Made by a program: the position numbers and the translations under genes. DNA of 62,110 nt, from NCBI GenBank assembly GCA_016842065.1, contig JAEPDS010000026.1, forward strand, positions 1 to 62,110, written 5' to 3'. Below, one piece after another: positions 1 to 62,110 of this stretch. This stretch comes from Candidatus Thiodiazotropha sp. 'RUGA' (GTDB taxonomy: Bacteria > Pseudomonadota > Gammaproteobacteria > Chromatiales > Chromatiaceae). The notes beneath the pieces were generated by a model. That model did no database searches. It saw only the letters and a program-made list of their open reading frames with translations, and was not told where the DNA came from. Position 1 is the stretch's first letter, and each line of letters begins with the position of its first letter.

Positions 1-69
1 TTCGACAGCGACCTCGCCACAGCCGGATATCAACTGCAGGCAGAAGAGGTCGCGCCTTACGATGAGTAA
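1..69 (+). CDS. C-terminal end of an unidentified protein (partial)
   Basis: An open frame enters from the left edge and ends with TAA at 67-69; the last residues read ...EEVAPYDE. Only 22 residues are visible, so no family can be named. Its stop overlaps the ATG at 62 of the next gene in the arrangement ATGAGTAA, which suggests translational coupling and a shared operon. Confidence 0.55.
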   Translation, partial: FDSDLATAGYQLQAEEVAPYDE

Positions 70-361
70 CCAGGCTCGTCTGCTTACAGGTGTTAGCCTG
101 TGCAGCGTGCTTTTCTGCAGTCCGCTTCAGGCCAGGGAGATTACCTGCCACCTGCATACACCGGCGGACTACAATAAGTTCAGCAAGCAACCCCTGGTGA
201 TACCCGCAGTGGGGAACCCCTCGGATTGTGCGCAGCTCAATCTGCGAAGCTTCAGCAACAGAGGCCGATGCCATTGCCCTCAAAGTGGGATCAGTTTTCA
301 GGAGAACAGTAGCCCGACTGATTTCTCTTCCTCAATGAATCAACCTGAACTGCTGCCTTGA
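62..361 (+). CDS. Small predicted secreted protein, unknown function
   Basis: This 99-residue protein starts with a likely signal peptide: a short polar/basic start, a hydrophobic core to about residue 22, and a possible cleavage site after SPLQA. The mature part is polar, contains several cysteines (ITCH, SDCA, RCHC) and is rich in Ser, Asn and Pro. It overlaps the end of the preceding frame by 8 bases, which supports its reality. I recognise no domain. The C-terminal third has low complexity and could reflect decay or a frameshift of a longer gene. Confidence 0.45.
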   Translation: MSNQARLLTGVSLCSVLFCSPLQAREITCHLHTPADYNKFSKQPLVIPAVGNPSDCAQLNLRSFSNRGRCHCPQSGISFQENSSPTDFSSSMNQPELLP

Positions 362-759
362 TAGCCCCGTTCGATTTTTCTTAGAAATTGTATCGTGCAT
401 ACAACCCAGTAGGGAGCCAAAGAGACTAACAAAGAATTGGAGATGTTGGTAAAGCAGGTCCGCTAACAACTCGCACAAAGCAGACGTGAAATTGACATTG
501 GTAAAACCAAATTCTTGAATATACTTAATCGAATAATCCCAAGCATGTTTTGCAGCTAATCGATCAATAATATCCACAATCGCTAAAGCAAACATAGCAA
601 TAATATTTGTATAGATATTAAGAGGTTGTTGAGGATATATAATGAGCAAGATGAACTGGTTTCAAGATGCTAATCAGTCAGCATGGATGGTTACGCTCAA
701 GCCTTCCAAGAAGCTGTGCGTGAAAGGTATCTAAAACACTCCGGAGTTATGAAAAAAAA
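362..759. other. AT-rich stretch without a convincing gene
   Basis: A minus-strand frame of 105 codons covers 332-649, but it has no good ribosome site and no recognisable family. A plus-strand frame at 683-763 (26 codons, starting MDGYAQAFQEAV) ends over the msrB start and could be the decayed tail of a lost gene, perhaps of a mobile element. I see nothing else here. Confidence 0.35.
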
Positions 760-1206
760 ATGATAACCTGGCAAAGAGTTCTTGAATTCGCCAATCAGGG
801 CAACCCGGCACCAGACCGCAAGGTTGTCAAAAGCGACGCAGAATGGCGGGAATTGCTCTCGCCTGAGACCTTCCACGTTACCCGCCAGAAAGGAACGGAG
901 AGACCATTCAGTTCAGAGATGTGCGGCCTGTTTGAACCCGGTCGTTACGCCTGCGCCTGTTGTGACACGCTGTTGTTTGATGCACAACAGAAATTTGATT
1001 CCGGTACAGGCTGGCCCTCATTCACGCAGCCGGCAGAGACTAACGCCATTGCCTATCATGCGGATAACTCCCACGGTATGCAGCGGGTTGAGACACTCTG
1101 CAATACCTGTGATGCGCATTTGGGCCATGTGTTTCCCGATGGGCCGCCGCCAACCGGATTACGTTACTGCATCAACGCCCTCTCTTTGAAAAAAATTCAG
1201 GAGTAA
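760..1206 (+). CDS. msrB: Peptide-methionine (R)-S-oxide reductase MsrB
   Basis: This enzyme reduces methionine-R-sulfoxide in oxidised proteins. The 148 residues match a stand-alone MsrB. Zinc-binding cysteine pairs are visible (CACCDTLLF near residue 66 and CNTCDAHLGH near 118), followed by the active-site segment RYCINALSL near the C-terminus. The block DSGTGWPSF is also typical. No signal peptide is present, so it is cytoplasmic. The start at 760 overlaps a short upstream frame; a GGAG lies about 14 bases upstream, which is a little far. Confidence 0.93.
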   Translation: MITWQRVLEFANQGNPAPDRKVVKSDAEWRELLSPETFHVTRQKGTERPFSSEMCGLFEPGRYACACCDTLLFDAQQKFDSGTGWPSFTQPAETNAIAYHADNSHGMQRVETLCNTCDAHLGHVFPDGPPPTGLRYCINALSLKKIQE

Positions 1207-1266
1207 GACTACCGGCAATAGTCATCCAATGCACCCTTTCACAGCTGAAACAGCGGCAAGCTGAAT

Positions 1267-1290
1267 GGATTAGTCTTAACAGGCCCTAAG
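1267..1290 (+). repeat. End fragment of the palindromic repeat family
   Basis: GGATTAGTCTTAACAGGCCC and the following bases match the terminal segment of the repeats at 3495-3628 and 10107-10377 with one or two differences. The fragment supplies the CTA (stop TAG on the minus strand) that ends the HNH gene. Confidence 0.7.
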
Positions 1291-1849
1291 ACGCCCGTCG
1301 AACTCTTGCCAGCAGGAACTCAGCCTGATCGGCCAGGATGTTCTTTCCGCGTAACATGAGATGTTCTGCATAGCAGGGAGCATAGGGTATCGCCAGCAGT
1401 TCAACCCCCCACTCGCCCGGTGTTCTGGCCCCTTTCAGGTGATTACAGCGATAGCAGCAGCTGACAACATTGGACCAGACATCGGTGCCACCCCGGCTTT
1501 TCGGTATCACGTGATCTCTTGTCAGTTCACTGTTCGGAAACTGTTTGCCACAGTAGAGACAGAGATGGCCATCCCGGGCAAACAGAGCCCGATTGGTCAA
1601 TGGCGGTTGGTAGGATTCCGACCAGAGATGGGGCTGTACCTTCGAACGGGTAAGCAGAATGGACGAGACCTCGATGCAGGATTGCAGACCGGTCAACGCG
1701 TTGATGCCACCTCGAACGACCCGGGTTTGCTGGCCCAAAGGAGCCAATACCCGATCGGTTGCAATCAGGTGTATTGCCTTTTCCTGGTTAAGCCAGCGAC
1801 TTGGATTGCCGGCTTGGTCCAGCGCCAGAATGGGCATGACGGTCAGCAT
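1286..1849 (-). CDS. HNH endonuclease family protein
   Basis: The protein is a 187-residue member of the stand-alone HNH nuclease family common in proteobacteria. The C-terminal half has the zinc-ribbon HNH core: CLYCGKQF, then LTRDHVIPKSRGG, then CCYRCNHLKG, giving the two CxxC pairs and the DH...N...NH catalytic pattern. The upstream frame extends to 1981, but GGAGGG stands nine bases before the ATG at 1849, so I start there. The in vivo role of these proteins is unclear. The stop codon lies inside a repeat fragment, so the native C-terminus may have been altered. Confidence 0.85.
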   Translation of the reverse strand: MLTVMPILALDQAGNPSRWLNQEKAIHLIATDRVLAPLGQQTRVVRGGINALTGLQSCIEVSSILLTRSKVQPHLWSESYQPPLTNRALFARDGHLCLYCGKQFPNSELTRDHVIPKSRGGTDVWSNVVSCCYRCNHLKGARTPGEWGVELLAIPYAPCYAEHLMLRGKNILADQAEFLLARVRRAS

Positions 1850-2080
1850 AGTGAGGGACCCTCCATTCAGTTGCACAATTAATTTATCACAACAATTGAG
1901 AGAGTTCGTACTCAAATGGTGAGCTGGGTTCGATTTAGCATTAAAAACCGCAAAAAATAGGGAATCTTTCAAGAATCTCACCCATGTTTATACGGTTTTT
2001 ACTCTATTAATTGCTGTTGATCTCCTCAGTTAGACACTCAACGGGCGCATAATTGACAACTTGTCACGTTTTTTTCGTTT

Positions 2081-3391
2081 TTAATGCAGTTTTATTGCAG
2101 GATCGATACTTCGACGAAGCATTCTGGCCAGTGTGGTTAAACCGGTTCTCCACCAACCAAACAGGGTCAACTGATGCATTTTATACAAAGACAGATAGAC
2201 CCACCTGGCGATCCAGCCACTGACCCGTACACTACCGGTAACGGCTCCCATCAGACTGCCGACGGTGCTGTATCGACCCAGTGTTACCAGTGAGCCGTAG
2301 TCACGGTAGACATAGCGCTTGTCAAAGCTCTGTCCTTTTATCCTTTTTACCAGCGCTTTAGCGACAAATGAGGCCTGCTGATGAGCTGCCTGGGCCCTGG
2401 GTGGCACCAGGTCACCCTGTTCATTCATCACGCAGGCAGCGCAATCTCCGATTGCATAGATACGCTCATCATCCTCCAGGGTCAGATCAGCGTGAACCTT
2501 AAGTTGATTGATACGGTTTACGCTGAGATCGAGCTGAGCAAGAAAATCCGGGCCTTTGATACCTGCAGCCCATACCTTGATCGCGGCGGGAATCACCAGA
2601 CCGGAATCGGTGTGAACCGCATCCGCAGTGACTTTGGTGACCATTTGCGAGACATGCACCTGAATGCCCAGACTCTCGAGCTCTTGTTGTACCTGACTTG
2701 AGAGCTTTTCCGGTAGCGCTGGCAGTATTCGTGGCCCGGCATCCAGGATATGCAGATGGATATGGCGGTCCGGTTCAATGGTCTCGAATCCGTATTGAGC
2801 GATCTGCCGGGTCACCTGGTGGAGTTGAGCGGCCAGTTCAACACCGGTGGCACCGGCGCCCACAATGGCCACATCCAACTGGCCATCCTTCAATGCTTCT
2901 TTTTGGGTATTGGCTTTGATCAGTGCTTCCAGCAACTGCTGCTGAAAATTGCTTGCCTGGGATTTTGTATCGAGCATCAAGCAGTGCTCCTGAACACCGG
3001 GAATGCCAAAATCGTTGCTCACGCTACCGATCGCGAAAACCAGGTAGTCATAGGAGAAAGTGCGGCGGGGAATCAGCTCTTCACCCTTCTCATTATGTAG
3101 CGGCGCGAGAATAATCTCTCGCTTAACCCGATCCAGATCCTGCATGATACCGAGCCGGAATCGATAGTGATTCCAGCGGGCATGTGACAGATAACCAAGG
3201 GCATGTTGTGCCGGGTCGAAAGTACCGGCAGCCACTTGATGGAGTAACGGCTTCCATACATGAGTACGGGTAGCATCGATCAGGGTTACCTGCGCTTTAT
3301 CATGCTTGCCTAAACGTCTGCCAAGATGAGTTGCGAGTTCGAGACCGGCAGCGCCGCCGCCAACAACAACGATTTTCGGTGATTCCGACAT
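2081..3391 (-). CDS. ndh: Type II NADH:quinone dehydrogenase (NDH-2 family)
   Basis: This single-subunit flavoprotein oxidises NADH and passes electrons to quinone without pumping protons. Two Rossmann motifs are visible: VVVGGGAAGLELA at the N-terminus for FAD and VAIVGAGATGVELAAQL near residue 180 for NAD(P)H. A conserved AIGDCAA segment and the ARAQAAHQQA motif follow, and a C-terminal basic/hydrophobic helix probably holds it to the membrane. The frame extends to 3466, but GGAG six bases before the ATG at 3391 fits better and the N-terminus then matches the family (436 aa). Confidence 0.9.
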   Translation of the reverse strand: MSESPKIVVVGGGAAGLELATHLGRRLGKHDKAQVTLIDATRTHVWKPLLHQVAAGTFDPAQHALGYLSHARWNHYRFRLGIMQDLDRVKREIILAPLHNEKGEELIPRRTFSYDYLVFAIGSVSNDFGIPGVQEHCLMLDTKSQASNFQQQLLEALIKANTQKEALKDGQLDVAIVGAGATGVELAAQLHQVTRQIAQYGFETIEPDRHIHLHILDAGPRILPALPEKLSSQVQQELESLGIQVHVSQMVTKVTADAVHTDSGLVIPAAIKVWAAGIKGPDFLAQLDLSVNRINQLKVHADLTLEDDERIYAIGDCAACVMNEQGDLVPPRAQAAHQQASFVAKALVKRIKGQSFDKRYVYRDYGSLVTLGRYSTVGSLMGAVTGSVRVSGWIARWVYLSLYKMHQLTLFGWWRTGLTTLARMLRRSIDPAIKLH

Positions 3392-3494
3392 CAGTGGCTC
3401 CAGAATGTTTATTTGAGCGTGTAGAGATTGAGTTTTTATCAGGAAACAGAACTGTTCCAGACACACCTCAATACAAATATTGATATTTAAGAGG

Positions 3495-3628
3495 GGGCTG
3501 GGACTGTTTTTGCGCCCAGCGGCGTTATCATTCGCTCATGTAGAATGACTACACGACGCTCATTCTGCCTTGCTGGACACAAAAACAGACCCAGTAGGGC
3601 GTATTGGATTAGTGTTAACAGGCCCTAG
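3495..3628. repeat. Half copy of a palindromic MITE-like repeat
   Basis: This stretch is, by eye, about 95% identical to the reverse complement of 10107-10240. It carries one terminal repeat (ending ...GTTAACAGGCCCTAG) and an internal inverted pair of TGTTTTTG/CAAAAACA arms, but lacks the second half of the element. It lies upstream of ndh in the 390-base gap before the diguanylate cyclase gene. No coding sequence is present. Confidence 0.85.
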
Positions 3629-3779
3629 GATAGTGTCCCAATTTCATTAAGTCCAGCAATAACTTAACTGTCACTTTACGGGACGCAAAAGGGGGGTACA
3701 TGTATCAAATATGACGCTGTTTGTGCTCCATTTCAAAGCAAAATGATGCGCCACATGCGGCTCCGGTCAGGCGCTTCGA

Positions 3780-5105
3780 TCAAGCAGAGTCAAAGCTTGA
3801 GTAAGGTACGGTATGGCCATCCGCGTCGTAGATAAAGAGACGGTTTCTGCCAGCCTCTTTCGCTGCGTAGAGTGCTTTGTCCGCCAGACCGAGCAAGCTG
3901 TTCAAATCTTTTCCAGCTTGATCTTCAACGGCGACCAGACCGATACTCACCGTCACCTCTACACCGCCCGGTTTGAGTGCCTCAACCGCATTGCGCATCG
4001 CTTCACAACGACCAGGTATCGAAGCGCCATGGGCCAGGACGACAAATTCCTCCCCGCCAAAACGTACTGGCAGACCATCCTGAAACGATTGATTCAATAA
4101 TCTTCCCATCGCGATCAGAACCTGATCGCCGACCAGATGGCCTTGCGTATCGTTGATCCTCTTGAAATGATCAAGATCTATAATGATCACCCATCCGTTG
4201 CTTTGCTGGTTGAGGAATGTTTCCCCTGATTCGACCAGATAGAGTCGGTTATGGGTCTGGGTCAGCGCATCCGTATTGGCCATTTGTTCCAGATTTGCTG
4301 CTTGCCGACGCAGGGTGTCATACTGGAATTTCACCAGTAACAGGGCGCGTACCCGGGCCATCACCACCTCTTCCACCAGAGGTTTGTTGACAAAGTCGTT
4401 GGCGCCCGCATGGAATACCGCAACCTGGGTTTTGCTATCCTCGGTACCGGTGGTCACCAGCACCGGCAACTCCTGTTGTGAGTAGTGTTGCCGGACACGG
4501 ATTGAGTAGAGCAGATCCCCACCGGTCATTTGACCCTGTAAGTGAAAATCTGTAATCACAAGATCAAAACTCTTTTCATTGGTCTGACGGGATTTTTCAA
4601 GAAGGGTCAACGCCTCTTCCACAGAACTGGCATGAACCACTTCCATGCCATGCCCTTCCAGCATTTGTCGCGTCGAGGCGATGGCTGTTTTACTGTCTTC
4701 CAGATAGAGTATCCGACCATAGAGTTCCGCATTGCGTGCCAGAAGCGATTTTATAAATTGACCAAATGCCATAAAACCGCGGGCTTTATCAAAATAGTCG
4801 GTAACACCAGCATTGTAGCCTTCATGCAGCAGACGCTGATCCGCATCCGATGAGACCACGATCACAGGGGTATAACGATAACGCTTACTGCTGCGAATTT
4901 TCCGGCATAGATCGAGGCCGTCCATATCAGGTAGCAGCAAGGCTGTTGTGATCAGTGAAAAGCGCTCTTCTGCGATGCGGGCCAGAGCCTCGTTTGCCGT
5001 AGCGCAACTTGCTATATGGATTTCAGGCATAGCGACCTGAAGGCGCCGAATGAGCACCTCCCGTGAAGCGGTGGAACCATCAACCAGCATGATTCTATTG
5101 ATCAT
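3780..5105 (-). CDS. PleD-like diguanylate cyclase with two receiver domains
   Basis: The protein makes the second messenger cyclic di-GMP. It has a receiver domain (residues 1-120), a second receiver (about 130-255) and a GGDEF domain (about 275-430) with intact RFGGEEFVVL. The second receiver keeps its acceptor aspartate (DLVITDFHLQG). The first reads SLITTALLLPDMDG, with Ala55 where the phosphorylated Asp should be, so it is probably a structural adaptor, as in PleD. The usual RxxD inhibitory site upstream of GGEEF is absent, so product inhibition may be lost. It stands alone in its strand context. Start from AGAGTAGA before the ATG. Confidence 0.9.
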   Translation of the reverse strand: MINRIMLVDGSTASREVLIRRLQVAMPEIHIASCATANEALARIAEERFSLITTALLLPDMDGLDLCRKIRSSKRYRYTPVIVVSSDADQRLLHEGYNAGVTDYFDKARGFMAFGQFIKSLLARNAELYGRILYLEDSKTAIASTRQMLEGHGMEVVHASSVEEALTLLEKSRQTNEKSFDLVITDFHLQGQMTGGDLLYSIRVRQHYSQQELPVLVTTGTEDSKTQVAVFHAGANDFVNKPLVEEVVMARVRALLLVKFQYDTLRRQAANLEQMANTDALTQTHNRLYLVESGETFLNQQSNGWVIIIDLDHFKRINDTQGHLVGDQVLIAMGRLLNQSFQDGLPVRFGGEEFVVLAHGASIPGRCEAMRNAVEALKPGGVEVTVSIGLVAVEDQAGKDLNSLLGLADKALYAAKEAGRNRLFIYDADGHTVPYSSFDSA

Positions 5106-5599
5106 TCTACTCTACACAGTCCTTTAGTTTTAAACGGCGATGTTCGTTTGGGATCCCTTATGTTCTATTGTATATGATCTCAGGGCACAGTATGAAACCA
5201 GTCAGGTTTAAAATTGACAAACGGGTGATCAGAAACTGTGAAAGATTGGTCTTGTATTTAACAAGCTTTTGATTAATAGACACTTAGGCCACGATTGCTT
5301 GAAAACTCTGGCACAGTCTGATGTGGTTTGAAGGGAGATAAAAGAGGCAAAAAAAAGGGCCGGGATTAGATTTAGGTGTTGCCTGAAACCGGTCTTACAA
5401 TCCGATCGACCCAATCCAATCTACCGACCCTTAACGAGGATGCTAATTTGCACCAGGCCTGATCCAGAGAGGCAGATCAGACCTGGGGCAGACGATCTAT
5501 AGACCATCATCTATTGAATTCGATTCACTCCTTTCTCCCTGTACTGTTGGCTATCAGCTGACTATGCGGCAGCATCACGAAGCTGTGATTGTGATTCCA
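5106..5599. other. Intergenic region between the TonB receptor and cyclase genes
   Basis: No convincing gene is present; a 61-codon minus-strand frame at 5229-5414 has no family features. An inverted repeat (CCAGGCCTGATC at 5453-5464 with GATCAGACCTGG at 5475-5486, one mismatch) lies about 115 bases past the TonB receptor stop and may be a transcription end signal, although no T-run follows. Confidence 0.4.
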
Positions 5600-7906
5600 T
5601 CACAGGAACTCATATCGAATGCCGGCCCAGATTGCCCTGGGAGATCCCGGAGAGAGGAAACGGCTCTCTTCATAGTCATCGCCAAGTACTTCATCCGCTT
5701 CACCATAGAGGCCGAAGGTTTCGTACTCTTCATCAAACAGATTATCCACTTTGGCAAACAGCTTGAATCTGTCTGTTGCCTGATATTCACCACGCAGATG
5801 CACCAGGGTATAACCATCGATCTCATCATCCTGATTGGCTTCGTCACCTCGCAACACAACACTTGAGCCGTAGTGCAGATCAAGACCGATTGCGAGCTTA
5901 TTGGTAAATTGATAGGTGACACCAGCTTTCAATAGGTTTTCAGGCAGCCCTGGAATTCTATCGCCTGAGCTCACGTTGATCTCGCCATCAACCGCAAATG
6001 GATTATTAGGACTGGCAACGGTCAGATCATCTTCAAAGGTGGCCTTCAAATGGGTATAGCTGACAAACCAGTCGAGCCGATCGTCATAGGCATTTCCGCT
6101 GAAACTCATTTCGATGCCCTGCCGGCTGGTCTCACCGACGTTATCAAAATACCCCTCATTGGTCAGCGCACCCGCACTGATGAATATAATGTCATCTTCA
6201 TTGGTGGTATGGAAAAGGCCTAAATGCCAGTCGAAGCCTGGTAGAGAACCCCGTACACCAGCTTCCCAACTCTTCGCTACAACCTGCTCCAATGGAGGAT
6301 CTGAGAGAAAGGCATTGGGTAGGCGACATGGATCATCAGGATCGGCACAGGTCAGTTCCATAGCGGTGGGTGCACGATTTGATTCACTGTAACCGGTATA
6401 GAAATTGACCTGTTCGTTCACATCGTATGCCACACCGGCTGCTGGGTTGAAACGGGTAAAACTGTGGTCCCCGTTCAATGCCGTACCCAGTTGATCGCGC
6501 AACTCAATCTCTGTCTTATTCCAACGACCTGACAGAGTCAGTGAGAGCTGCTGAGTAATCGACCAGGTGTCTGTAAGGTAGAAAGAGAGATTCTTGGTCT
6601 CGGTTTCAACTTCGGTAAAGCTCTCTTCGACCAGAATACCGCTGCCGATCGCCTGACGAGTCTCATCCAATGCACCCAGTTCCGTACTGGATGAGAAATC
6701 GACTTCACTGCGATCTGTTGCAAAACCAACAATCAACTGATTGTCTCTACCGGCCAGGGGTTGCAGAAAAGCGGTTTGCAGGCTGAGTCCGACAGTATCC
6801 TGATCACTCTTTGACCGATTGATCGTGCCGCCCTCCACATCATCATCTTCAACAACCGGGTTGCCATTCTGATCGATGACGACCTCTTCCTCCTCATCAT
6901 CCTCCTCACAGATAAAACCTTCATTCTCTTCATCTTCACACTCTTCGAAGTCGGAGTCGTCACCATTCAAGGTTTTCACTTCGCTGTTTCGGTAAAAGAG
7001 TGTGCCTTCAAGAACAATGTCATCATTCACATAGTGTTCTCCCCCAAAACGAACCAGTTGTGCCTCCTGCTCGGTCTGATCCGGCCGGGTGAATATCGCC
7101 TCCCTATCCTCTTCAAGTAACTCTTCCGGGAGAGCACCATTGCCGATCAAATCACTATCGCTGACACTCAGACTCATATCCAGTGACGTGAATTCACCTT
7201 TCCACGCCAGATTTCCGAACAGCTGTTTAGATTCTGAAGGTGAATAGTCGCGCCAGCCATCCTCTTCGAAGTAGTTACCGGTGATGAAGTAAGCCAGATC
7301 ATCCGTACTGCCGCCGATACTGGCTTGGGCTGTCATCCGCTCGAATGAGCCAGCCGATATTTCAATCTCACCACCAGGATGGCTGAAGCCGTTTTTGGTT
7401 TGAACCGAAAGTGCGCCACCCAGTGTATTCAGACCAAACAGAGGATTAGAGCCAGACATGAGATTGATTCCGGCAATTGCCGATTCCGGAATCACTGACC
7501 AGTTGACCGTATCACCAAAGGGTTCATTGATTCTGACGCCATCCATGTAAACGGATATGCCCTGAGGCAAGCCAATCAGTGGCGAGGCGACAAAGCCACG
7601 ATAGAGGACGTCCGGTTGCAGAGGATTGTTTTGCGCTTCATTGAGAAAGACACTGCCGAAACGTTGGTTGAGAAACTCGGACAGGTCGAGACTCTGTTGG
7701 TTGTCCAAATCCTCATCAGTCGCCACTTCGGTGTGCATGGGTAGACGAGTTCTTTCGATACTCACGCCATGCAGCGGTGTGGTACTGATAACCTCTATGG
7801 GTTCCAATGTCTCAGCTGCAGAGCTTAAACCGATCCCTGGAGGAATCAGGGCAATACCAAGCAGGATTCGGTTGGATTTAAGTCGGCCGGGAATAATGTC
7901 TGACAT
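5600..7906 (-). CDS. TonB-dependent outer-membrane receptor with acidic loop
   Basis: This 768-residue outer-membrane gated channel imports a ligand using TonB energy. A signal sequence (to about residue 30, SSAAE) is followed by a TonB-box-like LEPIEVIST, the plug domain (RGFVASPLIG, YMDGVRINEPFGD, NTLGGALSV) and a beta-barrel ending in ...WAGIRYEFL with a terminal aromatic residue. Residues about 316-360 form a loop in which 23 of 44 residues are Asp or Glu, flanked by two cysteines. The receptor lies next to a two-component system. With a XoxF system in the same window, a metal or lanthanophore ligand is a reasonable guess, but the substrate is not proven. GGAAAG precedes the ATG. Confidence 0.88.
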   Translation of the reverse strand: MSDIIPGRLKSNRILLGIALIPPGIGLSSAAETLEPIEVISTTPLHGVSIERTRLPMHTEVATDEDLDNQQSLDLSEFLNQRFGSVFLNEAQNNPLQPDVLYRGFVASPLIGLPQGISVYMDGVRINEPFGDTVNWSVIPESAIAGINLMSGSNPLFGLNTLGGALSVQTKNGFSHPGGEIEISAGSFERMTAQASIGGSTDDLAYFITGNYFEEDGWRDYSPSESKQLFGNLAWKGEFTSLDMSLSVSDSDLIGNGALPEELLEEDREAIFTRPDQTEQEAQLVRFGGEHYVNDDIVLEGTLFYRNSEVKTLNGDDSDFEECEDEENEGFICEEDDEEEEVVIDQNGNPVVEDDDVEGGTINRSKSDQDTVGLSLQTAFLQPLAGRDNQLIVGFATDRSEVDFSSSTELGALDETRQAIGSGILVEESFTEVETETKNLSFYLTDTWSITQQLSLTLSGRWNKTEIELRDQLGTALNGDHSFTRFNPAAGVAYDVNEQVNFYTGYSESNRAPTAMELTCADPDDPCRLPNAFLSDPPLEQVVAKSWEAGVRGSLPGFDWHLGLFHTTNEDDIIFISAGALTNEGYFDNVGETSRQGIEMSFSGNAYDDRLDWFVSYTHLKATFEDDLTVASPNNPFAVDGEINVSSGDRIPGLPENLLKAGVTYQFTNKLAIGLDLHYGSSVVLRGDEANQDDEIDGYTLVHLRGEYQATDRFKLFAKVDNLFDEEYETFGLYGEADEVLGDDYEESRFLSPGSPRAIWAGIRYEFL

Positions 7907-8014
7907 AGTCGCTTTCCGTTATTTCTCAGAGAAATCATTTGTTTTTCTGTTACATAACTGAATTTATAACGGCTCATAGATCCGTTTTGAAGGGGAACTT
8001 TTACTTGCTAATCC

Positions 8015-8027
8015 GGGAAATTTTCCC
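8015..8027. promoter_or_regulatory. Palindrome GGG-N7-CCC (candidate operator)
   Basis: GGGAAATTTTCCC lies 109 bases upstream of the TonB receptor start at 7906. It has the same arms and spacing as sites at 10386, 38109 and 52413. A second palindrome, TGTCAC-CT-GTGACA (8055-8068), lies just upstream of it. Binding by the adjacent LuxR-type regulator is inference. Confidence 0.4.
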
Positions 8028-8097
8028 GTGCCAAAATTGAGCAATTTTGCACAGTGTCACCTGTGACAATTGAACAAAATAGCGTGTTTGCAGCTGA

Positions 8098-8745
8098 CTA
8101 TTCGCTGATCGGATCGATCACACCATGCCTGATCGCCAGATGGACCAGCTCTGTGGTGCTTTTTACATTGAGTTTGGATTTGATCTGGGTGGTGTAGTTT
8201 GCCACCGTCTTATAGCTCAATGATAACTCACTGGCGGTTTCAGCCGGGGTCATGCCATGAGCGAGTAGATTGAAAATCTGGAATTCCCGGGTTGTAAGGC
8301 AGGCAAATATCTCCCGGCCGCCGGCCGCCTTGTGCAGCGCAAGATTCTGTGCGAGTTCGTGATCGATATAGGCTTGACCGGAAGCGATGGTGCGAATGGC
8401 ATCGACCATGATTTCCGCTGCGCTGTTCTTGGTGATATAGCCTCTGGCACCCGCTGAGAGAGCCTTTTCAACGAAGGCCGTATCATCGTGCATACTGAAC
8501 ACCAGAATAGATGCCTGATGATCCCGAGCGATAATCCGGCGGATTGCCTCCAATCCACCGATACCGGGCAGGGAAAGATCCATCACCACCAGATCGGGCT
8601 TTAGCTCCGCATAACGCTGGCACGCCTCTTCACCCCGTTCCGCCTCCGCGACGACTTCAATGTCGGGTGTTCCATCAAGCAGTGTACGGTAACCGGCCCG
8701 TACCACCGCGTGATCATCAACCAGCAGTACCCGAATGTTACTCAT
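8098..8745 (-). CDS. NarL/FixJ-type response regulator
   Basis: This 215-residue DNA-binding response regulator has a receiver domain at residues 1-120 with VDDH at the start, the phospho-acceptor in LVVMDLSLPG, FSMHDD and the lysine in YITKNS. A LuxR-type helix-turn-helix follows at 150-210 (LTTREFQIFNLLAHGM, ETASELSLSYKTVANY). The sensor kinase gene ends six bases upstream, so the two form an operon. Related LuxR-type regulators control quinoprotein dehydrogenases in methylotrophs and Pseudomonas (MxaB, PedR2/ExaE). A role here in metal or C1 response is inferred only from position between two TonB receptors. Confidence 0.9.
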   Translation of the reverse strand: MSNIRVLLVDDHAVVRAGYRTLLDGTPDIEVVAEAERGEEACQRYAELKPDLVVMDLSLPGIGGLEAIRRIIARDHQASILVFSMHDDTAFVEKALSAGARGYITKNSAAEIMVDAIRTIASGQAYIDHELAQNLALHKAAGGREIFACLTTREFQIFNLLAHGMTPAETASELSLSYKTVANYTTQIKSKLNVKSTTELVHLAIRHGVIDPISE

Positions 8746-8751
8746 TAGAGA

Positions 8752-10080
8752 TCAACCAGCATCATCTTGGGAAGGAATCGTAATATCAATTGTTACACCT
8801 TGTGGTTGATTACTGACAAGGGATATTTTCCCATTCAATGCCTCGACCCTCTCCCGCATACCCAGCAGTCCCATGCCTTTATGGGATCTGTTTTGATCGA
8901 ATCCTTTGCCGTTATCCCTGATATTGACCTCTATCATACCATCTGATTCACGCTTGATGGTTATCTCCACCTTCTCTGCCGAGGCGTGTTTGGATACGTT
9001 GGTCAATGCCTCCTGAACGATACGATAGAGCGTCATGGCAGTATCATCATCCACGCTGTCGAAGTTGCCGCTGATCATCAGGGCGCAAAAACTCTCTTCC
9101 TGATGGTCATTCCAGCCATCCACCAGTCGCTCGATCGCTGTCTCGACACCCAGTTCCTCCAGGGCAACCGGGCGTAGACGATTCATCATATCCCGCACCA
9201 CGCTATACATGGTGTTGCAGACACCGATGATCGCATTGGTGCCATCCTGCATATTATCCGGGTGCTGCCGGAGGTTGACTGCCATCGCCTTGATCGCACT
9301 GATCGACTGTCCCAGCTCGTCATGCAACTCTCTTGAGAGGTGACGTCGTTCCGACTCCTGGACAGAGATCAGACGCCGGTTGAGTTGTCGATTCTCCTGC
9401 TGTTGGGCCTCCAGTACCTGAGCCATATGATTGAACTGCTGTGACAAACGATTGAGTTCAGGAAGATTGAAACGGGGAAGACGCGCGGCGTAGTCACCAG
9501 ATTGAATCACCCCTAATCCCTTGCTGATCTTGTTTACAGGCCGTAAGGCGCGGCGAATGGTAAAGGCCATCAGGAACAGACAGATCACCGTAAAGGTGAT
9601 GATCAAGGTAAAGACCGATTTTGTTTCCTGCCAGACCTCTTTGATCTCATCGATCGGATCAGCCAGTATCACAATCTCACTGCTGCCGAACAGCGGACTG
9701 GCGATGCGTTTACGATATTCTGCCGGTGCCGGTTTGACCAGTTCATAGAACCACTGGGGAACCACTTTAGAAGATGCAGTTTCCTGTTCGCTGATTGGAT
9801 AGATAATCCGGCCGTCGCCACGAATCACAGCAATCTGCAGATGGCGGGTATCATCCAGACTCTGCAGATGGGTTATGAGAATCTGCTGTGCCTCCACCTG
9901 GTCTTCAGTATGGCCACTGATCAGAGCTGCTGTCAGTAACTGCATGGTGATACGCGCGCTCGACTCAACTTCGTTGTTGATATTTTCCCTGGCAGCGCCC
10001 AAAGCCAGATAGGCACCACTGATCAGCATCGTGGTGACAATTGCAAGTACCAGGATCAGTAAACGACCGGTTAGTGTCAT
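8752..10080 (-). CDS. NarX-like sensor histidine kinase (HisKA_3)
   Basis: This 442-residue membrane kinase probably phosphorylates the downstream regulator. A first transmembrane helix (about 6-28) is followed by a periplasmic sensor region (about 30-155) and a second helix (about 158-178, TLIITFTVICLFL). Next come a HAMP domain, a coiled-coil stretch (EAQQQENRQLNRRL), the HisKA_3 box with the phospho-histidine in LSRELHDELGQ, and an ATPase domain (EALTNVSKHA, DNGKGFD, GMGLLGMRERV). The periplasmic part has no recognisable ligand site. A palindromic repeat starts 26 bases upstream of the start codon. Confidence 0.9.
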   Translation of the reverse strand: MTLTGRLLILVLAIVTTMLISGAYLALGAARENINNEVESSARITMQLLTAALISGHTEDQVEAQQILITHLQSLDDTRHLQIAVIRGDGRIIYPISEQETASSKVVPQWFYELVKPAPAEYRKRIASPLFGSSEIVILADPIDEIKEVWQETKSVFTLIITFTVICLFLMAFTIRRALRPVNKISKGLGVIQSGDYAARLPRFNLPELNRLSQQFNHMAQVLEAQQQENRQLNRRLISVQESERRHLSRELHDELGQSISAIKAMAVNLRQHPDNMQDGTNAIIGVCNTMYSVVRDMMNRLRPVALEELGVETAIERLVDGWNDHQEESFCALMISGNFDSVDDDTAMTLYRIVQEALTNVSKHASAEKVEITIKRESDGMIEVNIRDNGKGFDQNRSHKGMGLLGMRERVEALNGKISLVSNQPQGVTIDITIPSQDDAG

Positions 10081-10106
10081 CTGGGGTTAATTCCTATACT
10101 CGACAA

Positions 10107-10377
10107 CTAGGGCCTGTTAACACGAATCCAATACGCCCTGCTGGATCTGTTTTTGTGTCCAGCAAGGCAGAATGAGCCTCGTGTAGTCATTCTACATGAG
10201 CGAATGACAACGCCGCTGGGCGCAAAAACAGACCCAGCCCTCCGGGTTGTGCCTGAAAAAGCGCCACGAACCGTTGCTCGTCGCTCATTTGGAGCAACCA
10301 AACTTCGCTCCTCGCGCCTTGATTGGCGCTTTTTCAGGCGCAACAGGGCGCATTGGATTCGTGTTAACAGGCCCTAG
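10107..10377. mobile_element. Full-length palindromic MITE-like element, 271 bp
   Basis: Both ends carry a 34-bp terminal inverted repeat (10107-10140 and 10344-10377) with one mismatch, beginning CTAGGGCCTGTTAACACG. Inside are nested inverted repeats: TGTTTTTGTGTCCAG against GCTGGGCGCAAAAACA, and GCCTGAAAAAGCGCC against GGCGCTTTTTCAGGC. It has no coding capacity for a transposase. A half copy lies at 3495-3628 and fragments at 1267, 19047 and 55192. The structure fits a non-autonomous element moved by a transposase encoded elsewhere. Confidence 0.8.
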
Positions 10378-10385
10378 ACCACTTC

Positions 10386-10398
10386 GGGAAAAAATCCC
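10386..10398. promoter_or_regulatory. Palindrome GGGAAAAAATCCC (candidate operator)
   Basis: This 13-mer is identical to the one at 38109-38121 upstream of pqqA, and the flanks are shared too (CGGG...CCCA-TGG). It lies about 230 bases upstream of the PqqU-like receptor gene and just outside the repeat element. Confidence 0.5.
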
Positions 10399-10628
10399 AT
10401 GGCGACATTGTGCATACTGGATTAGTTTTTGCTTATCTTTACTCTGATTAATACTCATGAAAGTGCGTTTTGAGATGTTCTGTCCGGTTAATGCAATCTG
10501 AACAAATTATAGACTGCTAATGTAGACCGCCCCGAAACATCAAGTTGTTCTTCTAATCTTTTCGCATCGACAGAGTCAGTTATCAATGCAATTTTGTTTT
10601 CAAGCCGTATTCTCTTCCGGAGTGAACC

Positions 10629-12695
10629 ATGTTACCGCTAAGCCGTCAAACCCTCTTCACCGTTGCTGCAACAGCCATAGCATCACTCAGCACCTATTCA
10701 GTGGCAGAGGAGGCAGCGCAGTCAACAACTCTCGATGAGATCTCTGTTACGGCAACCCGGGTGGAGAAACCTCTTGAGACGGTACCCGCTGCTGTTGGCA
10801 TAGTGCAACAGCAGACCATTCAGTTTGCAGAGCCCCAATTGGGTCTGGATGAGTCGTTGACCCAGATTCCGGGAATCTTCATGCAGAATCGTTATAACTT
10901 TGCACAAGACCTTCGGGTTTCAATCCGTGGATTCGGTGCCCGTTCCGCATTCGGCATTCGGGGTATTAAGGTGATTGTTGATGGCATCCCTGAAACACTG
11001 CCGGACGGACAAGCCAATGTTGATAGTATCGATATCGGTTCGATCGGCAATATGCAGGTCATCCGAGGCCCCGTCTCAGCACTCTATGGCAATGCATCCG
11101 GAGGGGCCATTTTGATCGAGTCGGAACAACCCCCGGAAATCCCCTTTATCTCCGTTCGTCCAACCTTTGGTGCCGACGGTTTTCAAAAACATCAGATCAA
11201 ATTGGGCGGCCAGACTGAATCTTTTGATTATCTGGTCAACCTGTCCGACATGAGTTATGACGGTTATCGGGATCAAAGCGCGACAGAGCAGAGTGCGTTG
11301 AACAGCAAGTTCGGCTTCGATCTGGACGGAGGCGGTCGTTTTAATACCGTAATCAACTATACAGACTCACCACAAGCGGATGACCCGGGTGGTTTAACTG
11401 AACAACTGGTCGAGGATGACCCAACGGCAGCCTGGACAAGGAACAAATCCCTCGACTCAGGAGAGGAGTTGGAACAGACAAGAGTGGGATTCGTCTTTGA
11501 AAACCCAGTCGGCGAGCAAGGTAAACTCAGAGTACGCAACTACTATGTCTGGCGTGACCTCGCCAATCGCCTGCCGATCGGTGCCACAGGCCACGGTATC
11601 GTACTGGATCGTTTTGCCTATGGTGGTGGTGTCCAATACACCCACAAGGCACCGATTAACAATCATGGCAATCGATTCACCATCGGTATGGACCTGGAGC
11701 GACAGGAAGATGACAGAAAACGCTACCTGCTTGCCGGTGAGAATCTAGGCACCAAGATTCAGGATCAGGATGAACAGGTCGACAATATCGGACTCTATCT
11801 GCAAAATGAATACAGTATCAATGAGGCCATGGAACTGACGCTTGGCGGCCGCTATGATCGACTCGATTTCGAAGTAGAGGATGATTTCCTCAGTAACGGA
11901 GACGATTCCGGTGACCGCAGCTTCAGCAAGTTCAGCCCCACTCTGGGATTTCGTTACACCCCAAGAGAGGATATCAACCTATACGCCAACCTATCCCGCT
12001 CATTTGAGTCTCCCACCGCAGTAGAGCTGCGAGATCCTGACGGTGCCGGTTTCAATCAGGAGTTGGAACCGCAGGTTGCCACTGGCTATGAAATCGGGGT
12101 TAAAGGGGCATTGGATAACAGGATCAGATATGATCTGGCACTCTTCACCATGGACGTTACAGACGAACTGGTTCCGTTCGAAATCGACGATATCACCTAC
12201 TATGAAAATGCCGGTGAATCCCGTCGCAATGGACTTGAGGCGCAAGTTGTCTTTGAGCTGTTTGACTATCTGATCACCACCCTCGCCTACACCTATTCAG
12301 ATTTTGAATTTGATCAATTCATCGATGACAACGGCAATGATTTCAGCGGCAATGTGATTCCAGGTGTACCGGAAAACCTGTTCAGTGCTGATTTCTCCTA
12401 TACCCACCCGAACGGTATTTACAGCCAATTGACTGCCCTCTATGTGGATGAGATCTATGCGAACAATGCCAACACAGTCACCAATGATGCCTATGCCCTG
12501 GCAGACCTTAGAATTGGATACACCCGTTTTTTTGGCCCATGGGAGCTCTCCCCGTTCATCGGCGTGAATAACCTGTTTGATAAGCAATACAATGGCAATG
12601 TACGCATCAACGCTTTCGGTGGCCGATACTTCGAACCGGCACCAGACAGGAATGTCTATGCGGGACTGACACTTCGTTATGATTTCGGTGGTTAA
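10629..12695 (+). CDS. TonB-dependent receptor, PqqU/YncD-like
   Basis: This 688-residue outer-membrane receptor has a signal peptide ending near SVAEEA and a TonB box-like LDEISVTATRVE. The plug reads RGFGARSAFGIRGIKV, VDGIPETLPDGQ and RGPVSALYGNASGG, close to the plug of YncD/PqqU, the PQQ importer of E. coli as I recall it. The barrel runs to a terminal ...GLTLRYDFGG. CGGAGTGAACC precedes the ATG. The window also contains PQQ synthesis and a PQQ enzyme, so PQQ salvage is plausible; other ligands such as siderophores or lanthanophores remain possible. Confidence 0.87.
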   Translation: MLPLSRQTLFTVAATAIASLSTYSVAEEAAQSTTLDEISVTATRVEKPLETVPAAVGIVQQQTIQFAEPQLGLDESLTQIPGIFMQNRYNFAQDLRVSIRGFGARSAFGIRGIKVIVDGIPETLPDGQANVDSIDIGSIGNMQVIRGPVSALYGNASGGAILIESEQPPEIPFISVRPTFGADGFQKHQIKLGGQTESFDYLVNLSDMSYDGYRDQSATEQSALNSKFGFDLDGGGRFNTVINYTDSPQADDPGGLTEQLVEDDPTAAWTRNKSLDSGEELEQTRVGFVFENPVGEQGKLRVRNYYVWRDLANRLPIGATGHGIVLDRFAYGGGVQYTHKAPINNHGNRFTIGMDLERQEDDRKRYLLAGENLGTKIQDQDEQVDNIGLYLQNEYSINEAMELTLGGRYDRLDFEVEDDFLSNGDDSGDRSFSKFSPTLGFRYTPREDINLYANLSRSFESPTAVELRDPDGAGFNQELEPQVATGYEIGVKGALDNRIRYDLALFTMDVTDELVPFEIDDITYYENAGESRRNGLEAQVVFELFDYLITTLAYTYSDFEFDQFIDDNGNDFSGNVIPGVPENLFSADFSYTHPNGIYSQLTALYVDEIYANNANTVTNDAYALADLRIGYTRFFGPWELSPFIGVNNLFDKQYNGNVRINAFGGRYFEPAPDRNVYAGLTLRYDFGG

Positions 12696-12748
12696 GGCAC
12701 TGTCAGTGCCAACACTGATATGGGAAAAGAGGCGGCCTGAATCTGGGG

Positions 12749-13306
12749 TTATTCAGCCATCATTCCACGCAGATCCCGAATCATATACTGAGCCGCTCGA
12801 AACCAGGCCTTTTCGTTATCACCTCTGAAATCATAGGCTTTACTGATCAGGGTCTTTTCATCGGCTACGTTTTTGATTTCAATATGCATGGTCAGCACCA
12901 GAATGCTCATCTTGTATATCCAGCCTGTCATGACTTTCTCACCCTTAACCTGTCTGGCAAGGTCATATTCACAGAGATTACAGTTTCTGATATCCGTACC
13001 CAAGTCTGCATCCTCCACCGCTCTGTTCACCCGATTTTGAGGAACCACCTGATAGAGGCCGGCTTGATTGATTGAATCACCAATATAGCGAGTCAGTTTT
13101 TCGAGCATTTGCCGATTGCGTTCCTGACCTCCAGGCATTGGTGTGTTGTCCACAATCTCAAAGGGCAGAACCACAAGTTTTTCCAGGTGTGCTGCACCTG
13201 AAGGGACAGGTAACACGCAGAGTATTAGCAGTACCGCGATGCATAACTTCAGCTGATTATCTAAACTGGATGGGACTTGTCTTGGGTGTTGCTTTGATGT
13301 ACTCAT
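12749..13306 (-). CDS. Secreted DUF2380/DUF3280-like protein
   Basis: This 185-residue exported protein has a hydrophobic segment (LKLCIAVLLILCVLPVP) ending near PSGAAH. The mature part begins KLVVLPFEIVDNT and resembles the DUF2380/DUF3280 family of periplasmic proteins often found beside quinoprotein dehydrogenase genes. A CNLCEYDLARQ segment contributes a CxxC. Its function is unknown. GGGAGG seven bases before the ATG at 13306 sets the start, so it overlaps the preceding gene by 50 bases and closes this cofactor operon. A small hairpin (12696-12710) lies between it and the convergent TonB receptor gene. Confidence 0.65.
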   Translation of the reverse strand: MSTSKQHPRQVPSSLDNQLKLCIAVLLILCVLPVPSGAAHLEKLVVLPFEIVDNTPMPGGQERNRQMLEKLTRYIGDSINQAGLYQVVPQNRVNRAVEDADLGTDIRNCNLCEYDLARQVKGEKVMTGWIYKMSILVLTMHIEIKNVADEKTLISKAYDFRGDNEKAWFRAAQYMIRDLRGMMAE

Positions 13307-14210
13307 GGGTTGCCTCCCTGTCACTACCTACGACAATACGTAAATTTCCGGCAATCGAAACCTCCAACTGTCCCTGAATTTCCACCTCTTCACCGCTTAC
13401 AGCCTGTCCGGCATAGGTTGCGGTATAGCTGACCACTTCGGTAACCGACGGGTGATTCAGACTGTATCGGGCAGGATAGTCAAAGCCGTGACCATCTCCC
13501 TCAATCCTGGTTTTAAGGTTAATTCTACCCTGCTTACGATAGTGCATTAGATCCTGCCACCTGTTTGGAGTCAGCAGACTGATATCGAACTTGGTCTGTT
13601 CAATGGCTGCCTTGTTGAACTTTCTCTGTTCATGCCAGCGGTACTCCTCATAGCTGAGTGAACAGTTTCGCCGTTGATAGGCATCCAACCATAAGGATTC
13701 ATCCAACGGTTCCAACAGTTGTCTGGCGAGCAGTTCCTTTATCAATGCTCTGGCCTGCTGGAACTGACTGACCTGATAGAAAACCAGATCGATATCTGAA
13801 CCGCTTTTGTGTGCCCCGATGAGTATTGATCCGGTAACCCCTATCTGACGACTATCCAATCCATTCTCTTCGAACAGAGACAACAGGCGTCGTAGTTTGT
13901 TTTCAATTGAATCATCCGAGTGGTGCTGGCGAAGCTCCTGAAGGCGTTTTCTTGGTTGATGATGGTAAACGACGGCATCACGAGCAACACCATGCAGATT
14001 CACATCCCGTTTCGATGAGTAGTAAAGATAGTGAGGATAGTGTCGAGACAAAACCCGATTGGCTTGATTGGTGGTGTACTTCTCTATACCGTCCTCTGTT
14101 CGCTGATAACGAAGTGAGCAGAGAATACGATGATCTTCCAGGTCCTCTGTGACCACAGCAAAGATCAAACCCTCTGCGGTTTCAATGAAATCTTTGGGCA
14201 GATAGTTCAT
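13257..14210 (-). CDS. Nucleotidyltransferase-fold protein of the H4MPT cluster
   Basis: This 317-residue protein has an intact polymerase-beta-type nucleotidyltransferase signature, GSILIGAHKSGSDIDLVF, with the GS pair near 127 and the metal aspartates near 139 and 141. The rest is not recognisable to me. Similar archaeal-like nucleotidyltransferases accompany methanopterin genes in methylotrophs, but their substrate is unknown to me. It starts five bases after the PLP decarboxylase stop, in the same operon; frames extending further upstream are possible. Confidence 0.7.
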   Translation of the reverse strand: MNYLPKDFIETAEGLIFAVVTEDLEDHRILCSLRYQRTEDGIEKYTTNQANRVLSRHYPHYLYYSSKRDVNLHGVARDAVVYHHQPRKRLQELRQHHSDDSIENKLRRLLSLFEENGLDSRQIGVTGSILIGAHKSGSDIDLVFYQVSQFQQARALIKELLARQLLEPLDESLWLDAYQRRNCSLSYEEYRWHEQRKFNKAAIEQTKFDISLLTPNRWQDLMHYRKQGRINLKTRIEGDGHGFDYPARYSLNHPSVTEVVSYTATYAGQAVSGEEVEIQGQLEVSIAGNLRIVVGSDREATHEYIKATPKTSPIQFR

Positions 14211-14214
14211 CGCA

Positions 14215-15459
14215 TCACAGCCCAACGCGTTGTCTCTGTTGCTCAGAATCATCTTCACACCACTGTTGACGATACTCCTCGTAGTGGTATCGCCTGACAT
14301 GTGTCAGTCGATTGCCCTGAAGATAACAGAGTGACGGCAGATTCAATCCGTTGAATCGACTTGCTTTGACCAGACTATAGGCACCAACCTGATGAAACAT
14401 AATACGGTCGTTGATTTGCAGCGGTCGATCGAACCGGTAGTCGCCAAACAGATCACCACTCAGACAGGTCGATCCAACCAGAGTCATCGCAACTGGCGCC
14501 TGCTGGTTTTCACCATGCAGCCGGGGTTTTGTCTGATACTCAAACACTTCCGGCAGATGGTTGACCGAGGTATCCAATACTGCAATGGATTTTCCATCGC
14601 TTTCAAATCTGTCGATGACAGTTGTCACCAGCATACCCGCATCGTCAACAATCGAACTGCCCGGCTCCAGGTAGACCTCTGCCTGCCAACCATCTCTGAT
14701 CTGCTGTAGGGTGGCGAGGAGCCTATCCAGGTCATTTGCCTTTTGAAACAGATAGCCACCACCGAGATTGATCCAATCAATCTGTTTCATCAGTTCCGGC
14801 AGTTGAGCCTCCAGGTGATTGACCGTTGACTCCAGAGGGGCAAAGGAGGTTGCACCGAAGTTGGTATGCAGATGCAGTCCACTCAGTCCTGATCGAAGCA
14901 GAGATCCGTTACTCCAGGATTCAACAACTTCAGACAATGGAGCCCCAAGTTTTGAGTAATGACAACAAGGGTCGTAACGTCGATCCTCAAGAAACGAGAG
15001 TTGCGGATTGACTCTTAGACCAATGTTGGCTCTACCTGCAATCAGAAATGGGAGACGTTGCAGCTGATTGAGCGAGTTGAAACTGACTGTCTCACAGAGT
15101 GTGCCAAGCTCAGACATCTCCTCTCTGCGAAAACCCGGTGTTGTTGTATGTAACTTCGCTGTGCCGTTTGTCACCTCGTTGGCAAGTCGGGCTTCGAAAA
15201 GCGAACTTACCGAGAAGCCATCAACCTGGTTAGCTATCTCTCTTAACAATGCCTCAGCAGGGCAAGCTTTAATCGAGTAGAGAACATGACAGCCGCTGAT
15301 GGAACGGATCTGCTTAAATCTGGCAAGATTGGCATTTATACGATCTTTGTCGAATACAAACGCGGGGGTGGATGGCAGAGAGTCGATCCAGCTATCCGAT
15401 CCGCAATGCACTGAAGCAGATTTCCAGCTAGTACCCATGGGGTAACGCCTGGTATCCAT
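14215..15459 (-). CDS. Fold-type III PLP decarboxylase, carboxynorspermidine decarboxylase-like
   Basis: This 414-residue enzyme belongs to the alanine-racemase-fold decarboxylases. The PLP lysine is in LYSIKACP (Lys64), followed by the helix HLHTNFGA, EPGSS (265-269) that grips the phosphate, and the catalytic CLSGDLFGDY (Cys332, Asp335). The last motif is closest to NspC (carboxynorspermidine decarboxylase). Its place inside an H4MPT/methylofuran operon, directly after mfnB, argues against a plain polyamine role. It might decarboxylate an amino-acid precursor of the cofactor, but this is inference. It overlaps mfnB by 32 bases; the start is uncertain and Met8 is an alternative. Confidence 0.8.
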   Translation of the reverse strand: MDTRRYPMGTSWKSASVHCGSDSWIDSLPSTPAFVFDKDRINANLARFKQIRSISGCHVLYSIKACPAEALLREIANQVDGFSVSSLFEARLANEVTNGTAKLHTTTPGFRREEMSELGTLCETVSFNSLNQLQRLPFLIAGRANIGLRVNPQLSFLEDRRYDPCCHYSKLGAPLSEVVESWSNGSLLRSGLSGLHLHTNFGATSFAPLESTVNHLEAQLPELMKQIDWINLGGGYLFQKANDLDRLLATLQQIRDGWQAEVYLEPGSSIVDDAGMLVTTVIDRFESDGKSIAVLDTSVNHLPEVFEYQTKPRLHGENQQAPVAMTLVGSTCLSGDLFGDYRFDRPLQINDRIMFHQVGAYSLVKASRFNGLNLPSLCYLQGNRLTHVRRYHYEEYRQQWCEDDSEQQRQRVGL

Positions 15460-16153
15460 TTTCCTGTTTACCTGAGACAGGCATAGCTACGGCATTGCGT
15501 ATCTCTTGTAAATGGTGGGGCAAAATTCGCGCCGTACGTTCAGTCAAATCACAAAGTGCACCACGGAAACCAAGATAATCCGGCATCAGGGGAAGTAACT
15601 GTGGGATATCTTCAGCACGTAACGATCCGGCCAAACCAGTGAGAAGACCCAATGATTTTGCTTCTTCGATAAATTCACGCAGCTGCTGTTGATCCATGTG
15701 ATGTAGCAACCCCCCTGCCCCTTTAATCGCTGTATCCACCATTACGCCGTGAAATCCGGCCGAGGCAAATTCAATCAACCTGTCAGTGGGCGAATCGAGA
15801 TCAGCAAACAACACAGCGATCAAGCAGTGCTTGGATGCAAGTTTTTGGATAGCTTGCAGACACTCGGTCAATCGGTCTCTGCAAAAAAAACCGATTTTGA
15901 CATACTCAACACCTGTTGCTCCGGTTCTTTCAATTGCCTGTGCCATGCGTGATGGATCGGCGGGTAAATCTCCAACCGTTGCACTCACCGGACGCCGACC
16001 GGCACATTGGGTAACCAGATTGCAGATGGTCTCTATCGGCAACGCTCCCAATGCCCCATCCTGAGGATTCTTTAGGTCGATGATGTCGACCCTGGCCTCA
16101 ACCGCCAGCGCCAACTCTCTCTGGTCAACCACACTGGCCAGCATTCGGGTCAT
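15428..16153 (-). CDS. mfnB: MfnB, 4-(hydroxymethyl)-2-furancarboxaldehyde-phosphate synthase
   Basis: In archaea MfnB condenses two glyceraldehyde-3-phosphates into the furan ring of methanofuran. This 241-residue protein has the family's TIM-barrel features: VDIIDLKNPQDGALGA with the active-site lysine, VEYVKIGFF, FHGVMVDTAIKG and LTGLAGSLRAEDI. GGAGGGG before the ATG at 16153 and the ATGA overlap with the preceding stop fix the start. It supplies the furan of methylofuran used by the Fhc complex. Confidence 0.88.
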   Translation of the reverse strand: MTRMLASVVDQRELALAVEARVDIIDLKNPQDGALGALPIETICNLVTQCAGRRPVSATVGDLPADPSRMAQAIERTGATGVEYVKIGFFCRDRLTECLQAIQKLASKHCLIAVLFADLDSPTDRLIEFASAGFHGVMVDTAIKGAGGLLHHMDQQQLREFIEEAKSLGLLTGLAGSLRAEDIPQLLPLMPDYLGFRGALCDLTERTARILPHHLQEIRNAVAMPVSGKQENGYQALPHGY

Positions 16154-16725
16154 ACGATCCCCTCCTCCGACGGCTTCTGAAGAAACTCTGTCACTCTGGC
16201 CATCAGCCATTCCCATGCCTCCTTTTCACGTTCACCGGCGGTCTTTTCCATGGCTATGGTGAGATAGTCTATCTCTGCATGGATCTTCTCTACAGGCAGC
16301 CTGCCGAGACGACTTACCAGAATAGCCAACTCCAGTACGGCGGCTTGTGCCCGGTTGAATCCCTGAAACGGTTTGTGGGTTGCCTGATGAACCGGCTGAC
16401 AAATCAGACGGGGGCGAATCTCATCCTCCTCGACCCGTAACAGTCGAACTTCCGTGTGAGCCAAAGCGCTGGCCAACCTCGGCGCCGCAACCCGATCCGC
16501 TGCAACCAGTGGCCAGCCATAACGGCCGGTAAGACAACCGGCAAAAACCCTCACATCGTCGCAATAGTTGATCACGGCGCATTCACTGCTGAGTATGCAG
16601 TTCAGTGTACGGGAAGGTTTAAAGGGGGCGATAACAACTTCATCCAGCCGCCAGACCACACCCATGGGAGCGATTTGATTCTCACTTTCTGCATTTCGGC
16701 AGGTAACGATAACTTCCTGGATCAT
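16150..16725 (-). CDS. DUF447 protein of the H4MPT gene set
   Basis: This 191-residue protein matches the DUF447 family, found in methanogens and in bacteria with H4MPT pathways. Sequence marks are the N-terminal EVIVTCRN, APMGVVW, FKPSRTLNCI and a C-terminal helical part with GFNRAQAAVLELAILVSRL. The split-barrel N-terminus resembles flavin-binding proteins, so an FMN-linked step in cofactor synthesis is possible but unproven. Start and stop codons overlap those of both neighbours (ATGA), indicating tight operon coupling. Confidence 0.82.
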   Translation of the reverse strand: MIQEVIVTCRNAESENQIAPMGVVWRLDEVVIAPFKPSRTLNCILSSECAVINYCDDVRVFAGCLTGRYGWPLVAADRVAAPRLASALAHTEVRLLRVEEDEIRPRLICQPVHQATHKPFQGFNRAQAAVLELAILVSRLGRLPVEKIHAEIDYLTIAMEKTAGEREKEAWEWLMARVTEFLQKPSEEGIV

Positions 16726-18131
16726 GATCTGTTCCTGGTTGTGTTGCGCTTTTTCATCGTGTTTCCTGGCTTATCCTGATGCTCGAGATCCTGCTGTTTC
16801 TCTGGCAGACCCGCACCCCAGCGTAACGGCTGATCCTGCACATAGCGTTTACCCAGTTGTTGGGCGATTTCAGCCCGGGCCAACTCCACACCCAGGTAGA
16901 ATGCATGGCCCCCGTCACTCTCGACACCGAGATCCGGATAGAACTCAAAAGGATCCAGGTGGGTCTGGATACCATCCCGGTTGTAGCAATGAATCCCATC
17001 ATCACTGATCTGGATCCGATAGTTTGGATCCCGTACATCGGCCGCAAACTCATTGATCTCAGCAGGACTGTAGGGAAAGGGTTTGATTTCATGCAGCGCG
17101 GTCAGGCCTGGGTCCACCTGTTTGGGCAACCTGTTCTCCTGACGCGCCCAAAACATGATGCGCCTGGCTCTGTCTGCCTCTCTGACAGCACTTCGGCAGT
17201 GTGGACTGACCTGGGTGGTCAGAATGTTTGTGACATGAAGTTCGGAAATAATGCCCATCAGTAGCGCATTGATGCCCGTTGTATCGGCTTCCGTCAGTTC
17301 TGTAATGTTACCAACCCCCATCATGATCTGAACCTGTGGATGCTGTTTGCGCAACTGATGGTAACGAGTGATCGAATCGGTGAAACCAAAATGGATCGGA
17401 TCCAGAATAGGATCGGCTATATAGTCACGCCCCAACCGGTCCAGCTGTTCCATTGCCCGTTCAAGTGACTGCAGATCGCCCGGTGAAGCTGGAATCACAA
17501 CGGGTGTCGCGGCCACTTGTTCGGCCACCCAGAGACTCTTCTCATCCAGGCTCAACAGGTAATCCGCTCCGGCCTCCCCGCCACTGAGTAACTCTTGTGT
17601 CTGCATCGAGTCCACGCTGACCTGGTAGCCCTCAGCCTTGAGGGTTTTGACCGCATCAGCCAGATGCGCAAAGGGGGTTTCAGGCAGGCAACCCAGATCG
17701 ATCACATCCGCCCCATCGGCTGTAAATGAGCGGGCCCTCTCCAGTATCTCATCCACCGAGAGGTTCGGTGCATCGACGATCTCTGAGAAGATCTTTACAT
17801 CGTAGCGACTCAGGTCGGGCTTTTTACCCTCCAATCCGAAGAATGCGGGTATGTCCATCAACTCCTCGGGACCACGCTCCACCGGCACCCCATAATGCCG
17901 GGTCAATGCTTTCAGGTCACCGCGGCAGCGACCCGGCACAAGAATCTTTTGCGCATCACCAATATCGGTCAGTCGACGACGGATCATATCTCCCGTCATC
18001 AAGGCAGCCACTTTTATGCCAAGATTGTGGACCCGCCATTGAAACAGCTCAGCCGGCATACCCTCGAGAACCCGGACAAGCTGCTTCTCAGCCAGACTGC
18101 CTGTGAGAAAGAGTATTTTTTCCGCAACCAT
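16722..18131 (-). CDS. Dihydropteroate synthase-like protein (Orf9/MJ0107 type)
   Basis: This 469-residue protein has an N-terminal Rossmann-like region (ILFLTGSLAEKQLVRVL) and a TIM-barrel DHPS-like domain from about 125, with DGADVIDLGC, VSVDSMQ, ADPILDPIHFGF and MMGVGNITEL. The C-terminal extension (LGVELARAEIAQQLGKRYVQDQ) is typical of this DHPS-related family in methylotrophs and methanogens. It probably takes part in forming the pterin-arylamine bond of methanopterin, by analogy with DHPS. It sits 16 bases after the pterin synthase gene. Confidence 0.82.
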   Translation of the reverse strand: MVAEKILFLTGSLAEKQLVRVLEGMPAELFQWRVHNLGIKVAALMTGDMIRRRLTDIGDAQKILVPGRCRGDLKALTRHYGVPVERGPEELMDIPAFFGLEGKKPDLSRYDVKIFSEIVDAPNLSVDEILERARSFTADGADVIDLGCLPETPFAHLADAVKTLKAEGYQVSVDSMQTQELLSGGEAGADYLLSLDEKSLWVAEQVAATPVVIPASPGDLQSLERAMEQLDRLGRDYIADPILDPIHFGFTDSITRYHQLRKQHPQVQIMMGVGNITELTEADTTGINALLMGIISELHVTNILTTQVSPHCRSAVREADRARRIMFWARQENRLPKQVDPGLTALHEIKPFPYSPAEINEFAADVRDPNYRIQISDDGIHCYNRDGIQTHLDPFEFYPDLGVESDGGHAFYLGVELARAEIAQQLGKRYVQDQPLRWGAGLPEKQQDLEHQDKPGNTMKKRNTTRNRS

Positions 18132-18147
18132 ATTGCTTTAAGCCTGT

Positions 18148-18660
18148 TTAAGCAGTATTTCTGCTTAAGTTGCGTCTACAGATCCCCCATTGGCTGTCGG
18201 CCTCTTCAACCGCAATCTCCAACGTCTCGACATGCATCAGGGCATTCTGCTGTTCGAGCTTGGGCAACAGCGACTCCATGATATGCCAGGCAAGCATCTC
18301 AGCGGTGGTATTGGCAATCGGCAGTATCAGACAGTTGATCGAAGGCAGCGAGAACTGTTTGTCATAACTGGCCACCTCGATCTGTTCCCCCACGGTTGTT
18401 ATATCCACCTCCTGACTCTTTCCCGGAAGCAATATCTTATCGTGAAGTTGTAGACAGACTTCTGCGGCCAAACGGTTAAGCAGTACAAAATCGATGACAA
18501 ACGCATCCTCGTTATTGTCACCGTAGGCCTGAATGCGGACATGGAAGTTGTGACCGTGCAGATTTTCGCAACTGTTATTGAAGGTAATGAAGTGGGCTGA
18601 ATTGAAGTGCAACTCACCCGGATTCACACTGACAGCAAAGGATTGCGTGTGATTATGCAA
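18148..18660 (-). CDS. 6-pyruvoyl-tetrahydropterin synthase/QueD family protein
   Basis: This 170-residue T-fold enzyme acts on dihydroneopterin-type substrates. The zinc site is complete: His23 in FNSAH and His35/His37 in NLHGHNFHV. The catalytic cysteine is in SCENLHGH (Cys31), and TTAEMLAWHI and the late glutamates are in place. It is probably the pterin-supplying enzyme for H4MPT synthesis and heads the operon that runs down to 12749. The start is TTG with GGAG seven bases before it. A candidate sigma-54 promoter lies at 18789-18804. Confidence 0.82.
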   Translation of the reverse strand: MHNHTQSFAVSVNPGELHFNSAHFITFNNSCENLHGHNFHVRIQAYGDNNEDAFVIDFVLLNRLAAEVCLQLHDKILLPGKSQEVDITTVGEQIEVASYDKQFSLPSINCLILPIANTTAEMLAWHIMESLLPKLEQQNALMHVETLEIAVEEADSQWGICRRNLSRNTA

Positions 18661-18788
18661 AGGTTGGCTCCGTATTATAAGAAATTATGCCGATGCCCAG
18701 ATATCTGAATTTTTTACTGACGGGTCTGGGATACCTCAACCTGGTCAGGGCCTGTTCAGAAGAATCCACCAGACCCTTATCCATATTA

Positions 18789-18804
18789 TGCAAATATAGG
18801 TCCA
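18789..18804 (-). promoter_or_regulatory. Candidate sigma-54 promoter for the pterin operon
   Basis: Read on the minus strand the sequence is TGGACCTATATTTGCA: the essential GG and GC are ten bases apart and TTGCA is perfect, but TGGACC replaces TGGCAC (9 of 12 consensus positions). The predicted start point is about 118 bases before the pterin synthase gene. The rest of the 400-base gap 18661-19066 holds only a repeat fragment. Confidence 0.4.
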
Positions 18805-19046
18805 ACCCACCATTAAAGAACTATTTTTAGATAAAAAGAGCCGTTATTTATAGTGGCATCACGTCTATGGGAGAGCGTTAAAGATGGATTATGGGCGGTA
18901 ATCAGCCGTTTTCCAGCAGGCTACGCATAATCGCCGGTCAGATGGTATCTGACAGACGATTGTTGTTTGAAAATCTATGAAATAGAGGGGAAGAGTCTTA
19001 CTGCACCCGGGATAGGTACAGCAGTGTGCATAATCTGTAACAGTGG

Positions 19047-19065
19047 CTAGGGCTTGTTAACTCGG
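19047..19065. repeat. Degenerate end of the palindromic repeat family
   Basis: CTAGGGCTTGTTAACTCGG matches the terminal repeat of the 10107-10377 element with a few differences. It abuts the stop codon of the metallopeptidase-like gene at 19067. Confidence 0.6.
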
Positions 19066-19066
19066 C

Positions 19067-19489
19067 CTATGACTCTGATTCGCTTTCCTTATCCTCGCAT
19101 CGAAGCATGGGCACAACAGAACCGACCGGATAGTAAGTACCATACTCAACCAGATACTGGCTCTGTATGCTGTAGGCTTCACGTTCAGCTTGAATGCTCC
19201 GCTCACAGTTTTCCAGCAGCGCACCCTGCTTGCCTTGCAGCCAGTGCACCAGTTCATGCAGTGCGACTGAGGAGTGGAACAGATTGTTCTCCAGATCCAT
19301 ACGGTCATCCAGATAGACCACGTCCCCTTCACCGGGATACCAGCCCAGCACTTTGCAGGAGCGGCCATTGCATGCCTGCTCTTCCAGCCAGCTATGCGCC
19401 ACCATGCGCATCTCTGGACACTCATTTTCTACCGCCTCGAAATCCGAGAGAGTGAAAATCCATGAGAGTAATACTGCACACAATTCCAT
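19067..19489 (-). CDS. DUF6647-like putative zinc peptidase, secreted
   Basis: This 140-residue protein has an N-terminal hydrophobic stretch (ELCAVLLSWIFTL) and a zinc-peptidase-type motif, ALHELVHWLQG (His78, Glu79, His82), followed by CERSIQAEREAYSIQ, where a glutamate could be the third metal ligand. This arrangement matches the DUF6647 family as I recall it. The gene interrupts the cofactor genes and has no visible link to them. AGAGG before the ATG supports the start; the acidic tail ESESES ends at a repeat fragment. Confidence 0.6.
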   Translation of the reverse strand: MELCAVLLSWIFTLSDFEAVENECPEMRMVAHSWLEEQACNGRSCKVLGWYPGEGDVVYLDDRMDLENNLFHSSVALHELVHWLQGKQGALLENCERSIQAEREAYSIQSQYLVEYGTYYPVGSVVPMLRCEDKESESES

Positions 19490-19563
19490 AAGAAACCTCT
19501 ATTTACTGTGGTGGGGTAAGCGACTCACCGTTGTCTGGTGACAGCCTGCTGAAGAGGATTTCC

Positions 19564-19659
19564 ATGCCGTATCTGAAAAAGGCCATCAGTTGTCTGATAC
19601 TCATTGTATCGGGCAGCTACAGCAGTACTTTAGAAAAAGCTGATACAGCTGGTCAATAA
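19564..19659 (+). CDS. Possible 31-residue membrane or secreted peptide
   Basis: A short frame begins MPYLKKAISCLILIVSG, with two lysines then a hydrophobic core like a signal peptide, and ends after STLEKADTAGQ. GAGGA stands six bases before the ATG. It is divergent from the metallopeptidase-like gene. Such frames occur by chance, so this is tentative. Confidence 0.25.
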   Translation: MPYLKKAISCLILIVSGSYSSTLEKADTAGQ

Positions 19660-19994
19660 TTGTACAATGGGTTTGTCACAATTTGCTCAGCACGTCACAT
19701 GCCAGGGATTGAGGTGAAAATAATATCTATATGATATTCAGAGAGATACGAGAGATATTGAATAATCACTTTCAGATGAAAGAGAGAAAATCACACACCA
19801 GGCAGTAAGAAGAAGCTCCATAATCCATCATGAACTGAGACAGATGCCTCATTGTAGAGCATGAGCTTATTGAATTGAGTCTGGGGCTAGCAGACCGGAG
19901 TGAGTTCTTAGAAAATCTGCAATTGACGGATAAATATCAGAATAATATGGTTTATTTTGGGAGAGAGCTGAAATCAACCGATCGACTGCAAAAC
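19660..19994. other. AT-rich gap with no supported gene
   Basis: I see no convincing coding frame. A plus-strand frame from about 19875 runs into the end of mfnE but has only a TTG start and no family features. Confidence 0.35.
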
Positions 19995-20639
19995 TCAGCT
20001 CAACTCATCCCCTGTTGTGGCCGTCGGATTGAACCTCACAACCCTGGAGGCGAGTTCCGCCATCTCACCCCGTAATAAGCGATCGAAATTCTCAAGATCT
20101 GTTCGACCCAGAAGCCAGGTTTGAGGATCGTATCTCCGAACATAATCAGCAAATTGAGGATCGACTATCTGGTTGCTCTGCAGCCAATCTGATGTCAGTT
20201 TATCGCTCTCAATCTCTACCGATTTTATCAATACCAACTTGTCGATTCGGAGCTGTCCGGTCAGCCAGGCGGCCAGGGAATCGGAAGTGACCTGCCAATT
20301 CTGTTCAATTGTTCTATCGGAGAGTGCCATCGTCAGCGGCATCCAAACCGGTATATCACCTTGCTCAAGCGTACGATAGATCGCTGCCGCATCAGCTGCT
20401 GGATTCAATCCCGGTTGCAGTCCGCAAAGCATCCTGCCGTATTGCTCCATGGCTTGCAGCGCCATCCCATGGGCAGTGGAATCGTCAAATCCGAATTGTG
20501 TCTGAGCCAGTCTGACCTGATCAGCGAAAGGACCGCCTCCGGGTACAATAATCAGGGATGAGTGGTCAGCGAAAAGGGACAGCCAGTTTTTCAGATTGTC
20601 TGCGTCGAACAGACTGCCGCCGAACTTGACTACCCACAT
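19995..20639 (-). CDS. mfnE: MfnE-like amino-acid-kinase-family enzyme
   Basis: In archaea MfnE phosphorylates the furan-methylamine phosphate to a diphosphate that can be coupled to tyramine. This 214-residue protein has the amino-acid kinase fold marks: VVKFGGSLF at the N-terminus, IIVPGGGPFADQVR, SDSLAAWL and KLVLIKSVE. It overlaps pabB by ten bases and follows it in the mfnD-mfnF-pabB-mfnE operon, which supports the assignment over other small kinases. Confidence 0.8.
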   Translation of the reverse strand: MWVVKFGGSLFDADNLKNWLSLFADHSSLIIVPGGGPFADQVRLAQTQFGFDDSTAHGMALQAMEQYGRMLCGLQPGLNPAADAAAIYRTLEQGDIPVWMPLTMALSDRTIEQNWQVTSDSLAAWLTGQLRIDKLVLIKSVEIESDKLTSDWLQSNQIVDPQFADYVRRYDPQTWLLGRTDLENFDRLLRGEMAELASRVVRFNPTATTGDELS

Positions 20640-22021
20640 TCGGAGTTCATCTGTTCCATGCGCTGCAGCAGATCGAGCAGAGCGGATGCTTTGTGGTAGG
20701 TCTCCCGATACTCCGCTTCGGGATCCGAGTCAGCAACTATCCCACCGCCGGCCCAGAGTCGGGTGATACCCTGGGCATGCACCATGGTCCTGATGGCAAT
20801 ATTGGTATCCATATCCCCATCAAAGCTGACATAGCCGATGGAGCCGCAGTAGATGCCCCGCCTGTGAGGTTCCAGCTCTTCGATAATCTCCATAGCACGC
20901 AATTTTGGTGCTCCGGTTATCGAACCACCGGGAAAGCAGGCACGTAGCAGAGAGAGTGCATTTTCACCGCTCGCCAGTTCACCACACACCTTGCTCACAA
21001 GATGGTGTACCCGGGTGAAGCTCTCCAGTTTGAACAACTCCGGTACGCTTACACTGCCGGTAGCGCAGACCTTGCCCAGGTCGTTGCGCAACAGATCGAC
21101 GATCATCAGATTCTCAGCCTGATCCTTGCTGCTGTTTTTCAACATCTCAGCCAGCATCATATCCTCAATGGGATCCTCTCCCCTTGGAGCTGTTCCCTTG
21201 ATCGGTTTGGTCTCGACCGAGCCGTTGCGAAGCTCCAGAAATCGCTCAGGAGATGAACTCATTATCTGGCAATCCGGGGTATTCAGGTAGGCCGCAAAGG
21301 GGGCGGCGTTGAGCTGCCTGAGACCTTTGTATGCCTGCCAGGTGTCTCCCTCGGCGGCAACTGAGAAGCGTTGGGCAAAATTAACCTGATAGCAGTCACC
21401 ATCCAGAATGTACTTTTTGATTCTGGCCAGAGACGCCAGGTATTCGTCCCGGTTCATATTCGAGCAAACCTCACCCAGTACCCGGTATGGAGTGAGAGCT
21501 ACCGGTTTAGAGCTACGTTCTCCGACACTCAGCAGCAGGCGGCGGAACCGCTCCAGTCTGGTGGGATTCTGCCCAACCAGCCAGCTGCACTGCTGCTGGT
21601 GATCCACAACCAGCGACCAGTCATAGATACCAACTGCCATTTCCGGAAGCTGCTCGATATCCTCAGCCAACGACGGCAGTCTCTCCAGGCGGCGACCCAG
21701 ATCGTAGCCAAAGTAGCCGATTGCCCCACCGCAAAAGGGCAGATCCTCCACATTCTGCTGGATTGGCCCCAGTGAATCGTTCAGCAACTGAAAGGGATCC
21801 TGCGTCGAGAGACGCATTGAACCGCCACTTGGTACGATCCGGGTCTGTTCGCCTCGGGTGATCAGCACACTCTGGGGATCCGCTGAGAGAATATCGTAAC
21901 GCCCCTGATCGGTGTAGGGATGACAGCTATCGAGAAAAGCGGCCCAGGGCAGATGAGCAATCGCTTCGAACAACTCCGCACTATCCTGCCGATAGGGAAA
22001 GGCGATTACCTCGATGCTCAT
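20630..22021 (-). CDS. pabB: Aminodeoxychorismate synthase component I (PabB)
   Basis: PabB makes 4-amino-4-deoxychorismate for 4-aminobenzoate, the arylamine of methanopterin and of folate. The 463-residue chorismate-binding enzyme shows GAIGYFGYDLGRRLE, SSSPERFLELRNG, KPIKGTAPRG, LMIVDLLRNDLGKV, PGGSITGAPKLRAMEII and YCGSIGYVSFDG. GGAGGG before the ATG at 22021 and an ATGA overlap with the mfnF stop set the start. Placing pabB among methylofuran genes suggests a copy dedicated to C1 cofactor supply. Confidence 0.9.
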   Translation of the reverse strand: MSIEVIAFPYRQDSAELFEAIAHLPWAAFLDSCHPYTDQGRYDILSADPQSVLITRGEQTRIVPSGGSMRLSTQDPFQLLNDSLGPIQQNVEDLPFCGGAIGYFGYDLGRRLERLPSLAEDIEQLPEMAVGIYDWSLVVDHQQQCSWLVGQNPTRLERFRRLLLSVGERSSKPVALTPYRVLGEVCSNMNRDEYLASLARIKKYILDGDCYQVNFAQRFSVAAEGDTWQAYKGLRQLNAAPFAAYLNTPDCQIMSSSPERFLELRNGSVETKPIKGTAPRGEDPIEDMMLAEMLKNSSKDQAENLMIVDLLRNDLGKVCATGSVSVPELFKLESFTRVHHLVSKVCGELASGENALSLLRACFPGGSITGAPKLRAMEIIEELEPHRRGIYCGSIGYVSFDGDMDTNIAIRTMVHAQGITRLWAGGGIVADSDPEAEYRETYHKASALLDLLQRMEQMNSECG

Positions 22022-23067
22022 TTCGATCCCTCCAGTGCGAGGCTGGCCACTGCTACGGCAGGGGCGCACTCAGCCACTTTGAAGGCGATGCTCTCATCAC
22101 AGGGAAAAAGGGACTCGATACCCACATAGGGACGGTTCAATCGGCGACAGATCCGCTTGATCAGAAATCGCCCGGAACCTGCCCCAACCAGGGGAGCATT
22201 ACTGGAGAGTGATGGCCTGGAGAGCAACCGCTCACAGGCATCCTGCACCCGACGCAGCTGCTGTTCAGCTAGATACTCAGCAACTCGCTTCCAGCCAACC
22301 CTGTTGCTGGCATCCGCATCCAGTCCAAGCATGCGCGCCAGACGTCGTTCACTGCCATCGATGCTCTTTTCACCATTGTCGGCACTGGGCAACAGATCGG
22401 CACCCTCCGGCAGTTCTCCGATGATGCGGTAGATATCTGCAGTTGTTGCGAAATGCTCGGCCATTAAATCTACCCACTCCCCTGCAAATGGGACTTTTGT
22501 TGCAATTGCCATCAGTGGCGTACGTACGATGCCGGTATAGACCAATGTCTGCTCAACCAGCCGATGATGATCGCTTCCTTCCTCAAGCAATACCTGTTTG
22601 TCCGCAAATGGTATCAGGTCGGTTGTGGTGCTGCCCACGTCGATCAACAATCCTTCCGGCAGCTGATTGGCGACCCAGGCACCGGTTGCAAGCCAGTTTG
22701 CCGAAGCGACCTGCAACGCACGCGATTTGGCACGCTGGCTGTCGAGAAACTCCGATCCGCCACTGAATATGGCCAATTCCGCCAGAGGAAAGCGTTGCGT
22801 CATGGTATCAATCAGCGCACTGACGCCCGTCATCCTATCAGGAAACAGATCCACCAGTTCTCCGGTCATGGTAACCGCGTGCTTCAAACTACCAACTTCT
22901 CCCAACTCGCCAACTATTTGGTCAATACTCGCCTCGAGATGTTCCAGGCCCTGCCATAGGGGACAGGCGATCTGCAATACGCTATCCACCCGACCCTGAT
23001 CGGTGATCAGCGCTGCTTTGGTATGCGCGCCGCCCAGATCCCAGCCGAGGATGCCATCATGCCGCAC
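22018..23067 (-). CDS. mfnF: MfnF-like furan-methanamine coupling enzyme (hydantoinase-like fold)
   Basis: In archaea MfnF joins the activated furan to tyramine or its glutamyl form. This 349-residue protein shows GWDLGGAHTKAALI at the N-terminus, TGELVDLFPDR, SANWLATGAWVA and LLIDVGSTTTDLIPF, all typical of the hydantoinase-A/ASKHA-related family of MfnF. A GTG at 23067 with GGAG seven bases upstream is the best start; it overlaps the end of mfnD by 11 bases. Confidence 0.82.
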   Translation of the reverse strand: MRHDGILGWDLGGAHTKAALITDQGRVDSVLQIACPLWQGLEHLEASIDQIVGELGEVGSLKHAVTMTGELVDLFPDRMTGVSALIDTMTQRFPLAELAIFSGGSEFLDSQRAKSRALQVASANWLATGAWVANQLPEGLLIDVGSTTTDLIPFADKQVLLEEGSDHHRLVEQTLVYTGIVRTPLMAIATKVPFAGEWVDLMAEHFATTADIYRIIGELPEGADLLPSADNGEKSIDGSERRLARMLGLDADASNRVGWKRVAEYLAEQQLRRVQDACERLLSRPSLSSNAPLVGAGSGRFLIKRICRRLNRPYVGIESLFPCDESIAFKVAECAPAVAVASLALEGSK

Positions 23068-24061
23068 CGGCAAACTCCAGATTCACATCGACAACGGATG
23101 CATTCAACATATCTTCCGCCAATGGTTGCTTATTCTGTAAAAGATCAAAAACCAATGCGGCCGGATTGACCCCTGTGGACTCCTTCAGCCCAACATAGGA
23201 TGTGGTCAATCTGGGATTGATTTCAAGCACTTGCAGACCCTCTTTGGTATCGATGATATCGACCCCTATGATACCCCACAAATCGGGCATTGCGGCGGCC
23301 ACCGCCTTACCGAGATTCCTGAAACGGGTTTTATCCTCGAGTTGACCATTCACCACACAGCCCAACAGCATAAACCCCGTATCTGTCATGGCTATACGCT
23401 GATGGTTGACACTCATCACCAACGCCTCACCATGACTGACCAGCATGTTGATACTGGTCGGAGTACCATGAATAAATGGCTGTGCCACATAGTTACCCCC
23501 CACCGGCATGAATTTGAGCTGTTGAAACAGTTCATCCCGATCATGGCAAACCCTGATTCCCTGACAGCCCACACCGTCATCCGGTTTCAGCACCCAACTG
23601 CCCAAGTGGTCGGGAACACCCTCTTCAAAACGGTAGGTGGGGACGGCCGAAATACCCTGTTGCCTTAAGCGCTTCGAGGTCAGCGATTTGCTGGTAGTCG
23701 TCTCAACCGCAGAGGGGGGACTGTTCAACAGCAGTTTTCCCTGATTGACCACGGTCTCGCTGATATGCAACAGCACATTGGAAAACTCCGGTGCAATCGG
23801 CCAGACCGCATCCGCCTGCTCCAGGCAGTTGACCCAGGCGGCGGTAAAATCTTCCATGCCGCGTAACAGATGACACTCAACCGGAAGATTCAGCCTGCCC
23901 AGTCTGGCATCACGGGTCACAAAGATCTCGATGCCGTTGATCTCCAGCAGATCGGATAGCAGTGACATCAGCATCATGTCACCCTCTTCTGCCAATGAAG
24001 GCGGCATCGGGCTATCCAACATGCCGCCTCCGGTAATATACTCAAAGACAAAGACTCGCAT
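23057..24061 (-). CDS. mfnD: MfnD-like ATP-grasp ligase (tyramine/tyrosine-glutamate)
   Basis: This ATP-grasp enzyme probably adds glutamate to the aromatic amine of methylofuran, as archaeal MfnD does. In 334 residues it shows FVFEYITGGG at the start, an ATP-binding region with TTTSKSLTSKRLRQQGI, WVLKPDDGVGCQGI, and the metal-binding end LQVLEINPRLTTSYVG. It is the first gene of the mfnD-mfnF-pabB-mfnE set. Its start codon lies only 18 bases from that of the divergent HisA-like gene, so promoters must sit inside coding sequence. Confidence 0.8.
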   Translation of the reverse strand: MRVFVFEYITGGGMLDSPMPPSLAEEGDMMLMSLLSDLLEINGIEIFVTRDARLGRLNLPVECHLLRGMEDFTAAWVNCLEQADAVWPIAPEFSNVLLHISETVVNQGKLLLNSPPSAVETTTSKSLTSKRLRQQGISAVPTYRFEEGVPDHLGSWVLKPDDGVGCQGIRVCHDRDELFQQLKFMPVGGNYVAQPFIHGTPTSINMLVSHGEALVMSVNHQRIAMTDTGFMLLGCVVNGQLEDKTRFRNLGKAVAAAMPDLWGIIGVDIIDTKEGLQVLEINPRLTTSYVGLKESTGVNPAALVFDLLQNKQPLAEDMLNASVVDVNLEFAGAA

Positions 24062-24079
24062 AGCCGGTTATCCGTTTAG

Positions 24080-24793
24080 ATGAAGCTCATACCAGTCATA
24101 GACCTGATGAATGGCATCGTTGTCCGCGCAATCAGAGGACAACGGCAGAGCTATTTGCCATCCAGCACTCCGCTCTGCCAGTCGAGCCAACCTGCAGCGG
24201 TGATCTCCGCCCTGTTGAGTCTCTACCCGTTCGATACGCTCTACATTGCAGATCTCGATGCCATCACGGGACAGGGTTCCAATATCGGGATAATCGGCGA
24301 GTTGTCCGCTGAGCATGAGGAGACGATCTTCTGGGTGGACAATGGCGTGCAGGAGCTTGAACAGCTGCAAACGTTCGCCCGCCCTGTTATCGGCACAGAA
24401 TCTTTGCGCAGTATTGAACAGTTCGCTCATATCGTCACCTCACTCCCTTCTCCCGTTCTTTCACTCGACTATGTGGACAACCGATACAGAGGCCCGCAAG
24501 GCCTGCTGGATCAACCTGAGTTATGGCCCGATGAGGTGATCCTCATGAGCCTCTCTCATGTCGGCAGTGCGGCTGGTGCCGACACCGCAAGACTGCAACA
24601 GCTCTCTCCTCTGCTAACCACACATAACCTCTATGCAGCCGGCGGCATCAGAGACCTGCAGGATCTGTATCAACTCCATGGGCTTGGTCTATCCGGCGCC
24701 CTGCTCTCTACCGCACTTCACCATGGATCCATCGATAGCCAGGCCTTGAGTGGCTTTATGGCTGATACCTTCAACCCGTCGATTTGCCGATAA
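24080..24793 (+). CDS. HisA-like TIM-barrel protein of the C1 cofactor cluster
   Basis: This 237-residue protein is related to HisA: the start KLIPVIDLMNGIVVRAI matches the first strand and phosphate-site region of HisA/HisF, and later segments read TLYIADLDAITGQG, PVLSLDYVD and LYAAGGIRDLQDL. HisA-like proteins accompany H4MPT genes in methylotrophs, so a cofactor role is more likely than histidine synthesis; the reaction is unknown. No clear ribosome site is visible and the next gene converges, overlapping by 23 bases. Confidence 0.75.
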   Translation: MKLIPVIDLMNGIVVRAIRGQRQSYLPSSTPLCQSSQPAAVISALLSLYPFDTLYIADLDAITGQGSNIGIIGELSAEHEETIFWVDNGVQELEQLQTFARPVIGTESLRSIEQFAHIVTSLPSPVLSLDYVDNRYRGPQGLLDQPELWPDEVILMSLSHVGSAAGADTARLQQLSPLLTTHNLYAAGGIRDLQDLYQLHGLGLSGALLSTALHHGSIDSQALSGFMADTFNPSICR

Positions 24794-26006
24794 CCTCCAG
24801 TGTCGTCAACTTCTGCTTGATGAGATTTCGATAGGGAGAACGTCCCAGACTCTCATCGACAAAGTGTCCAAGTAATCGGTCACTACCCCGCTCTTGAAAC
24901 GTCTCCAGCGATGGCCCCGCGTAGTTGCACCAGGACTGAGTGGTTTCATAGAGTTCCAATTCAACCAGACCCGGCAGGTAATCGATCAACTGCTCCCATA
25001 CAAAGACACATAACATCTCTGTACTGGAGCGCCAGGCCAGTTCGGCGGCGGCGTAGTTCAGATTATGGTGATCGAATTTTTCGATAACCTGCTTGGTCGC
25101 CACCCGTTTCAGATAGCCATAGTCCACCACACAGCCAGTTACTGGATCGATCCGATCCCTGACTTTTACATGCAGCAAGTATCGTCCACCATGCAGGTTG
25201 GAGCACTTTGCCGGGTGATCGGTTATAAAGTGAGCCGAATCGAAAACCAGCTCTTTAGAAACGGTAACTTCCGGTGTGTTCTGATAAAACCTCTCTGACA
25301 CGCCGGGCATTTCATTCAACATACCCTTTACCAATTCCAGAAGCTGCCGGGTATCGGATAGTCTCAGTGTCCTCAGCAACACACCGTCAGTGTGATCGGC
25401 TGCATCCAGCTGTTTAAAGTGGATACCCCGCTGTTCAGATTCCACCATGACTGTCTCCGCAGCAGTCTGTTGAGGAAACTGCAAAAACAGATAGCCTGCC
25501 TGTAATTCGCCAACATGGGCGATCAACACTGCCAGACTCCACAAAAAATCCGGAGGTGGGACAGGAGAGAGACGCACATCGACATTTTGTTGCAGTAATG
25601 TCGTGGGAACTTTAAGACGGTTGAGTGAAGTTACTCGATGGGTTGCGTCAGCATAGCGATACTCCTGGCGGAACTGAAAGCCATACTCAGCAAGCCATTG
25701 CAGATCCCATAACAACAGGTCCAGCCTACGCACTTCACCTGGGAGTAGAGTGAACTCATTCTCAGGACGAAGCAGACCACTCCACTTCACCCCCCTGAGC
25801 AGCGCTCGAGCACGTTCAGAGGGTTGGCTCGGTGGCGAGCTGTATTCATCGATCCTATCTTCACAGTTGATCTGATCCCGATCGAGCAGGAGATCAAGCG
25901 GAAGATGATGCCTGAGCGCATACTCATGGAGTGTCAAAGAACAACAGTGAAGTAAGTGATTATTGTCAAGCTTCGACAGTTCATCACCACACTCAAGACA
26001 TTGCAT
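24771..26006 (-). CDS. Pterin-synthase-like protein with zinc-finger-like N-terminus
   Basis: This 411-residue protein has two parts. The N-terminus (1-45) reads CLECGDEL...HLLHCCSLTLHEYALRHHLP, a CxxC/HxxxC-like finger. The C-terminus (about 248-400) is a QueD/PTPS-type T-fold domain with VFDSAHFITDH, CSNLHGGRYLLHV, DHHNLNYA and STEMLCVFVWEQL. The second zinc histidine of the LHGH motif is replaced by Gly274, unlike the intact paralogue at 18148. The middle (50-245) is unassigned. GGAGGG precedes the ATG. It is probably part of H4MPT synthesis, but activity may differ from that of PTPS. Confidence 0.72.
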   Translation of the reverse strand: MQCLECGDELSKLDNNHLLHCCSLTLHEYALRHHLPLDLLLDRDQINCEDRIDEYSSPPSQPSERARALLRGVKWSGLLRPENEFTLLPGEVRRLDLLLWDLQWLAEYGFQFRQEYRYADATHRVTSLNRLKVPTTLLQQNVDVRLSPVPPPDFLWSLAVLIAHVGELQAGYLFLQFPQQTAAETVMVESEQRGIHFKQLDAADHTDGVLLRTLRLSDTRQLLELVKGMLNEMPGVSERFYQNTPEVTVSKELVFDSAHFITDHPAKCSNLHGGRYLLHVKVRDRIDPVTGCVVDYGYLKRVATKQVIEKFDHHNLNYAAAELAWRSSTEMLCVFVWEQLIDYLPGLVELELYETTQSWCNYAGPSLETFQERGSDRLLGHFVDESLGRSPYRNLIKQKLTTLEVIGKSTG

Positions 26007-26177
26007 TGTGCACCCTCCACAGCCAATCCGGAGCGGCTGTAAAGATTGTAATGTGACAAGTCATGACAACTTGCCCGGATCAAAAACGACACCTGCCCTT
26101 GTCCATGGAATCAGTGTTCTCTATCAAGCCAGGCATGGCATGCCACACATCCATGTGGTCATGCCAGCATGCAGGCT

Positions 26178-26690
26178 TTAATCGTGAGCAGCAAAAGGAT
26201 GAGAAGCAGAGCCTTTCTGAGCAACTACATCACTGGCTTTAGGCTCACCTGCTACTGCACGTTTGATTGACTCTTTGGTTGCCTGATAGTTGTAATCCTG
26301 AATTTTGGTGTCGTCCTCAGCTTCCCAATGGATGAACACCCCGACACAGATGAAAACGTCATCTGCTTCATCAGCTGGAATCGTGCCATCTTCAACACAA
26401 TCAGCAACCGCCATAGCAACACCACGCTGCGCCGGACCGAACATCTGTACTGCCTGCTTGGCCCCCTTGATGGTAACTTTGTTAAACATCATAGTGCTTG
26501 GTTTACAGGCGAGGTTTGGAGCAACCACCGCAAGCAATGCAGTAAAACCATCTTTATTGTTGACCAGGCCGTTACAGAAAGCTGTCTCTGCCGCTGAGCC
26601 GCGAGGACCAATCAGGAGATCGATATGTGCAACTTCGTTGCCGTCTCCTACCAGCGATTCACCGACCATCGTTCTATTGATAACTGACAT
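26178..26690 (-). CDS. fae: Formaldehyde-activating enzyme Fae
   Basis: Fae condenses formaldehyde with H4MPT to methylene-H4MPT in the cytoplasm. The 170-residue protein is close to the methylotroph enzyme over its whole length: [18 protein letters not shown] with the active-site histidine (His22), [41 protein letters not shown] and [16 protein letters not shown] stands before the ATG. It is the last gene of the minus-strand operon that starts with the beta-RFAP synthase gene. Confidence 0.97.
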
Positions 26691-26718
26691 TCAGTTTCTC
26701 CTTACTTGTTATTGAGAG

Positions 26719-27663
26719 TTAACTTCGTATCCCCACCTCTTTAGGGAGGGAATCGCGGACACGGGAAGTTCCCGTATTAGGATCAAACACAGCAGCAATC
26801 GTCTCCAGCTGGGAAAGGAACAGTGTTGTCACTGTCAGATCCGCTGTGGTGCCTGGATTGATGCCTTTACGCTTGAATTCGTGGTCTGCCTGGAGCAGAC
26901 GCAAATGAAAATGTTCTGGGTTGTTGGAACGTGACAGTTCTTCTTCAAGCTTTGCGGTATGAAGTGTCACTACCGTCGCTTTATAGAGCCCATGTTTACG
27001 TTGGATGTGGCTATCCGGATAGCGGGCCAGCAGACTCATGAACAATCCTGAGATCACCCACTCCCTGCTCTGCCACTGTTGTTCGTAACGCTGCAGTCTT
27101 GGCAGTGCGAACTCAAACAGGTCCGCATATCCGGTAGCATATTGTCGCGCGATCATATCCCGGTCAGCGGCATGATCCATTACTTCGAGCAGATCTCCCT
27201 CGGGCTGACCATTGACATCATGTTTTTCCGACTCGCCAAGACCGCCGGGGGCTGCCAAACGAATCGCACGAAACAACCACTGCAAATCATCACTGGTTGC
27301 CTGATTGAGTACCTTGCAGAGACGATCCCGTAATCCACTTGGTTGGTCAGCGGTTAGCAGCATTGCCTCTACCAGAGGTGCACACAGCATCAGGATGCCG
27401 AGATTGGTGTTACATCCAACGCTGTTACGGGTCGCTTCAACCGCTCGAAAGATGCGTTCTCCAAGTCCCAGTTCCAGCGCAGTCAAGGGCGCCGCACTGA
27501 CATCGGCACTCTTTGTGAAATCCTCCAATGTCATCCGGTGGCCATCCGCATAGCGATGAACATTGCCCGGTTTCAGGGCATCGAGTTCACTCAGGCAGGC
27601 CTGATGGTAGGCCGCTTCCAATTGCTCTCTCAAGCTGCCACCCTCGATCAGGAACTCGGTCAT
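26719..27663 (-). CDS. CitG/MdcB-like triphosphoribosyl-dephospho-CoA synthase family protein
   Basis: This 314-residue protein is similar to CitG, which makes the prosthetic group precursor of citrate lyase. Family marks include LDALKPGNVHRYADGH, NTNLGILMLCAPL and the late RKGINPGTTADLTV. Homologues are fixed members of the fae-mch gene set in methylotrophs, where they are needed for H4MPT synthesis; the probable step is addition of the ribosyl-phosphate side-chain part, but this is inference. ATGA overlap with the upstream ATP-grasp gene; 28 bases to fae. Confidence 0.82.
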   Translation of the reverse strand: MTEFLIEGGSLREQLEAAYHQACLSELDALKPGNVHRYADGHRMTLEDFTKSADVSAAPLTALELGLGERIFRAVEATRNSVGCNTNLGILMLCAPLVEAMLLTADQPSGLRDRLCKVLNQATSDDLQWLFRAIRLAAPGGLGESEKHDVNGQPEGDLLEVMDHAADRDMIARQYATGYADLFEFALPRLQRYEQQWQSREWVISGLFMSLLARYPDSHIQRKHGLYKATVVTLHTAKLEEELSRSNNPEHFHLRLLQADHEFKRKGINPGTTADLTVTTLFLSQLETIAAVFDPNTGTSRVRDSLPKEVGIRS

Positions 27664-28571
27664 GAGACCACCTCCGTATAGGCATCATCCGAACAACAGC
27701 CGAGAAAATCTTCCACCAGCCGTTCCGCAACATCCACAGGAGTAACCTGTTGCAGACCTTTCCAGGCAGGAATACTGTTGACTTCCAGCACATAGGGTTG
27801 CTGCTTGCCATCTCGAAGAATATCGACTCCGGCATAGTTCATGCCCAATGCCGTTGCAGCCGACTCAGCGAGTGACTTAAGCTCCTGATCCAGTACAGCG
27901 GCATGACAGCGGGCACCCTGTGCGACATTGCTGATCCAGCCCTGGCCTCGTCTCAACATGGCCGCCACAGCTTTGCCATGAATTACGAACACCCGCCAGT
28001 CACTGACATCGTCCGAACCGGTATCGATATATCGTTGCAGATAGTAGACTCCGTTGTACTCTTCCCTTTCAGGCAGTTCGTCAAAATTGGAGATCTTCAA
28101 CAGACCTTTGCCCTGGGAACCGAACAGAGGCTTAAACACCAGCTCATGCCCAGCTTCGAACTCATTCAGCATGATCTTCGACAGTTGGTGCTGATCTTCC
28201 AAAACCCAGGTGGCTGGGGTCGGCACCCCGGCGTCATTCAACAGAAAGCTGGTCATACCTTTATCGACACTACGCTCTATGGCCCGGGCATCGTTATAGA
28301 CACAGATTCCCAAGTGCTTCAGGGCATGCAATATATCCAGGTAAAGTACAACCTGTTCCAAAGAGCCTCCCGGCACACCCCGCACGAAGACCCCGTCAGG
28401 CAAGCTTTCGAATCCTGGAATCGAAAGACCGTACTGATCGTTTTCGATGGCAAATCCACAGCTCTGCAGGGTGACAAATTCACTGTTACAACCCTGTTGC
28501 GCAAATGCCTGCTTCAAGCGAGCGCCATGCCAGCCGGGATCATCCGTAAAGATGGCAATGCGCTTGCTCAT
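27660..28571 (-). CDS. RimK/MptN-like ATP-grasp ligase
   Basis: This 303-residue ATP-grasp enzyme is of the RimK type. Marks are [72 protein letters not shown] and [15 protein letters not shown] with the metal ligands. Related archaeal MptN attaches glutamate to H4MPT, and the methylotroph homologue belongs to the mch-fae cluster. A glutamate-ligase role in dephospho-H4MPT maturation is likely. It overlaps both neighbours by four bases. Confidence 0.82.
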
Positions 28572-29542
28572 GGCGCCACACCAAATGAGGCTGTCAGCAG
28601 ATCTCTGTCCAAGCTGCCTGCAGTAAAACTCCGGCCACTTTCCAATACACTGATGACAACCCTGGCCGGACTGAACAACATTGGATCTACTTTAAAAAAG
28701 TCATACTCATAGGCTTTGAAGATCTCTGCGAAAGGCCGACCGTAATCACGCGAAGCACTGCTTGGCAGATCTGTCGCCAGTTGTTCAGCAGCAGCATCAT
28801 CAGCAGTGACGAAAAGTTGCACCTGTCCGGCAAACAGAATGGCATCGTTGGTACGTCCCATGGCATTGAGAAAATCAGCAGCCGGTGGTGGTAGTGGTGC
28901 ACTGCCGATACCATCCGCAATCGAATCAAGACTGAAACCTAATTCATGAGCTTTATGCATTGCGACCTCAAGCACCCTGGAGACGATCTGTACAGTTCCA
29001 GCAAGACTGCTGGTGGGTGTCAGAATCAGGGTCAAGGCGGCAGGATCCACTCCACAATCCTGTGCGATCCTGTCGCACAGGGGCAGCGGTGGAAACCGAT
29101 CGACCTCCAGTACCAGACAGGTTGAATCAGCCTGGTCCCGATAATCGAGTTCTTTAAACAATGGCTCCTTAAGTGCCAGTATTCGCCCCGGACCAGAGCC
29201 CAAGGCGTTGAAACCTTTCTCACCCTCTTGCTTATGTGACAGGCTCCAGCCAGCATACTGGCTGCCAAGACAGGCAATTACCGGATCGGTCGTATGTACA
29301 TGGACTGAGAGTGGCCAGCCTGCCACGGGGCCGCTGCCACTGAGCGTGACACTGCCAAGCCCTCCCAGACAGATCTCCGCAATTCGTCTGCCGGCCTCCA
29401 GACAGCCGCTTACATTAATTCCCGCATCCACTATCCGACATCCATTTGCCAGATGTTTAACGTCGAGTCGCAGTTGTGCCGCATCGTCAATCAGTGATTT
29501 CACCAAAGGTGCCGTCAGCGCATTGATACTTGGCCTGCTCAT
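28568..29542 (-). CDS. mch: Methenyl-H4MPT cyclohydrolase Mch
   Basis: Mch hydrolyses methenyl-H4MPT to formyl-H4MPT, the third step of formaldehyde oxidation. The 324-residue protein has the family segments [61 protein letters not shown] and a late [20 protein letters not shown]. It sits between mtdB-linked genes and the ATP-grasp ligase with ATGA overlaps on both sides. Confidence 0.96.
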
Positions 29543-30699
29543 AACATCACCTTGCGTATAACTGCTTGACAGGCTGGAACACAGACGCGATGAAATATCT
29601 CTTCCTGATAGCTCTCCAGTAAATGTTCAACCTTCTCAGTACTGCCTGCCTCGGCAAACAGACTACAGAGCGGTTGTCCCGCTACGATTCTGGTACCCGC
29701 TGCAGGTCTGTCCTTGGCCCAGTCAGGCCAATCGATTGTCAGCGGCATCTGAAATGTCTTTGGTGCATAGACAATCATATGTCCATAGACCGAGGGCGAA
29801 CCCAACATCGGCACAACCGGCAAACTCCCTTTACAGGCTTCTATGTGGTGCTTGATCCAGCCATCCGTAAGCAGATGTTCATAAAGTTCCAGTGTTGCCG
29901 GTGGCCTTGGATTGACGTCGATTACCAATGCATCACTCTCATTCAATACAAAATCGATGCCGTTTATGCCCCGAAGTGATAGCGCTGCTACCAGACTCTC
30001 TATGATCGAATCGAGCTGCCTGCGTAACTTGTCAGTGAGGGTTTTTTGTCCGATCGCACCACGATAGAGAAAGGGTGCTGGAGAATTTGCAGTCTCCACG
30101 CCGAGCCGGTTATAACCAATTACCCTGTGTCTCTTGCTATCCGCGATAAACAGCACCGACAGCACCTCTCCCGGGATGTACTTTTGGTAGTAACAGCTGT
30201 AGTCCGCTGCTGAATGCTGTGAATCGAAGTAAGCAACACCCTGCCCACCACAACTGCCGGCCCGCTTGATCAGCCAGCTTTTATCTTCAACCAGATAAGG
30301 CGGATAAAAACTCACCTCCGGATAAGGTATCCTCAGCCTGTTGAGTAACGAAAAAAACTGCCTGGGTTTACCGAGGATTTCAAAAACACCGGGATCATTG
30401 CCGTAGATCAGCAGATATTTGGATAAGCTGTTCAACAGCGCTGATGAAGTTTCCAGACCTGCACCAAACACCAGCCCAGTGACCTGCTTGGGCAGGTGGG
30501 TGACGATTTCTTCAACAAAAATATCGAGATCCTGCTGCATAAAACCCTGACTCACTGGCCAGCAGTCGGCAACAGCCAACATATCCTGATCACAAAACCA
30601 ATCGAGCACAGTGACCTGATAACCGCCACGCGCAGCGGATTCTGCCATTGATCGGCCACTGTTACCCAGTATCAGTAATCCTTCCCGCTCAACTGACAT
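29539..30699 (-). CDS. ATP-grasp protein of the mtdB-mch operon
   Basis: This ATP-grasp protein of 386 residues shows [20 protein letters not shown] at the N-terminus, [18 protein letters not shown] in the ATP-binding part, [19 protein letters not shown], and [12 protein letters not shown]...[13 protein letters not shown] for metal binding. Members of this family occur in bacterial H4MPT clusters. It could be an amino-acid ligase for H4MPT or for the polyglutamate tail of methylofuran; the substrate is unknown. GAGGTG ten bases before the ATG at 30699 sets the start; it overlaps the end of mtdB by 11 bases. Confidence 0.75.
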
Positions 30700-31591
30700 A
30701 CTCACGTGCCACCTCAAACGCACTGTTAAAATCGAGAAATTCCGGATTGCCTTTTTCGAACATCTGCTGCAATAACAGATGCTGGGTCTGATACTTGATA
30801 TTGCCTACCGCCAGGGCACCGATTGCCAGAGCATTGGAGGGTGAATCGAGCATCACCACGCCATCGTCCATTACCCCTACCCCGTCGATTCCTTCTGGTG
30901 GCACCGCATTTACATCGCAGGCAACTTGTAGACGCTCAGCCTTGCGCAAGTGCTCTTTGTTGAGTACTTGAACGCCCGCTTTGGCTGCGTTGAACACCAC
31001 ATCGGCCTGAGGCATCAGATCGACGATCATCTGGTCATCGCTGGCCTGGGCGGCTGTCAGAGTTACACCATAATGTTGCTTGCACAATGCAACGAGTACC
31101 TCGGCCTTTTCGAGTGAATCATGGCTGATGATTACTGCTTCAGCGCCCGCACTGTTGGCCAGCATGGCGGCAGTTGAACCAACTGGACCGGTACCACCGA
31201 ATACCAGTACCCGCTTATTGCGCAGTCCTTCGTCGTCAGACTTTTTCAACTCTCTTTCCACACAGGCAACCATGCCGGCTGCCGTGGTAAAGGCACCACT
31301 GGGATCGGCGAACAACGATACTTCAAACGGAGGAACCATGGATTGACGGGCGACCTGCATCATCTCCATTGCCAGATGGGCATCACGCCCGCCGATGAAG
31401 ATGCCGGTACGTTTAACCCCTTTCGGGCCACGGGAAAATATTGCGTCCTGTACCAGATCACGGACTTCGTTCAGCGCAACATCGATATAGGGAGTACAGG
31501 CTGTCCAGCCTGCATCGTATGCCATATTGACATCAAACGGGCTGAGATTTTTTGCTGCAGTCAGCATGTGTAATAGATAAGGTCTTTCCAT
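30689..31591 (-). CDS. mtdB: NAD(P)-dependent methylene-H4MPT dehydrogenase MtdB
   Basis: MtdB oxidises methylene-H4MPT to methenyl-H4MPT with NAD or NADP. The 300-residue enzyme begins ERPYLLHMLTAAKNLSPFDV, has IFIGGRDAHLAMEM, the dinucleotide-binding VLVFGGTGPVGSTAAMLAN, ADVVFNAAKAGVQVL and a late IGALAVGNIKYQTQHLLL. The ATG at 31591 overlaps the stop of the upstream gene (TGATG); a TTG one codon earlier is less likely. Confidence 0.95.
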   Translation of the reverse strand: MERPYLLHMLTAAKNLSPFDVNMAYDAGWTACTPYIDVALNEVRDLVQDAIFSRGPKGVKRTGIFIGGRDAHLAMEMMQVARQSMVPPFEVSLFADPSGAFTTAAGMVACVERELKKSDDEGLRNKRVLVFGGTGPVGSTAAMLANSAGAEAVIISHDSLEKAEVLVALCKQHYGVTLTAAQASDDQMIVDLMPQADVVFNAAKAGVQVLNKEHLRKAERLQVACDVNAVPPEGIDGVGVMDDGVVMLDSPSNALAIGALAVGNIKYQTQHLLLQQMFEKGNPEFLDFNSAFEVAREYVS

Positions 31592-32610
31592 CAACGGGCT
31601 CGCTTCTGGTTTATCAATCTTGTTGGTTGTTGTAACAGCCTCACCTCCGCACCCACGTTACGGGCAGCCACCTGTTGACAGCGAAATGATGCGAGTTCAC
31701 CGAATCGGCGTTTGAGTTCACGTTCAACCGAATTCGCCTGTGTTTGTCCTTCCAACAACACAAATCCGGTTGGTCCCCATGAACTTTGGCCTACGCCTTT
31801 GAAACCCTGTTCTGCTAGCCAGGTCAATGCGGCCGATATCATCGGACTGGTAAAGCGTCCACCCTGAGCACTAGCGAAGTGGTCTCCGACGACCTGCTGG
31901 ATCTCACCGATTGCCCTTGAGAATGGTTCAAGATGAGCTTCCATGACACCAGGCACCACCTGCATCATGGCCAAGCGACAGAGTTGGGCTGCTGATTGCT
32001 CGGGAAACTGTGGTAATTCATTGAAGGCTCCCACCTCTGCCTTGCCGTGCAAACCCTGCCCACGACTGTCAAACAGCAACAGAATTCGCCATGCGGGTGG
32101 AAACTCGAGTCGGATCGGCACCGGAGGGATGGCATCATCTTCGCCCCGTCCACAATCGAGTATGAACCCACCCTGATCAAACGCACCGATACCGATACCG
32201 GAACGTTTGCCTCGATTCAGACTGTGTGCAATGGAGCTGCTGTCGCGATCTCCTCCGTATAAACGTTCGATTGCCGTACCTACCGCCAACGCCATCTGAG
32301 TACCTGATCCCAGTCCGACATGATCGGGTATCGACTGCAGCAGTTTGATATCGACACCGCCTTTCAATCCATTTGCCTTTAGATACTGTTTGGCAACTGT
32401 AAACGCCCTCTGGGCAGCAGGCCCGTTGGCAGTGATATCGTTGGATTTTGTTGCTCTCAGACGTGTGGCCAGGCTGTCAATGGTCAGCCCGATACTGCCA
32501 AATTTTCTACCCAATCCACCATGCAGATCGAGGAATCCAAGATGCAGTCGTGCGGGTGCCTCAACTTCAACAACAAGCCCTGCATCATTGGATCTGTAGT
32601 GGTAGTTCAT
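31591..32610 (-). CDS. mptG: Beta-ribofuranosylaminobenzene 5'-phosphate synthase
   Basis: This enzyme joins 4-aminobenzoate (hydroxybenzoate in some lineages) to phosphoribosyl pyrophosphate with loss of CO2, the committing step of H4MPT synthesis. The GHMP-kinase-like family marks are clear: EVEAPARLHLGFLDLHGGLG, SIPDHVGLGSGTQMALAVG, GIGIGAFDQGGFILDCG and GQSSWGPTGFVLLEGQ. I start at the ATG at 32610 with AAGG seven bases before it (339 residues); longer starts up to 32718 are possible. It is the first gene of the operon running to fae. Confidence 0.88.
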   Translation of the reverse strand: MNYHYRSNDAGLVVEVEAPARLHLGFLDLHGGLGRKFGSIGLTIDSLATRLRATKSNDITANGPAAQRAFTVAKQYLKANGLKGGVDIKLLQSIPDHVGLGSGTQMALAVGTAIERLYGGDRDSSSIAHSLNRGKRSGIGIGAFDQGGFILDCGRGEDDAIPPVPIRLEFPPAWRILLLFDSRGQGLHGKAEVGAFNELPQFPEQSAAQLCRLAMMQVVPGVMEAHLEPFSRAIGEIQQVVGDHFASAQGGRFTSPMISAALTWLAEQGFKGVGQSSWGPTGFVLLEGQTQANSVERELKRRFGELASFRCQQVAARNVGAEVRLLQQPTRLINQKRAR

Positions 32611-32889
32611 GCTATGACCTTGATCTATTCTCATTATCAAAACCCACTCCTGCAATTTACATGCCTGCCTTTTCGACAGTTGCTGCAGAATCAACTTAAA
32701 TCGGGTCATTGCATCCACTACGCTTGAACCGAAGCAGTGTTGTTACTGGAGGTGAATGGCTGTAATGAGGCTGTATCCGATGCAGTTGTAAGCCGCACCA
32801 GTTCGAGCTGAAACAGTGTTACTCAGTCACAATGGTTGGATATACGGAGCTGTTACGCCGTCGTTTAGGAGTAAGCTGATGAAAGCGGT

Positions 32890-32905
32890 TGCAATCAGCC
32901 TGCCC
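32890..32905 (-). promoter_or_regulatory. Candidate sigma-54 promoter for the mptG-fae operon
   Basis: Read on the minus strand: GGGCAGGCTGATTGCA, matching TGGCACG-N4-TTGCW at 10 of 12 positions with correct GG-to-GC spacing. The predicted start is some 270 bases before the chosen start codon, longer than at the other sites, so this one is less certain. The rest of the 32611-33287 gap holds no gene. Confidence 0.45.
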
Positions 32906-33165
32906 TTGCAAACGGAGTCATTCATGAACTGCGTGGTCTATCAGATGGATTCATACTCGCCTCTGTGCTCACTTGGAGAGGACTCAGAGATCAATGCGCC
33001 TGAGTTGAATCAATGTGTCACTACCCCTGCCCCAGCATTAAACAGTTGACCGGAGATCCAGTTTATGCATGAAAAAAAACTATTATTTTATGGATGTTTA
33101 CACAAAAGAGTTGAGTCCAATCACTATTCTGTCTGAGGCCGTATAACAACTCCACACGAAACAAC

Positions 33166-33181
33166 TCTGGATATCTCCAGA
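33166..33181. promoter_or_regulatory. Palindrome upstream of the fhc promoter
   Basis: TCTGGA-TATC-TCCAGA is a perfect inverted repeat ending 37 bases before the sigma-54 -24 element. An activator or other regulator could bind it; no protein is identified. Confidence 0.35.
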
Positions 33182-33218
33182 TAATCTGATGGAAATTTTT
33201 TGCCACAGTTTTTTGAGG

Positions 33219-33234
33219 TGGCACGCTTTCTGCA
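33219..33234 (+). promoter_or_regulatory. Sigma-54 promoter of fhcBADC
   Basis: TGGCACGCTTTCTGCA matches the -24/-12 consensus TGGCACG-N4-TTGCW at 11 of 12 positions, including GG and GC with exact spacing. The predicted start point near 33245 leaves a leader of about 43 bases before fhcB. Confidence 0.75.
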
Positions 33235-33287
33235 CTTGTGACAGAAAAAATAATATCTTTTTAATTTTGCAGGATCCTTAGCAACCC

Positions 33288-34604
33288 ATGTGGAACAAAT
33301 CAATCGACCAGACAATCAACTCTGTCACATGCCCCGGCTGTGGATTGAGTTGCGATGATCTGTCCATCACCTTTGCCGGGGACCAGTTACGCTCTCTGGT
33401 CAATGGCTGTGAAATAGCCCGCAGCTTCTATGAGACGGCACTCGATCACAGTGACCCAACCCCGTTGCTTAATGGTTCACCAGTCACGCTGGATCAAGCT
33501 CTGGCAGCCTGTACAACCCACTTGGAGCAGAGCAACTCTAGCCTTTTTTCCGGCCTGGCTACGGATGTCAATGGAATGCGTGGCATTCTTGAGCTTGCTG
33601 ATTTATGTGGTGCCACACTGGATCACATGAACGGGGATGCAATGTTCAGAAATCTGCGTGTATTGCAGGACAACGGATGGTTTACCACCACCTTCTCGGA
33701 AGCGCGCAATCGGGCAGATCTTGTGGTGTTGATTGGCAGGCAGTGGCTGGATCGATTTCCTCGCCTTGTGGAGCGTGTGCTGAATCCTCAGGATGCCCTG
33801 TTTGTACAATCCAAACAACGTAAAATTGTAATTCTCGGCCCCTGGACGGAGGAATCCCTGCCTGAAGACCTGGCGTCACTTAACCCGCAACTGATCCCGC
33901 TGGAAATGGATGCTGTAGCGGATGCGATCGCACTGGTTAGAGGCGTGATCGCCGGCAAACCGGTGGACCCCAATCGAATCGGCAAGCAGACTGGAGAGCT
34001 TTTGATCAGCCTGGCCAATCAGCTGCAGCAGGCAAACTACAGTGTGATCAGCTGGAGTGCTGCTGAGTTCGATCTGCCCCATGCGGAACTCTCAATACTG
34101 GGCTTGGTGGAATTGGTCAAAGCACTTAATGAGAAGAGACGCAGTGCCGCCCTGCCCCTGGCCGGCACACTCGCGGATATCACAAGTAATCAGGTGACGA
34201 CCTGGCAGCTTGGTTACCCGCTGCGTACCCGGCTGCAGCGCGGCTACCCTGAACATGATCCGATACTCAATCGCTGGCAGGGGCTGATCAGCCGTGGAGA
34301 AGTCGATCTGTTGGTCTGGATATCCGCACTCTCTTCACAGGCCCTGCCGCCAGACTGCGAGATTCCGACAATTGTCTTGGCACACCCGGGAATGAGATTC
34401 AAATCACTGCCAACCGTCTACATTCCTGTGGGTATCCCTGGGGTAGATCATCATGGCCACTGGTATCGTAGTGATGGGGTCTGTCCATTACCGTTAAACA
34501 AGCTGAGACGCAGTAAACTACCCTCTGTTGCTGATCTCACGAACCTGTTGAGCAGACAGTTGCAGACCGCTTCCGGCGTCTCTGCGAGGGATCTCCAATG
34601 TTGA
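33288..34604 (+). CDS. fhcB: Formyltransferase/hydrolase complex subunit FhcB
   Basis: This 438-residue subunit is homologous to the molybdopterin subunit of archaeal formyl-methanofuran dehydrogenase. In bacteria the Fhc complex transfers formyl from H4MPT to methylofuran and hydrolyses it to formate without redox chemistry. An N-terminal VTCPGCGLSCDDLSI keeps a CxxCxxxC motif, and DLVVLIGRQWLDRFPRL and a C-terminal GIPGVDHHGHWYR are recognisable. It is first in the order fhcB-A-D-C, each gene overlapping the next. Confidence 0.93.
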   Translation: MWNKSIDQTINSVTCPGCGLSCDDLSITFAGDQLRSLVNGCEIARSFYETALDHSDPTPLLNGSPVTLDQALAACTTHLEQSNSSLFSGLATDVNGMRGILELADLCGATLDHMNGDAMFRNLRVLQDNGWFTTTFSEARNRADLVVLIGRQWLDRFPRLVERVLNPQDALFVQSKQRKIVILGPWTEESLPEDLASLNPQLIPLEMDAVADAIALVRGVIAGKPVDPNRIGKQTGELLISLANQLQQANYSVISWSAAEFDLPHAELSILGLVELVKALNEKRRSAALPLAGTLADITSNQVTTWQLGYPLRTRLQRGYPEHDPILNRWQGLISRGEVDLLVWISALSSQALPPDCEIPTIVLAHPGMRFKSLPTVYIPVGIPGVDHHGHWYRSDGVCPLPLNKLRRSKLPSVADLTNLLSRQLQTASGVSARDLQC

Positions 34605-36262
34605 TCAAACTAGCCGGCGCCACCGTCTATGATCCAGCCAACAATATCGAAGGGGAAGTCCGGGATATCTATATCCGTGATGACAGAATCGTCTCCGCCC
34701 CGGAAGCTGGAGAGACGATCCACAAGACCTATTCCCTTAACGATAAAATCATCATGGCGGGAGCCATTGATCTTCATACCCATATCGGTGGCGGTAAGGT
34801 CAATATCGCGCGCACCATGCTGCCGGAGGATCAACGGGGAAGCCACCGGGAGCGTACAGACTTGACACGCTCGGGTGGCGGGCATGCTGCACCTTCAACT
34901 CTGTCAGCCGGGTATCGCTATGCGGAGATGGGCTACACCAGTTGTTTTGAGCCGGCAATTCTGCCGGTCAATGCCAGGCAGGCCCATATGGAGATGGCGG
35001 ATACACCAATGCTCGACACCGGTGGCTATGCCATGCTCGGCAATGACGACCTGCTGTTGCAAATGATGGCCGAAGGTGCCGAGCAACAGACAATCAATGA
35101 CTATGTGGGCTGGATTTTGAAAGCATCACAATGCATAGGCATAAAAGTGGTCAACCCAGGGGGCATCAATGCGTTTAAATTCAATCAGCGGGCGCTGGAT
35201 GTTGATGACCTGCACAGCCACTACCAGATCTCACCGAGAGATATCGTACGCAATTTGAGTCGAGCCCTGAGTGAACTGTCAGTTGCCCACCCGTTGCACG
35301 TTCATGCCAGCAATCTCGGTGTACCGGGCAACTATCTATCCACGCTGGCAACGATGGATGCCGCAGAGGGATTTCCGATCCATCTCACACATATCCAGTT
35401 TCACAGTTATGGCACTGAGGGTGACAGGCATTTCTCATCAGCAGCAGCAGCGATAGCCGAAGCCGTGAACGGTCGGGCAAATATCACAATCGATGTGGGA
35501 CAGATAATGTTTGGACAGACGGTAACCGTCTCCGGAGATGTGATGGCTCAACATGCCAATCATCATCACGCCCATCCCAATAAATGGACCTGTATGGATA
35601 TCGAATGCGATGCAGGTTGCGGCGTGGTACCGTTTCGCTATCGAGATAAGAATTTCGTCAACGCCCTGCAATGGGCGATCGGCCTGGAGCTGTTTCTGAT
35701 GGTGGATGATCCCTGGCGGATATTTCTAACCACGGACCACCCCAACGGCGCTCCGTTTACCAGCTACCCCCATTTGATCAAGTTACTGATGGACAGAAGT
35801 TTTCGCAACGATATGCTGTCACAAATCAATCCGGATGCCGCGGCCGCCAGTCAACTGCAGAGCCTGGAGCGGGAATACTCTCTCTACGAGATTGCCATTA
35901 TGACCCGTGCCGCCCCGGCAAGAATCCTTGGTATGACCGACCGGGGACAGTTAGGCCCGGGTGCTATGGCTGATATCGCGGTCTATCATCCGGGAGGCGA
36001 CCCGGAAAAGATGTTCGAGCGCCCGATGCTGGTATTCAAGGCTGGCCAGCCAATCGTCGAAGAGGGGCGAATCAGTCAACCGGTCAGGGGTAAGACCCAG
36101 GTCGTAAGACCGGAATTTGATGAAGCGATTGAGAAACGCATAAAGCCCTGGTTTGATCGCTATCACACCACTGCAATGGAGAACTTCATCATTTCTGATG
36201 ATGAGATGGCAGAAGGTATTGGCAGCCCAATCAATATCCATCCCTGCGGGCTGAACCCATGA
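34598..36262 (+). CDS. fhcA: Formyltransferase/hydrolase complex subunit FhcA
   Basis: FhcA is the amidohydrolase subunit that releases formate from formyl-methylofuran. In 554 residues it shows the metal-binding IDLHTHIGGGKVNIAR near 60, GHAAPSTLSAGYRYAEMGYT, GIKVVNPGGINAFKFN, PLHVHASNLGVPGNY, IHLTHIQFHSYGTEG and DHPNGAPFTSYP. The late ARILGMTDRGQLGPGAMADI is typical for amidohydrolases. It overlaps fhcB by seven bases and fhcD by four. Confidence 0.96.
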   Translation: MLIKLAGATVYDPANNIEGEVRDIYIRDDRIVSAPEAGETIHKTYSLNDKIIMAGAIDLHTHIGGGKVNIARTMLPEDQRGSHRERTDLTRSGGGHAAPSTLSAGYRYAEMGYTSCFEPAILPVNARQAHMEMADTPMLDTGGYAMLGNDDLLLQMMAEGAEQQTINDYVGWILKASQCIGIKVVNPGGINAFKFNQRALDVDDLHSHYQISPRDIVRNLSRALSELSVAHPLHVHASNLGVPGNYLSTLATMDAAEGFPIHLTHIQFHSYGTEGDRHFSSAAAAIAEAVNGRANITIDVGQIMFGQTVTVSGDVMAQHANHHHAHPNKWTCMDIECDAGCGVVPFRYRDKNFVNALQWAIGLELFLMVDDPWRIFLTTDHPNGAPFTSYPHLIKLLMDRSFRNDMLSQINPDAAAASQLQSLEREYSLYEIAIMTRAAPARILGMTDRGQLGPGAMADIAVYHPGGDPEKMFERPMLVFKAGQPIVEEGRISQPVRGKTQVVRPEFDEAIEKRIKPWFDRYHTTAMENFIISDDEMAEGIGSPINIHPCGLNP

Positions 36263-37155
36263 TCATTAACGGCACTCAAATCGAAGAGACTTTCGCTGAA
36301 GCATTCGGCATGAGTGCAACCCGGATCATTATCACCGCTATCGATGCGAAATGGGCCCGAATCGCCGGCGAGACGATGACAGGATTTGCCACTTCTGTGA
36401 TCGGTTGCGGTGTCGAGGCTGGGATCGAAACAGAGCTTCATCCCACACAGACTCCGGATGGTCGTCATGGCGTCTCTGTGCTGCTTTTTGCCATGTCCGG
36501 CAAGGCGCTGGCTAAACAGCTGGAGACCCGGGTAGGCCAATGTGTTCTGACCTGCCCTACTACGGCGGTATTTTCCGGCATGCAGGGTGAGAAGCAGATA
36601 CCGCTGGGTAAGAACCTGCGCTATTTTGGTGACGGCTATCAAATATCCAAACAGATCGGAGAAAAGCGCTATTGGCGGGTACCTGTAATGGATGGCGAGT
36701 TTCTCTGTGAAGAGAGTGTCGCCAGGACGAGCGCAGTTGGCGGTGGCAACTTCCTGGTACTGGCAAATCATCAACAGCAGGCATTAACCGCCTGTGAAAA
36801 GGCAATTGCTGAAATGGGTAAACTGCCGAATGTGATCATGCCGTTCCCCGGTGGCATTGTACGATCCGGCTCCAAAGTCGGCTCCAAATACAAGTCCCTG
36901 ATGGCTTCAACCAATGACGCCTACTGTCCGACACTGCGGGGCCTGGTGAATAGCAATCTCGACAACGATATCGGAGGCGTGATGGAAATTGTCATCAATG
37001 GCCTGACTGAGGCGGATGTACGACAGGCTACCCGCATCGGCATCACCGCTGTCTGTGAAGTGGGAGCAGCGGGTGGTATCAAACGCATATCGGCAGGAAA
37101 TTATGGGGGCAAACTGGGTCAGTTCCATTTCCACCTGCGGGAGGTGATGGCGTGA
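36259..37155 (+). CDS. fhcD: Formylmethanofuran:H4MPT formyltransferase FhcD
   Basis: FhcD moves the formyl group from H4MPT to methylofuran, equivalent to archaeal Ftr. The 298-residue protein shows NGTQIEETFAEAFGMSATRI, IGCGVEAGIE, ERTELHPTQTPDGR-like residues at about 60, FGDGYQISKQIGEKRYWRVP, GGNFLVLA and GGIVRSGSKVGSKYKSLMAS. The length agrees with the family. ATGA overlap with fhcA and a four-base overlap with fhcC. Confidence 0.95.
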   Translation: MIINGTQIEETFAEAFGMSATRIIITAIDAKWARIAGETMTGFATSVIGCGVEAGIETELHPTQTPDGRHGVSVLLFAMSGKALAKQLETRVGQCVLTCPTTAVFSGMQGEKQIPLGKNLRYFGDGYQISKQIGEKRYWRVPVMDGEFLCEESVARTSAVGGGNFLVLANHQQQALTACEKAIAEMGKLPNVIMPFPGGIVRSGSKVGSKYKSLMASTNDAYCPTLRGLVNSNLDNDIGGVMEIVINGLTEADVRQATRIGITAVCEVGAAGGIKRISAGNYGGKLGQFHFHLREVMA

Positions 37156-37967
37156 GCATGCCAAGCCTCAAACTACGCGCCGTTCTGAATCATCGGCTCG
37201 ACATGTCCCCCTTCACACCTGAGTTTGTTGCAGACAAATCGGCCGATGAGATTGCTCGGACACCGATTTGGCTGGGTAACCGGCAGGTTGATACCGGAGA
37301 ACTGTTTGAAATCCGTGACAACGCCTCAGAGAGCCTGCTGATCCAGTCAGAGAGCGACAAGCTCGATATGATCGGCGCTGCCATGAAGCATGGTTCCATC
37401 CTTGTCGAGGGCAATGCCGGTGCCTATCTGGGTCGCAGCATGACAGGTGGAGAGATCCGGATTAATGGGAATGCGGGCCTTGCGGCCGGGTGCGCCATGC
37501 GAGCCGGCAGTCTGGTGATTGAGGGTGATGCGGGGGATTTTCTAGGCGGTGCCCTGACCGGAGAACGCCAGGGTATGCGAGGAGGCAGGATCTCGGTTCA
37601 AGGCAATTGCGGGGATCGGGTTGGCGATCTGATGCGGCGAGGGACAATCCTGATTGGCGGAAACGCTGGAGATTTCTGTGCCTCCCGGATGGTTGCAGGA
37701 ACGATTATCGTGCTTGGCCAGTGCGGCCGGCATACCGCGAGTGGCATGCGCCGAGGTAGCTTGATCACGGCGGGCAAACCGACCAGCTTACCCGCCACAT
37801 TCAATCGCAACGGTATCCACTCATTGAGTTTTCTCACCCTCCTGAGGCAGCAGATCGCATCGCAAACCGGTTTTTCCGGCTTATCTGAGATAGCCAACGA
37901 AGTGGAGCGTTGGGTGGGAGACCTCAGTTGTGATGGTAGGGGAGAGATCCTGATCCTGCAGAGCTGA
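37152..37967 (+). CDS. fhcC: Formyltransferase/hydrolase complex subunit FhcC
   Basis: FhcC is the glutamate-synthase-alpha-C-terminal-like structural subunit. In 271 residues it has a right-handed beta-helix built from GxxGxxxG repeats: VEGNAGAYLGRSMTGGEIRI, GNAGLAAGCAMRAGSLVI, GDAGDFLGGALTG, GNCGDRVGDLMRRGTI and GNAGDFCASRMVAGTI. It starts with GTG at 37152, four bases inside fhcD; a Met is two codons later. It closes the fhc operon; no clear terminator hairpin follows. Confidence 0.93.
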   Translation: MSMPSLKLRAVLNHRLDMSPFTPEFVADKSADEIARTPIWLGNRQVDTGELFEIRDNASESLLIQSESDKLDMIGAAMKHGSILVEGNAGAYLGRSMTGGEIRINGNAGLAAGCAMRAGSLVIEGDAGDFLGGALTGERQGMRGGRISVQGNCGDRVGDLMRRGTILIGGNAGDFCASRMVAGTIIVLGQCGRHTASGMRRGSLITAGKPTSLPATFNRNGIHSLSFLTLLRQQIASQTGFSGLSEIANEVERWVGDLSCDGRGEILILQS

Positions 37968-38108
37968 GTGGCGATCTTGTAAATGTTCAACGGATCGCTG
38001 CTAGCTGAGGATTATCAAGAAGAATCTGTGCAGCCCCGGCTGTAACGTCAATTGTACCTAATGTGGCACATACTCTGTGCCAATAACCCAAGGTTCACCC
38101 TGATACTC

Positions 38109-38121
38109 GGGAAAAAATCCC
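38109..38121. promoter_or_regulatory. Palindrome GGGAAAAAATCCC upstream of pqqA
   Basis: Identical to the site at 10386-10398. It ends 77 bases before the sigma-54 -24 element, a distance that would suit an upstream activator site. Confidence 0.5.
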
Positions 38122-38198
38122 AATGGATTTGATCCATAGTTGTTGTCAAAGCCGTATATAGGCGCAAATGTGTCTATCTGAGCGGTTATTTAACACAA

Positions 38199-38214
38199 AG
38201 GCACGTTTGTTGCT
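38199..38214 (+). promoter_or_regulatory. Sigma-54 promoter of pqqABCDE
   Basis: AGGCACGTTTGTTGCT matches the sigma-54 consensus at 11 of 12 positions with exact GG-to-GC spacing. The predicted start is near 38225, about 87 bases before pqqA. Upstream, 38050-38080 holds another imperfect palindrome, TGGCACATA-CTC-TGTGCCA. Confidence 0.7.
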
Positions 38215-38311
38215 AACAGGTTATGCATACTGTCCGATACGCAAGCATAAGACAGTGGCATTTTGAAGGCGCATCAAGCGCAAATGAAACAACAACCGAG
38301 GAGTGATGTTT

Positions 38312-38386
38312 ATGAAATGGTCGACCCCTTCCTATGAAGATCTGCGTTTTGGTTTTGAGATCAATCTCTATATCAATAACCGCTAG
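38312..38386 (+). CDS. pqqA: PQQ precursor peptide PqqA
   Basis: This 24-residue peptide supplies the glutamate and tyrosine that are cross-linked to form PQQ. The core GFEINLYINNR contains Glu16 and Tyr20 with the required three residues between them, and KWSTPSYEDLRFGFE fits known PqqA leaders. GAGGAG lies eight bases before the ATG, while an ATG two codons upstream is too close to it. It is followed by a perfect hairpin and then pqqB. Confidence 0.95.
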   Translation: MKWSTPSYEDLRFGFEINLYINNR

Positions 38387-38398
38387 CAGGTAATTGAA

Positions 38399-38425
38399 GT
38401 TACCACCTGCTCAGCAGGTGGTAAC
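38399..38425 (+). terminator. Perfect hairpin between pqqA and pqqB
   Basis: GTTACCACCTGC and GCAGGTGGTAAC form a 12-bp stem with a 3-base loop, starting 13 bases after the pqqA stop. No T-run follows, so it is more likely an RNA-stabilising or partial-termination element that lets pqqA transcript exceed pqqBCDE. Confidence 0.65.
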
Positions 38426-38445
38426 CCACATAACAATAAAATTAT

Positions 38446-39360
38446 ATGCTGATACATATCCTTGGTTCCGGTGCTGGTGGTGGCTTTCCCCAATGGAACT
38501 GCAACTGTTCAAATTGCCAGGGAGTCAGGTCAGGCAGAATCAATGCAACTCCCAGGACACAATCTTCCATAGCAATCAGCGCCAACGGTGAGGATTGGGT
38601 GCTCTTCAACGCCTCACCGGACATCCGGGCTCAACTGGAATCCTTTCCTACTCTGCAACCCGGCCGCGCGATCCGTGATACGGCTATCCGCGCCATCCTC
38701 CTGGTTGATGCGCAAATCGATCACACAACCGGACTGCTACTGCTCAGAGAGCATACTGAACCCTGGGACGTCTACTGCACTCAGGCAGTTCACGAGGATC
38801 TAACCAGCGGTTTTCCGATTTTTAATATCCTGGGACATTTCAGGGGCGTCAACTGGCATGAAGTTGAAACCGATCAATCGAGTTTTACCATTCCGGGGAT
38901 CGAAGGCCTGATCTTTACCGCCGTGCCACTGAAGAGTGAAGCCCCACCCTACTCGCCTCATCGTCATAACACTGTCCCGGGCGACAATATCGGGGTACGG
39001 GTAGAGAATACCGAAAGCGGACAAAATCTCTTCTACGCTCCGGGGCTGGGATCAATGGAACCGCACATACTACCCTATATGCAGCAGGCCGATGTGGTGC
39101 TGGTTGACGGCACACTCTGGACCGACACTGAAATGGTGGAGGCGGGCATCAGCAAAAAGCTCGGCAGTGAAATGGGCCACCTGGATCAGTCCGGTAAAGG
39201 CGGCATTATCGAAATTCTCAGCAGCTTGAAAAAACCGCGAAAGATACTCATCCATATCAACAACACCAATCCGATCCTGGTGGATGACTCAGCAGAGCGC
39301 CTTGCATTGACAGAAGCGGGTATCGAGGTATCAGCGGACGGCATGCAACTTGAACTTTAA
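38446..39360 (+). CDS. pqqB: PQQ biosynthesis protein PqqB
   Basis: PqqB is a metallo-beta-lactamase-fold iron hydroxylase acting on the PQQ intermediate. The 304-residue protein begins [20 protein letters not shown] followed by CSNCQG, a zinc-binding cysteine motif of the family, and shows [36 protein letters not shown]-like [11 protein letters not shown] and a C-terminal [13 protein letters not shown]. The length is typical. Confidence 0.96.
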
Positions 39361-39374
39361 TTTAGAGAACTATC

Positions 39375-40106
39375 ATGAGTCCGAATAAAAATACCCCCTG
39401 GTCAAAACAGGAGTTTGAAAAAAAACTCAGGGAAAAAGAGAAGTACTACCACATCAATCATGAATTTCATCTGCTGATGAACAGCGGCAAACTTGATAAA
39501 CCGGCCATCCAGGGATGGGTTGCCAACCGCTTCTACTACCAGGTAATCATTCCGGTAAAGGATGCAGCGATCATGGCCAATTGTCCGGATCGAGATGTCC
39601 GTCGACATTGGATTCAACGCATAATCGATCATGACGGAACCCAGGGGGACGAGGGGGGGATTGAAGCCTGGTTGCTGTTAGGTGAAGCCGTGGGCCTTCC
39701 CAGAGAAGAGTTATTGAGCCATAAACATCTGTTACCCGGCGTCAAATTCGCCATAGATGCGTATGTCAATTTTGCCCGTCAGCAACCCTGGGAAATTGCC
39801 GCCAGCTCCTCGTTGACGGAGTTGTTTGCACCAACCATACATCAGAAGCGTCTAGATAATTGGCCGGAATACTATCCCTGGATCGATGAACGGGGATACC
39901 ACTACTTTCGCAAACGTTTGACCGAAGCAAGGCGAGATGTGAAGTATGGGCTGGATATCACGTTGAATTACTACAAGACCCGCGAACAACAGGAGAGAAT
40001 GTTGGAAGTATTGCAGTTCAAGCTCGATATACTCTGGACCATGCTCGATTGCATGTGGATGGCCTATGTCGAAAACAAACCGCCCTATCACAACATTGCA
40101 AGCTGA
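39375..40106 (+). CDS. pqqC: Pyrroloquinoline-quinone synthase PqqC
   Basis: PqqC catalyses the final ring closure and eight-electron oxidation to PQQ using O2. The 243-residue helical protein contains [72 protein letters not shown] and [20 protein letters not shown]. All agree with functional PqqC. It lies 14 bases after pqqB. Confidence 0.97.
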
Positions 40107-40109
40107 TCG

Positions 40110-40394
40110 ATGAGCAACCATTTCAAAGCAGCTGATATACCGCAGATCTCAGCCACCTTCCGTTTTCAGTGGGAAGAGGCACAGGGTTGCCATGTACTTC
40201 TCTATCCTGAAGGCATGGTAAAATTGAACCCCGCTGCCGGCGAAATATTGAAACGCTGTGACGGTATTAACAGTGTCGACCTGATAATAAAGGATTTGAA
40301 ATCAGCCTACCCTGATGCCGACCTGGATAGCGACGTTTATCATTTTCTGGATACCGCTTATGACAACCAATGGATCCGACACAAGTCTGCCTAA
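40110..40394 (+). CDS. pqqD: PqqA-binding chaperone PqqD
   Basis: PqqD binds PqqA and presents it to PqqE. This 94-residue protein has the winged-helix features of the family: [34 protein letters not shown] and the C-terminal [15 protein letters not shown]. It starts three bases after the pqqC stop and overlaps the start of pqqE by 35 bases. Confidence 0.95.
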
Positions 40395-41517
40395 ACCCCT
40401 CTGGCTGCTGGCGGAACTGACCTACAAGTGTCCGTTGCAATGTCCCTATTGTTCCAACCCGATGGACATTGCACGCTACACCGACGAGCTTTCCACAGAA
40501 GAGTGGATCCGGGTGTTCAAGGAGGCCCGTGCATTAGGTGCAGTTCAGCTCGGATTTTCAGGCGGTGAAGCATTGGTACGCAAGGACCTGGAGATCCTGA
40601 TCGCTGAAGCGCATGAGCTTGGCTTCTATACCAACCTGCTGACTTCCGGGGTAGGTATGGATGAAGCTCGTATCAAAGCATTTAAAGAAGCCGGCCTCGA
40701 TCATATTCAGGTCAGTTTCCAAGCAAGCAGTGAAGAGCTGAACAACTATATTGCCGGTAACAACTCTTTTGAGCACAAGCTTGAAATGGCCCGGTTGGTT
40801 AAAAAATACGACTATCCGATGGTCCTCTGTTTTGTGCTGCATCGGCACAATGAAGATCAGGTAGAGCAGATCCTCGAGATGTCTCATGCACTGGAAGCAG
40901 ACTATGTTGAACTGGCAACCACCCAGTACTACGGCTGGGCTCTGCATAATCGCGAACAACTGATTCCAAGCCAGGCTCAAGTGGAAGCGGCCGAGGCTGT
41001 GGCGCATCGATATCAGGAGAAATACAAAGGTAAGATGCGGATCTTCTACGTTGTGCCGGACTATCACGAGGCACGCCCCAAGGCCTGTATGAATGGTTGG
41101 GGGGCCGTATTTCTTACGATTGCACCAGACGGTACCGCACTCCCCTGCCATGCCGCCAGTGAGCTTCCCGGTCTGACGTTTCCAAATGTGCGGGATCACA
41201 GTATTGAATGGATTTGGAATGATTCAAATGATTTCAATAAATTCAGAGGATTTGGCTGGATGAAGGAGCCCTGCCGGGATTGCTCAGAGAAGGAGAAGGA
41301 TTTTGGTGGTTGTCGTTGTCAGGCCTATCTGCTGACAGGGGACGCAACCAATGCTGATCCGGTATGCAGCAAATCCCCTCATCATGAGCAGATGGTTAAG
41401 CTGGTCAACCAGGCCAACTCGGAATCCAAGCGTGATACAGCACCACTGGTATTTCGTAATATGCGCAACTCAAAAAAGCTCACGGCACACAAATGGTCGA
41501 CAACGAGTAAAGCCTAA
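40360..41517 (+). CDS. pqqE: Radical SAM enzyme PqqE
   Basis: PqqE forms the carbon-carbon bond between Glu and Tyr of PqqA. The radical-SAM cluster motif CPLQCPYC lies near the N-terminus ([18 protein letters not shown]), followed by [14 protein letters not shown]. The SPASM domain has its cysteines in [25 protein letters not shown] and VCSKSPHH. The frame begins further upstream, but the ATG at 40360 gives the family's usual start [17 protein letters not shown] (385 residues). Confidence 0.95.
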
Positions 41518-41603
41518 CGCCAGAAATCTCGATTAATAAAGAGTTTTGGGCTGTTGCTTCTTAAACAATGGAAGTCCACTTGGAGATTGCTGGTTCAAGA
41601 GAA

Positions 41604-42584
41604 TCATAGAGATCGTGACAACGTCTCACGCATCGCGTTTGACTCTTGAACCAGAGCAGTCGCCATCTCTGGATCATCAATCAAATGTCCAGTCTGCGGC
41701 AGAGTGATCAGTTTCGAACCGGGTATCGCCTGATGAAGTTGCCAGGCTGCATTGAGTCTACAAGTGATATCCAATACCCCGTGTACGATTGACACCGGCA
41801 TTGGCGGCAACTCTGAGACACGCTGTAAAAGTTCGCCATCTGTCAGAAAGTAATCATACTTTGCGTAATGGGTCTCTATTTTGACTTTTGCCAGCAGTCG
41901 CTGATTCTGTTGACTGTTTCGCTTGGCCCCTTCGGCTGGTGGGTGGGTTTTCTCCACGAGGTGCCAATGCGCCACTTTAGCTCCCCACTCGGCCCACTTG
42001 TTAGCCGCCGACAATGCCATTTCGGTGTTGCCCTCATGAACTGCGGTATGAAACCAGTTGATCAGGTCAGATGCGGATCGGCAGGGATAGACATCATTGC
42101 TAAACTCTTTCCAAGCCTGTGGCAGAAGCTGTTGGAGTTCGAAAAAAAACCACTCCAGATCACTCCTTCTGGCGAGAAAAACACCGCGGAGTATCATACC
42201 CAAGATACTATTATGGTGTTTCTGGGCATACGCCAGGCTCAAGGTAGCCCCCCAGGACCCAGCAAATAGCAACCATCGATCGATGCCAAGGTATTCTCGA
42301 ATGGCTTCAAGATCGGCAACAAGATCCTGTGTGGTATTGTTAGCTGTCTCACCAAGTGGCTCTGACTTTCCAGCACCTCGTTGATCGAAGAGAACCACCC
42401 GATAAGCATGAGGATCAAAAAACCTTCTGTGTGCAGAATTACAACCTGAACCAGGTCCGCCGTGCAGAAACACAACCGGTATACCCTGCTCTGTACCTGA
42501 TTCCTCAATATAAAGTTTGTGATACGGGTCTACAGAAATCTGGTGTGTCGCATAGGCATCTGAGGCGCTGTAGAGGGATTTCAT
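41604..42584 (-). CDS. pip: Proline iminopeptidase
   Basis: This serine peptidase (family S33) removes N-terminal proline. In 326 residues it shows the oxyanion-hole HGGPGSGCN, FDQRGAGKSEP, the nucleophile elbow FAGSWGATLSLAYAQ, VHGVLDITCR with the acid, and the histidine in LPQTGHLIDD. No signal peptide. GGTGG about eight bases before the ATG at 42584 sets the start. In several methylotrophs a peptidase lies by pqq genes and could degrade the PqqA remnant, but here it may just be a neighbour, as it is convergent with pqqE. Confidence 0.9.
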   Translation of the reverse strand: MKSLYSASDAYATHQISVDPYHKLYIEESGTEQGIPVVFLHGGPGSGCNSAHRRFFDPHAYRVVLFDQRGAGKSEPLGETANNTTQDLVADLEAIREYLGIDRWLLFAGSWGATLSLAYAQKHHNSILGMILRGVFLARRSDLEWFFFELQQLLPQAWKEFSNDVYPCRSASDLINWFHTAVHEGNTEMALSAANKWAEWGAKVAHWHLVEKTHPPAEGAKRNSQQNQRLLAKVKIETHYAKYDYFLTDGELLQRVSELPPMPVSIVHGVLDITCRLNAAWQLHQAIPGSKLITLPQTGHLIDDPEMATALVQESNAMRETLSRSL

Positions 42585-43538
42585 ATCATTGCCACCCGGC
42601 AGTATGGTACAAGATTGGTGATGTTGAATTCTAACTATCCCGGTGGGGAGTGGTAACTCAGCCAGATAGTAGTACTTATTGTTCTCAATTCTAGCCGATG
42701 GTGAAGATTCGAACCACAAACCCCACAGCCCAGCCGGTCAGTTTTCTACTGCTTGATATTGCTGCTGGACAGACTGGGTAACTGTCGAATTGAATCTCAC
42801 TTTCGTTTTAATCGGCATCGTTTGCCCAACATCGGTGGAGTCGAATTTAATCGAATTATCATCAAACTGTTGACGGTTATATGATCGCAAACATTAAACC
42901 GCATCAGTCAATTGATCGCTCGCCACTTGATTGGTACTTATGCAAAGGTACCACAAGTGATCCATTTTTTGCCGGCAATCCCCGGTTCAAAAAACAATTA
43001 AAGCCGCCATGAAGAGGCTAAATATTACTGAAATAAAGTGTCCCAGAGGTGACACACAGTAAATCTTCACGCCGAAAAAATGAATCACATCATCTTTTCG
43101 ACCGCTTAACAGATAAACCACTCGGACAGCTTGATAGTAGTTACTTATCGATAAAAGAGTTACAGCTTGCTAAGAGTCATGGCAGGCGGATGATAAAACA
43201 CTAAAATCAGTCAATTAAGCCAACCTTTTTATATTTCGAATTAAAACATTTAATATTTGCTCCGGACTATTCGGCGAATATCTAAACTCCGATTGGACCT
43301 GATCGTAAGAAACCTATTATTTACATTTATTCAGTCACTTATGATGGTCATTGAGGCATCGGGTTGTGCAAAATCAATATCAAGCCGGACAATAACCAAG
43401 AGAGATCCAATCAAACGACTCAACTGCCGCCTACTGGCCTGAATTCAGCTCTATCACTCTCACATTAAGCTGATCGTCGGATCGACGGCTTGCCATCGAC
43501 AAACCATCCCAACCTGTAAAAGAGACAGTTTGAGTGTT
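42585..43538. other. Long intergenic region upstream of xoxF
   Basis: About 950 AT-rich bases separate pip from the xoxF promoter. Short frames at 43257-43442 and 43538-43723 lack ribosome sites and family features. A near-palindrome GTGTCCCAGAGGTGACAC lies near 43040. I see no RNA gene or transposase. Confidence 0.4.
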
Positions 43539-43554
43539 TGGCACACAAGTTGCT
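43539..43554 (+). promoter_or_regulatory. Sigma-54 promoter of xoxF
   Basis: TGGCACACAAGTTGCT matches the sigma-54 consensus at 11 of 12 positions with exact GG-to-GC spacing. The predicted start near 43565 leaves a leader of nearly 200 bases before xoxF, much longer than for the fhc or formate dehydrogenase genes. Confidence 0.75.
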
Positions 43555-43762
43555 CAACTGTCTTTGTCGCATGATAGGACTGCCTGTACAGAAGCGACAT
43601 GGTAACGACTTATACAAAGACCTGGAGAAGTTCATTGATAGTAATGGAGGAGCGATAGGAAATATTTCGATTCGGACGCTGCTGTATTGTCACTTTTTTA
43701 GAATCGTCAGTTATCTCTATTGAGGCAGTCTCACTAATGAATAAAACCCGAGGATAGAAACT

Positions 43763-45565
43763 ATGGTAACAGCAAAACGCAAAGTTCTAGCGATATGCTT
43801 CACTGCCTCTGCCATGCTAGCTGCTGCAGGTGGTGTAACAGCAAATTCAGAGCTATTGAAGATGCAACAAAATGCGAATGACTGGGTAATGCCTAACGGT
43901 AACTATGCCAGCACTCGCTATAGTGAATTGAATCAGATTACAGCGAAAAACGTCAAAGATTTAAAAGTTGCCTGGACCTTTTCAACCGGCGTTCTGCGTG
44001 GTCATGAAGGTGGTCCCCTTGTAATGGGAGATGTGATGTATGTTCACACTCCTTTTCCAAACAAGGTTTTCGCATTGGACCTCAATGACGATGGCAGAAT
44101 CATTTGGAAATACGAACCACGTCAGGATACCAGCGTTATCCCTGTAATGTGTTGTGACACAGTCAATCGTGGCCTGGCCTATGGTGACGGCAAAATCATC
44201 ATGTCTCAGGCAGACACAACCCTGGTAGCACTGGATGCAAAAACCGGTAAAAAAGTTTGGTCAGTCAAAAACGGTGACCCCAGTAAGGGCGAGACCTCTA
44301 CCGCCGCACCGATGGTAGTAAAAGACAAAGTCTATATTGGTGTCTCCGGTGGTGAATTTGGTGTTCGTGGTTCTTTGACAGCCTATAGCCTGAAAGATGG
44401 TAAACAGGTTTGGCGTGGTTACTCCATGGGACCCGACAGCGATACGCTGCTAGATCCGCAAAAGACAACCCATCTTGGTAAGCCTGTTGGTAAAGACTCT
44501 GGCATCAACACCTGGAAAGGTGACCAGTGGAAAATCGGCGGCGGTGCAACTTGGGGTTGGTACTCATATGATCCTGATGAAAACCTTGTCTACTACGGAT
44601 CCGGAAACCCAAGTACCTGGAATCCGGTTCAACGCCCTGGTGACAACCGTTGGTCAATGACCATCTTTGCCCGTGATGCTGACACGGGTATGGCTCGTTG
44701 GGTATATCAAATGACCCCTCATGATGAGTGGGACTATGATGGTATCAATGAGATGATCCTGGTCGACCAAAAGATCAACGGTAAGATGCGTAAGGCACTG
44801 GTGCATTTTGACCGCAACGGTTTTGGCTATACCATGGACAGGGTTACCGGTGAACTGCTGGTGGCGGAAAAGTTTGATCCTGCTGTCAACTGGGCAACCC
44901 ATGTTGACATGAAGACAGGCCGTCCACAAGTCGTTGCCAAGTACTCTACACACCAGAATGGTGAGGATGTAAACTCAACCGGAATCTGCCCGGCAGCTTT
45001 GGGAACCAAGGATCAACAGCCGGCAAGCTACTCACCACGAACAGGTCTGTTCTATGTACCAACCAATCATGTCTGTATGGACTATGAGCCTTTTGAAGTC
45101 TCATATACCGCAGGCCAGCCCTATGTTGGAGCCACTCTCTCCATGTATCCGGCGCCAGGTGGTAACAACCTGGGTAACTTCATCGCTTGGGATGCTGATA
45201 AGGGTAAGATTGTCTGGTCAAACGAAGAACCCTTCTCAGTGTGGAGTGGTGCACTTTCCACCGCAGGTGACGTTGTTTTCTACGGTACACTCGAAGGTTA
45301 CCTGAAAGCGGTAGACGCCAAATCCGGTAAAGAGCTGTATCGCTTTAAGACACCTTCCGGCATCATTGGTAACGTCAATACCTATATGCATAACGGCAAG
45401 CAGTATATTGCTGTGCTGTCTGGGCTTGGCGGCTGGGCCGGAATCGGTATGGCAGCTGGCCTGACCGATCCAACAGCTGGCCTGGGCGCGGTGGGTGCCT
45501 ATGCTTCCCTAAGCAATTACACCCAACTTGGCGGTACATTGACTGTATTCACACTGCCTGATTAA
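43763..45565 (+). CDS. xoxF: Lanthanide-dependent methanol dehydrogenase XoxF
   Basis: This periplasmic PQQ enzyme oxidises methanol and passes electrons to a cytochrome c. The 600-residue precursor has a signal peptide ending near GGVTANS. The adjacent cysteines of the PQQ-pocket disulfide are Cys130-Cys131 (VMCCDTV). Metal ligands fit Glu198 (GGEFGV), Asn282 (GNPSTWN) and the catalytic aspartate in DEWDYDG, and Asp326 two residues on marks the lanthanide type, where MxaF has Ala. Beta-propeller tryptophan-docking repeats are present. GAGG precedes the ATG. It heads xoxF-xoxG-xoxJ-rhodanese. Confidence 0.97.
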
Positions 45566-45586
45566 TGAGCTGAAGTATCGCTCCCT

Positions 45587-45613
45587 ACCACCACCCACTT
45601 GGTGGGTGGTGGT
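45587..45613 (+). terminator. Perfect hairpin after xoxF
   Basis: ACCACCACCCAC and GTGGGTGGTGGT form a 12-bp stem with a 3-base loop, 21 bases after the xoxF stop and before xoxG. There is no T-run. Its position and its ...GGTGGTAAC end resemble the hairpin after pqqA. Confidence 0.65.
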
Positions 45614-45661
45614 AACACTTCACCAGAAATATAACCGTATGGTTTTTTTATGAGGCTCAAA

Positions 45662-46132
45662 ATGCTGCACTTCAGATTCAGTAAACCCATTCTGCTTGCC
45701 ACCCTTGCACTGACCTACTCGATCACTTGCTATGCAACACCAAGCAAGGCTGACTACAAAAGTTTCCAACCCTCACCTGATCAGCCATACTACTTTGAAG
45801 ACGGTAAGGTTGACTTCGGTACATATAATGGGTTTCGTCGTTACCATGCTGATTGCCATGTCTGTCATGGTCCCGCAGGATTAGGCAGCAGCTATGCACC
45901 AGCACTGCTCGATTCCCTGAAGGTCATGACCTGGGGTGACTTTGTCAATGTCGTAATCAGTGGTCGTGAAGGAAGAGATAATATGATCATGCCTTCGTTC
46001 GCAAAAAATGTTGACATCGTAACCAATCTGTCTGACATCTATGCCTATTTAAAGGCGCGTGCCGATGGTGTAATTGGTGCAACCAGACCAGCCAAGTTTC
46101 CAAAAGTTAAAAAGTTGATTGCTGACAACTAA
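45662..46132 (+). CDS. xoxG: XoxG-type cytochrome c, electron acceptor of XoxF
   Basis: This secreted monohaem cytochrome c of about 156 residues probably takes electrons from XoxF. It has a signal peptide (ILLATLALTYSITCYA), one haem site, CHVCH, in YHADCHVCHGPAGLG, and a possible methionine ligand in MIMPSFAKN. The segment FEDGKVDFGTYNGFRRYHADC is typical for cytochromes beside quinoprotein dehydrogenases. The frame opens at 45650; the ATG at 45662 has AGG six bases upstream and is preferred. Confidence 0.9.
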   Translation: MLHFRFSKPILLATLALTYSITCYATPSKADYKSFQPSPDQPYYFEDGKVDFGTYNGFRRYHADCHVCHGPAGLGSSYAPALLDSLKVMTWGDFVNVVISGREGRDNMIMPSFAKNVDIVTNLSDIYAYLKARADGVIGATRPAKFPKVKKLIADN

Positions 46133-46223
46133 TGACAATGTCAACGGGCTTGCATGATAATAATATGGTCAGTTAGAAATAAGCTCGGAATGCTGCAGTA
46201 GTATCTGCAGTGGAGGTTAAAAA

Positions 46224-47081
46224 ATGCAAAAAACAGGTTCTTTGTCTTGCTTGAGCATGCAGAACCTGTTTTTTTTAATCTGTTGTTTCACTCTACAGCT
46301 TTTTATCTCTTCCCCCAGTGAAGCCAAGAATACATTTGAGGCTCGCAACAAAACCTATCTGACCGTATGCGGTGATCCAAACCACCTGCCATTTTCAAAC
46401 AAGAAGATGCAGGGTTTTGAAAATCGTATTGCACAATTGATCGCTGATGACCTGGAGCGTACCTTACGCTACCACTGGTGGCCACAAACGATCGGCTTTG
46501 TGAGAAACACACTGAAGATAAGGCTCTGTGATTTAATCATGGGGGTGACTTCGGTTAATGAACTATTGCAGAACACCAATCCCTATTATCGCTCAGTCTA
46601 TACGCTGGTCTACCGAGAGGATTCCGGATTGAAGATTAAGACTCTGAATGATCCGGTGTTAAAGCAGCTCCGTATCGGCGTGGTGGCAGGAACGCCTCCG
46701 GCAACTGTATTAACCAACAATGGTCTGATGGACAAGGTAAAGTCCTATCATCGTACTGTGGACACCAGACTATATTCTCCTGCAACACGGGCCGTTGAGG
46801 ATGTTGCCCTTGAAAAAATTGATATTGCTGTAATCTGGGGGCCCATTGCAGGCTATGCAGCAAAAAATCAACAGATACCGCTCGCGGTGGTACCGCTGCC
46901 AGCGAAGGTCGACAATGTACCACTGGCCTTTAATGTCTCCATGGGCATCAGACGCCGTGAACAGAACTGGAAACATCAGTTGAACGTGAAGCTGGAAGAG
47001 CTGGCACCCCAAATCGAGACAATATTACTCGACTACCGGATACCACTACTTGATGCCAATGACAATCTGATCAAACCTTGA
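46224..47081 (+). CDS. xoxJ: XoxJ, periplasmic solute-binding-like protein
   Basis: XoxJ belongs to the family 3 solute-binding fold and is thought to help activate or assemble XoxF. This 285-residue protein has an N-terminal export signal (LFFLICCFTLQLFISS), then TVCGDPNHLPFSNKKMQGFE, HYWWPQ-like YHWWPQTIGFVRNTL, CDLIMGVTSVNELL and AVIWGPIAGYAA. These segments match XoxJ/MxaJ. It follows xoxG by 91 bases; GGAGG stands before the ATG. Confidence 0.9.
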   Translation: MQKTGSLSCLSMQNLFFLICCFTLQLFISSPSEAKNTFEARNKTYLTVCGDPNHLPFSNKKMQGFENRIAQLIADDLERTLRYHWWPQTIGFVRNTLKIRLCDLIMGVTSVNELLQNTNPYYRSVYTLVYREDSGLKIKTLNDPVLKQLRIGVVAGTPPATVLTNNGLMDKVKSYHRTVDTRLYSPATRAVEDVALEKIDIAVIWGPIAGYAAKNQQIPLAVVPLPAKVDNVPLAFNVSMGIRRREQNWKHQLNVKLEELAPQIETILLDYRIPLLDANDNLIKP

Positions 47082-47086
47082 TACCG

Positions 47087-47680
47087 ATGCGCAACCGGTA
47101 CTTAGCGAAGGGAATTTCAATTACTGGCAAGATCCTGATTCTATTAGTTGCCACTCTTTATATCAGTAACTGTGCCTCTTCCGAATCCCAATCAGAACTT
47201 TTCTCAGCACAGGGCTATCGCCTTGCGGATTTTCGCGCACCTGTGCCAGATTCTGTCCCCTCGGCATCGACACTTTCTACAGAACAGTTACAAAGATTAC
47301 TTACAGAGCAGCCAGTACTACTGATCGATGTGTTACCTACCCCTATCAAACCAAAAGACAGACCTGACCACCTGTTATGGTTACCCCCTGCAAGGAATAA
47401 CATACCTGGATCCTATTGGCTGCCAAATGTTGGCTTTGGCGCTCTCTCGGATGAACTTGATCACTATTTCAGACGAAATTTGGCCGAGCTGAGTGGGCAC
47501 GACAGAGCGCTGGCAATCGTCATCTACTGCCTGGCTGACTGCTGGATGTCATGGAATGCTGCCATGCGTGCTGCGGTTGAATATGGTTACACGAACGTCT
47601 ACTGGTACCCGGATGGCACCACCGGGTGGGAAGCAAAAAAGCTACCGCTACAACCAAGCCAGCCGATACTCATCGATTAA
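47087..47680 (+). CDS. PQQ-dependent catabolism-associated CxxxCW rhodanese-like protein
   Basis: This 197-residue exported protein has a hydrophobic segment (ISITGKILILLVATLYISNC) and a rhodanese-type domain. Family marks are LLIDVLPTPIKP, IPGSYWLPNVGFG and the motif CLADCWMSWNAAMRAAVEYG, which defines a family tied to PQQ dehydrogenases. Its role is unknown; sulfur or redox handling in the periplasm has been suggested by the fold. The ATG at 47087 is preferred over a TTG at 47078 that overlaps the xoxJ stop. Confidence 0.85.
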   Translation: MRNRYLAKGISITGKILILLVATLYISNCASSESQSELFSAQGYRLADFRAPVPDSVPSASTLSTEQLQRLLTEQPVLLIDVLPTPIKPKDRPDHLLWLPPARNNIPGSYWLPNVGFGALSDELDHYFRRNLAELSGHDRALAIVIYCLADCWMSWNAAMRAAVEYGYTNVYWYPDGTTGWEAKKLPLQPSQPILID

Positions 47681-47716
47681 CAGGATGATTTGTCTGGTTA
47701 GGCCCTGAATTCAGCG

Positions 47717-48355
47717 CTATTCCAGGTAGTAGGCTATTGTGCGGGCCAGAACACCGAGCTTTTCCTCAATCAGCCTTGGCCTGGTACAGAGGTGTTGAAT
47801 GAAAGATTCACGTTCATCGAACATTCTCTGTTTAATCTCCATCTCTTGCTGCATCATTGCCAGACGCTGTTGCGCCTCTGCTGAGTTATCATCCTGCAGT
47901 CGCACCATTTCATCCAACTCTTCACTGAGTTGATTGGCCCGTTTTGCCTGCCCATCGGCATAGCGGATAATCCCACCGTGTGCTTTCTGGCGTTGCTCAT
48001 TCAACTGGGTTATAACACCGGTAAAAAGCAGGGTTAATTTCCGGTCCTTTTCTGCGGCCTTTTGACTGTCTGCAAATTCCGCAATATCCTTTTCTGCCCG
48101 ATCAATTTCATAATCCACTGAGGCCAGCTGTCTTGCCAGGGCCTCCACGGTTTTGTCCTTTTGCCACTCTTGCTCCATCCCGGCAATCGACGGACCACCC
48201 CAAACAACTGCTGCAGGAACCGCCTCGACAAACGCCTGTTCGCAAGGCCAGTTGGTGATTAACTGTTTCATATCCTCTGCTTGTAGTGACGATGTGACTG
48301 ACCCAGTAACAACAAAAGCAGTGATTAGCTGATTGATCGCCTTCAGTCTCCCCAT
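47717..48355 (-). CDS. Periplasmic coiled-coil protein of the PQQ-associated ABC operon
   Basis: This 212-residue protein has a signal peptide ending near SSLQAED and a long helical region (about 60-190) rich in Glu, Gln, Lys and Arg, most likely coiled coil (YEIDRAEKDIAEFADSQKAA, QRLAMMQQEMEIKQRMFDER). I recognise no catalytic motif. It starts directly after the ABC permease stop with GGAGGGGG ahead of its ATG, so it is the last gene of the five-gene operon from 52120. It may be an adaptor for the transporter; unproven. Confidence 0.7.
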   Translation of the reverse strand: MGRLKAINQLITAFVVTGSVTSSLQAEDMKQLITNWPCEQAFVEAVPAAVVWGGPSIAGMEQEWQKDKTVEALARQLASVDYEIDRAEKDIAEFADSQKAAEKDRKLTLLFTGVITQLNEQRQKAHGGIIRYADGQAKRANQLSEELDEMVRLQDDNSAEAQQRLAMMQQEMEIKQRMFDERESFIQHLCTRPRLIEEKLGVLARTIAYYLE

Positions 48356-49162
48356 TTAACCCCCTCCCTGCTTTCTAGTCATAAGACCTCTTGCCGGATC
48401 ATAACCATAGATTGCGCCTGCAAGAAAAACCAACAGGGACCCGACAACAGCAAAAAATGCGACCCATCCTATCTGCCCATAGAGTGAGAACCTGATCAGT
48501 TCGACGGCATGTGTAAAGGGATTGAAACGACAGATCTCATAGAGAAACAGACTTGAATCCTTGATTCTCCAGAGAGGATAGAGTGCTGATGAGGCAAAAA
48601 ACATCGGGAAGATTACAAAATTCATAACCCCTGCAAAGTTTTCCAACTGTTTTATGGCAGATGAGAGCAGTAAACCCAAGGCACCCAGCATCAACCCGGA
48701 TAACAGGAGCGCTGGAAAAGCCAACAGATAGCCAATCAATGGTGGCTGCACATCCCAAAACCAGGCAATTCCGAGGAAAAGGTAGACCTGAGCAATTGCC
48801 ACCAGTGTCCCGGCGGTCAACTTGCAAAGTAGCAGATACCATCTGGGAAAAGGACTGACCATCAGCATCCGCATACTGCCCATCTCACGGTCATAGACCA
48901 TCGAAAGGGAGCTCTGCATACCGCTGAACAACAGGATCATCGCTGCCAGACCAGGAACAATATACTCCTCATACAGAATGTAGGTTTCATAAGGGGGAAT
49001 GATAGAGACACCCAAAATTGAACGAAAACCTGCTGCAAAGATAAACAACCAAACCAATGGGCGAACCAATGCGCCAAAAAACCGTTCACGTTGATGTAGA
49101 AAACGCAAAGCTTCTCGTATGAAAATACCCCACAGGCAACGAAAATATTGGATTGCTTTCAT
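48356..49162 (-). CDS. ABC-2 type permease, PQQ-associated
   Basis: This 268-residue membrane protein of the ABC-2 family has about six helices: RPLVWLFIFAAGF, VPGLAAMILLFSGMQSSL, TAGTLVAIAQVYLFLGIAWFW-like segments, LLSGLMLGALGLLL, FVIFPMFFASSALYPLW and FFAVVGSLLVFLAGAIYGY. ABC-2 systems usually export. It overlaps the ATPase gene by four bases. The same permease, ATPase, beta-propeller and binding-protein set recurs beside quinoprotein alcohol dehydrogenases; its substrate is not known. Confidence 0.88.
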   Translation of the reverse strand: MKAIQYFRCLWGIFIREALRFLHQRERFFGALVRPLVWLFIFAAGFRSILGVSIIPPYETYILYEEYIVPGLAAMILLFSGMQSSLSMVYDREMGSMRMLMVSPFPRWYLLLCKLTAGTLVAIAQVYLFLGIAWFWDVQPPLIGYLLAFPALLLSGLMLGALGLLLSSAIKQLENFAGVMNFVIFPMFFASSALYPLWRIKDSSLFLYEICRFNPFTHAVELIRFSLYGQIGWVAFFAVVGSLLVFLAGAIYGYDPARGLMTRKQGGG

Positions 49163-49896
49163 GACGATTCACTGCGTGTGAGTTGGTTAAAGGCCTGTTT
49201 CACACTATCAGAACCTGTTTGCTGCATGATCTGCTCTGCACTACCCCTAGCAAGAACTTTCCCACCATGAAGTATGACCAATTGATCCTGCGGCTCTACT
49301 TCATCTACCAGATGAGTTGCCCATAATACGCCTATACCGTCCTGACTGCAGCGCTCTCTTACCTGTTGCAGGATCGCCTGGCGACTATGGATATCAAGGC
49401 CAACGGTCGGTTCGTCCGCCAGGAGCAGTCGTGGTTGATGCAAAAGTGCCCTGACCAACTCAATCCGACGCCTTTGGCCACCACTTAGTGCCCGAACACG
49501 ATCAGTTGAACGATCTGCCAGACCGACTTCCTCCATTGCCAATTGCAGTCGATCGGCAACTTGTTCGGGATTGATTCCCTGCAGCGCACAGTGGTAGTGA
49601 AGATTCTGTATCAAAGACAGGTCCAGATCCAACGTGGGTTGTTGAAAAACCACACCAAGCTGAGCAAGTGCCTTACGACTCTGCTGCTTAAGATCATAGC
49701 CATAAATATTGATTGAGCCATTACGACTGACAAACAGTCGGGTGATCAAAGAGAATAGTGTTGTTTTACCTGCCCCATTGACCCCCAGCAAGACGCAAAA
49801 CTGACCTGGATCAAGGCTGAAGCTGACCCCATCCAAAACCGGACGTTTGGTGTAAGAAAAGCTGACATTTGACAATTCCAGTGCGGCTTCGCTCAT
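49159..49896 (-). CDS. ABC transporter ATPase, PQQ-associated
   Basis: This 245-residue ATPase has an intact Walker A (LLGVNGAGKTTLFSLI), Q-loop (VVFQQPTLD), signature motif (ALSGGQRRRIELVRALL), Walker B (LLLADEPTVGLD) and switch histidine (LWATHLVDEV). It energises the adjacent ABC-2 permease. The ATG at 49896 overlaps the stop of the beta-propeller gene (ATGA) and is preferred over an upstream one. Confidence 0.92.
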   Translation of the reverse strand: MSEAALELSNVSFSYTKRPVLDGVSFSLDPGQFCVLLGVNGAGKTTLFSLITRLFVSRNGSINIYGYDLKQQSRKALAQLGVVFQQPTLDLDLSLIQNLHYHCALQGINPEQVADRLQLAMEEVGLADRSTDRVRALSGGQRRRIELVRALLHQPRLLLADEPTVGLDIHSRQAILQQVRERCSQDGIGVLWATHLVDEVEPQDQLVILHGGKVLARGSAEQIMQQTGSDSVKQAFNQLTRSESS

Positions 49897-50894
49897 TCTC
49901 TTACCACTATACCCCAAGGTAGACGTCCGACTCTGATCGATTTTTTCACTTTTAAGCGCCCGACATCGATTACTGAAATATCATTACTCACACCGTTTGT
50001 GGTAAAGACAAATTTCTCATCTGGTGAAAAGGCGAGATTCCATACCCTTTGGCCAACAAGAAGATACTTTTCGACCTCATAGGAGGATGTATCGATGACA
50101 GCGACCCTGGCAGCTGGTCCCAGGGCAACAAATGCCTGTTTGCCATCATCGGTTATTTGAATACCGACAGGCTGGATCAGATCCTTGTGAATTCCGGGAA
50201 TCTCAAATTGTATTTTTTTGAGAATTTTTCTGCTTTCTGTATCGATGACACTGACGGTACCGCCGATTTCTGATGAAACCCAGACTTGTTTGCCATCATT
50301 TGAAAACTGCGCCACTCTTGGGCGCTGGTCGACCAGCACATTATCTTCCACCTTCATGTTTTGCAGATTGATAAAATGAGCCATATTGGTGGTTTCTGAA
50401 GTATTGACCAGCCATTTTCCATCCGGACTGATACCCATTCCTTCAGGTTCAACACCAACCTGAATCTCAGTGACCTTTGACCTTTTTTCTATATCCACCA
50501 TAGTTACCATATTGTCATCTTCATTGGCAGCATAGAGATACTTATCCTGTGGTCCAATCACCAGCAGTTCCGGATCCGGGCCGGAGGGTAGCGTATGTGT
50601 TATTTTCATCGTTTTCAGATCGAGTACTTCAATGTGATCTGCGTCACTGGTACAGACATAGAGGGTCTTTCCGTCTTTACTCAAGGCGATACCCCGCGGC
50701 CGTTCACCAACGGCAACCTCATCGATAACTTTCAAGCTGTCACCATCGATGACTGATATTTTATTATCTTTTTCACTGCTAACATAAATTGTGTATGCAG
50801 TCGCAGTGGTACTCAACGAGGCTAGTACAAGTGAGCCTATTAGGGCACGGAGAAAACCAGTTGAAAATCTGCATTTTGAGGATTTGATTAACAT
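49893..50894 (-). CDS. PQQ-associated YVTN beta-propeller protein
   Basis: This exported 333-residue protein has a signal peptide (LRALIGSLVLASLSTTATA) followed by about seven YVTN-type repeats such as YVSSEKDNKISVIDGDSLKV, LYVCTSDADHIEVLDLKTM, YLYAANEDDNMVTMVDI and VFTTNGVSNDISVIDVGRLK. It is likely a periplasmic binding or scaffold protein. A second, plus-strand beta-propeller gene lies at 53084, so the two flank the divergent promoter region. Confidence 0.88.
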   Translation of the reverse strand: MLIKSSKCRFSTGFLRALIGSLVLASLSTTATAYTIYVSSEKDNKISVIDGDSLKVIDEVAVGERPRGIALSKDGKTLYVCTSDADHIEVLDLKTMKITHTLPSGPDPELLVIGPQDKYLYAANEDDNMVTMVDIEKRSKVTEIQVGVEPEGMGISPDGKWLVNTSETTNMAHFINLQNMKVEDNVLVDQRPRVAQFSNDGKQVWVSSEIGGTVSVIDTESRKILKKIQFEIPGIHKDLIQPVGIQITDDGKQAFVALGPAARVAVIDTSSYEVEKYLLVGQRVWNLAFSPDEKFVFTTNGVSNDISVIDVGRLKVKKSIRVGRLPWGIVVRE

Positions 50895-50941
50895 AGAATA
50901 ACTCGCCGTTTATTGTTCTCTCTCAAGATCAGTAAAATTGA

Positions 50942-52120
50942 TTACTTTTTACACCGACTCTCAGGCCGGTCGTAACCCAGCGTATCGAGGGTTGTAAACT
51001 GATGAAGAAAACCTGGTTGTGGTGAAACCGATATCATTAACTTCGCTGATGTGATGAGCAGCGGTTGCCGCAGCTGGTTACTCCAGTCACGATAGCTGAC
51101 CGGTCTGCCCTTAAAAGCAGCGAGGTTAAACTCGGGGCTTTGCATATAGGTTTTGAGTTTGTTCACCTGACTACTGGATGTACGTGTAGCTGCCTCACCA
51201 ATGCTGCGAACCGCCAACCATGCTGAAAAATCACGGTCTGTCATCCACCGCCCATGCTGTTCATTGAAGCGACGTTGAAACTGGGTAGCCCCCCACTGTT
51301 CATGGACCCCACTCCAGGCAGCCGGTGAAAGACCCTGGGTTCCACCAACTGGTCTTGGACGATAGGTACGGTAGGTAAGAAATTCACCAAACTCGTTCGA
51401 TTCGTCGGCAACAATCAGAATATCGTAGTCTGAAACCTGACTGAACTCGTTAACCACCTGCTGTTCCCGGTTATGGCCTGAGTCTGTACGTCTTGCCCCC
51501 GGTTCAAAAGTCCACTGCTTCTGTTCGACGATCTTATGCCCGAATCGTTTGGCCGCACGTTTTAGCGCTTCAGCATAAGCTTTGTCCCGAGGATGACGAC
51601 CGATCACCAAAAACCACTCTGTCCAGCGTTTCCAAGCCAGGTATTGAGCCAGGGCATCGGTCAGCATTGCACGGCTGGGTATGGTGTGAAACAGATTGGC
51701 TCGACACTCATGCTGCCTTAGATTGTCGTTAGTGGCGCCTATGTTGAACAGCAGGCTTGATTTTGCATCGGTTTGATCGGCAATTTGGAGTAGCTTTTCT
51801 GCCGGTAAATTGACAAGAAAAACTCTGATACCCTGCTGATGGAGTTTTCTGAAGGCCTGAATGACCGGCTCATCTGCTTTAACCTTTTCAACACTGAGTG
51901 TAAATGACTGGCCAGTGAAACGCCCCGTCGTATTATTATCTTGAATACCCTGTAATGCACCTGCTTCACCAACATCCTCTATTACAGGCTGCAGGAGTGA
52001 CAAGGGAATGTGATCGCCCTGCTCTTCTGTAATCAAGCCGATGGGTATTTCAAGTGGCTCGGCATGGAGAGGTTCCAGGTAGATCAAAGCCAATAGAAAT
52101 GTTGTCAACAGAGCACTCAT
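50942..52120 (-). CDS. PQQ-associated periplasmic substrate-binding protein
   Basis: This 392-residue protein is a branched-chain-type (family I) binding protein of the kind paired with PQQ-linked ABC genes. It has a signal peptide (MSALLTTFLLALIYLEPLHA), then IPIGLITEEQGDH, VFLVNLPAEKLLQIAD, LFNIGATNDNLRQHECRANLF-type segments, WFLVIGRHPRDKAYAEALKR, and AWLAVRSIGEAATRT. The frame opens at 52384, but the signal peptide places the start at 52120. It heads the minus-strand operon to 47717. Confidence 0.85.
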   Translation of the reverse strand: MSALLTTFLLALIYLEPLHAEPLEIPIGLITEEQGDHIPLSLLQPVIEDVGEAGALQGIQDNNTTGRFTGQSFTLSVEKVKADEPVIQAFRKLHQQGIRVFLVNLPAEKLLQIADQTDAKSSLLFNIGATNDNLRQHECRANLFHTIPSRAMLTDALAQYLAWKRWTEWFLVIGRHPRDKAYAEALKRAAKRFGHKIVEQKQWTFEPGARRTDSGHNREQQVVNEFSQVSDYDILIVADESNEFGEFLTYRTYRPRPVGGTQGLSPAAWSGVHEQWGATQFQRRFNEQHGRWMTDRDFSAWLAVRSIGEAATRTSSSQVNKLKTYMQSPEFNLAAFKGRPVSYRDWSNQLRQPLLITSAKLMISVSPQPGFLHQFTTLDTLGYDRPESRCKK

Positions 52121-52210
52121 TATGTCGGATTCATCTTTCTTGTTTTTTTGCACAACGGCCTTCTCAAAGCATCTACCTATTTTCATAAAGCAATTTAGTG
52201 TAGGCATTTT

Positions 52211-52226
52211 TGCAAATTTTATACCA
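52211..52226 (-). promoter_or_regulatory. Candidate sigma-54 promoter for the PQQ-associated ABC operon
   Basis: Read on the minus strand: TGGTATAAAATTTGCA. The GG and GC positions and TTGCA are right; TGGTAT replaces TGGCAC (9 of 12). The predicted leader is about 80 bases. Confidence 0.4.
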
Positions 52227-52412
52227 TGGGTGTTATAGGTCCAGTAGAAGTCTCTGGTGGTTTGATCACTGATCTCATGGGTAGGTTTCAGTGAATCAAT
52301 CAGTGTCACCGTTGACACACATTGTCGAATCAGGTGTTGCAGCCTTTCAGTGCAACTTAACATCACCTCAACTGGTAGCCTCATCTTAGTCCAACTATTA
52401 GAAGCTCAAGAA

Positions 52413-52425
52413 GGGATTTTATCCC
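52413..52425. promoter_or_regulatory. Palindrome GGGATTTTATCCC (candidate activator site)
   Basis: This fourth GGG-N7-CCC site, whose reverse complement with its flank reads CTCGGGATAAAATCCC, lies 45 bases before the plus-strand sigma-54 element at 52471 and between two divergent PQQ-associated operons. Confidence 0.45.
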
Positions 52426-52470
52426 GAGAGTGCCATTAGTATATAAGCATTACTTTATAAACCTATTGAT

Positions 52471-52486
52471 GGGCATGAAAATTGCT
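52471..52486 (+). promoter_or_regulatory. Sigma-54 promoter of the SRPBCC/beta-propeller operon
   Basis: GGGCATGAAAATTGCT matches the consensus at 10 of 12 positions with exact spacing. The predicted start near 52497 is about 42 bases before the GTG start of the SRPBCC gene. Confidence 0.6.
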
Positions 52487-52538
52487 GCAGAGGAATCACT
52501 AATCATAACAACTCTCTGTCTCAAACTTGGAGGTCCTC

Positions 52539-53072
52539 GTGAAAAGATGGTGTATTCTGTTCTCCATTCTTCTGTTCAGTTACTCAGTCGTAGCCAATGC
52601 TCATGGTCCCACTCGACAAAAAGTTACCGTGAAACAGATGATCTCTGCCCCTCCAGAGACAGTATGGGATAAAGTGAAGGATTTTCATGATATGAGCTGG
52701 CATCCGATTATTGCGAAGACTGAAGGTAATGGTGGCAACACCAAGGGCGCTACGAGAGTCCTGACCCTGGTGAACGGTGGAATTATTAATGAGGAGTTGA
52801 AGAAGTACGATGCCGGAAAACAGAGTTTCAAGTATAAGATCAACTCAGTAGACGTAAATATTCTGCCTGTCACCAACTATTCCTCGACTTTGACCGTCAA
52901 GGCAACTGGAGACGGTGGTTCACAGGTCATCTGGAAAGGCGCTTTCTATCGAGGTTATCCCAACAACGACCCTCCTCCGGAACTCAATGATCAGGCAGCG
53001 AAAGATGCGGTCACCGGTGTCTACAAAAGTGGCCTGGAAAACCTTAAAAGTCTGCTGGAAAAAGGTTCCTGA
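52539..53072 (+). CDS. Secreted SRPBCC-fold protein of the PQQ cluster
   Basis: This 177-residue exported protein has a signal peptide (RWCILFSILLFSYSVVANA) and a START/polyketide-cyclase-like SRPBCC domain: VKQMISAPPETVWDKVKDFH, WHPIIAKTEGNGG, GATRVLTLVNGG and a last helix VTGVYKSGLENLKSLLEKG. The fold holds small hydrophobic ligands. Homologues occur in quinoprotein clusters; function unknown. GGAGG five bases before the GTG at 52539 sets the start. Confidence 0.8.
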   Translation: MKRWCILFSILLFSYSVVANAHGPTRQKVTVKQMISAPPETVWDKVKDFHDMSWHPIIAKTEGNGGNTKGATRVLTLVNGGIINEELKKYDAGKQSFKYKINSVDVNILPVTNYSSTLTVKATGDGGSQVIWKGAFYRGYPNNDPPPELNDQAAKDAVTGVYKSGLENLKSLLEKGS

Positions 53073-53083
53073 GACAGGTTGCG

Positions 53084-54046
53084 ATGAGTAAGGTGATACA
53101 GGCAATCCTGTGTTCGATTTTTGCCGCAATTTGTAGTAAGCAGATTCTGGCGGATCCCTTGGCCTTTATCACCAATCAGGGCGATGACACGGTATCTGTT
53201 ATCAACCTCAAGAGCCTGAAACTGACGACCACGATCAAAGTAGGCAGTAAACCTGCCGGTATTGCTGTATCCAAGGATGGAAAACGTGTCTATGTAACCA
53301 ATCCGGAAAGTCGGGATGTCTATCTAATTGACGGCAAGACCCTATCCCGGGTATCTCGCCAGGCTGTGGGAGAGGGACCGTTGGGAATCACACTGAGCAG
53401 TGATGACAGCCTTGTCTATGTTGCTGATTGGTATGAAGATCTTGTCTATGTTCTGGATGCCTACGAGTTGACTACAGTTGCCACAATAGCGGTCGGCAGT
53501 TCGCCATCCGGATTAGCCGTCAGTAATGATGGGCAACGGCTCTATGTGGCAGACCGGGATGACAACAGAATCTCAGTTATCGATACAGAAAAAAATCGAA
53601 CGATTACCCGTATTGAAGTCGGTGAACGCCCCTTTGGCATACGCCTTGATCCACAGGATAAAAGGCTCTATGTGGCGAATGTTGCCAGCAATGATGTGAG
53701 TGTGATTGATACTTCCTCCCTGATTGTGATTAAAACCATCCCGGTTGGTAGTACGCCCTACGGTATCGCAATCTCGCCGGAAAATGATCGTGTTTTTGTA
53801 ACCAATCAACACGATAACAGCCTATCAGTCATCGATCCGGAGATCATGAAGGAATCACATAGAATTGAAATTGGAGAGTATCCTGAAGGGATCATCGCAG
53901 ATCCGACTGAGGATCGGGTCTATATTGCCAACTGGTTTGATAATGAACTGGTTGTCGTTGACAGTAAATCTCTGAAAATTCTGAAACAGATACCAACAGG
54001 CGAAAGCCCTCGAGCCTTTGGTACATTTGTAGCTGGCGGGTCATAA
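53084..54046 (+). CDS. Second YVTN beta-propeller protein
   Basis: This 320-residue exported protein has a signal peptide (IQAILCSIFAAICSKQILA) and about seven repeats with YVTNPESRDVYLIDG, VYVADWYEDLVYVLD, LYVADRDDNRISVIDTE, LYVANVASNDVSVIDTSSL and VYIANWFDNELVVVDSKSLK. It lies 11 bases after the SRPBCC gene, in the same operon. It is a paralogue of the protein at 49893 and probably also periplasmic. Confidence 0.87.
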   Translation: MSKVIQAILCSIFAAICSKQILADPLAFITNQGDDTVSVINLKSLKLTTTIKVGSKPAGIAVSKDGKRVYVTNPESRDVYLIDGKTLSRVSRQAVGEGPLGITLSSDDSLVYVADWYEDLVYVLDAYELTTVATIAVGSSPSGLAVSNDGQRLYVADRDDNRISVIDTEKNRTITRIEVGERPFGIRLDPQDKRLYVANVASNDVSVIDTSSLIVIKTIPVGSTPYGIAISPENDRVFVTNQHDNSLSVIDPEIMKESHRIEIGEYPEGIIADPTEDRVYIANWFDNELVVVDSKSLKILKQIPTGESPRAFGTFVAGGS

Positions 54047-54150
54047 CAGTAGGCAAGCGTTTTCACACTGTCTGTACCCGATGCCGTACTGTTGCAAACA
54101 ACGGAAAGAGAAAAAACCACTCTACAAACCGATCTAGAAAGGAGTAGACC

Positions 54151-54426
54151 ATGCATACCACAAGTTTCCCTGAAGACTCCACTCTGAAGCGTCATTTTGA
54201 ATCAACCGTCGAAATGAAGCGGCAAAGATGGTTACAGATACCGCCATCGGACTCCATATTGAGACGGCACCTACTCACTCAAACGGAGCAATCCAGTTCG
54301 AGCACAAGCCATGAATCGATAACAAATCCTCGTGCGTCCGTTGTTCAGATTGGATCAAGTACCAGGATCGATGAAACGCCGAAAGGATTTATAGCCAGAT
54401 TTTTCAGCTTGTTCAGTAGTAAATGA
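54151..54426 (+). CDS. Small basic protein, unknown function
   Basis: This 91-residue frame has AAGGAG nine bases before its ATG. The sequence is rich in Ser, Thr, Arg and Pro, lacks a signal peptide and ends in an amphipathic, hydrophobic tail, GFIARFFSLFSSK, that could touch a membrane. I recognise no family. It lies between two operon-like genes on the same strand. Confidence 0.5.
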   Translation: MHTTSFPEDSTLKRHFESTVEMKRQRWLQIPPSDSILRRHLLTQTEQSSSSTSHESITNPRASVVQIGSSTRIDETPKGFIARFFSLFSSK

Positions 54427-54507
54427 TCAACTGATCAGGTGGTTGCTATAAAACAATCAACAGTCAGTGCCATCCAATTGGCCCTGTTGCCATAGGAGTT
54501 TTAGCTC

Positions 54508-55194
54508 ATGCGCATGCGTAGCTTTATATTTACCGTTGCATTCACACTATTATGTTCTACTCCCATGCTGGCGGAAACAAAAATATTGCCACCACCTGAT
54601 TTGAGTGAAGCGCAAAAACTGATTTTCTTTAAGGATCACCTTCAAGGGGTAAGCAAAGGCAGTCAAATCAACTATGAATTCACAAGCAAAACGGACAAAG
54701 AGCGATTCCAGGATGAAATTATTATCCGGGTCACCAATATTGTAAGCAAAGGAAAACGGGATCTGGAATTTGACTTCCTCAGTGGTGAAAATCACATCGA
54801 CTTCTCACCGGCACAGTCATATACCGGAAATCCTGTGATCATTCATTTTCTCGAGAGAGATATCTCTCTGATGACTAGGGACACAGGTGGATGGAATGGC
54901 TATTTTCGTAATAAAATTCGTAACTCTTTCAGAAAACCGGCACATATGGACGAAATAACATTCGAGTATGACGGAAAAAAGGTAAAGGGTACCGAAATTG
55001 TGATCACCCCATTCCTTGGCGATCCAAACGCAATAAATTTCAAATTGTACGCCAAAAAACGCTACGAGTTTCTATTCTCAGATAGAATCCCAGGCGAGAT
55101 TTATCGTATCCGTACACAGGTTCCTAGCGAGAATGGCAAACAACTTCTGATAGATGAAGATATGAAATTCAAACAAATCACCCCTGGTGCTTAG
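54508..55194 (+). CDS. Conserved-looking secreted protein, unknown function
   Basis: This 228-residue protein has a clear signal peptide (FIFTVAFTLLCSTPMLAE). The mature part shows alternating beta-strand-like segments (DEIIIRVTNIVSKGKRDLEF, EITFEYDGKKVKGTEIVITP) and no cysteine. No catalytic motif is visible. TAGGAG stands before the ATG. Its TAG stop is the first base triplet of a repeat fragment. Its place among PQQ genes suggests a periplasmic accessory role, which is inference. Confidence 0.65.
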   Translation: MRMRSFIFTVAFTLLCSTPMLAETKILPPPDLSEAQKLIFFKDHLQGVSKGSQINYEFTSKTDKERFQDEIIIRVTNIVSKGKRDLEFDFLSGENHIDFSPAQSYTGNPVIIHFLERDISLMTRDTGGWNGYFRNKIRNSFRKPAHMDEITFEYDGKKVKGTEIVITPFLGDPNAINFKLYAKKRYEFLFSDRIPGEIYRIRTQVPSENGKQLLIDEDMKFKQITPGA

Positions 55195-55225
55195 GGCCTG
55201 TTCGCACTGATCCAATTGGCCCTAG
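55192..55225. repeat. Collapsed 34-bp copy of the palindromic repeat
   Basis: TAGGGCCTGTTCGCACTGAT followed by CCAATTGGCCCTAG has both outer ends of the repeat family joined with almost nothing between. It supplies the stop codon of the gene at 54508. Confidence 0.6.
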
Positions 55226-55237
55226 AGAGACATCACT

Positions 55238-55633
55238 ATGATTATGGGTAAGTCATCCATGTATAAACACCAAAAGCTGATCTATCTACTTCTGCTGGGT
55301 TTTCTCCAGCTTCCTGGACAAGCCCTGTCTGAAGATTGCAATAAAGCCAATCAGCAGCAGAACTATCCGACAGCCGCCAAAGTCGATTATGTGATTGGGT
55401 GTATGGCATCGAATGGTCAGTCACACGAGATAATGCAAAAGTGCTCTTGCAGCATTGACTTGATCGAAAAGAAGATTCCCTACCAGGAGTATGTGCAGAT
55501 ATCCACCCTGCTCAGCCTTCAACAGATGCCTAACTCCGGGAGAAATGCGATCTATAAAAGCTCTACCTGGTCGCAAAAGGCTGTGGCGAGACTGAGAGAT
55601 ATACAAGCCGACTCCACCTTGCGCTGTTTTTAA
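55238..55633 (+). CDS. Small secreted cysteine-containing protein
   Basis: This 131-residue protein has a signal peptide (LIYLLLLGFLQLPGQALS) and a mature part with five cysteines, in EDCNKA, VIGCMASNG, QKCSCSIDLIE and the terminal LRCF. The spacing would allow two disulfides. No haem CxxCH is present. The function is unknown; it follows the gene at 54508 by 43 bases, across the repeat. Later ATGs (55244, 55259) are alternative starts. Confidence 0.65.
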   Translation: MIMGKSSMYKHQKLIYLLLLGFLQLPGQALSEDCNKANQQQNYPTAAKVDYVIGCMASNGQSHEIMQKCSCSIDLIEKKIPYQEYVQISTLLSLQQMPNSGRNAIYKSSTWSQKAVARLRDIQADSTLRCF

Positions 55634-55721
55634 TAATCTTACTGGTTATTTCAGAAACGAAACGAGCACAATCGATATAAAACCAGAGTTTGTCACCTAG
55701 TATCTGCAAATTGAAATAATT

Positions 55722-55754
55722 CAGACCAGCTGCCTGGAATGGGTAGCTGGTCTG
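55722..55754. terminator. Hairpin between convergent genes
   Basis: CAGACCAGCT and AGCTGGTCTG form a 10-bp stem with a 13-base loop, 88 bases after the stop at 55633 and 33 bases after the stop of the minus-strand gene at 55787. The minus-strand side is followed by a moderately T-rich run, so it may end the SoxYZ-like transcript. Confidence 0.5.
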
Positions 55755-55786
55755 ATAACAAACTCAATCGTAATTCACCAGAGTTC

Positions 55787-56632
55787 TCAGGATCTTTGCT
55801 CAGGTAAGTTCATACTATGGGAGAATGTCCTGCCTTTCGAGTCTTTTACATGGACCTCTAAAACACCGGATTTCTCGGGTGCAAAGCCAAATCGTATACT
55901 GGGATCTTCACTGATAGAGATATCGGTATCTACGGTAAACACCTCCTCTCCGTTATAGGTAACCTGAATGGTGCGTACAAAATCTGCAGGGATGTAGTAA
56001 CGGGATATCTGATCAAACTGTAATCCGGAGTTGTTTGGATGCTTTATCATCAACTGGGTCGGCACCAGATCACCAGCGGCAAATGATTCTGGCAGACGGA
56101 ATTTAATACGTCCCAATTGAGCAGCTGCCGCTGCTGGATCCTTCAGCGATGGCGCTGAACAACCACCGGATGCCTTAACATAATTGTTCACCATATAGAG
56201 ACTGCCATCACTGATTTCCGCAATTGCCCGTAAATCCGTGTAAGCATTGATACGAACCCTGGTGGATAAACTTTTCCAACTATGATTTCCAGGAAAAGTG
56301 AAGACAGCCGCAACAGGTGAAGGATTGTTATCGATTACAATATAGAGCTTTTTGATATATCGATCAGGCGTCTGTTCAAACTTGGATTCGATGGTAATCG
56401 GTACGATCGCCGCATCCATTGCCCTTTTTGGGGTATCCAGTTCCAGTATTTCCTGCCCATCCTGAATATGACTATCTCCAATCAGAGAACTTTTGATCTG
56501 GAACCACCGGTTATCGCCCTCAGTTGCCGTAGCCTGTGTTGATGTAAAAATAATAGATGCTGTCACTACTGCCAAGACAATAAAGCTGCTGTAAAGAGAG
56601 TGTATCTGTTTCAGAGATGAAACAACTGTCAT
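55787..56632 (-). CDS. Quinoprotein-associated SoxYZ-like carrier protein
   Basis: This 281-residue exported protein has a signal peptide (FIVLAVVTASIIFTSTQATA) and a fusion resembling SoxY then SoxZ: the SoxY-like part ends in KASGGCSAPS with the carrier cysteine, and the SoxZ-like part follows (GDLVPTQLMIKHPNNSG, SIRFGFAPEKSGVLEVHVKD). Such fusions are a named family next to PQQ dehydrogenases. In Sox chemistry the cysteine holds the sulfur substrate; here the cargo is unknown. GAGG before the ATG at 56632 sets the start. Confidence 0.87.
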   Translation of the reverse strand: MTVVSSLKQIHSLYSSFIVLAVVTASIIFTSTQATATEGDNRWFQIKSSLIGDSHIQDGQEILELDTPKRAMDAAIVPITIESKFEQTPDRYIKKLYIVIDNNPSPVAAVFTFPGNHSWKSLSTRVRINAYTDLRAIAEISDGSLYMVNNYVKASGGCSAPSLKDPAAAAAQLGRIKFRLPESFAAGDLVPTQLMIKHPNNSGLQFDQISRYYIPADFVRTIQVTYNGEEVFTVDTDISISEDPSIRFGFAPEKSGVLEVHVKDSKGRTFSHSMNLPEQRS

Positions 56633-56877
56633 AGTAGTATCCTCGATAAGTGTGAGAGTTTTGCCAACACACGCTGATAGCACCTACTGTGTTAGATATC
56701 TATTTTGAAAAGCCGTTCCTGCAACAAGTAAAATCGTCTGCCAGAACTGATCTACCCATTCAGTTCTTCAGTAGATAATGAACTACGGACATTTCTGTCT
56801 CAGCATCGACAGGTACGCGGGCTCAACCCTACTAAAGACAGGTTTTTATTGAGTACGCCCGTTCTCCTTAATACCCT

Positions 56878-57825
56878 CTATTCCCACTCCAGCTCTGCAA
56901 AGGCAGCGGTAACATTCCGGCCATGATATTCGTTGAACAACAACCAGTTGCCTTGCTCATCCAATCCAACAGATTTAACTGCCTGGGATATCGTCCCTCC
57001 CTTGCTAATGATCCGCCGTATCTGGTTTGCGATCTCTTCAAGATAGTGATGCTGTTTTGCGAGCGCTGACTGCCAGGCAGTCACCACTGGGCCATGACCC
57101 GGGACAACCTGAACGATCGGTTGACACTGCCGGTTATGTTGAGTGTTGATACAACCTGATGCCATGAGACCGTCCATTACTTTCAACCAGCCCAACAGAC
57201 TGCCATCAATAACAGGTATGCGCTCCACGAAAAGCAGATCAGACAGCCATAACGTACCAGTTTTAGTATCAAACACACTCAAATCGTTATTGGTGTGTGC
57301 GGTTGGATAGGCTGTCAGATAGAGCCACCGATCTCCCAGATTGAGTGACATTCCTTCGGTTGTTGTCACAGACTTTGAGGGTATGACAAGTTGAGTATCT
57401 TTCGCGCTGTCTCCGAGTAAGCGTTTCATGTTGTTGAGATAGGTGCTCTCGCGTCTTGCTAACGCATCCGCAAGATTCTGATGACCGATCACCTGGGGAG
57501 AGTCCTTACTGAATGCTGATGTACCCAAAGCATGATCCGGATGCATATGAGTCACTATGACGTAGTCGATCGGTAGGTCAGTTACTGCTCTGACATGCTC
57601 TCTGATACGCAAACCCTGCTGGTAACTGCTGCCTGTATCGATAATCGCAACACGCTCACTACCGACGATAAATCCTGTGTTGGCGATCTGGCCTTTGTTG
57701 GATTTCGAAAAGTCCTGATGCACACCCGAACTGAAATAGAGACCAGGGGCGATCTGTTGAAAACCTCCACCGGCCATGACACCTGTAGCAGAGGTGGTAA
57801 GGAGAATCAGGGCCAGTGAAAACAT
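56878..57825 (-). CDS. SoxH-like quinoprotein relay zinc metallohydrolase
   Basis: This 315-residue periplasmic metallo-beta-lactamase-fold protein begins with a signal peptide (MFSLALILLTTSATGVMA). The metal motif is in VIVTHMHPDHALGTSAF, with later ligands in TAHTNNDLSVFD and VPGHGPVV. It belongs to the quinoprotein-associated metallohydrolases related to SoxH and probably acts with the SoxYZ-like carrier encoded downstream. The frame opens at 58041 over the divergent gene; the signal peptide places the start at 57825. Confidence 0.86.
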   Translation of the reverse strand: MFSLALILLTTSATGVMAGGGFQQIAPGLYFSSGVHQDFSKSNKGQIANTGFIVGSERVAIIDTGSSYQQGLRIREHVRAVTDLPIDYVIVTHMHPDHALGTSAFSKDSPQVIGHQNLADALARRESTYLNNMKRLLGDSAKDTQLVIPSKSVTTTEGMSLNLGDRWLYLTAYPTAHTNNDLSVFDTKTGTLWLSDLLFVERIPVIDGSLLGWLKVMDGLMASGCINTQHNRQCQPIVQVVPGHGPVVTAWQSALAKQHHYLEEIANQIRRIISKGGTISQAVKSVGLDEQGNWLLFNEYHGRNVTAAFAELEWE

Positions 57826-57896
57826 GACACAAGTCTGACTATATTGAATTTTGAGTATCTTCTGAAATAGTAAACTAGTATCAAGCGACAGCAGAT

Positions 57897-57912
57897 TGGC
57901 ATATATTTTGCG
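57897..57912 (+). promoter_or_regulatory. Candidate sigma-54 promoter for the TauABC-like operon
   Basis: TGGCATATATTTTGCG matches 9 of 12 consensus positions with correct GG-to-GC spacing. The predicted leader to 58008 is about 85 bases. Confidence 0.4.
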
Positions 57913-58007
57913 GAAATTAATAAAAATGCCGTATTGACGAGTTGTCTTGACTTGTTTCATTTCTGGCAGAGATAGCAAAAATAATATTTCAACCTGTTGG
58001 AGGAAAA

Positions 58008-59027
58008 ATGAATCCTGGTAAGGCATTGGCTGGTGGAACACTCGCTCATATCGTTACAACCAAGGGACCGGTTTTCGTTGCGTTAATCCTGCTGCTGTAT
58101 ACGACATGCACTTTTTCTGCCAACAGCGTCAAGATGGCAGTGTTAAAGTTTGGTACAGTCAATTGGGAACTTGATGTTATAAAACGGCACGGTCTGGATC
58201 AGGAGCAGGGTTTCAACTTGCAAGCTGTAGAGATGGCCGGCAAGCAGGCAACCATGGTTGCTCTACAGGCTGGATCGGTTGATATCGCCGTCAGTGACTG
58301 GATCTGGGTATCAAGACAGCGCAATGAGGGTAAGGCTTTTACCTTTGTCCCCTACTCCACTGCACTCGGCGCACTGGTGGTTCCTCAGGACTCCCAGGTC
58401 AAGCAGATCAAGGACCTGCAGGGCTTGCGACTGGGTATTGCCGGAGGCCCCCTGGACAAGAGCTGGTTGCTGTTGCAGGCACTGGCCTTTCAGCAATCCG
58501 GGATAGCACTCGATAAAGCCCTGACTCCGGTGTTTGCAGCCCCGCCACTGCTCAATCAACAACTCAAGCAAGGGCGTATCGATGCGGTCCTCAATTTCTG
58601 GCCCTATGTTGCCAGGCTTGAAGCGACAGGTATGCAACAGCTGATTGGTGTCCAGGATGTATCCCGAGGCCTGGGTATCCACAGTCAGGTGCCCTTTGTC
58701 GGATACGTATTTGATGATCAATGGGCTCAACAGCACAAAGATCTCATTCGGGGTTTCATTCGTGCAACCAACAAAGCAAAGCAGATCATGCTCAATTCAG
58801 ACCAGGAGTGGGAACAGCTCAGACCTTTGATGAAGGCCCCGGATGAAGCCACATTTGTCGCTTTACGGGATGGATTCAGGGCAGGCATTCCCAGACAATG
58901 GGGCGATACTGAACAGAATGATGCAAAACAGCTGTTTGATATACTTTTTAGATTGGGTGGTAAAAAGTTGGTTGGTAACACCACTCAACTTACTGAGGGT
59001 ACATTCTGGTCAGACACTGTAGAGTAG
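58008..59027 (+). CDS. ABC importer substrate-binding protein (NrtA/TauA type)
   Basis: This 339-residue exported protein has a hydrophobic signal (VFVALILLLYTTCTFS) and the family's two-lobe fold: LKFGTVNWELDVIKRHGLDQ, MAGKQATMVALQAGSVDIAV, GALVVPQDSQVKQIKDLQGL and RLGIAGGPLDKSWLLLQALA. GGAGG five bases before the ATG sets the start. The binding residues do not reveal the ligand. Its place between the SoxH-like and formate dehydrogenase genes suggests a substrate linked to C1 or quinoprotein metabolism. Confidence 0.85.
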   Translation: MNPGKALAGGTLAHIVTTKGPVFVALILLLYTTCTFSANSVKMAVLKFGTVNWELDVIKRHGLDQEQGFNLQAVEMAGKQATMVALQAGSVDIAVSDWIWVSRQRNEGKAFTFVPYSTALGALVVPQDSQVKQIKDLQGLRLGIAGGPLDKSWLLLQALAFQQSGIALDKALTPVFAAPPLLNQQLKQGRIDAVLNFWPYVARLEATGMQQLIGVQDVSRGLGIHSQVPFVGYVFDDQWAQQHKDLIRGFIRATNKAKQIMLNSDQEWEQLRPLMKAPDEATFVALRDGFRAGIPRQWGDTEQNDAKQLFDILFRLGGKKLVGNTTQLTEGTFWSDTVE

Positions 59028-59031
59028 GATT

Positions 59032-59778
59032 TTGAAATTTCCAGCCTATATTCGACAGTTCTCCTCGATAGCACTGTTACTGCTGATATGGTATGTGGCA
59101 GCCCTGTTGTGGCAGAACAGTATGCTGCCGTCGCCCAGCTCAGTTGTTATCCTGGTCTGGCAGGAAATGCAGAATGGTCAGCTCTGGTATCATCTCAGCG
59201 CAACCCTTCTACGGGTTCTGATCTCTTTCATCATCGCAATGCTGATCGGCAGTATTATCGGTATCATAATGGGTCGATCACGGATAACGGATCAGTTTCT
59301 CGACCCCTGGCTGATTATCTTTCTCAACATACCCGCGCTGGTGATTATCATCCTCGCATACGTTTGGTTTGGTCTGGAGGAGCTGACGGCGATATTTGCT
59401 ATCGCGATCAACAAAATCCCAAATGTCATTGTCACGATGCGTGAAGGTGCGCGCACCCTGGAAGAAGATTACAATCAGATGGCGCGCAGCTTCAATCTGA
59501 GCAGGCGCAAGATACTCTTCTACATCACCTTGCCCCAGTTACTGCCTTTTTTTGCTGTTGCCGCCCGCTCCGGAATTTCATTGATATGGAAAATTGTGCT
59601 GGTAGTGGAACTGTTGGGTCGAAGTAACGGGGTAGGTTTTCAACTGCATCTCTACTTTCAGTTGTTTGATGTCACCGGCATTATGGCCTACAGCTTCTCC
59701 TTCATCATCATCATGCTGACCATTGAGTATGCACTGCTGCAACCCTTGGAGCGCAAGATCAATCGCTGGCGCGGATAA
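59032..59778 (+). CDS. ABC importer permease (TauC/SsuC type)
   Basis: This 248-residue permease has about six helices, including FSSIALLLLIWYVAALLW, VLISFIIAMLIGSIIGIIMG, LIIFLNIPALVIIILAYVWF and the C-terminal MAYSFSFIIIMLTIEYALL. The coupling loop EEDYNQMARSFNLSRRKILF matches the EAA motif region. The start is a TTG at 59032, five bases after the binding-protein stop. Confidence 0.87.
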   Translation: MKFPAYIRQFSSIALLLLIWYVAALLWQNSMLPSPSSVVILVWQEMQNGQLWYHLSATLLRVLISFIIAMLIGSIIGIIMGRSRITDQFLDPWLIIFLNIPALVIIILAYVWFGLEELTAIFAIAINKIPNVIVTMREGARTLEEDYNQMARSFNLSRRKILFYITLPQLLPFFAVAARSGISLIWKIVLVVELLGRSNGVGFQLHLYFQLFDVTGIMAYSFSFIIIMLTIEYALLQPLERKINRWRG

Positions 59779-59782
59779 CAAT

Positions 59783-60520
59783 ATGTTAGATATCGAGGTT
59801 AAAAACAAAAGCTTCAAGCAATCAGAATCGGAGAATGCGCTCTCTGTTCTGACTGACATTGAGATCAATCTCAATGAGGGAGAATTTGTTGCACTGGTAG
59901 GTCCATCCGGTTGTGGTAAAAGCACGCTGTTACAAATCATTGCAGGACTGGACAGGGAATTCGAGGGGACGATCAGGTGGCAAAATGGCACAAATCAGCA
60001 TTTGGAGAAACTGGGTTACGTGTTTCAGAATCCCCGACTGCTGCCATGGCTCACTCTCTACGACAATATCGCCCTGGTATTGGATAACCCGGCCGCCAAA
60101 CAGACCCAGATTACCGCCCTGTTGGAGGCAACCGGTCTCTCTGCCTTCACCAGCTACCACCCGGCACAGCTATCGATCGGTATGCAAAGGCGAGCTGCTC
60201 TGGCCCGCGCCTTTGTCATAGAGCCCTCTCTGTTGATCATGGATGAACCCTTTGTCTCTCTGGACAGGCCAACCGCTGTTCAGCTCAGAGCACTGTTGCT
60301 GGATATTCTTGCTGTCAGACGTACAACCGTCATCTTTGTCACCCATGATCTCTATGAGGCAACCCAGCTCGCTGACCGTATCCTTTTCCTGTCGACTTCT
60401 CCCGCCAATGTGATCGGTGAGACAGTGGTAGGCCTGCAGCGGGATCAGCGCAGTGATGAAACCGCAGTCAATCGGCAATATGACGAAATCAGAGAGGTGT
60501 TTACTCGTTTATACCCATAA
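59783..60520 (+). CDS. ABC importer ATPase (TauB/NrtD type)
   Basis: This 245-residue ATPase has Walker A (LVGPSGCGKSTLLQIIAG), Q-loop (YVFQNPRLLPWLTLYDNI), a signature-like LSIGMQRRAALARAF in place of LSGGQ, Walker B (LLIMDEPFVSLD) and switch (FVTHDLYEATQLAD). It completes the three-gene importer. The frame opens at 59723; the ATG at 59783 comes five bases after the permease stop. Confidence 0.9.
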   Translation: MLDIEVKNKSFKQSESENALSVLTDIEINLNEGEFVALVGPSGCGKSTLLQIIAGLDREFEGTIRWQNGTNQHLEKLGYVFQNPRLLPWLTLYDNIALVLDNPAAKQTQITALLEATGLSAFTSYHPAQLSIGMQRRAALARAFVIEPSLLIMDEPFVSLDRPTAVQLRALLLDILAVRRTTVIFVTHDLYEATQLADRILFLSTSPANVIGETVVGLQRDQRSDETAVNRQYDEIREVFTRLYP

Positions 60521-60684
60521 AATTCACGGTTTTTCTGACTGCTCCTGTGTCTAAGGAGGATGTCTTGTTGCAGTGACAGGCTGATGTCACTGTGCCAGAA
60601 AAGTGGAGCACTGCCAGAATCCGGGACATGACGCGAGAAGTGCTGATCGGACCTTTGACTGGATTAGGGATTACCTGAACCGAA

Positions 60685-60700
60685 TGGCACATGAATTGCA
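60685..60700 (+). promoter_or_regulatory. Sigma-54 promoter of the formate dehydrogenase genes
   Basis: TGGCACATGAATTGCA matches the consensus at 11 of 12 positions with exact spacing. The predicted start near 60711 gives a leader of about 33 bases to the TTG at 60744. The rest of the 60521-60743 gap holds no gene. Confidence 0.75.
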
Positions 60701-60743
60701 GCTTGTGATTCTTATAATCAGAAATCACCTCAGAGAAATTCAT

Positions 60744-62110
60744 TTGTCACCTTCAGCAAAACCACAGAAACGACGTTTTGGCCAAAGCAAAGGCCGGCAT
60801 ATCGATCCGGCCGCCCGACAAACCGTTCGTCAGTTACTGGAGAGCATGCCACGTCGTGCGGATCTGCTCATAGAAGCACTGCACAGACTACAGGATCATC
60901 TGGGTTATATATCGAAAGATCTGCTGAGCGCTCTTGCCGATGAGATGAATCTCTCCAGCGCTGAAATCTATGAAGTGGCCAGTTTCTATCACCATTTTGA
61001 TCTGGTATCTGAGAATCAGGCCTCCCCTGCTCCGTTGACAATCCGTGTCTGTGAATCCATTTCATGCGATCTTGCAGGGGCAGAGAGCTTGATTGAAGAT
61101 CTGAGCAAGTCACTCGGTGACAAACTGAGGATCCAGCGGGTTCCCTGTGTTGGTCGATGTCAGGATGCACCGGTTGCGGTGGTTGGCAAGCTACCGGTTT
61201 CACAGGCTGATCAAAATAAAGTCACTCAATTGGTTGAAGCCGGCCAGACTGACGCCGATCTACCCGAAGCTTATATCGACTACAAAACCTATTGCGCTGA
61301 AGGCGGGTATAGGCTGCTGCAACAGATTCAGAGCAGTGAACCCAGCCGTGAGGAGAGTTACCAGTTATCCATAGAGCAGGTGATAGAGACACTCGAGGGC
61401 GCCAACCTGAGAGGCTTGGGTGGTGCCGGATTTCCAGCCGGCCGTAAATGGCGAATTCTCAGAGATCAACCTGCCCCACGGTTGTTGGCAGTAAATATCG
61501 ATGAGGGAGAACCCGGTACTTTTAAAGACCGTTTCTATCTGGAACAGGATCCTCACCGGTTTTTAGAGGGTACTCTGATTGCAGCCAAAGTTGTCGGCAT
61601 CAGTGAGATCTACATCTATTTAAGGGATGAATATGCCGCAATCCGCAAGATGTTGCAGCAGGAGATATCCGCATTGCAGGCAGACCCACCCTCTCCCCTA
61701 CCTCCGATACATCTACGCCGGGGTGCCGGCGCCTATATCTGCGGGGAAGAGTCGGCCATGATTGAGTCGATCGAGGGTAAGCGCGGCATGCCCCGCCAAC
61801 GCCCTCCCTATGTAGCTCAGGTCGGGCTGTTTGGTCGTCCCACACTGGAACATAACATGGAGACCCTCTATTGGGTTCGCGAGCTGCTGGAGAAAGGTGC
61901 CGACTGGTTTGCCCGGCAGGGACGGAACGGGCGACACGGTCTGCGTAGCTTTTCCGTCAGTGGGCGGGTTAAAAAACCCGGCGTCCATCTCGCACCAGCC
62001 GGAATCACTCTGCTCGAGTTGATCGATGAATATTGTGGCGGGATGCTCGATGGACATCAGCTGTATGCCTATTTCCCCGGCGGCGCTTCCGGTGGAATTC
62101 TGCCCGCATC
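60744..62110 (+). CDS. NAD-dependent formate dehydrogenase beta subunit, NuoE-NuoF fusion (partial)
   Basis: This subunit passes electrons from formate to NAD. The visible 455 residues hold a NuoE-like [2Fe-2S] domain with cysteines in VCESISCDLAG and VPCVGRCQDAP, then a NuoF-like domain with the FMN/NAD site RGLGGAGFPAGRKW, NIDEGEPGTFKDR and GAYICGEESAMIESIEGKRG. The fusion matches Fdh1B-type tungsten or molybdenum formate dehydrogenases; the alpha subunit should lie beyond the right edge. No ATG fits; a TTG at 60744 downstream of the promoter is the likely start. The gene is cut by the window. Confidence 0.88.
   Translation, partial: MSPSAKPQKRRFGQSKGRHIDPAARQTVRQLLESMPRRADLLIEALHRLQDHLGYISKDLLSALADEMNLSSAEIYEVASFYHHFDLVSENQASPAPLTIRVCESISCDLAGAESLIEDLSKSLGDKLRIQRVPCVGRCQDAPVAVVGKLPVSQADQNKVTQLVEAGQTDADLPEAYIDYKTYCAEGGYRLLQQIQSSEPSREESYQLSIEQVIETLEGANLRGLGGAGFPAGRKWRILRDQPAPRLLAVNIDEGEPGTFKDRFYLEQDPHRFLEGTLIAAKVVGISEIYIYLRDEYAAIRKMLQQEISALQADPPSPLPPIHLRRGAGAYICGEESAMIESIEGKRGMPRQRPPYVAQVGLFGRPTLEHNMETLYWVRELLEKGADWFARQGRNGRHGLRSFSVSGRVKKPGVHLAPAGITLLELIDEYCGGMLDGHQLYAYFPGGASGGILPA

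Follow-up and report, generated by a model that had tools for sequence, protein, structure and literature searches.

A conserved sigma-54-type site upstream of xoxF suggests a one-carbon regulon in Candidatus Thiodiazotropha

Discussion of xoxF control usually centres on lanthanides and two-component systems. A stretch of DNA from Candidatus Thiodiazotropha sp. 'RUGA' (62,110 nucleotides of contig JAEPDS010000026.1, the whole of which is referred to here as the window) raises the question of whether sigma-54 and an enhancer-binding activator may also be involved. The xoxF gene, at 43763..45565 on the forward strand, encodes a PQQ methanol dehydrogenase of 600 residues (TIGR03075, 784.8 bits, cut-off 480.05), in which the motif W-D-Y-D, which we take to be the lanthanide-type aspartate signature of XoxF, begins at residue 323. 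Genes follow on the same strand for a xoxG-type cytochrome c (45650..46132; TIGR03874, 136 bits, under the cut-off of 161.75) and a xoxJ-type periplasmic protein (46224..47081; TIGR03871, 293.9 bits, cut-off 212.15). The original prediction placed a sigma-54 site matching 11 of 12 consensus positions about 210 bases before xoxF, and this is borne out in its coordinates, match, register and distance. The 16-mer TGGCACACAAGTTGCT occupies 43539..43554 on the forward strand and ends 208 bases upstream of the xoxF ATG at 43763. It agrees with TGGCACG-N4-TTGCW at 11 of the 12 specified positions, with the GG of the -24 element and the GC of the -12 element in register. The genome has rpoN (PF04552, 236.5 bits).

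By sequence alone, TGGCACACAAGTTGCT is not beyond chance expectation for the window. With at most one mismatch, TGGCACNNNNNTTGCW is matched seven times; shuffled sequences average 3.2 matches, and seven is reached in six of 100. Over both strands, the GG/GC register is combined with a score of at least 11 at four positions (33219, 38199, 43539 and 60685), all on the forward strand, and these top-scoring sites precede fhcB, a putative pqqA, xoxF and fdhB, respectively. Lowering the threshold to a score of 10 gives 14 window sites, eight on the forward and six on the reverse strand, of which six were counted as preceding one-carbon (C1) genes. The ten extra sites include one at 52471, before a mxaD-like gene, and one at 32651-32666, before the beta-RFAP synthase gene; the other eight were not counted as promoters.

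Comparison within the genus is more informative. A XoxF match at an E-value of 1e-100 was found in 15 of the 56 genomes searched, including that of the window, and an xoxF ortholog (at least 85% identity over the matched stretch) in 12 of the 22 congeneric genomes, while G008 and G016 have only a XoxF relative of 41% identity. In G011 the xoxF gene is read as two overlapping frames (L026 and L034) on contig C89, possibly the result of a frameshift or an assembly error. Conservation among close relatives, which the original prediction had named as a check, was found in every xoxF-bearing genome of the genus: the site, as TGGCACACAAGTTGCT or a near copy, is present upstream of xoxF in 12 of 12, with 180 to 225 bases between it and the ATG. 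Its 15-base core, TGGCACACAWGTTGC, occurs in 12 of the 22 congeneric genomes, which are exactly those with xoxF, and the reversed-pattern control gave none. A second copy of the core is seen in G001, G003 and G011, each time before fdhB. In the alignment of the 12 genomes, the site is invariant in 14 of its 16 columns and the 5' flank in 4 of 76. For the xoxF, fhcB and fdhB regions, shuffling gives sites scoring at least 10 at a rate of 1.9% (62/3300) per 510-bp region. Because 12 of 12 conserved sites stand against this rate, we take conservation in the genus to be decisive for the site being real, with congeneric genomes counted as related rather than independent samples.

The same kind of site was looked for across the island in the genomes of the genus, using 42 query rows (41 genes) and 288 upstream regions of 450 bp plus 60. 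Scores of at least 10 were found upstream of xoxF in 12/12, fhcB in 10/10 and fdhB in 11/11 cases; fdhB reaches 12/12 when G011 is counted through its second TGGCACACAWGTTGC copy, and a row labelled 'fdh' (2/2) is fdhB again. The other rows reaching this score were pqqB (through pqqA; 3/9), the SRPBCC gene (2/4), ABCperm (1/11) and beta-RFAP synthase (1/8), this last being a different site, as a more upstream start codon was taken for this row, which misses 32651-32666. An apparent site before orf228 (1/4, in G019) had a negative coordinate and was discarded as a slicing artefact. No site of at least 10 was found upstream in the remaining rows of the 288-region scan. As controls, the reverse strand gave sites in 8 of the 288 regions and shuffled regions gave 1.7% (48/2880).

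The sigma-54-type site before fhcB, TGGCACGCTTTCTGCA (33219..33234, forward strand), is present in 10 of 10 genomes and precedes fhcBADC (33288..37967, forward), the formylmethanofuran dehydrogenase/formyltransferase genes, recognised as open reading frames in a conserved order. The fhcB product gives 254.3 bits with TIGR03129, under the cut-off of 327.8, and the names fhcA, fhcD and fhcC are our assignments. The divergent gene at 31591..32622 on the reverse strand, the start codon of which is uncertain, encodes beta-RFAP synthase of H4MPT synthesis (TIGR00144, 154.7 bits over 113.5; NF040726, 185.2 bits, under 328). It is preceded by a weaker sigma-54-like site, AGGCATGTAAATTGCA (32651..32666, reverse), which scores at least 10 in 6 of 9 genomes, with variants recognised by eye in G019 and G006. 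At the other end of the window, the sigma-54-type site TGGCACATGAATTGCA (60685..60700, forward) is found in 11 of 11 genomes, plus G011, before the gene at 60744..62108 (forward). We name this gene fdhB, presuming it to encode a formate dehydrogenase subunit, and Pfam finds in its product Complex1_51K and 2Fe-2S thioredoxin-like domains. It runs past the contig end into contig C87, which carries fdhA, a porin gene, a DHPS-like gene and an activator gene.

Two further sites are weaker or more restricted. The SRPBCC gene at 52527..53072 (forward), an open reading frame found in 10 genomes that we call MxaD-like, is preceded by the weaker sigma-54-like site GGGCATGAAAATTGCT (52471..52486, forward). 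When more upstream sequence was taken, this gene had a site of at least 9 in 10/10 genomes and of at least 10 in 8/10, and at a score of 9 there was none before its neighbours YVTN2 (0/9) and orf228 (0/11). The sigma-54-like site AGGCACGTTTGTTGCT (38199..38214, forward) lies 97 bases 5' of a putative pqqA of 24 codons (38312..38386, forward), which was read from the sequence and has a conserved frame; pqqBCDE follow, pqqB being above the cut-off of TIGR02108. The pqqA site reaches at least 9 in 4/9 genomes and at least 10 in 3/9, and is not genus-wide. Taken together, and beyond the single promoter considered in the original prediction, control would appear to be common to xoxF, fhcB, fdhB, the mxaD-like gene and beta-RFAP synthase; in some species pqqA would belong to this group as well. 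A near-palindrome, TGTGGCACATACTCTGTGCCA, is present at 38062-38083, 5' of the pqqA site, and a similar stretch is seen in G012. The methanol island also contains, at 55787-58041, genes that we label soxYZ and metallo-beta-lactamase-like. PMC11237559 describes a soxYZ-S4 setting which the arrangement at these positions resembles.

The last 91 bases of the window are the start of contig C87, where positions 5807-7765 hold the gene of an AcoR/DhaR-type enhancer-binding protein with domains in the order GAF, AAA+ and Fis HTH. Both GAF (PF01590) and HTH_8 (PF02954) are over their cut-offs, Sigma54_activat gives 222.9 bits, and the motifs GETGTGKE and, at residue 418, GAFTGA are present. Through the overlap the activator gene would lie about 24.1 kb after the start of xoxF; G012 has the two genes on a single contig, 24.2 kb apart. 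The gene order is fdhB, fdhA, a porin gene (in G000 and G012), the DHPS-like gene (reversed) and the activator gene, with a flavoprotein gene next in relatives; the activator sits among formate-dehydrogenase and pterin genes. An ortholog (75-100% identity) is found in 12 of the 22 congeneric genomes, the same 12 as xoxF, and the best match in the other 10 is at most 45% identical; the co-occurrence of island genes is partly trivial because they are linked. The protein shares its domain order with DhaR and AcoR, the latter of which we presume it to resemble. It differs in that its best NCBIfam match, DhaR (NF008485), gives 322.8 bits and does not reach the cut-off of 551, and in that its gene has H4MPT and formate dehydrogenase genes around it. 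A further paralog (L248, L249), 58-59% identical to the C87 activator, is present in G003, G004, G015 and G020.

No activator-binding site common to all the promoters was found, and little of the sequence 5' of the xoxF site is conserved (4/76 columns). TGTC/GACA half-sites occur near fhcB, fdhB and pqqA, while the full pattern TGTCNC-N6-GNGACA is not enriched genome-wide. This pattern, taken from the promoters of a second PQQ alcohol dehydrogenase, was rejected as a general activator site, as in six genomes it was not above the reversed control.

It is quite probable that xoxF is transcribed from the sigma-54 promoter at 43539-43554 as a member of a C1 regulon, and that the C87 protein is the likely activator. 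The regulon would comprise xoxF, fhcBADC, fdhBA, the mxaD-like gene and beta-RFAP synthase, with pqqA in some species. Its observed basis is site conservation, co-occurrence, linkage and domains; from these we infer RpoN dependence and the pairing of activator with promoters, together with a binding site and an inducer for the activator. A one-carbon signal, at a guess formaldehyde, methanol or formate, would be sensed by the N-terminal half of the C87 activator, with its GAF and possible PAS domain. The activator's GAFTGA-bearing AAA+ domain would then bring about opening of the promoter to which sigma-54 RNA polymerase is bound, and the oxidation of methanol to CO2 would be raised as a unit. 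The sigma-54 control of xoxF put forward in the original prediction gains support from the 12/12 conservation of the site, from rpoN and from an activator in the same island. The enhancer-binding activator proposed there for the methanol system now has a candidate, encoded in the island and distributed as xoxF is, unlike the two-component kinase discussed below.

Because the genome has 20 strong activators among 26 enhancer-binding protein matches, another of them could act at xoxF. A sigma-54-dependent xoxF promoter could then be driven by an NtrC-type protein, or by the AcoR-like paralog encoded near a second PQQ alcohol dehydrogenase of the genus (L039, L165; contig C18 of the genome). This dehydrogenase is 40-42% identical to XoxF and has a sigma-54-type site of at least 10 in 13/13 loci. 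With the AcoR-like activator gene nearby, 43-45% identical to the C87 activator, it presents the pattern that would be expected for a sigma-54 alcohol dehydrogenase. The paralog is also present in G008 and G016, however, both of which are without an xoxF ortholog, while the C87 activator matches the distribution of xoxF and is in the island. On the distributions of these two of the 20 activators, control of xoxF by a different activator seems rather unlikely.

The reading that xoxF is run mainly by a two-component system of MoxXY or PedS2/PedR2 type and sigma-70, to which the -24/-12 site would be a minor addition, fares less well. MoxXY-type circuits control PQQ alcohol dehydrogenases. The window does encode a LuxR-type regulator and a LapD/MoxY-type histidine kinase, recognised with Pfam, at 8098..10080 on the reverse strand, outside the regulon proposed here. 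In Pseudomonas putida PedS2/PedR2 likewise controls PQQ alcohol dehydrogenases (PMC6115532). These systems resemble the present case in what they control and differ from it in being two-component systems with LuxR-type regulators; moreover, the pair in the window does not follow xoxF. At 1e-60 the kinase is found in 11 of the 22 genomes and is discordant with xoxF in five, being present without xoxF in G008 and G016 and absent beside xoxF in G001, G003 and G011. No sigma-70-like promoter was found in 43300-43800, which is weak evidence, since shuffles average only 1.0. A LuxR-type regulator could in any case also work with sigma-54, as is reported for exaA of Azospirillum brasilense, described as being under sigma-54 and a LuxR-type regulator (Singh et al. 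2017, as cited in PMC6115532). We regard a mainly two-component, sigma-70 control of xoxF as very unlikely. TonB-dependent receptor genes at 5600-7906 and 10629-12695 flank the MoxY-like kinase and the LuxR-type regulator, and their products could take up a metal or another ligand. That the conserved site is a coincidence, or has a function other than in transcription, would suit a motif that by sequence is within chance in the window and is scarcely credible for one that is invariant amid poorly conserved flanks, is shared by several C1 promoters and has similar counterparts before C1 genes in other families. By comparative genomics, a dedicated sigma-54 regulon with its own activator is the most likely mechanism.

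Downstream of the xoxF site an invariant element, TGTCGC-N7-GACTGCCTGT-N6-GCGACA (43565..43599, forward), is present in 12 of 12 genomes and is a candidate 5' hairpin of a leader RNA or an operator. In every genome its start lies precisely 11 nt downstream of TTGC, which places it at the predicted +1 to +35, and its TGTCGC and GCGACA arms have 23 or 25 nt between them. Further on, AGGCAGTC (43723..43730, forward) is complementary to the loop sequence GACTGCCT, the 8-bp complement being kept in 9/12 genomes and a 5-bp core in 12/12, and it lies 14-19 nt (19 nt in the window) before GAGGAT, a putative ribosome site. In the leader helices 98.1% of cells are paired, with no changes on both sides, that is, without covariation. 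Folding of the full leader is not better than that of shuffled sequences (z 0.27), and Rfam gave two weak matches to it, both far under the gathering score. Among 369 genomes of the class the element pattern is found in two, both of this genus. The element may be an RNA leader or an operator, an RNA role being somewhat likelier because it stands in fixed register with the predicted start. A role as the activator's binding site seems less likely, by reasoning only, since the positions from +1 to +35 would be covered by RNA polymerase.

To see how far the arrangement extends, the class was searched with the C87 activator, at most three candidates being scored per genome. A match at 1e-150 was found in 20 of the 369 class genomes, two of them from this genus, and neighbourhoods were compared in 13 of the 18 genomes from other families. 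In 10 of these 13, from seven genera, the activator adjoins genes related to the C1 genes of the window, namely genes of H4MPT/methanofuran synthesis in nine (G118, G280, G242, G119, G089, G274, G367, G366 and G155) and fdhA in G241. G390 has only fdhA and fdhB relatives of 36-38% identity near the activator, and no C1-gene relatives were found beside it in G174 or on the 3.7-kb contig of G345. In the activator tree 28 rows form a clade, supported at 100/99, to which the paralog encoded close to the second PQQ alcohol dehydrogenase does not belong; the 28 are 11 genus orthologs, four genus paralogs and 13 rows from 12 of the 13 other-family genomes, G011 and G241 being absent.

In 250-bp upstream regions from the other families, sites of at least 10 precede ptps in 4/5 cases (in four families) and fhcB in 2/2. 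The background is 3/90 for the other regions, two of the three belonging to the activator gene within a single genus, and 4/97 on the reverse strand. Across the 14 other-family stretches there are 31 sites of at least 10, most of them not before C1 genes. XoxF-like genes in the activator-bearing genomes of other families have a site in 6/16 cases, three of these being relatives of 42-44% identity. Among 80 named XoxF relatives, two have a site of at least 10, with 0/80 on the reverse strand; three activators used as queries had no relative at 1e-20 in any of these loci. G045, from another family, has no site upstream of xoxF. The xoxF site is thus not general outside the genus. Because xoxF sites are rare elsewhere while C1 neighbourhoods are frequent, the link of the activator to the H4MPT cluster looks broader than its link to xoxF.

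It is possible, as a tentative extension, that H4MPT-linked C1 oxidation in many Gammaproteobacteria is governed by these sigma-54 activators, a clade of their own with the role of a master switch. The genus would then have put its lanthanide methanol dehydrogenase under the switch and added a 5'-terminal leader RNA. With its hairpin at +1 and a loop that pairs close to the ribosome site, this leader would adjust the translation of xoxF, perhaps in answer to a metal, a cofactor or a metabolite.

The original prediction knew of no RpoN-dependent xoxF, and none was found here in searches of mainly open-access literature; nor was a report of RpoN-dependent H4MPT genes. The nearest known systems each share part of the proposed control. 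The exaA system is alike in that a PQQ alcohol dehydrogenase gene depends on sigma-54, a dependence that is predicted here, and differs in that its gene is not xoxF and the partner is LuxR-type and not AcoR-type; the part of PMC6115532 covered does not mention H4MPT or formate dehydrogenase genes in its account of exaA. In methanotrophs the sMMO operon is under sigma-54 and MmoR (PMC5874634), which offers the likeness of C1 oxidation genes, a -24/-12 promoter and a GAF-type sigma-54 activator encoded nearby. There the target is methane monooxygenase, however, and in the text covered xoxF figures only for the lanthanide response and sMMO pairing (PMC5874634). FhlA is a sigma-54 activator that answers a C1 metabolite, formate (PMC6540204), but the C87 activator gives 206.2 bits against the FhlA model cut-off of 830, and FhlA has other targets. 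The proposed control is of a known kind, sigma-54 with an activator, and what would be new is its application to an xoxF regulon.

A cluster similar to that in the window, with XoxF, the H4MPT pathway and formate dehydrogenase, is described for the Ca. Thiodiazotropha symbionts of lucinid clams (PMC11171427), as is soxYZ beside fdhAB and xoxF (PMC11237559). A symbiont metatranscriptome gives median TPM for two clades under upwelling and non-upwelling conditions (PMC12172469), and its genes are equated with those of the window by name, with orthology assumed. From upwelling to non-upwelling, beta-RFAP synthase goes from 300 and 276 to 3216 and 3724, mxaD from 104 and 142 to 1801 and 2337, and fdhA from 828 and 1260 to 2262 and 2372; mtd, xoxG, exaA and a porin are likewise higher in non-upwelling (PMC12172469). 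The authors write of 'potential co-regulation', the regulator being unnamed in the text covered (PMC12172469). These data agree with the predicted regulon, sigma-54 involvement not being implied by them. Methanol dehydrogenase is highly transcribed in either season, and transcripts of an rpoE/rseA pair increase together with those of the methanol genes (PMC12172469), so that regulation need not be all-or-none or by sigma-54 alone.

A sigma-54 regulon that couples methanol dehydrogenase to the oxidation of formaldehyde and formate would give one mechanism by which sulfur-oxidising symbionts step up their use of methanol as an accessory energy source. The predicted regulon also names one candidate regulator for the co-expression seen in the field. 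If its inducer is a C1 compound, the activator clade could also serve as a sensor part.
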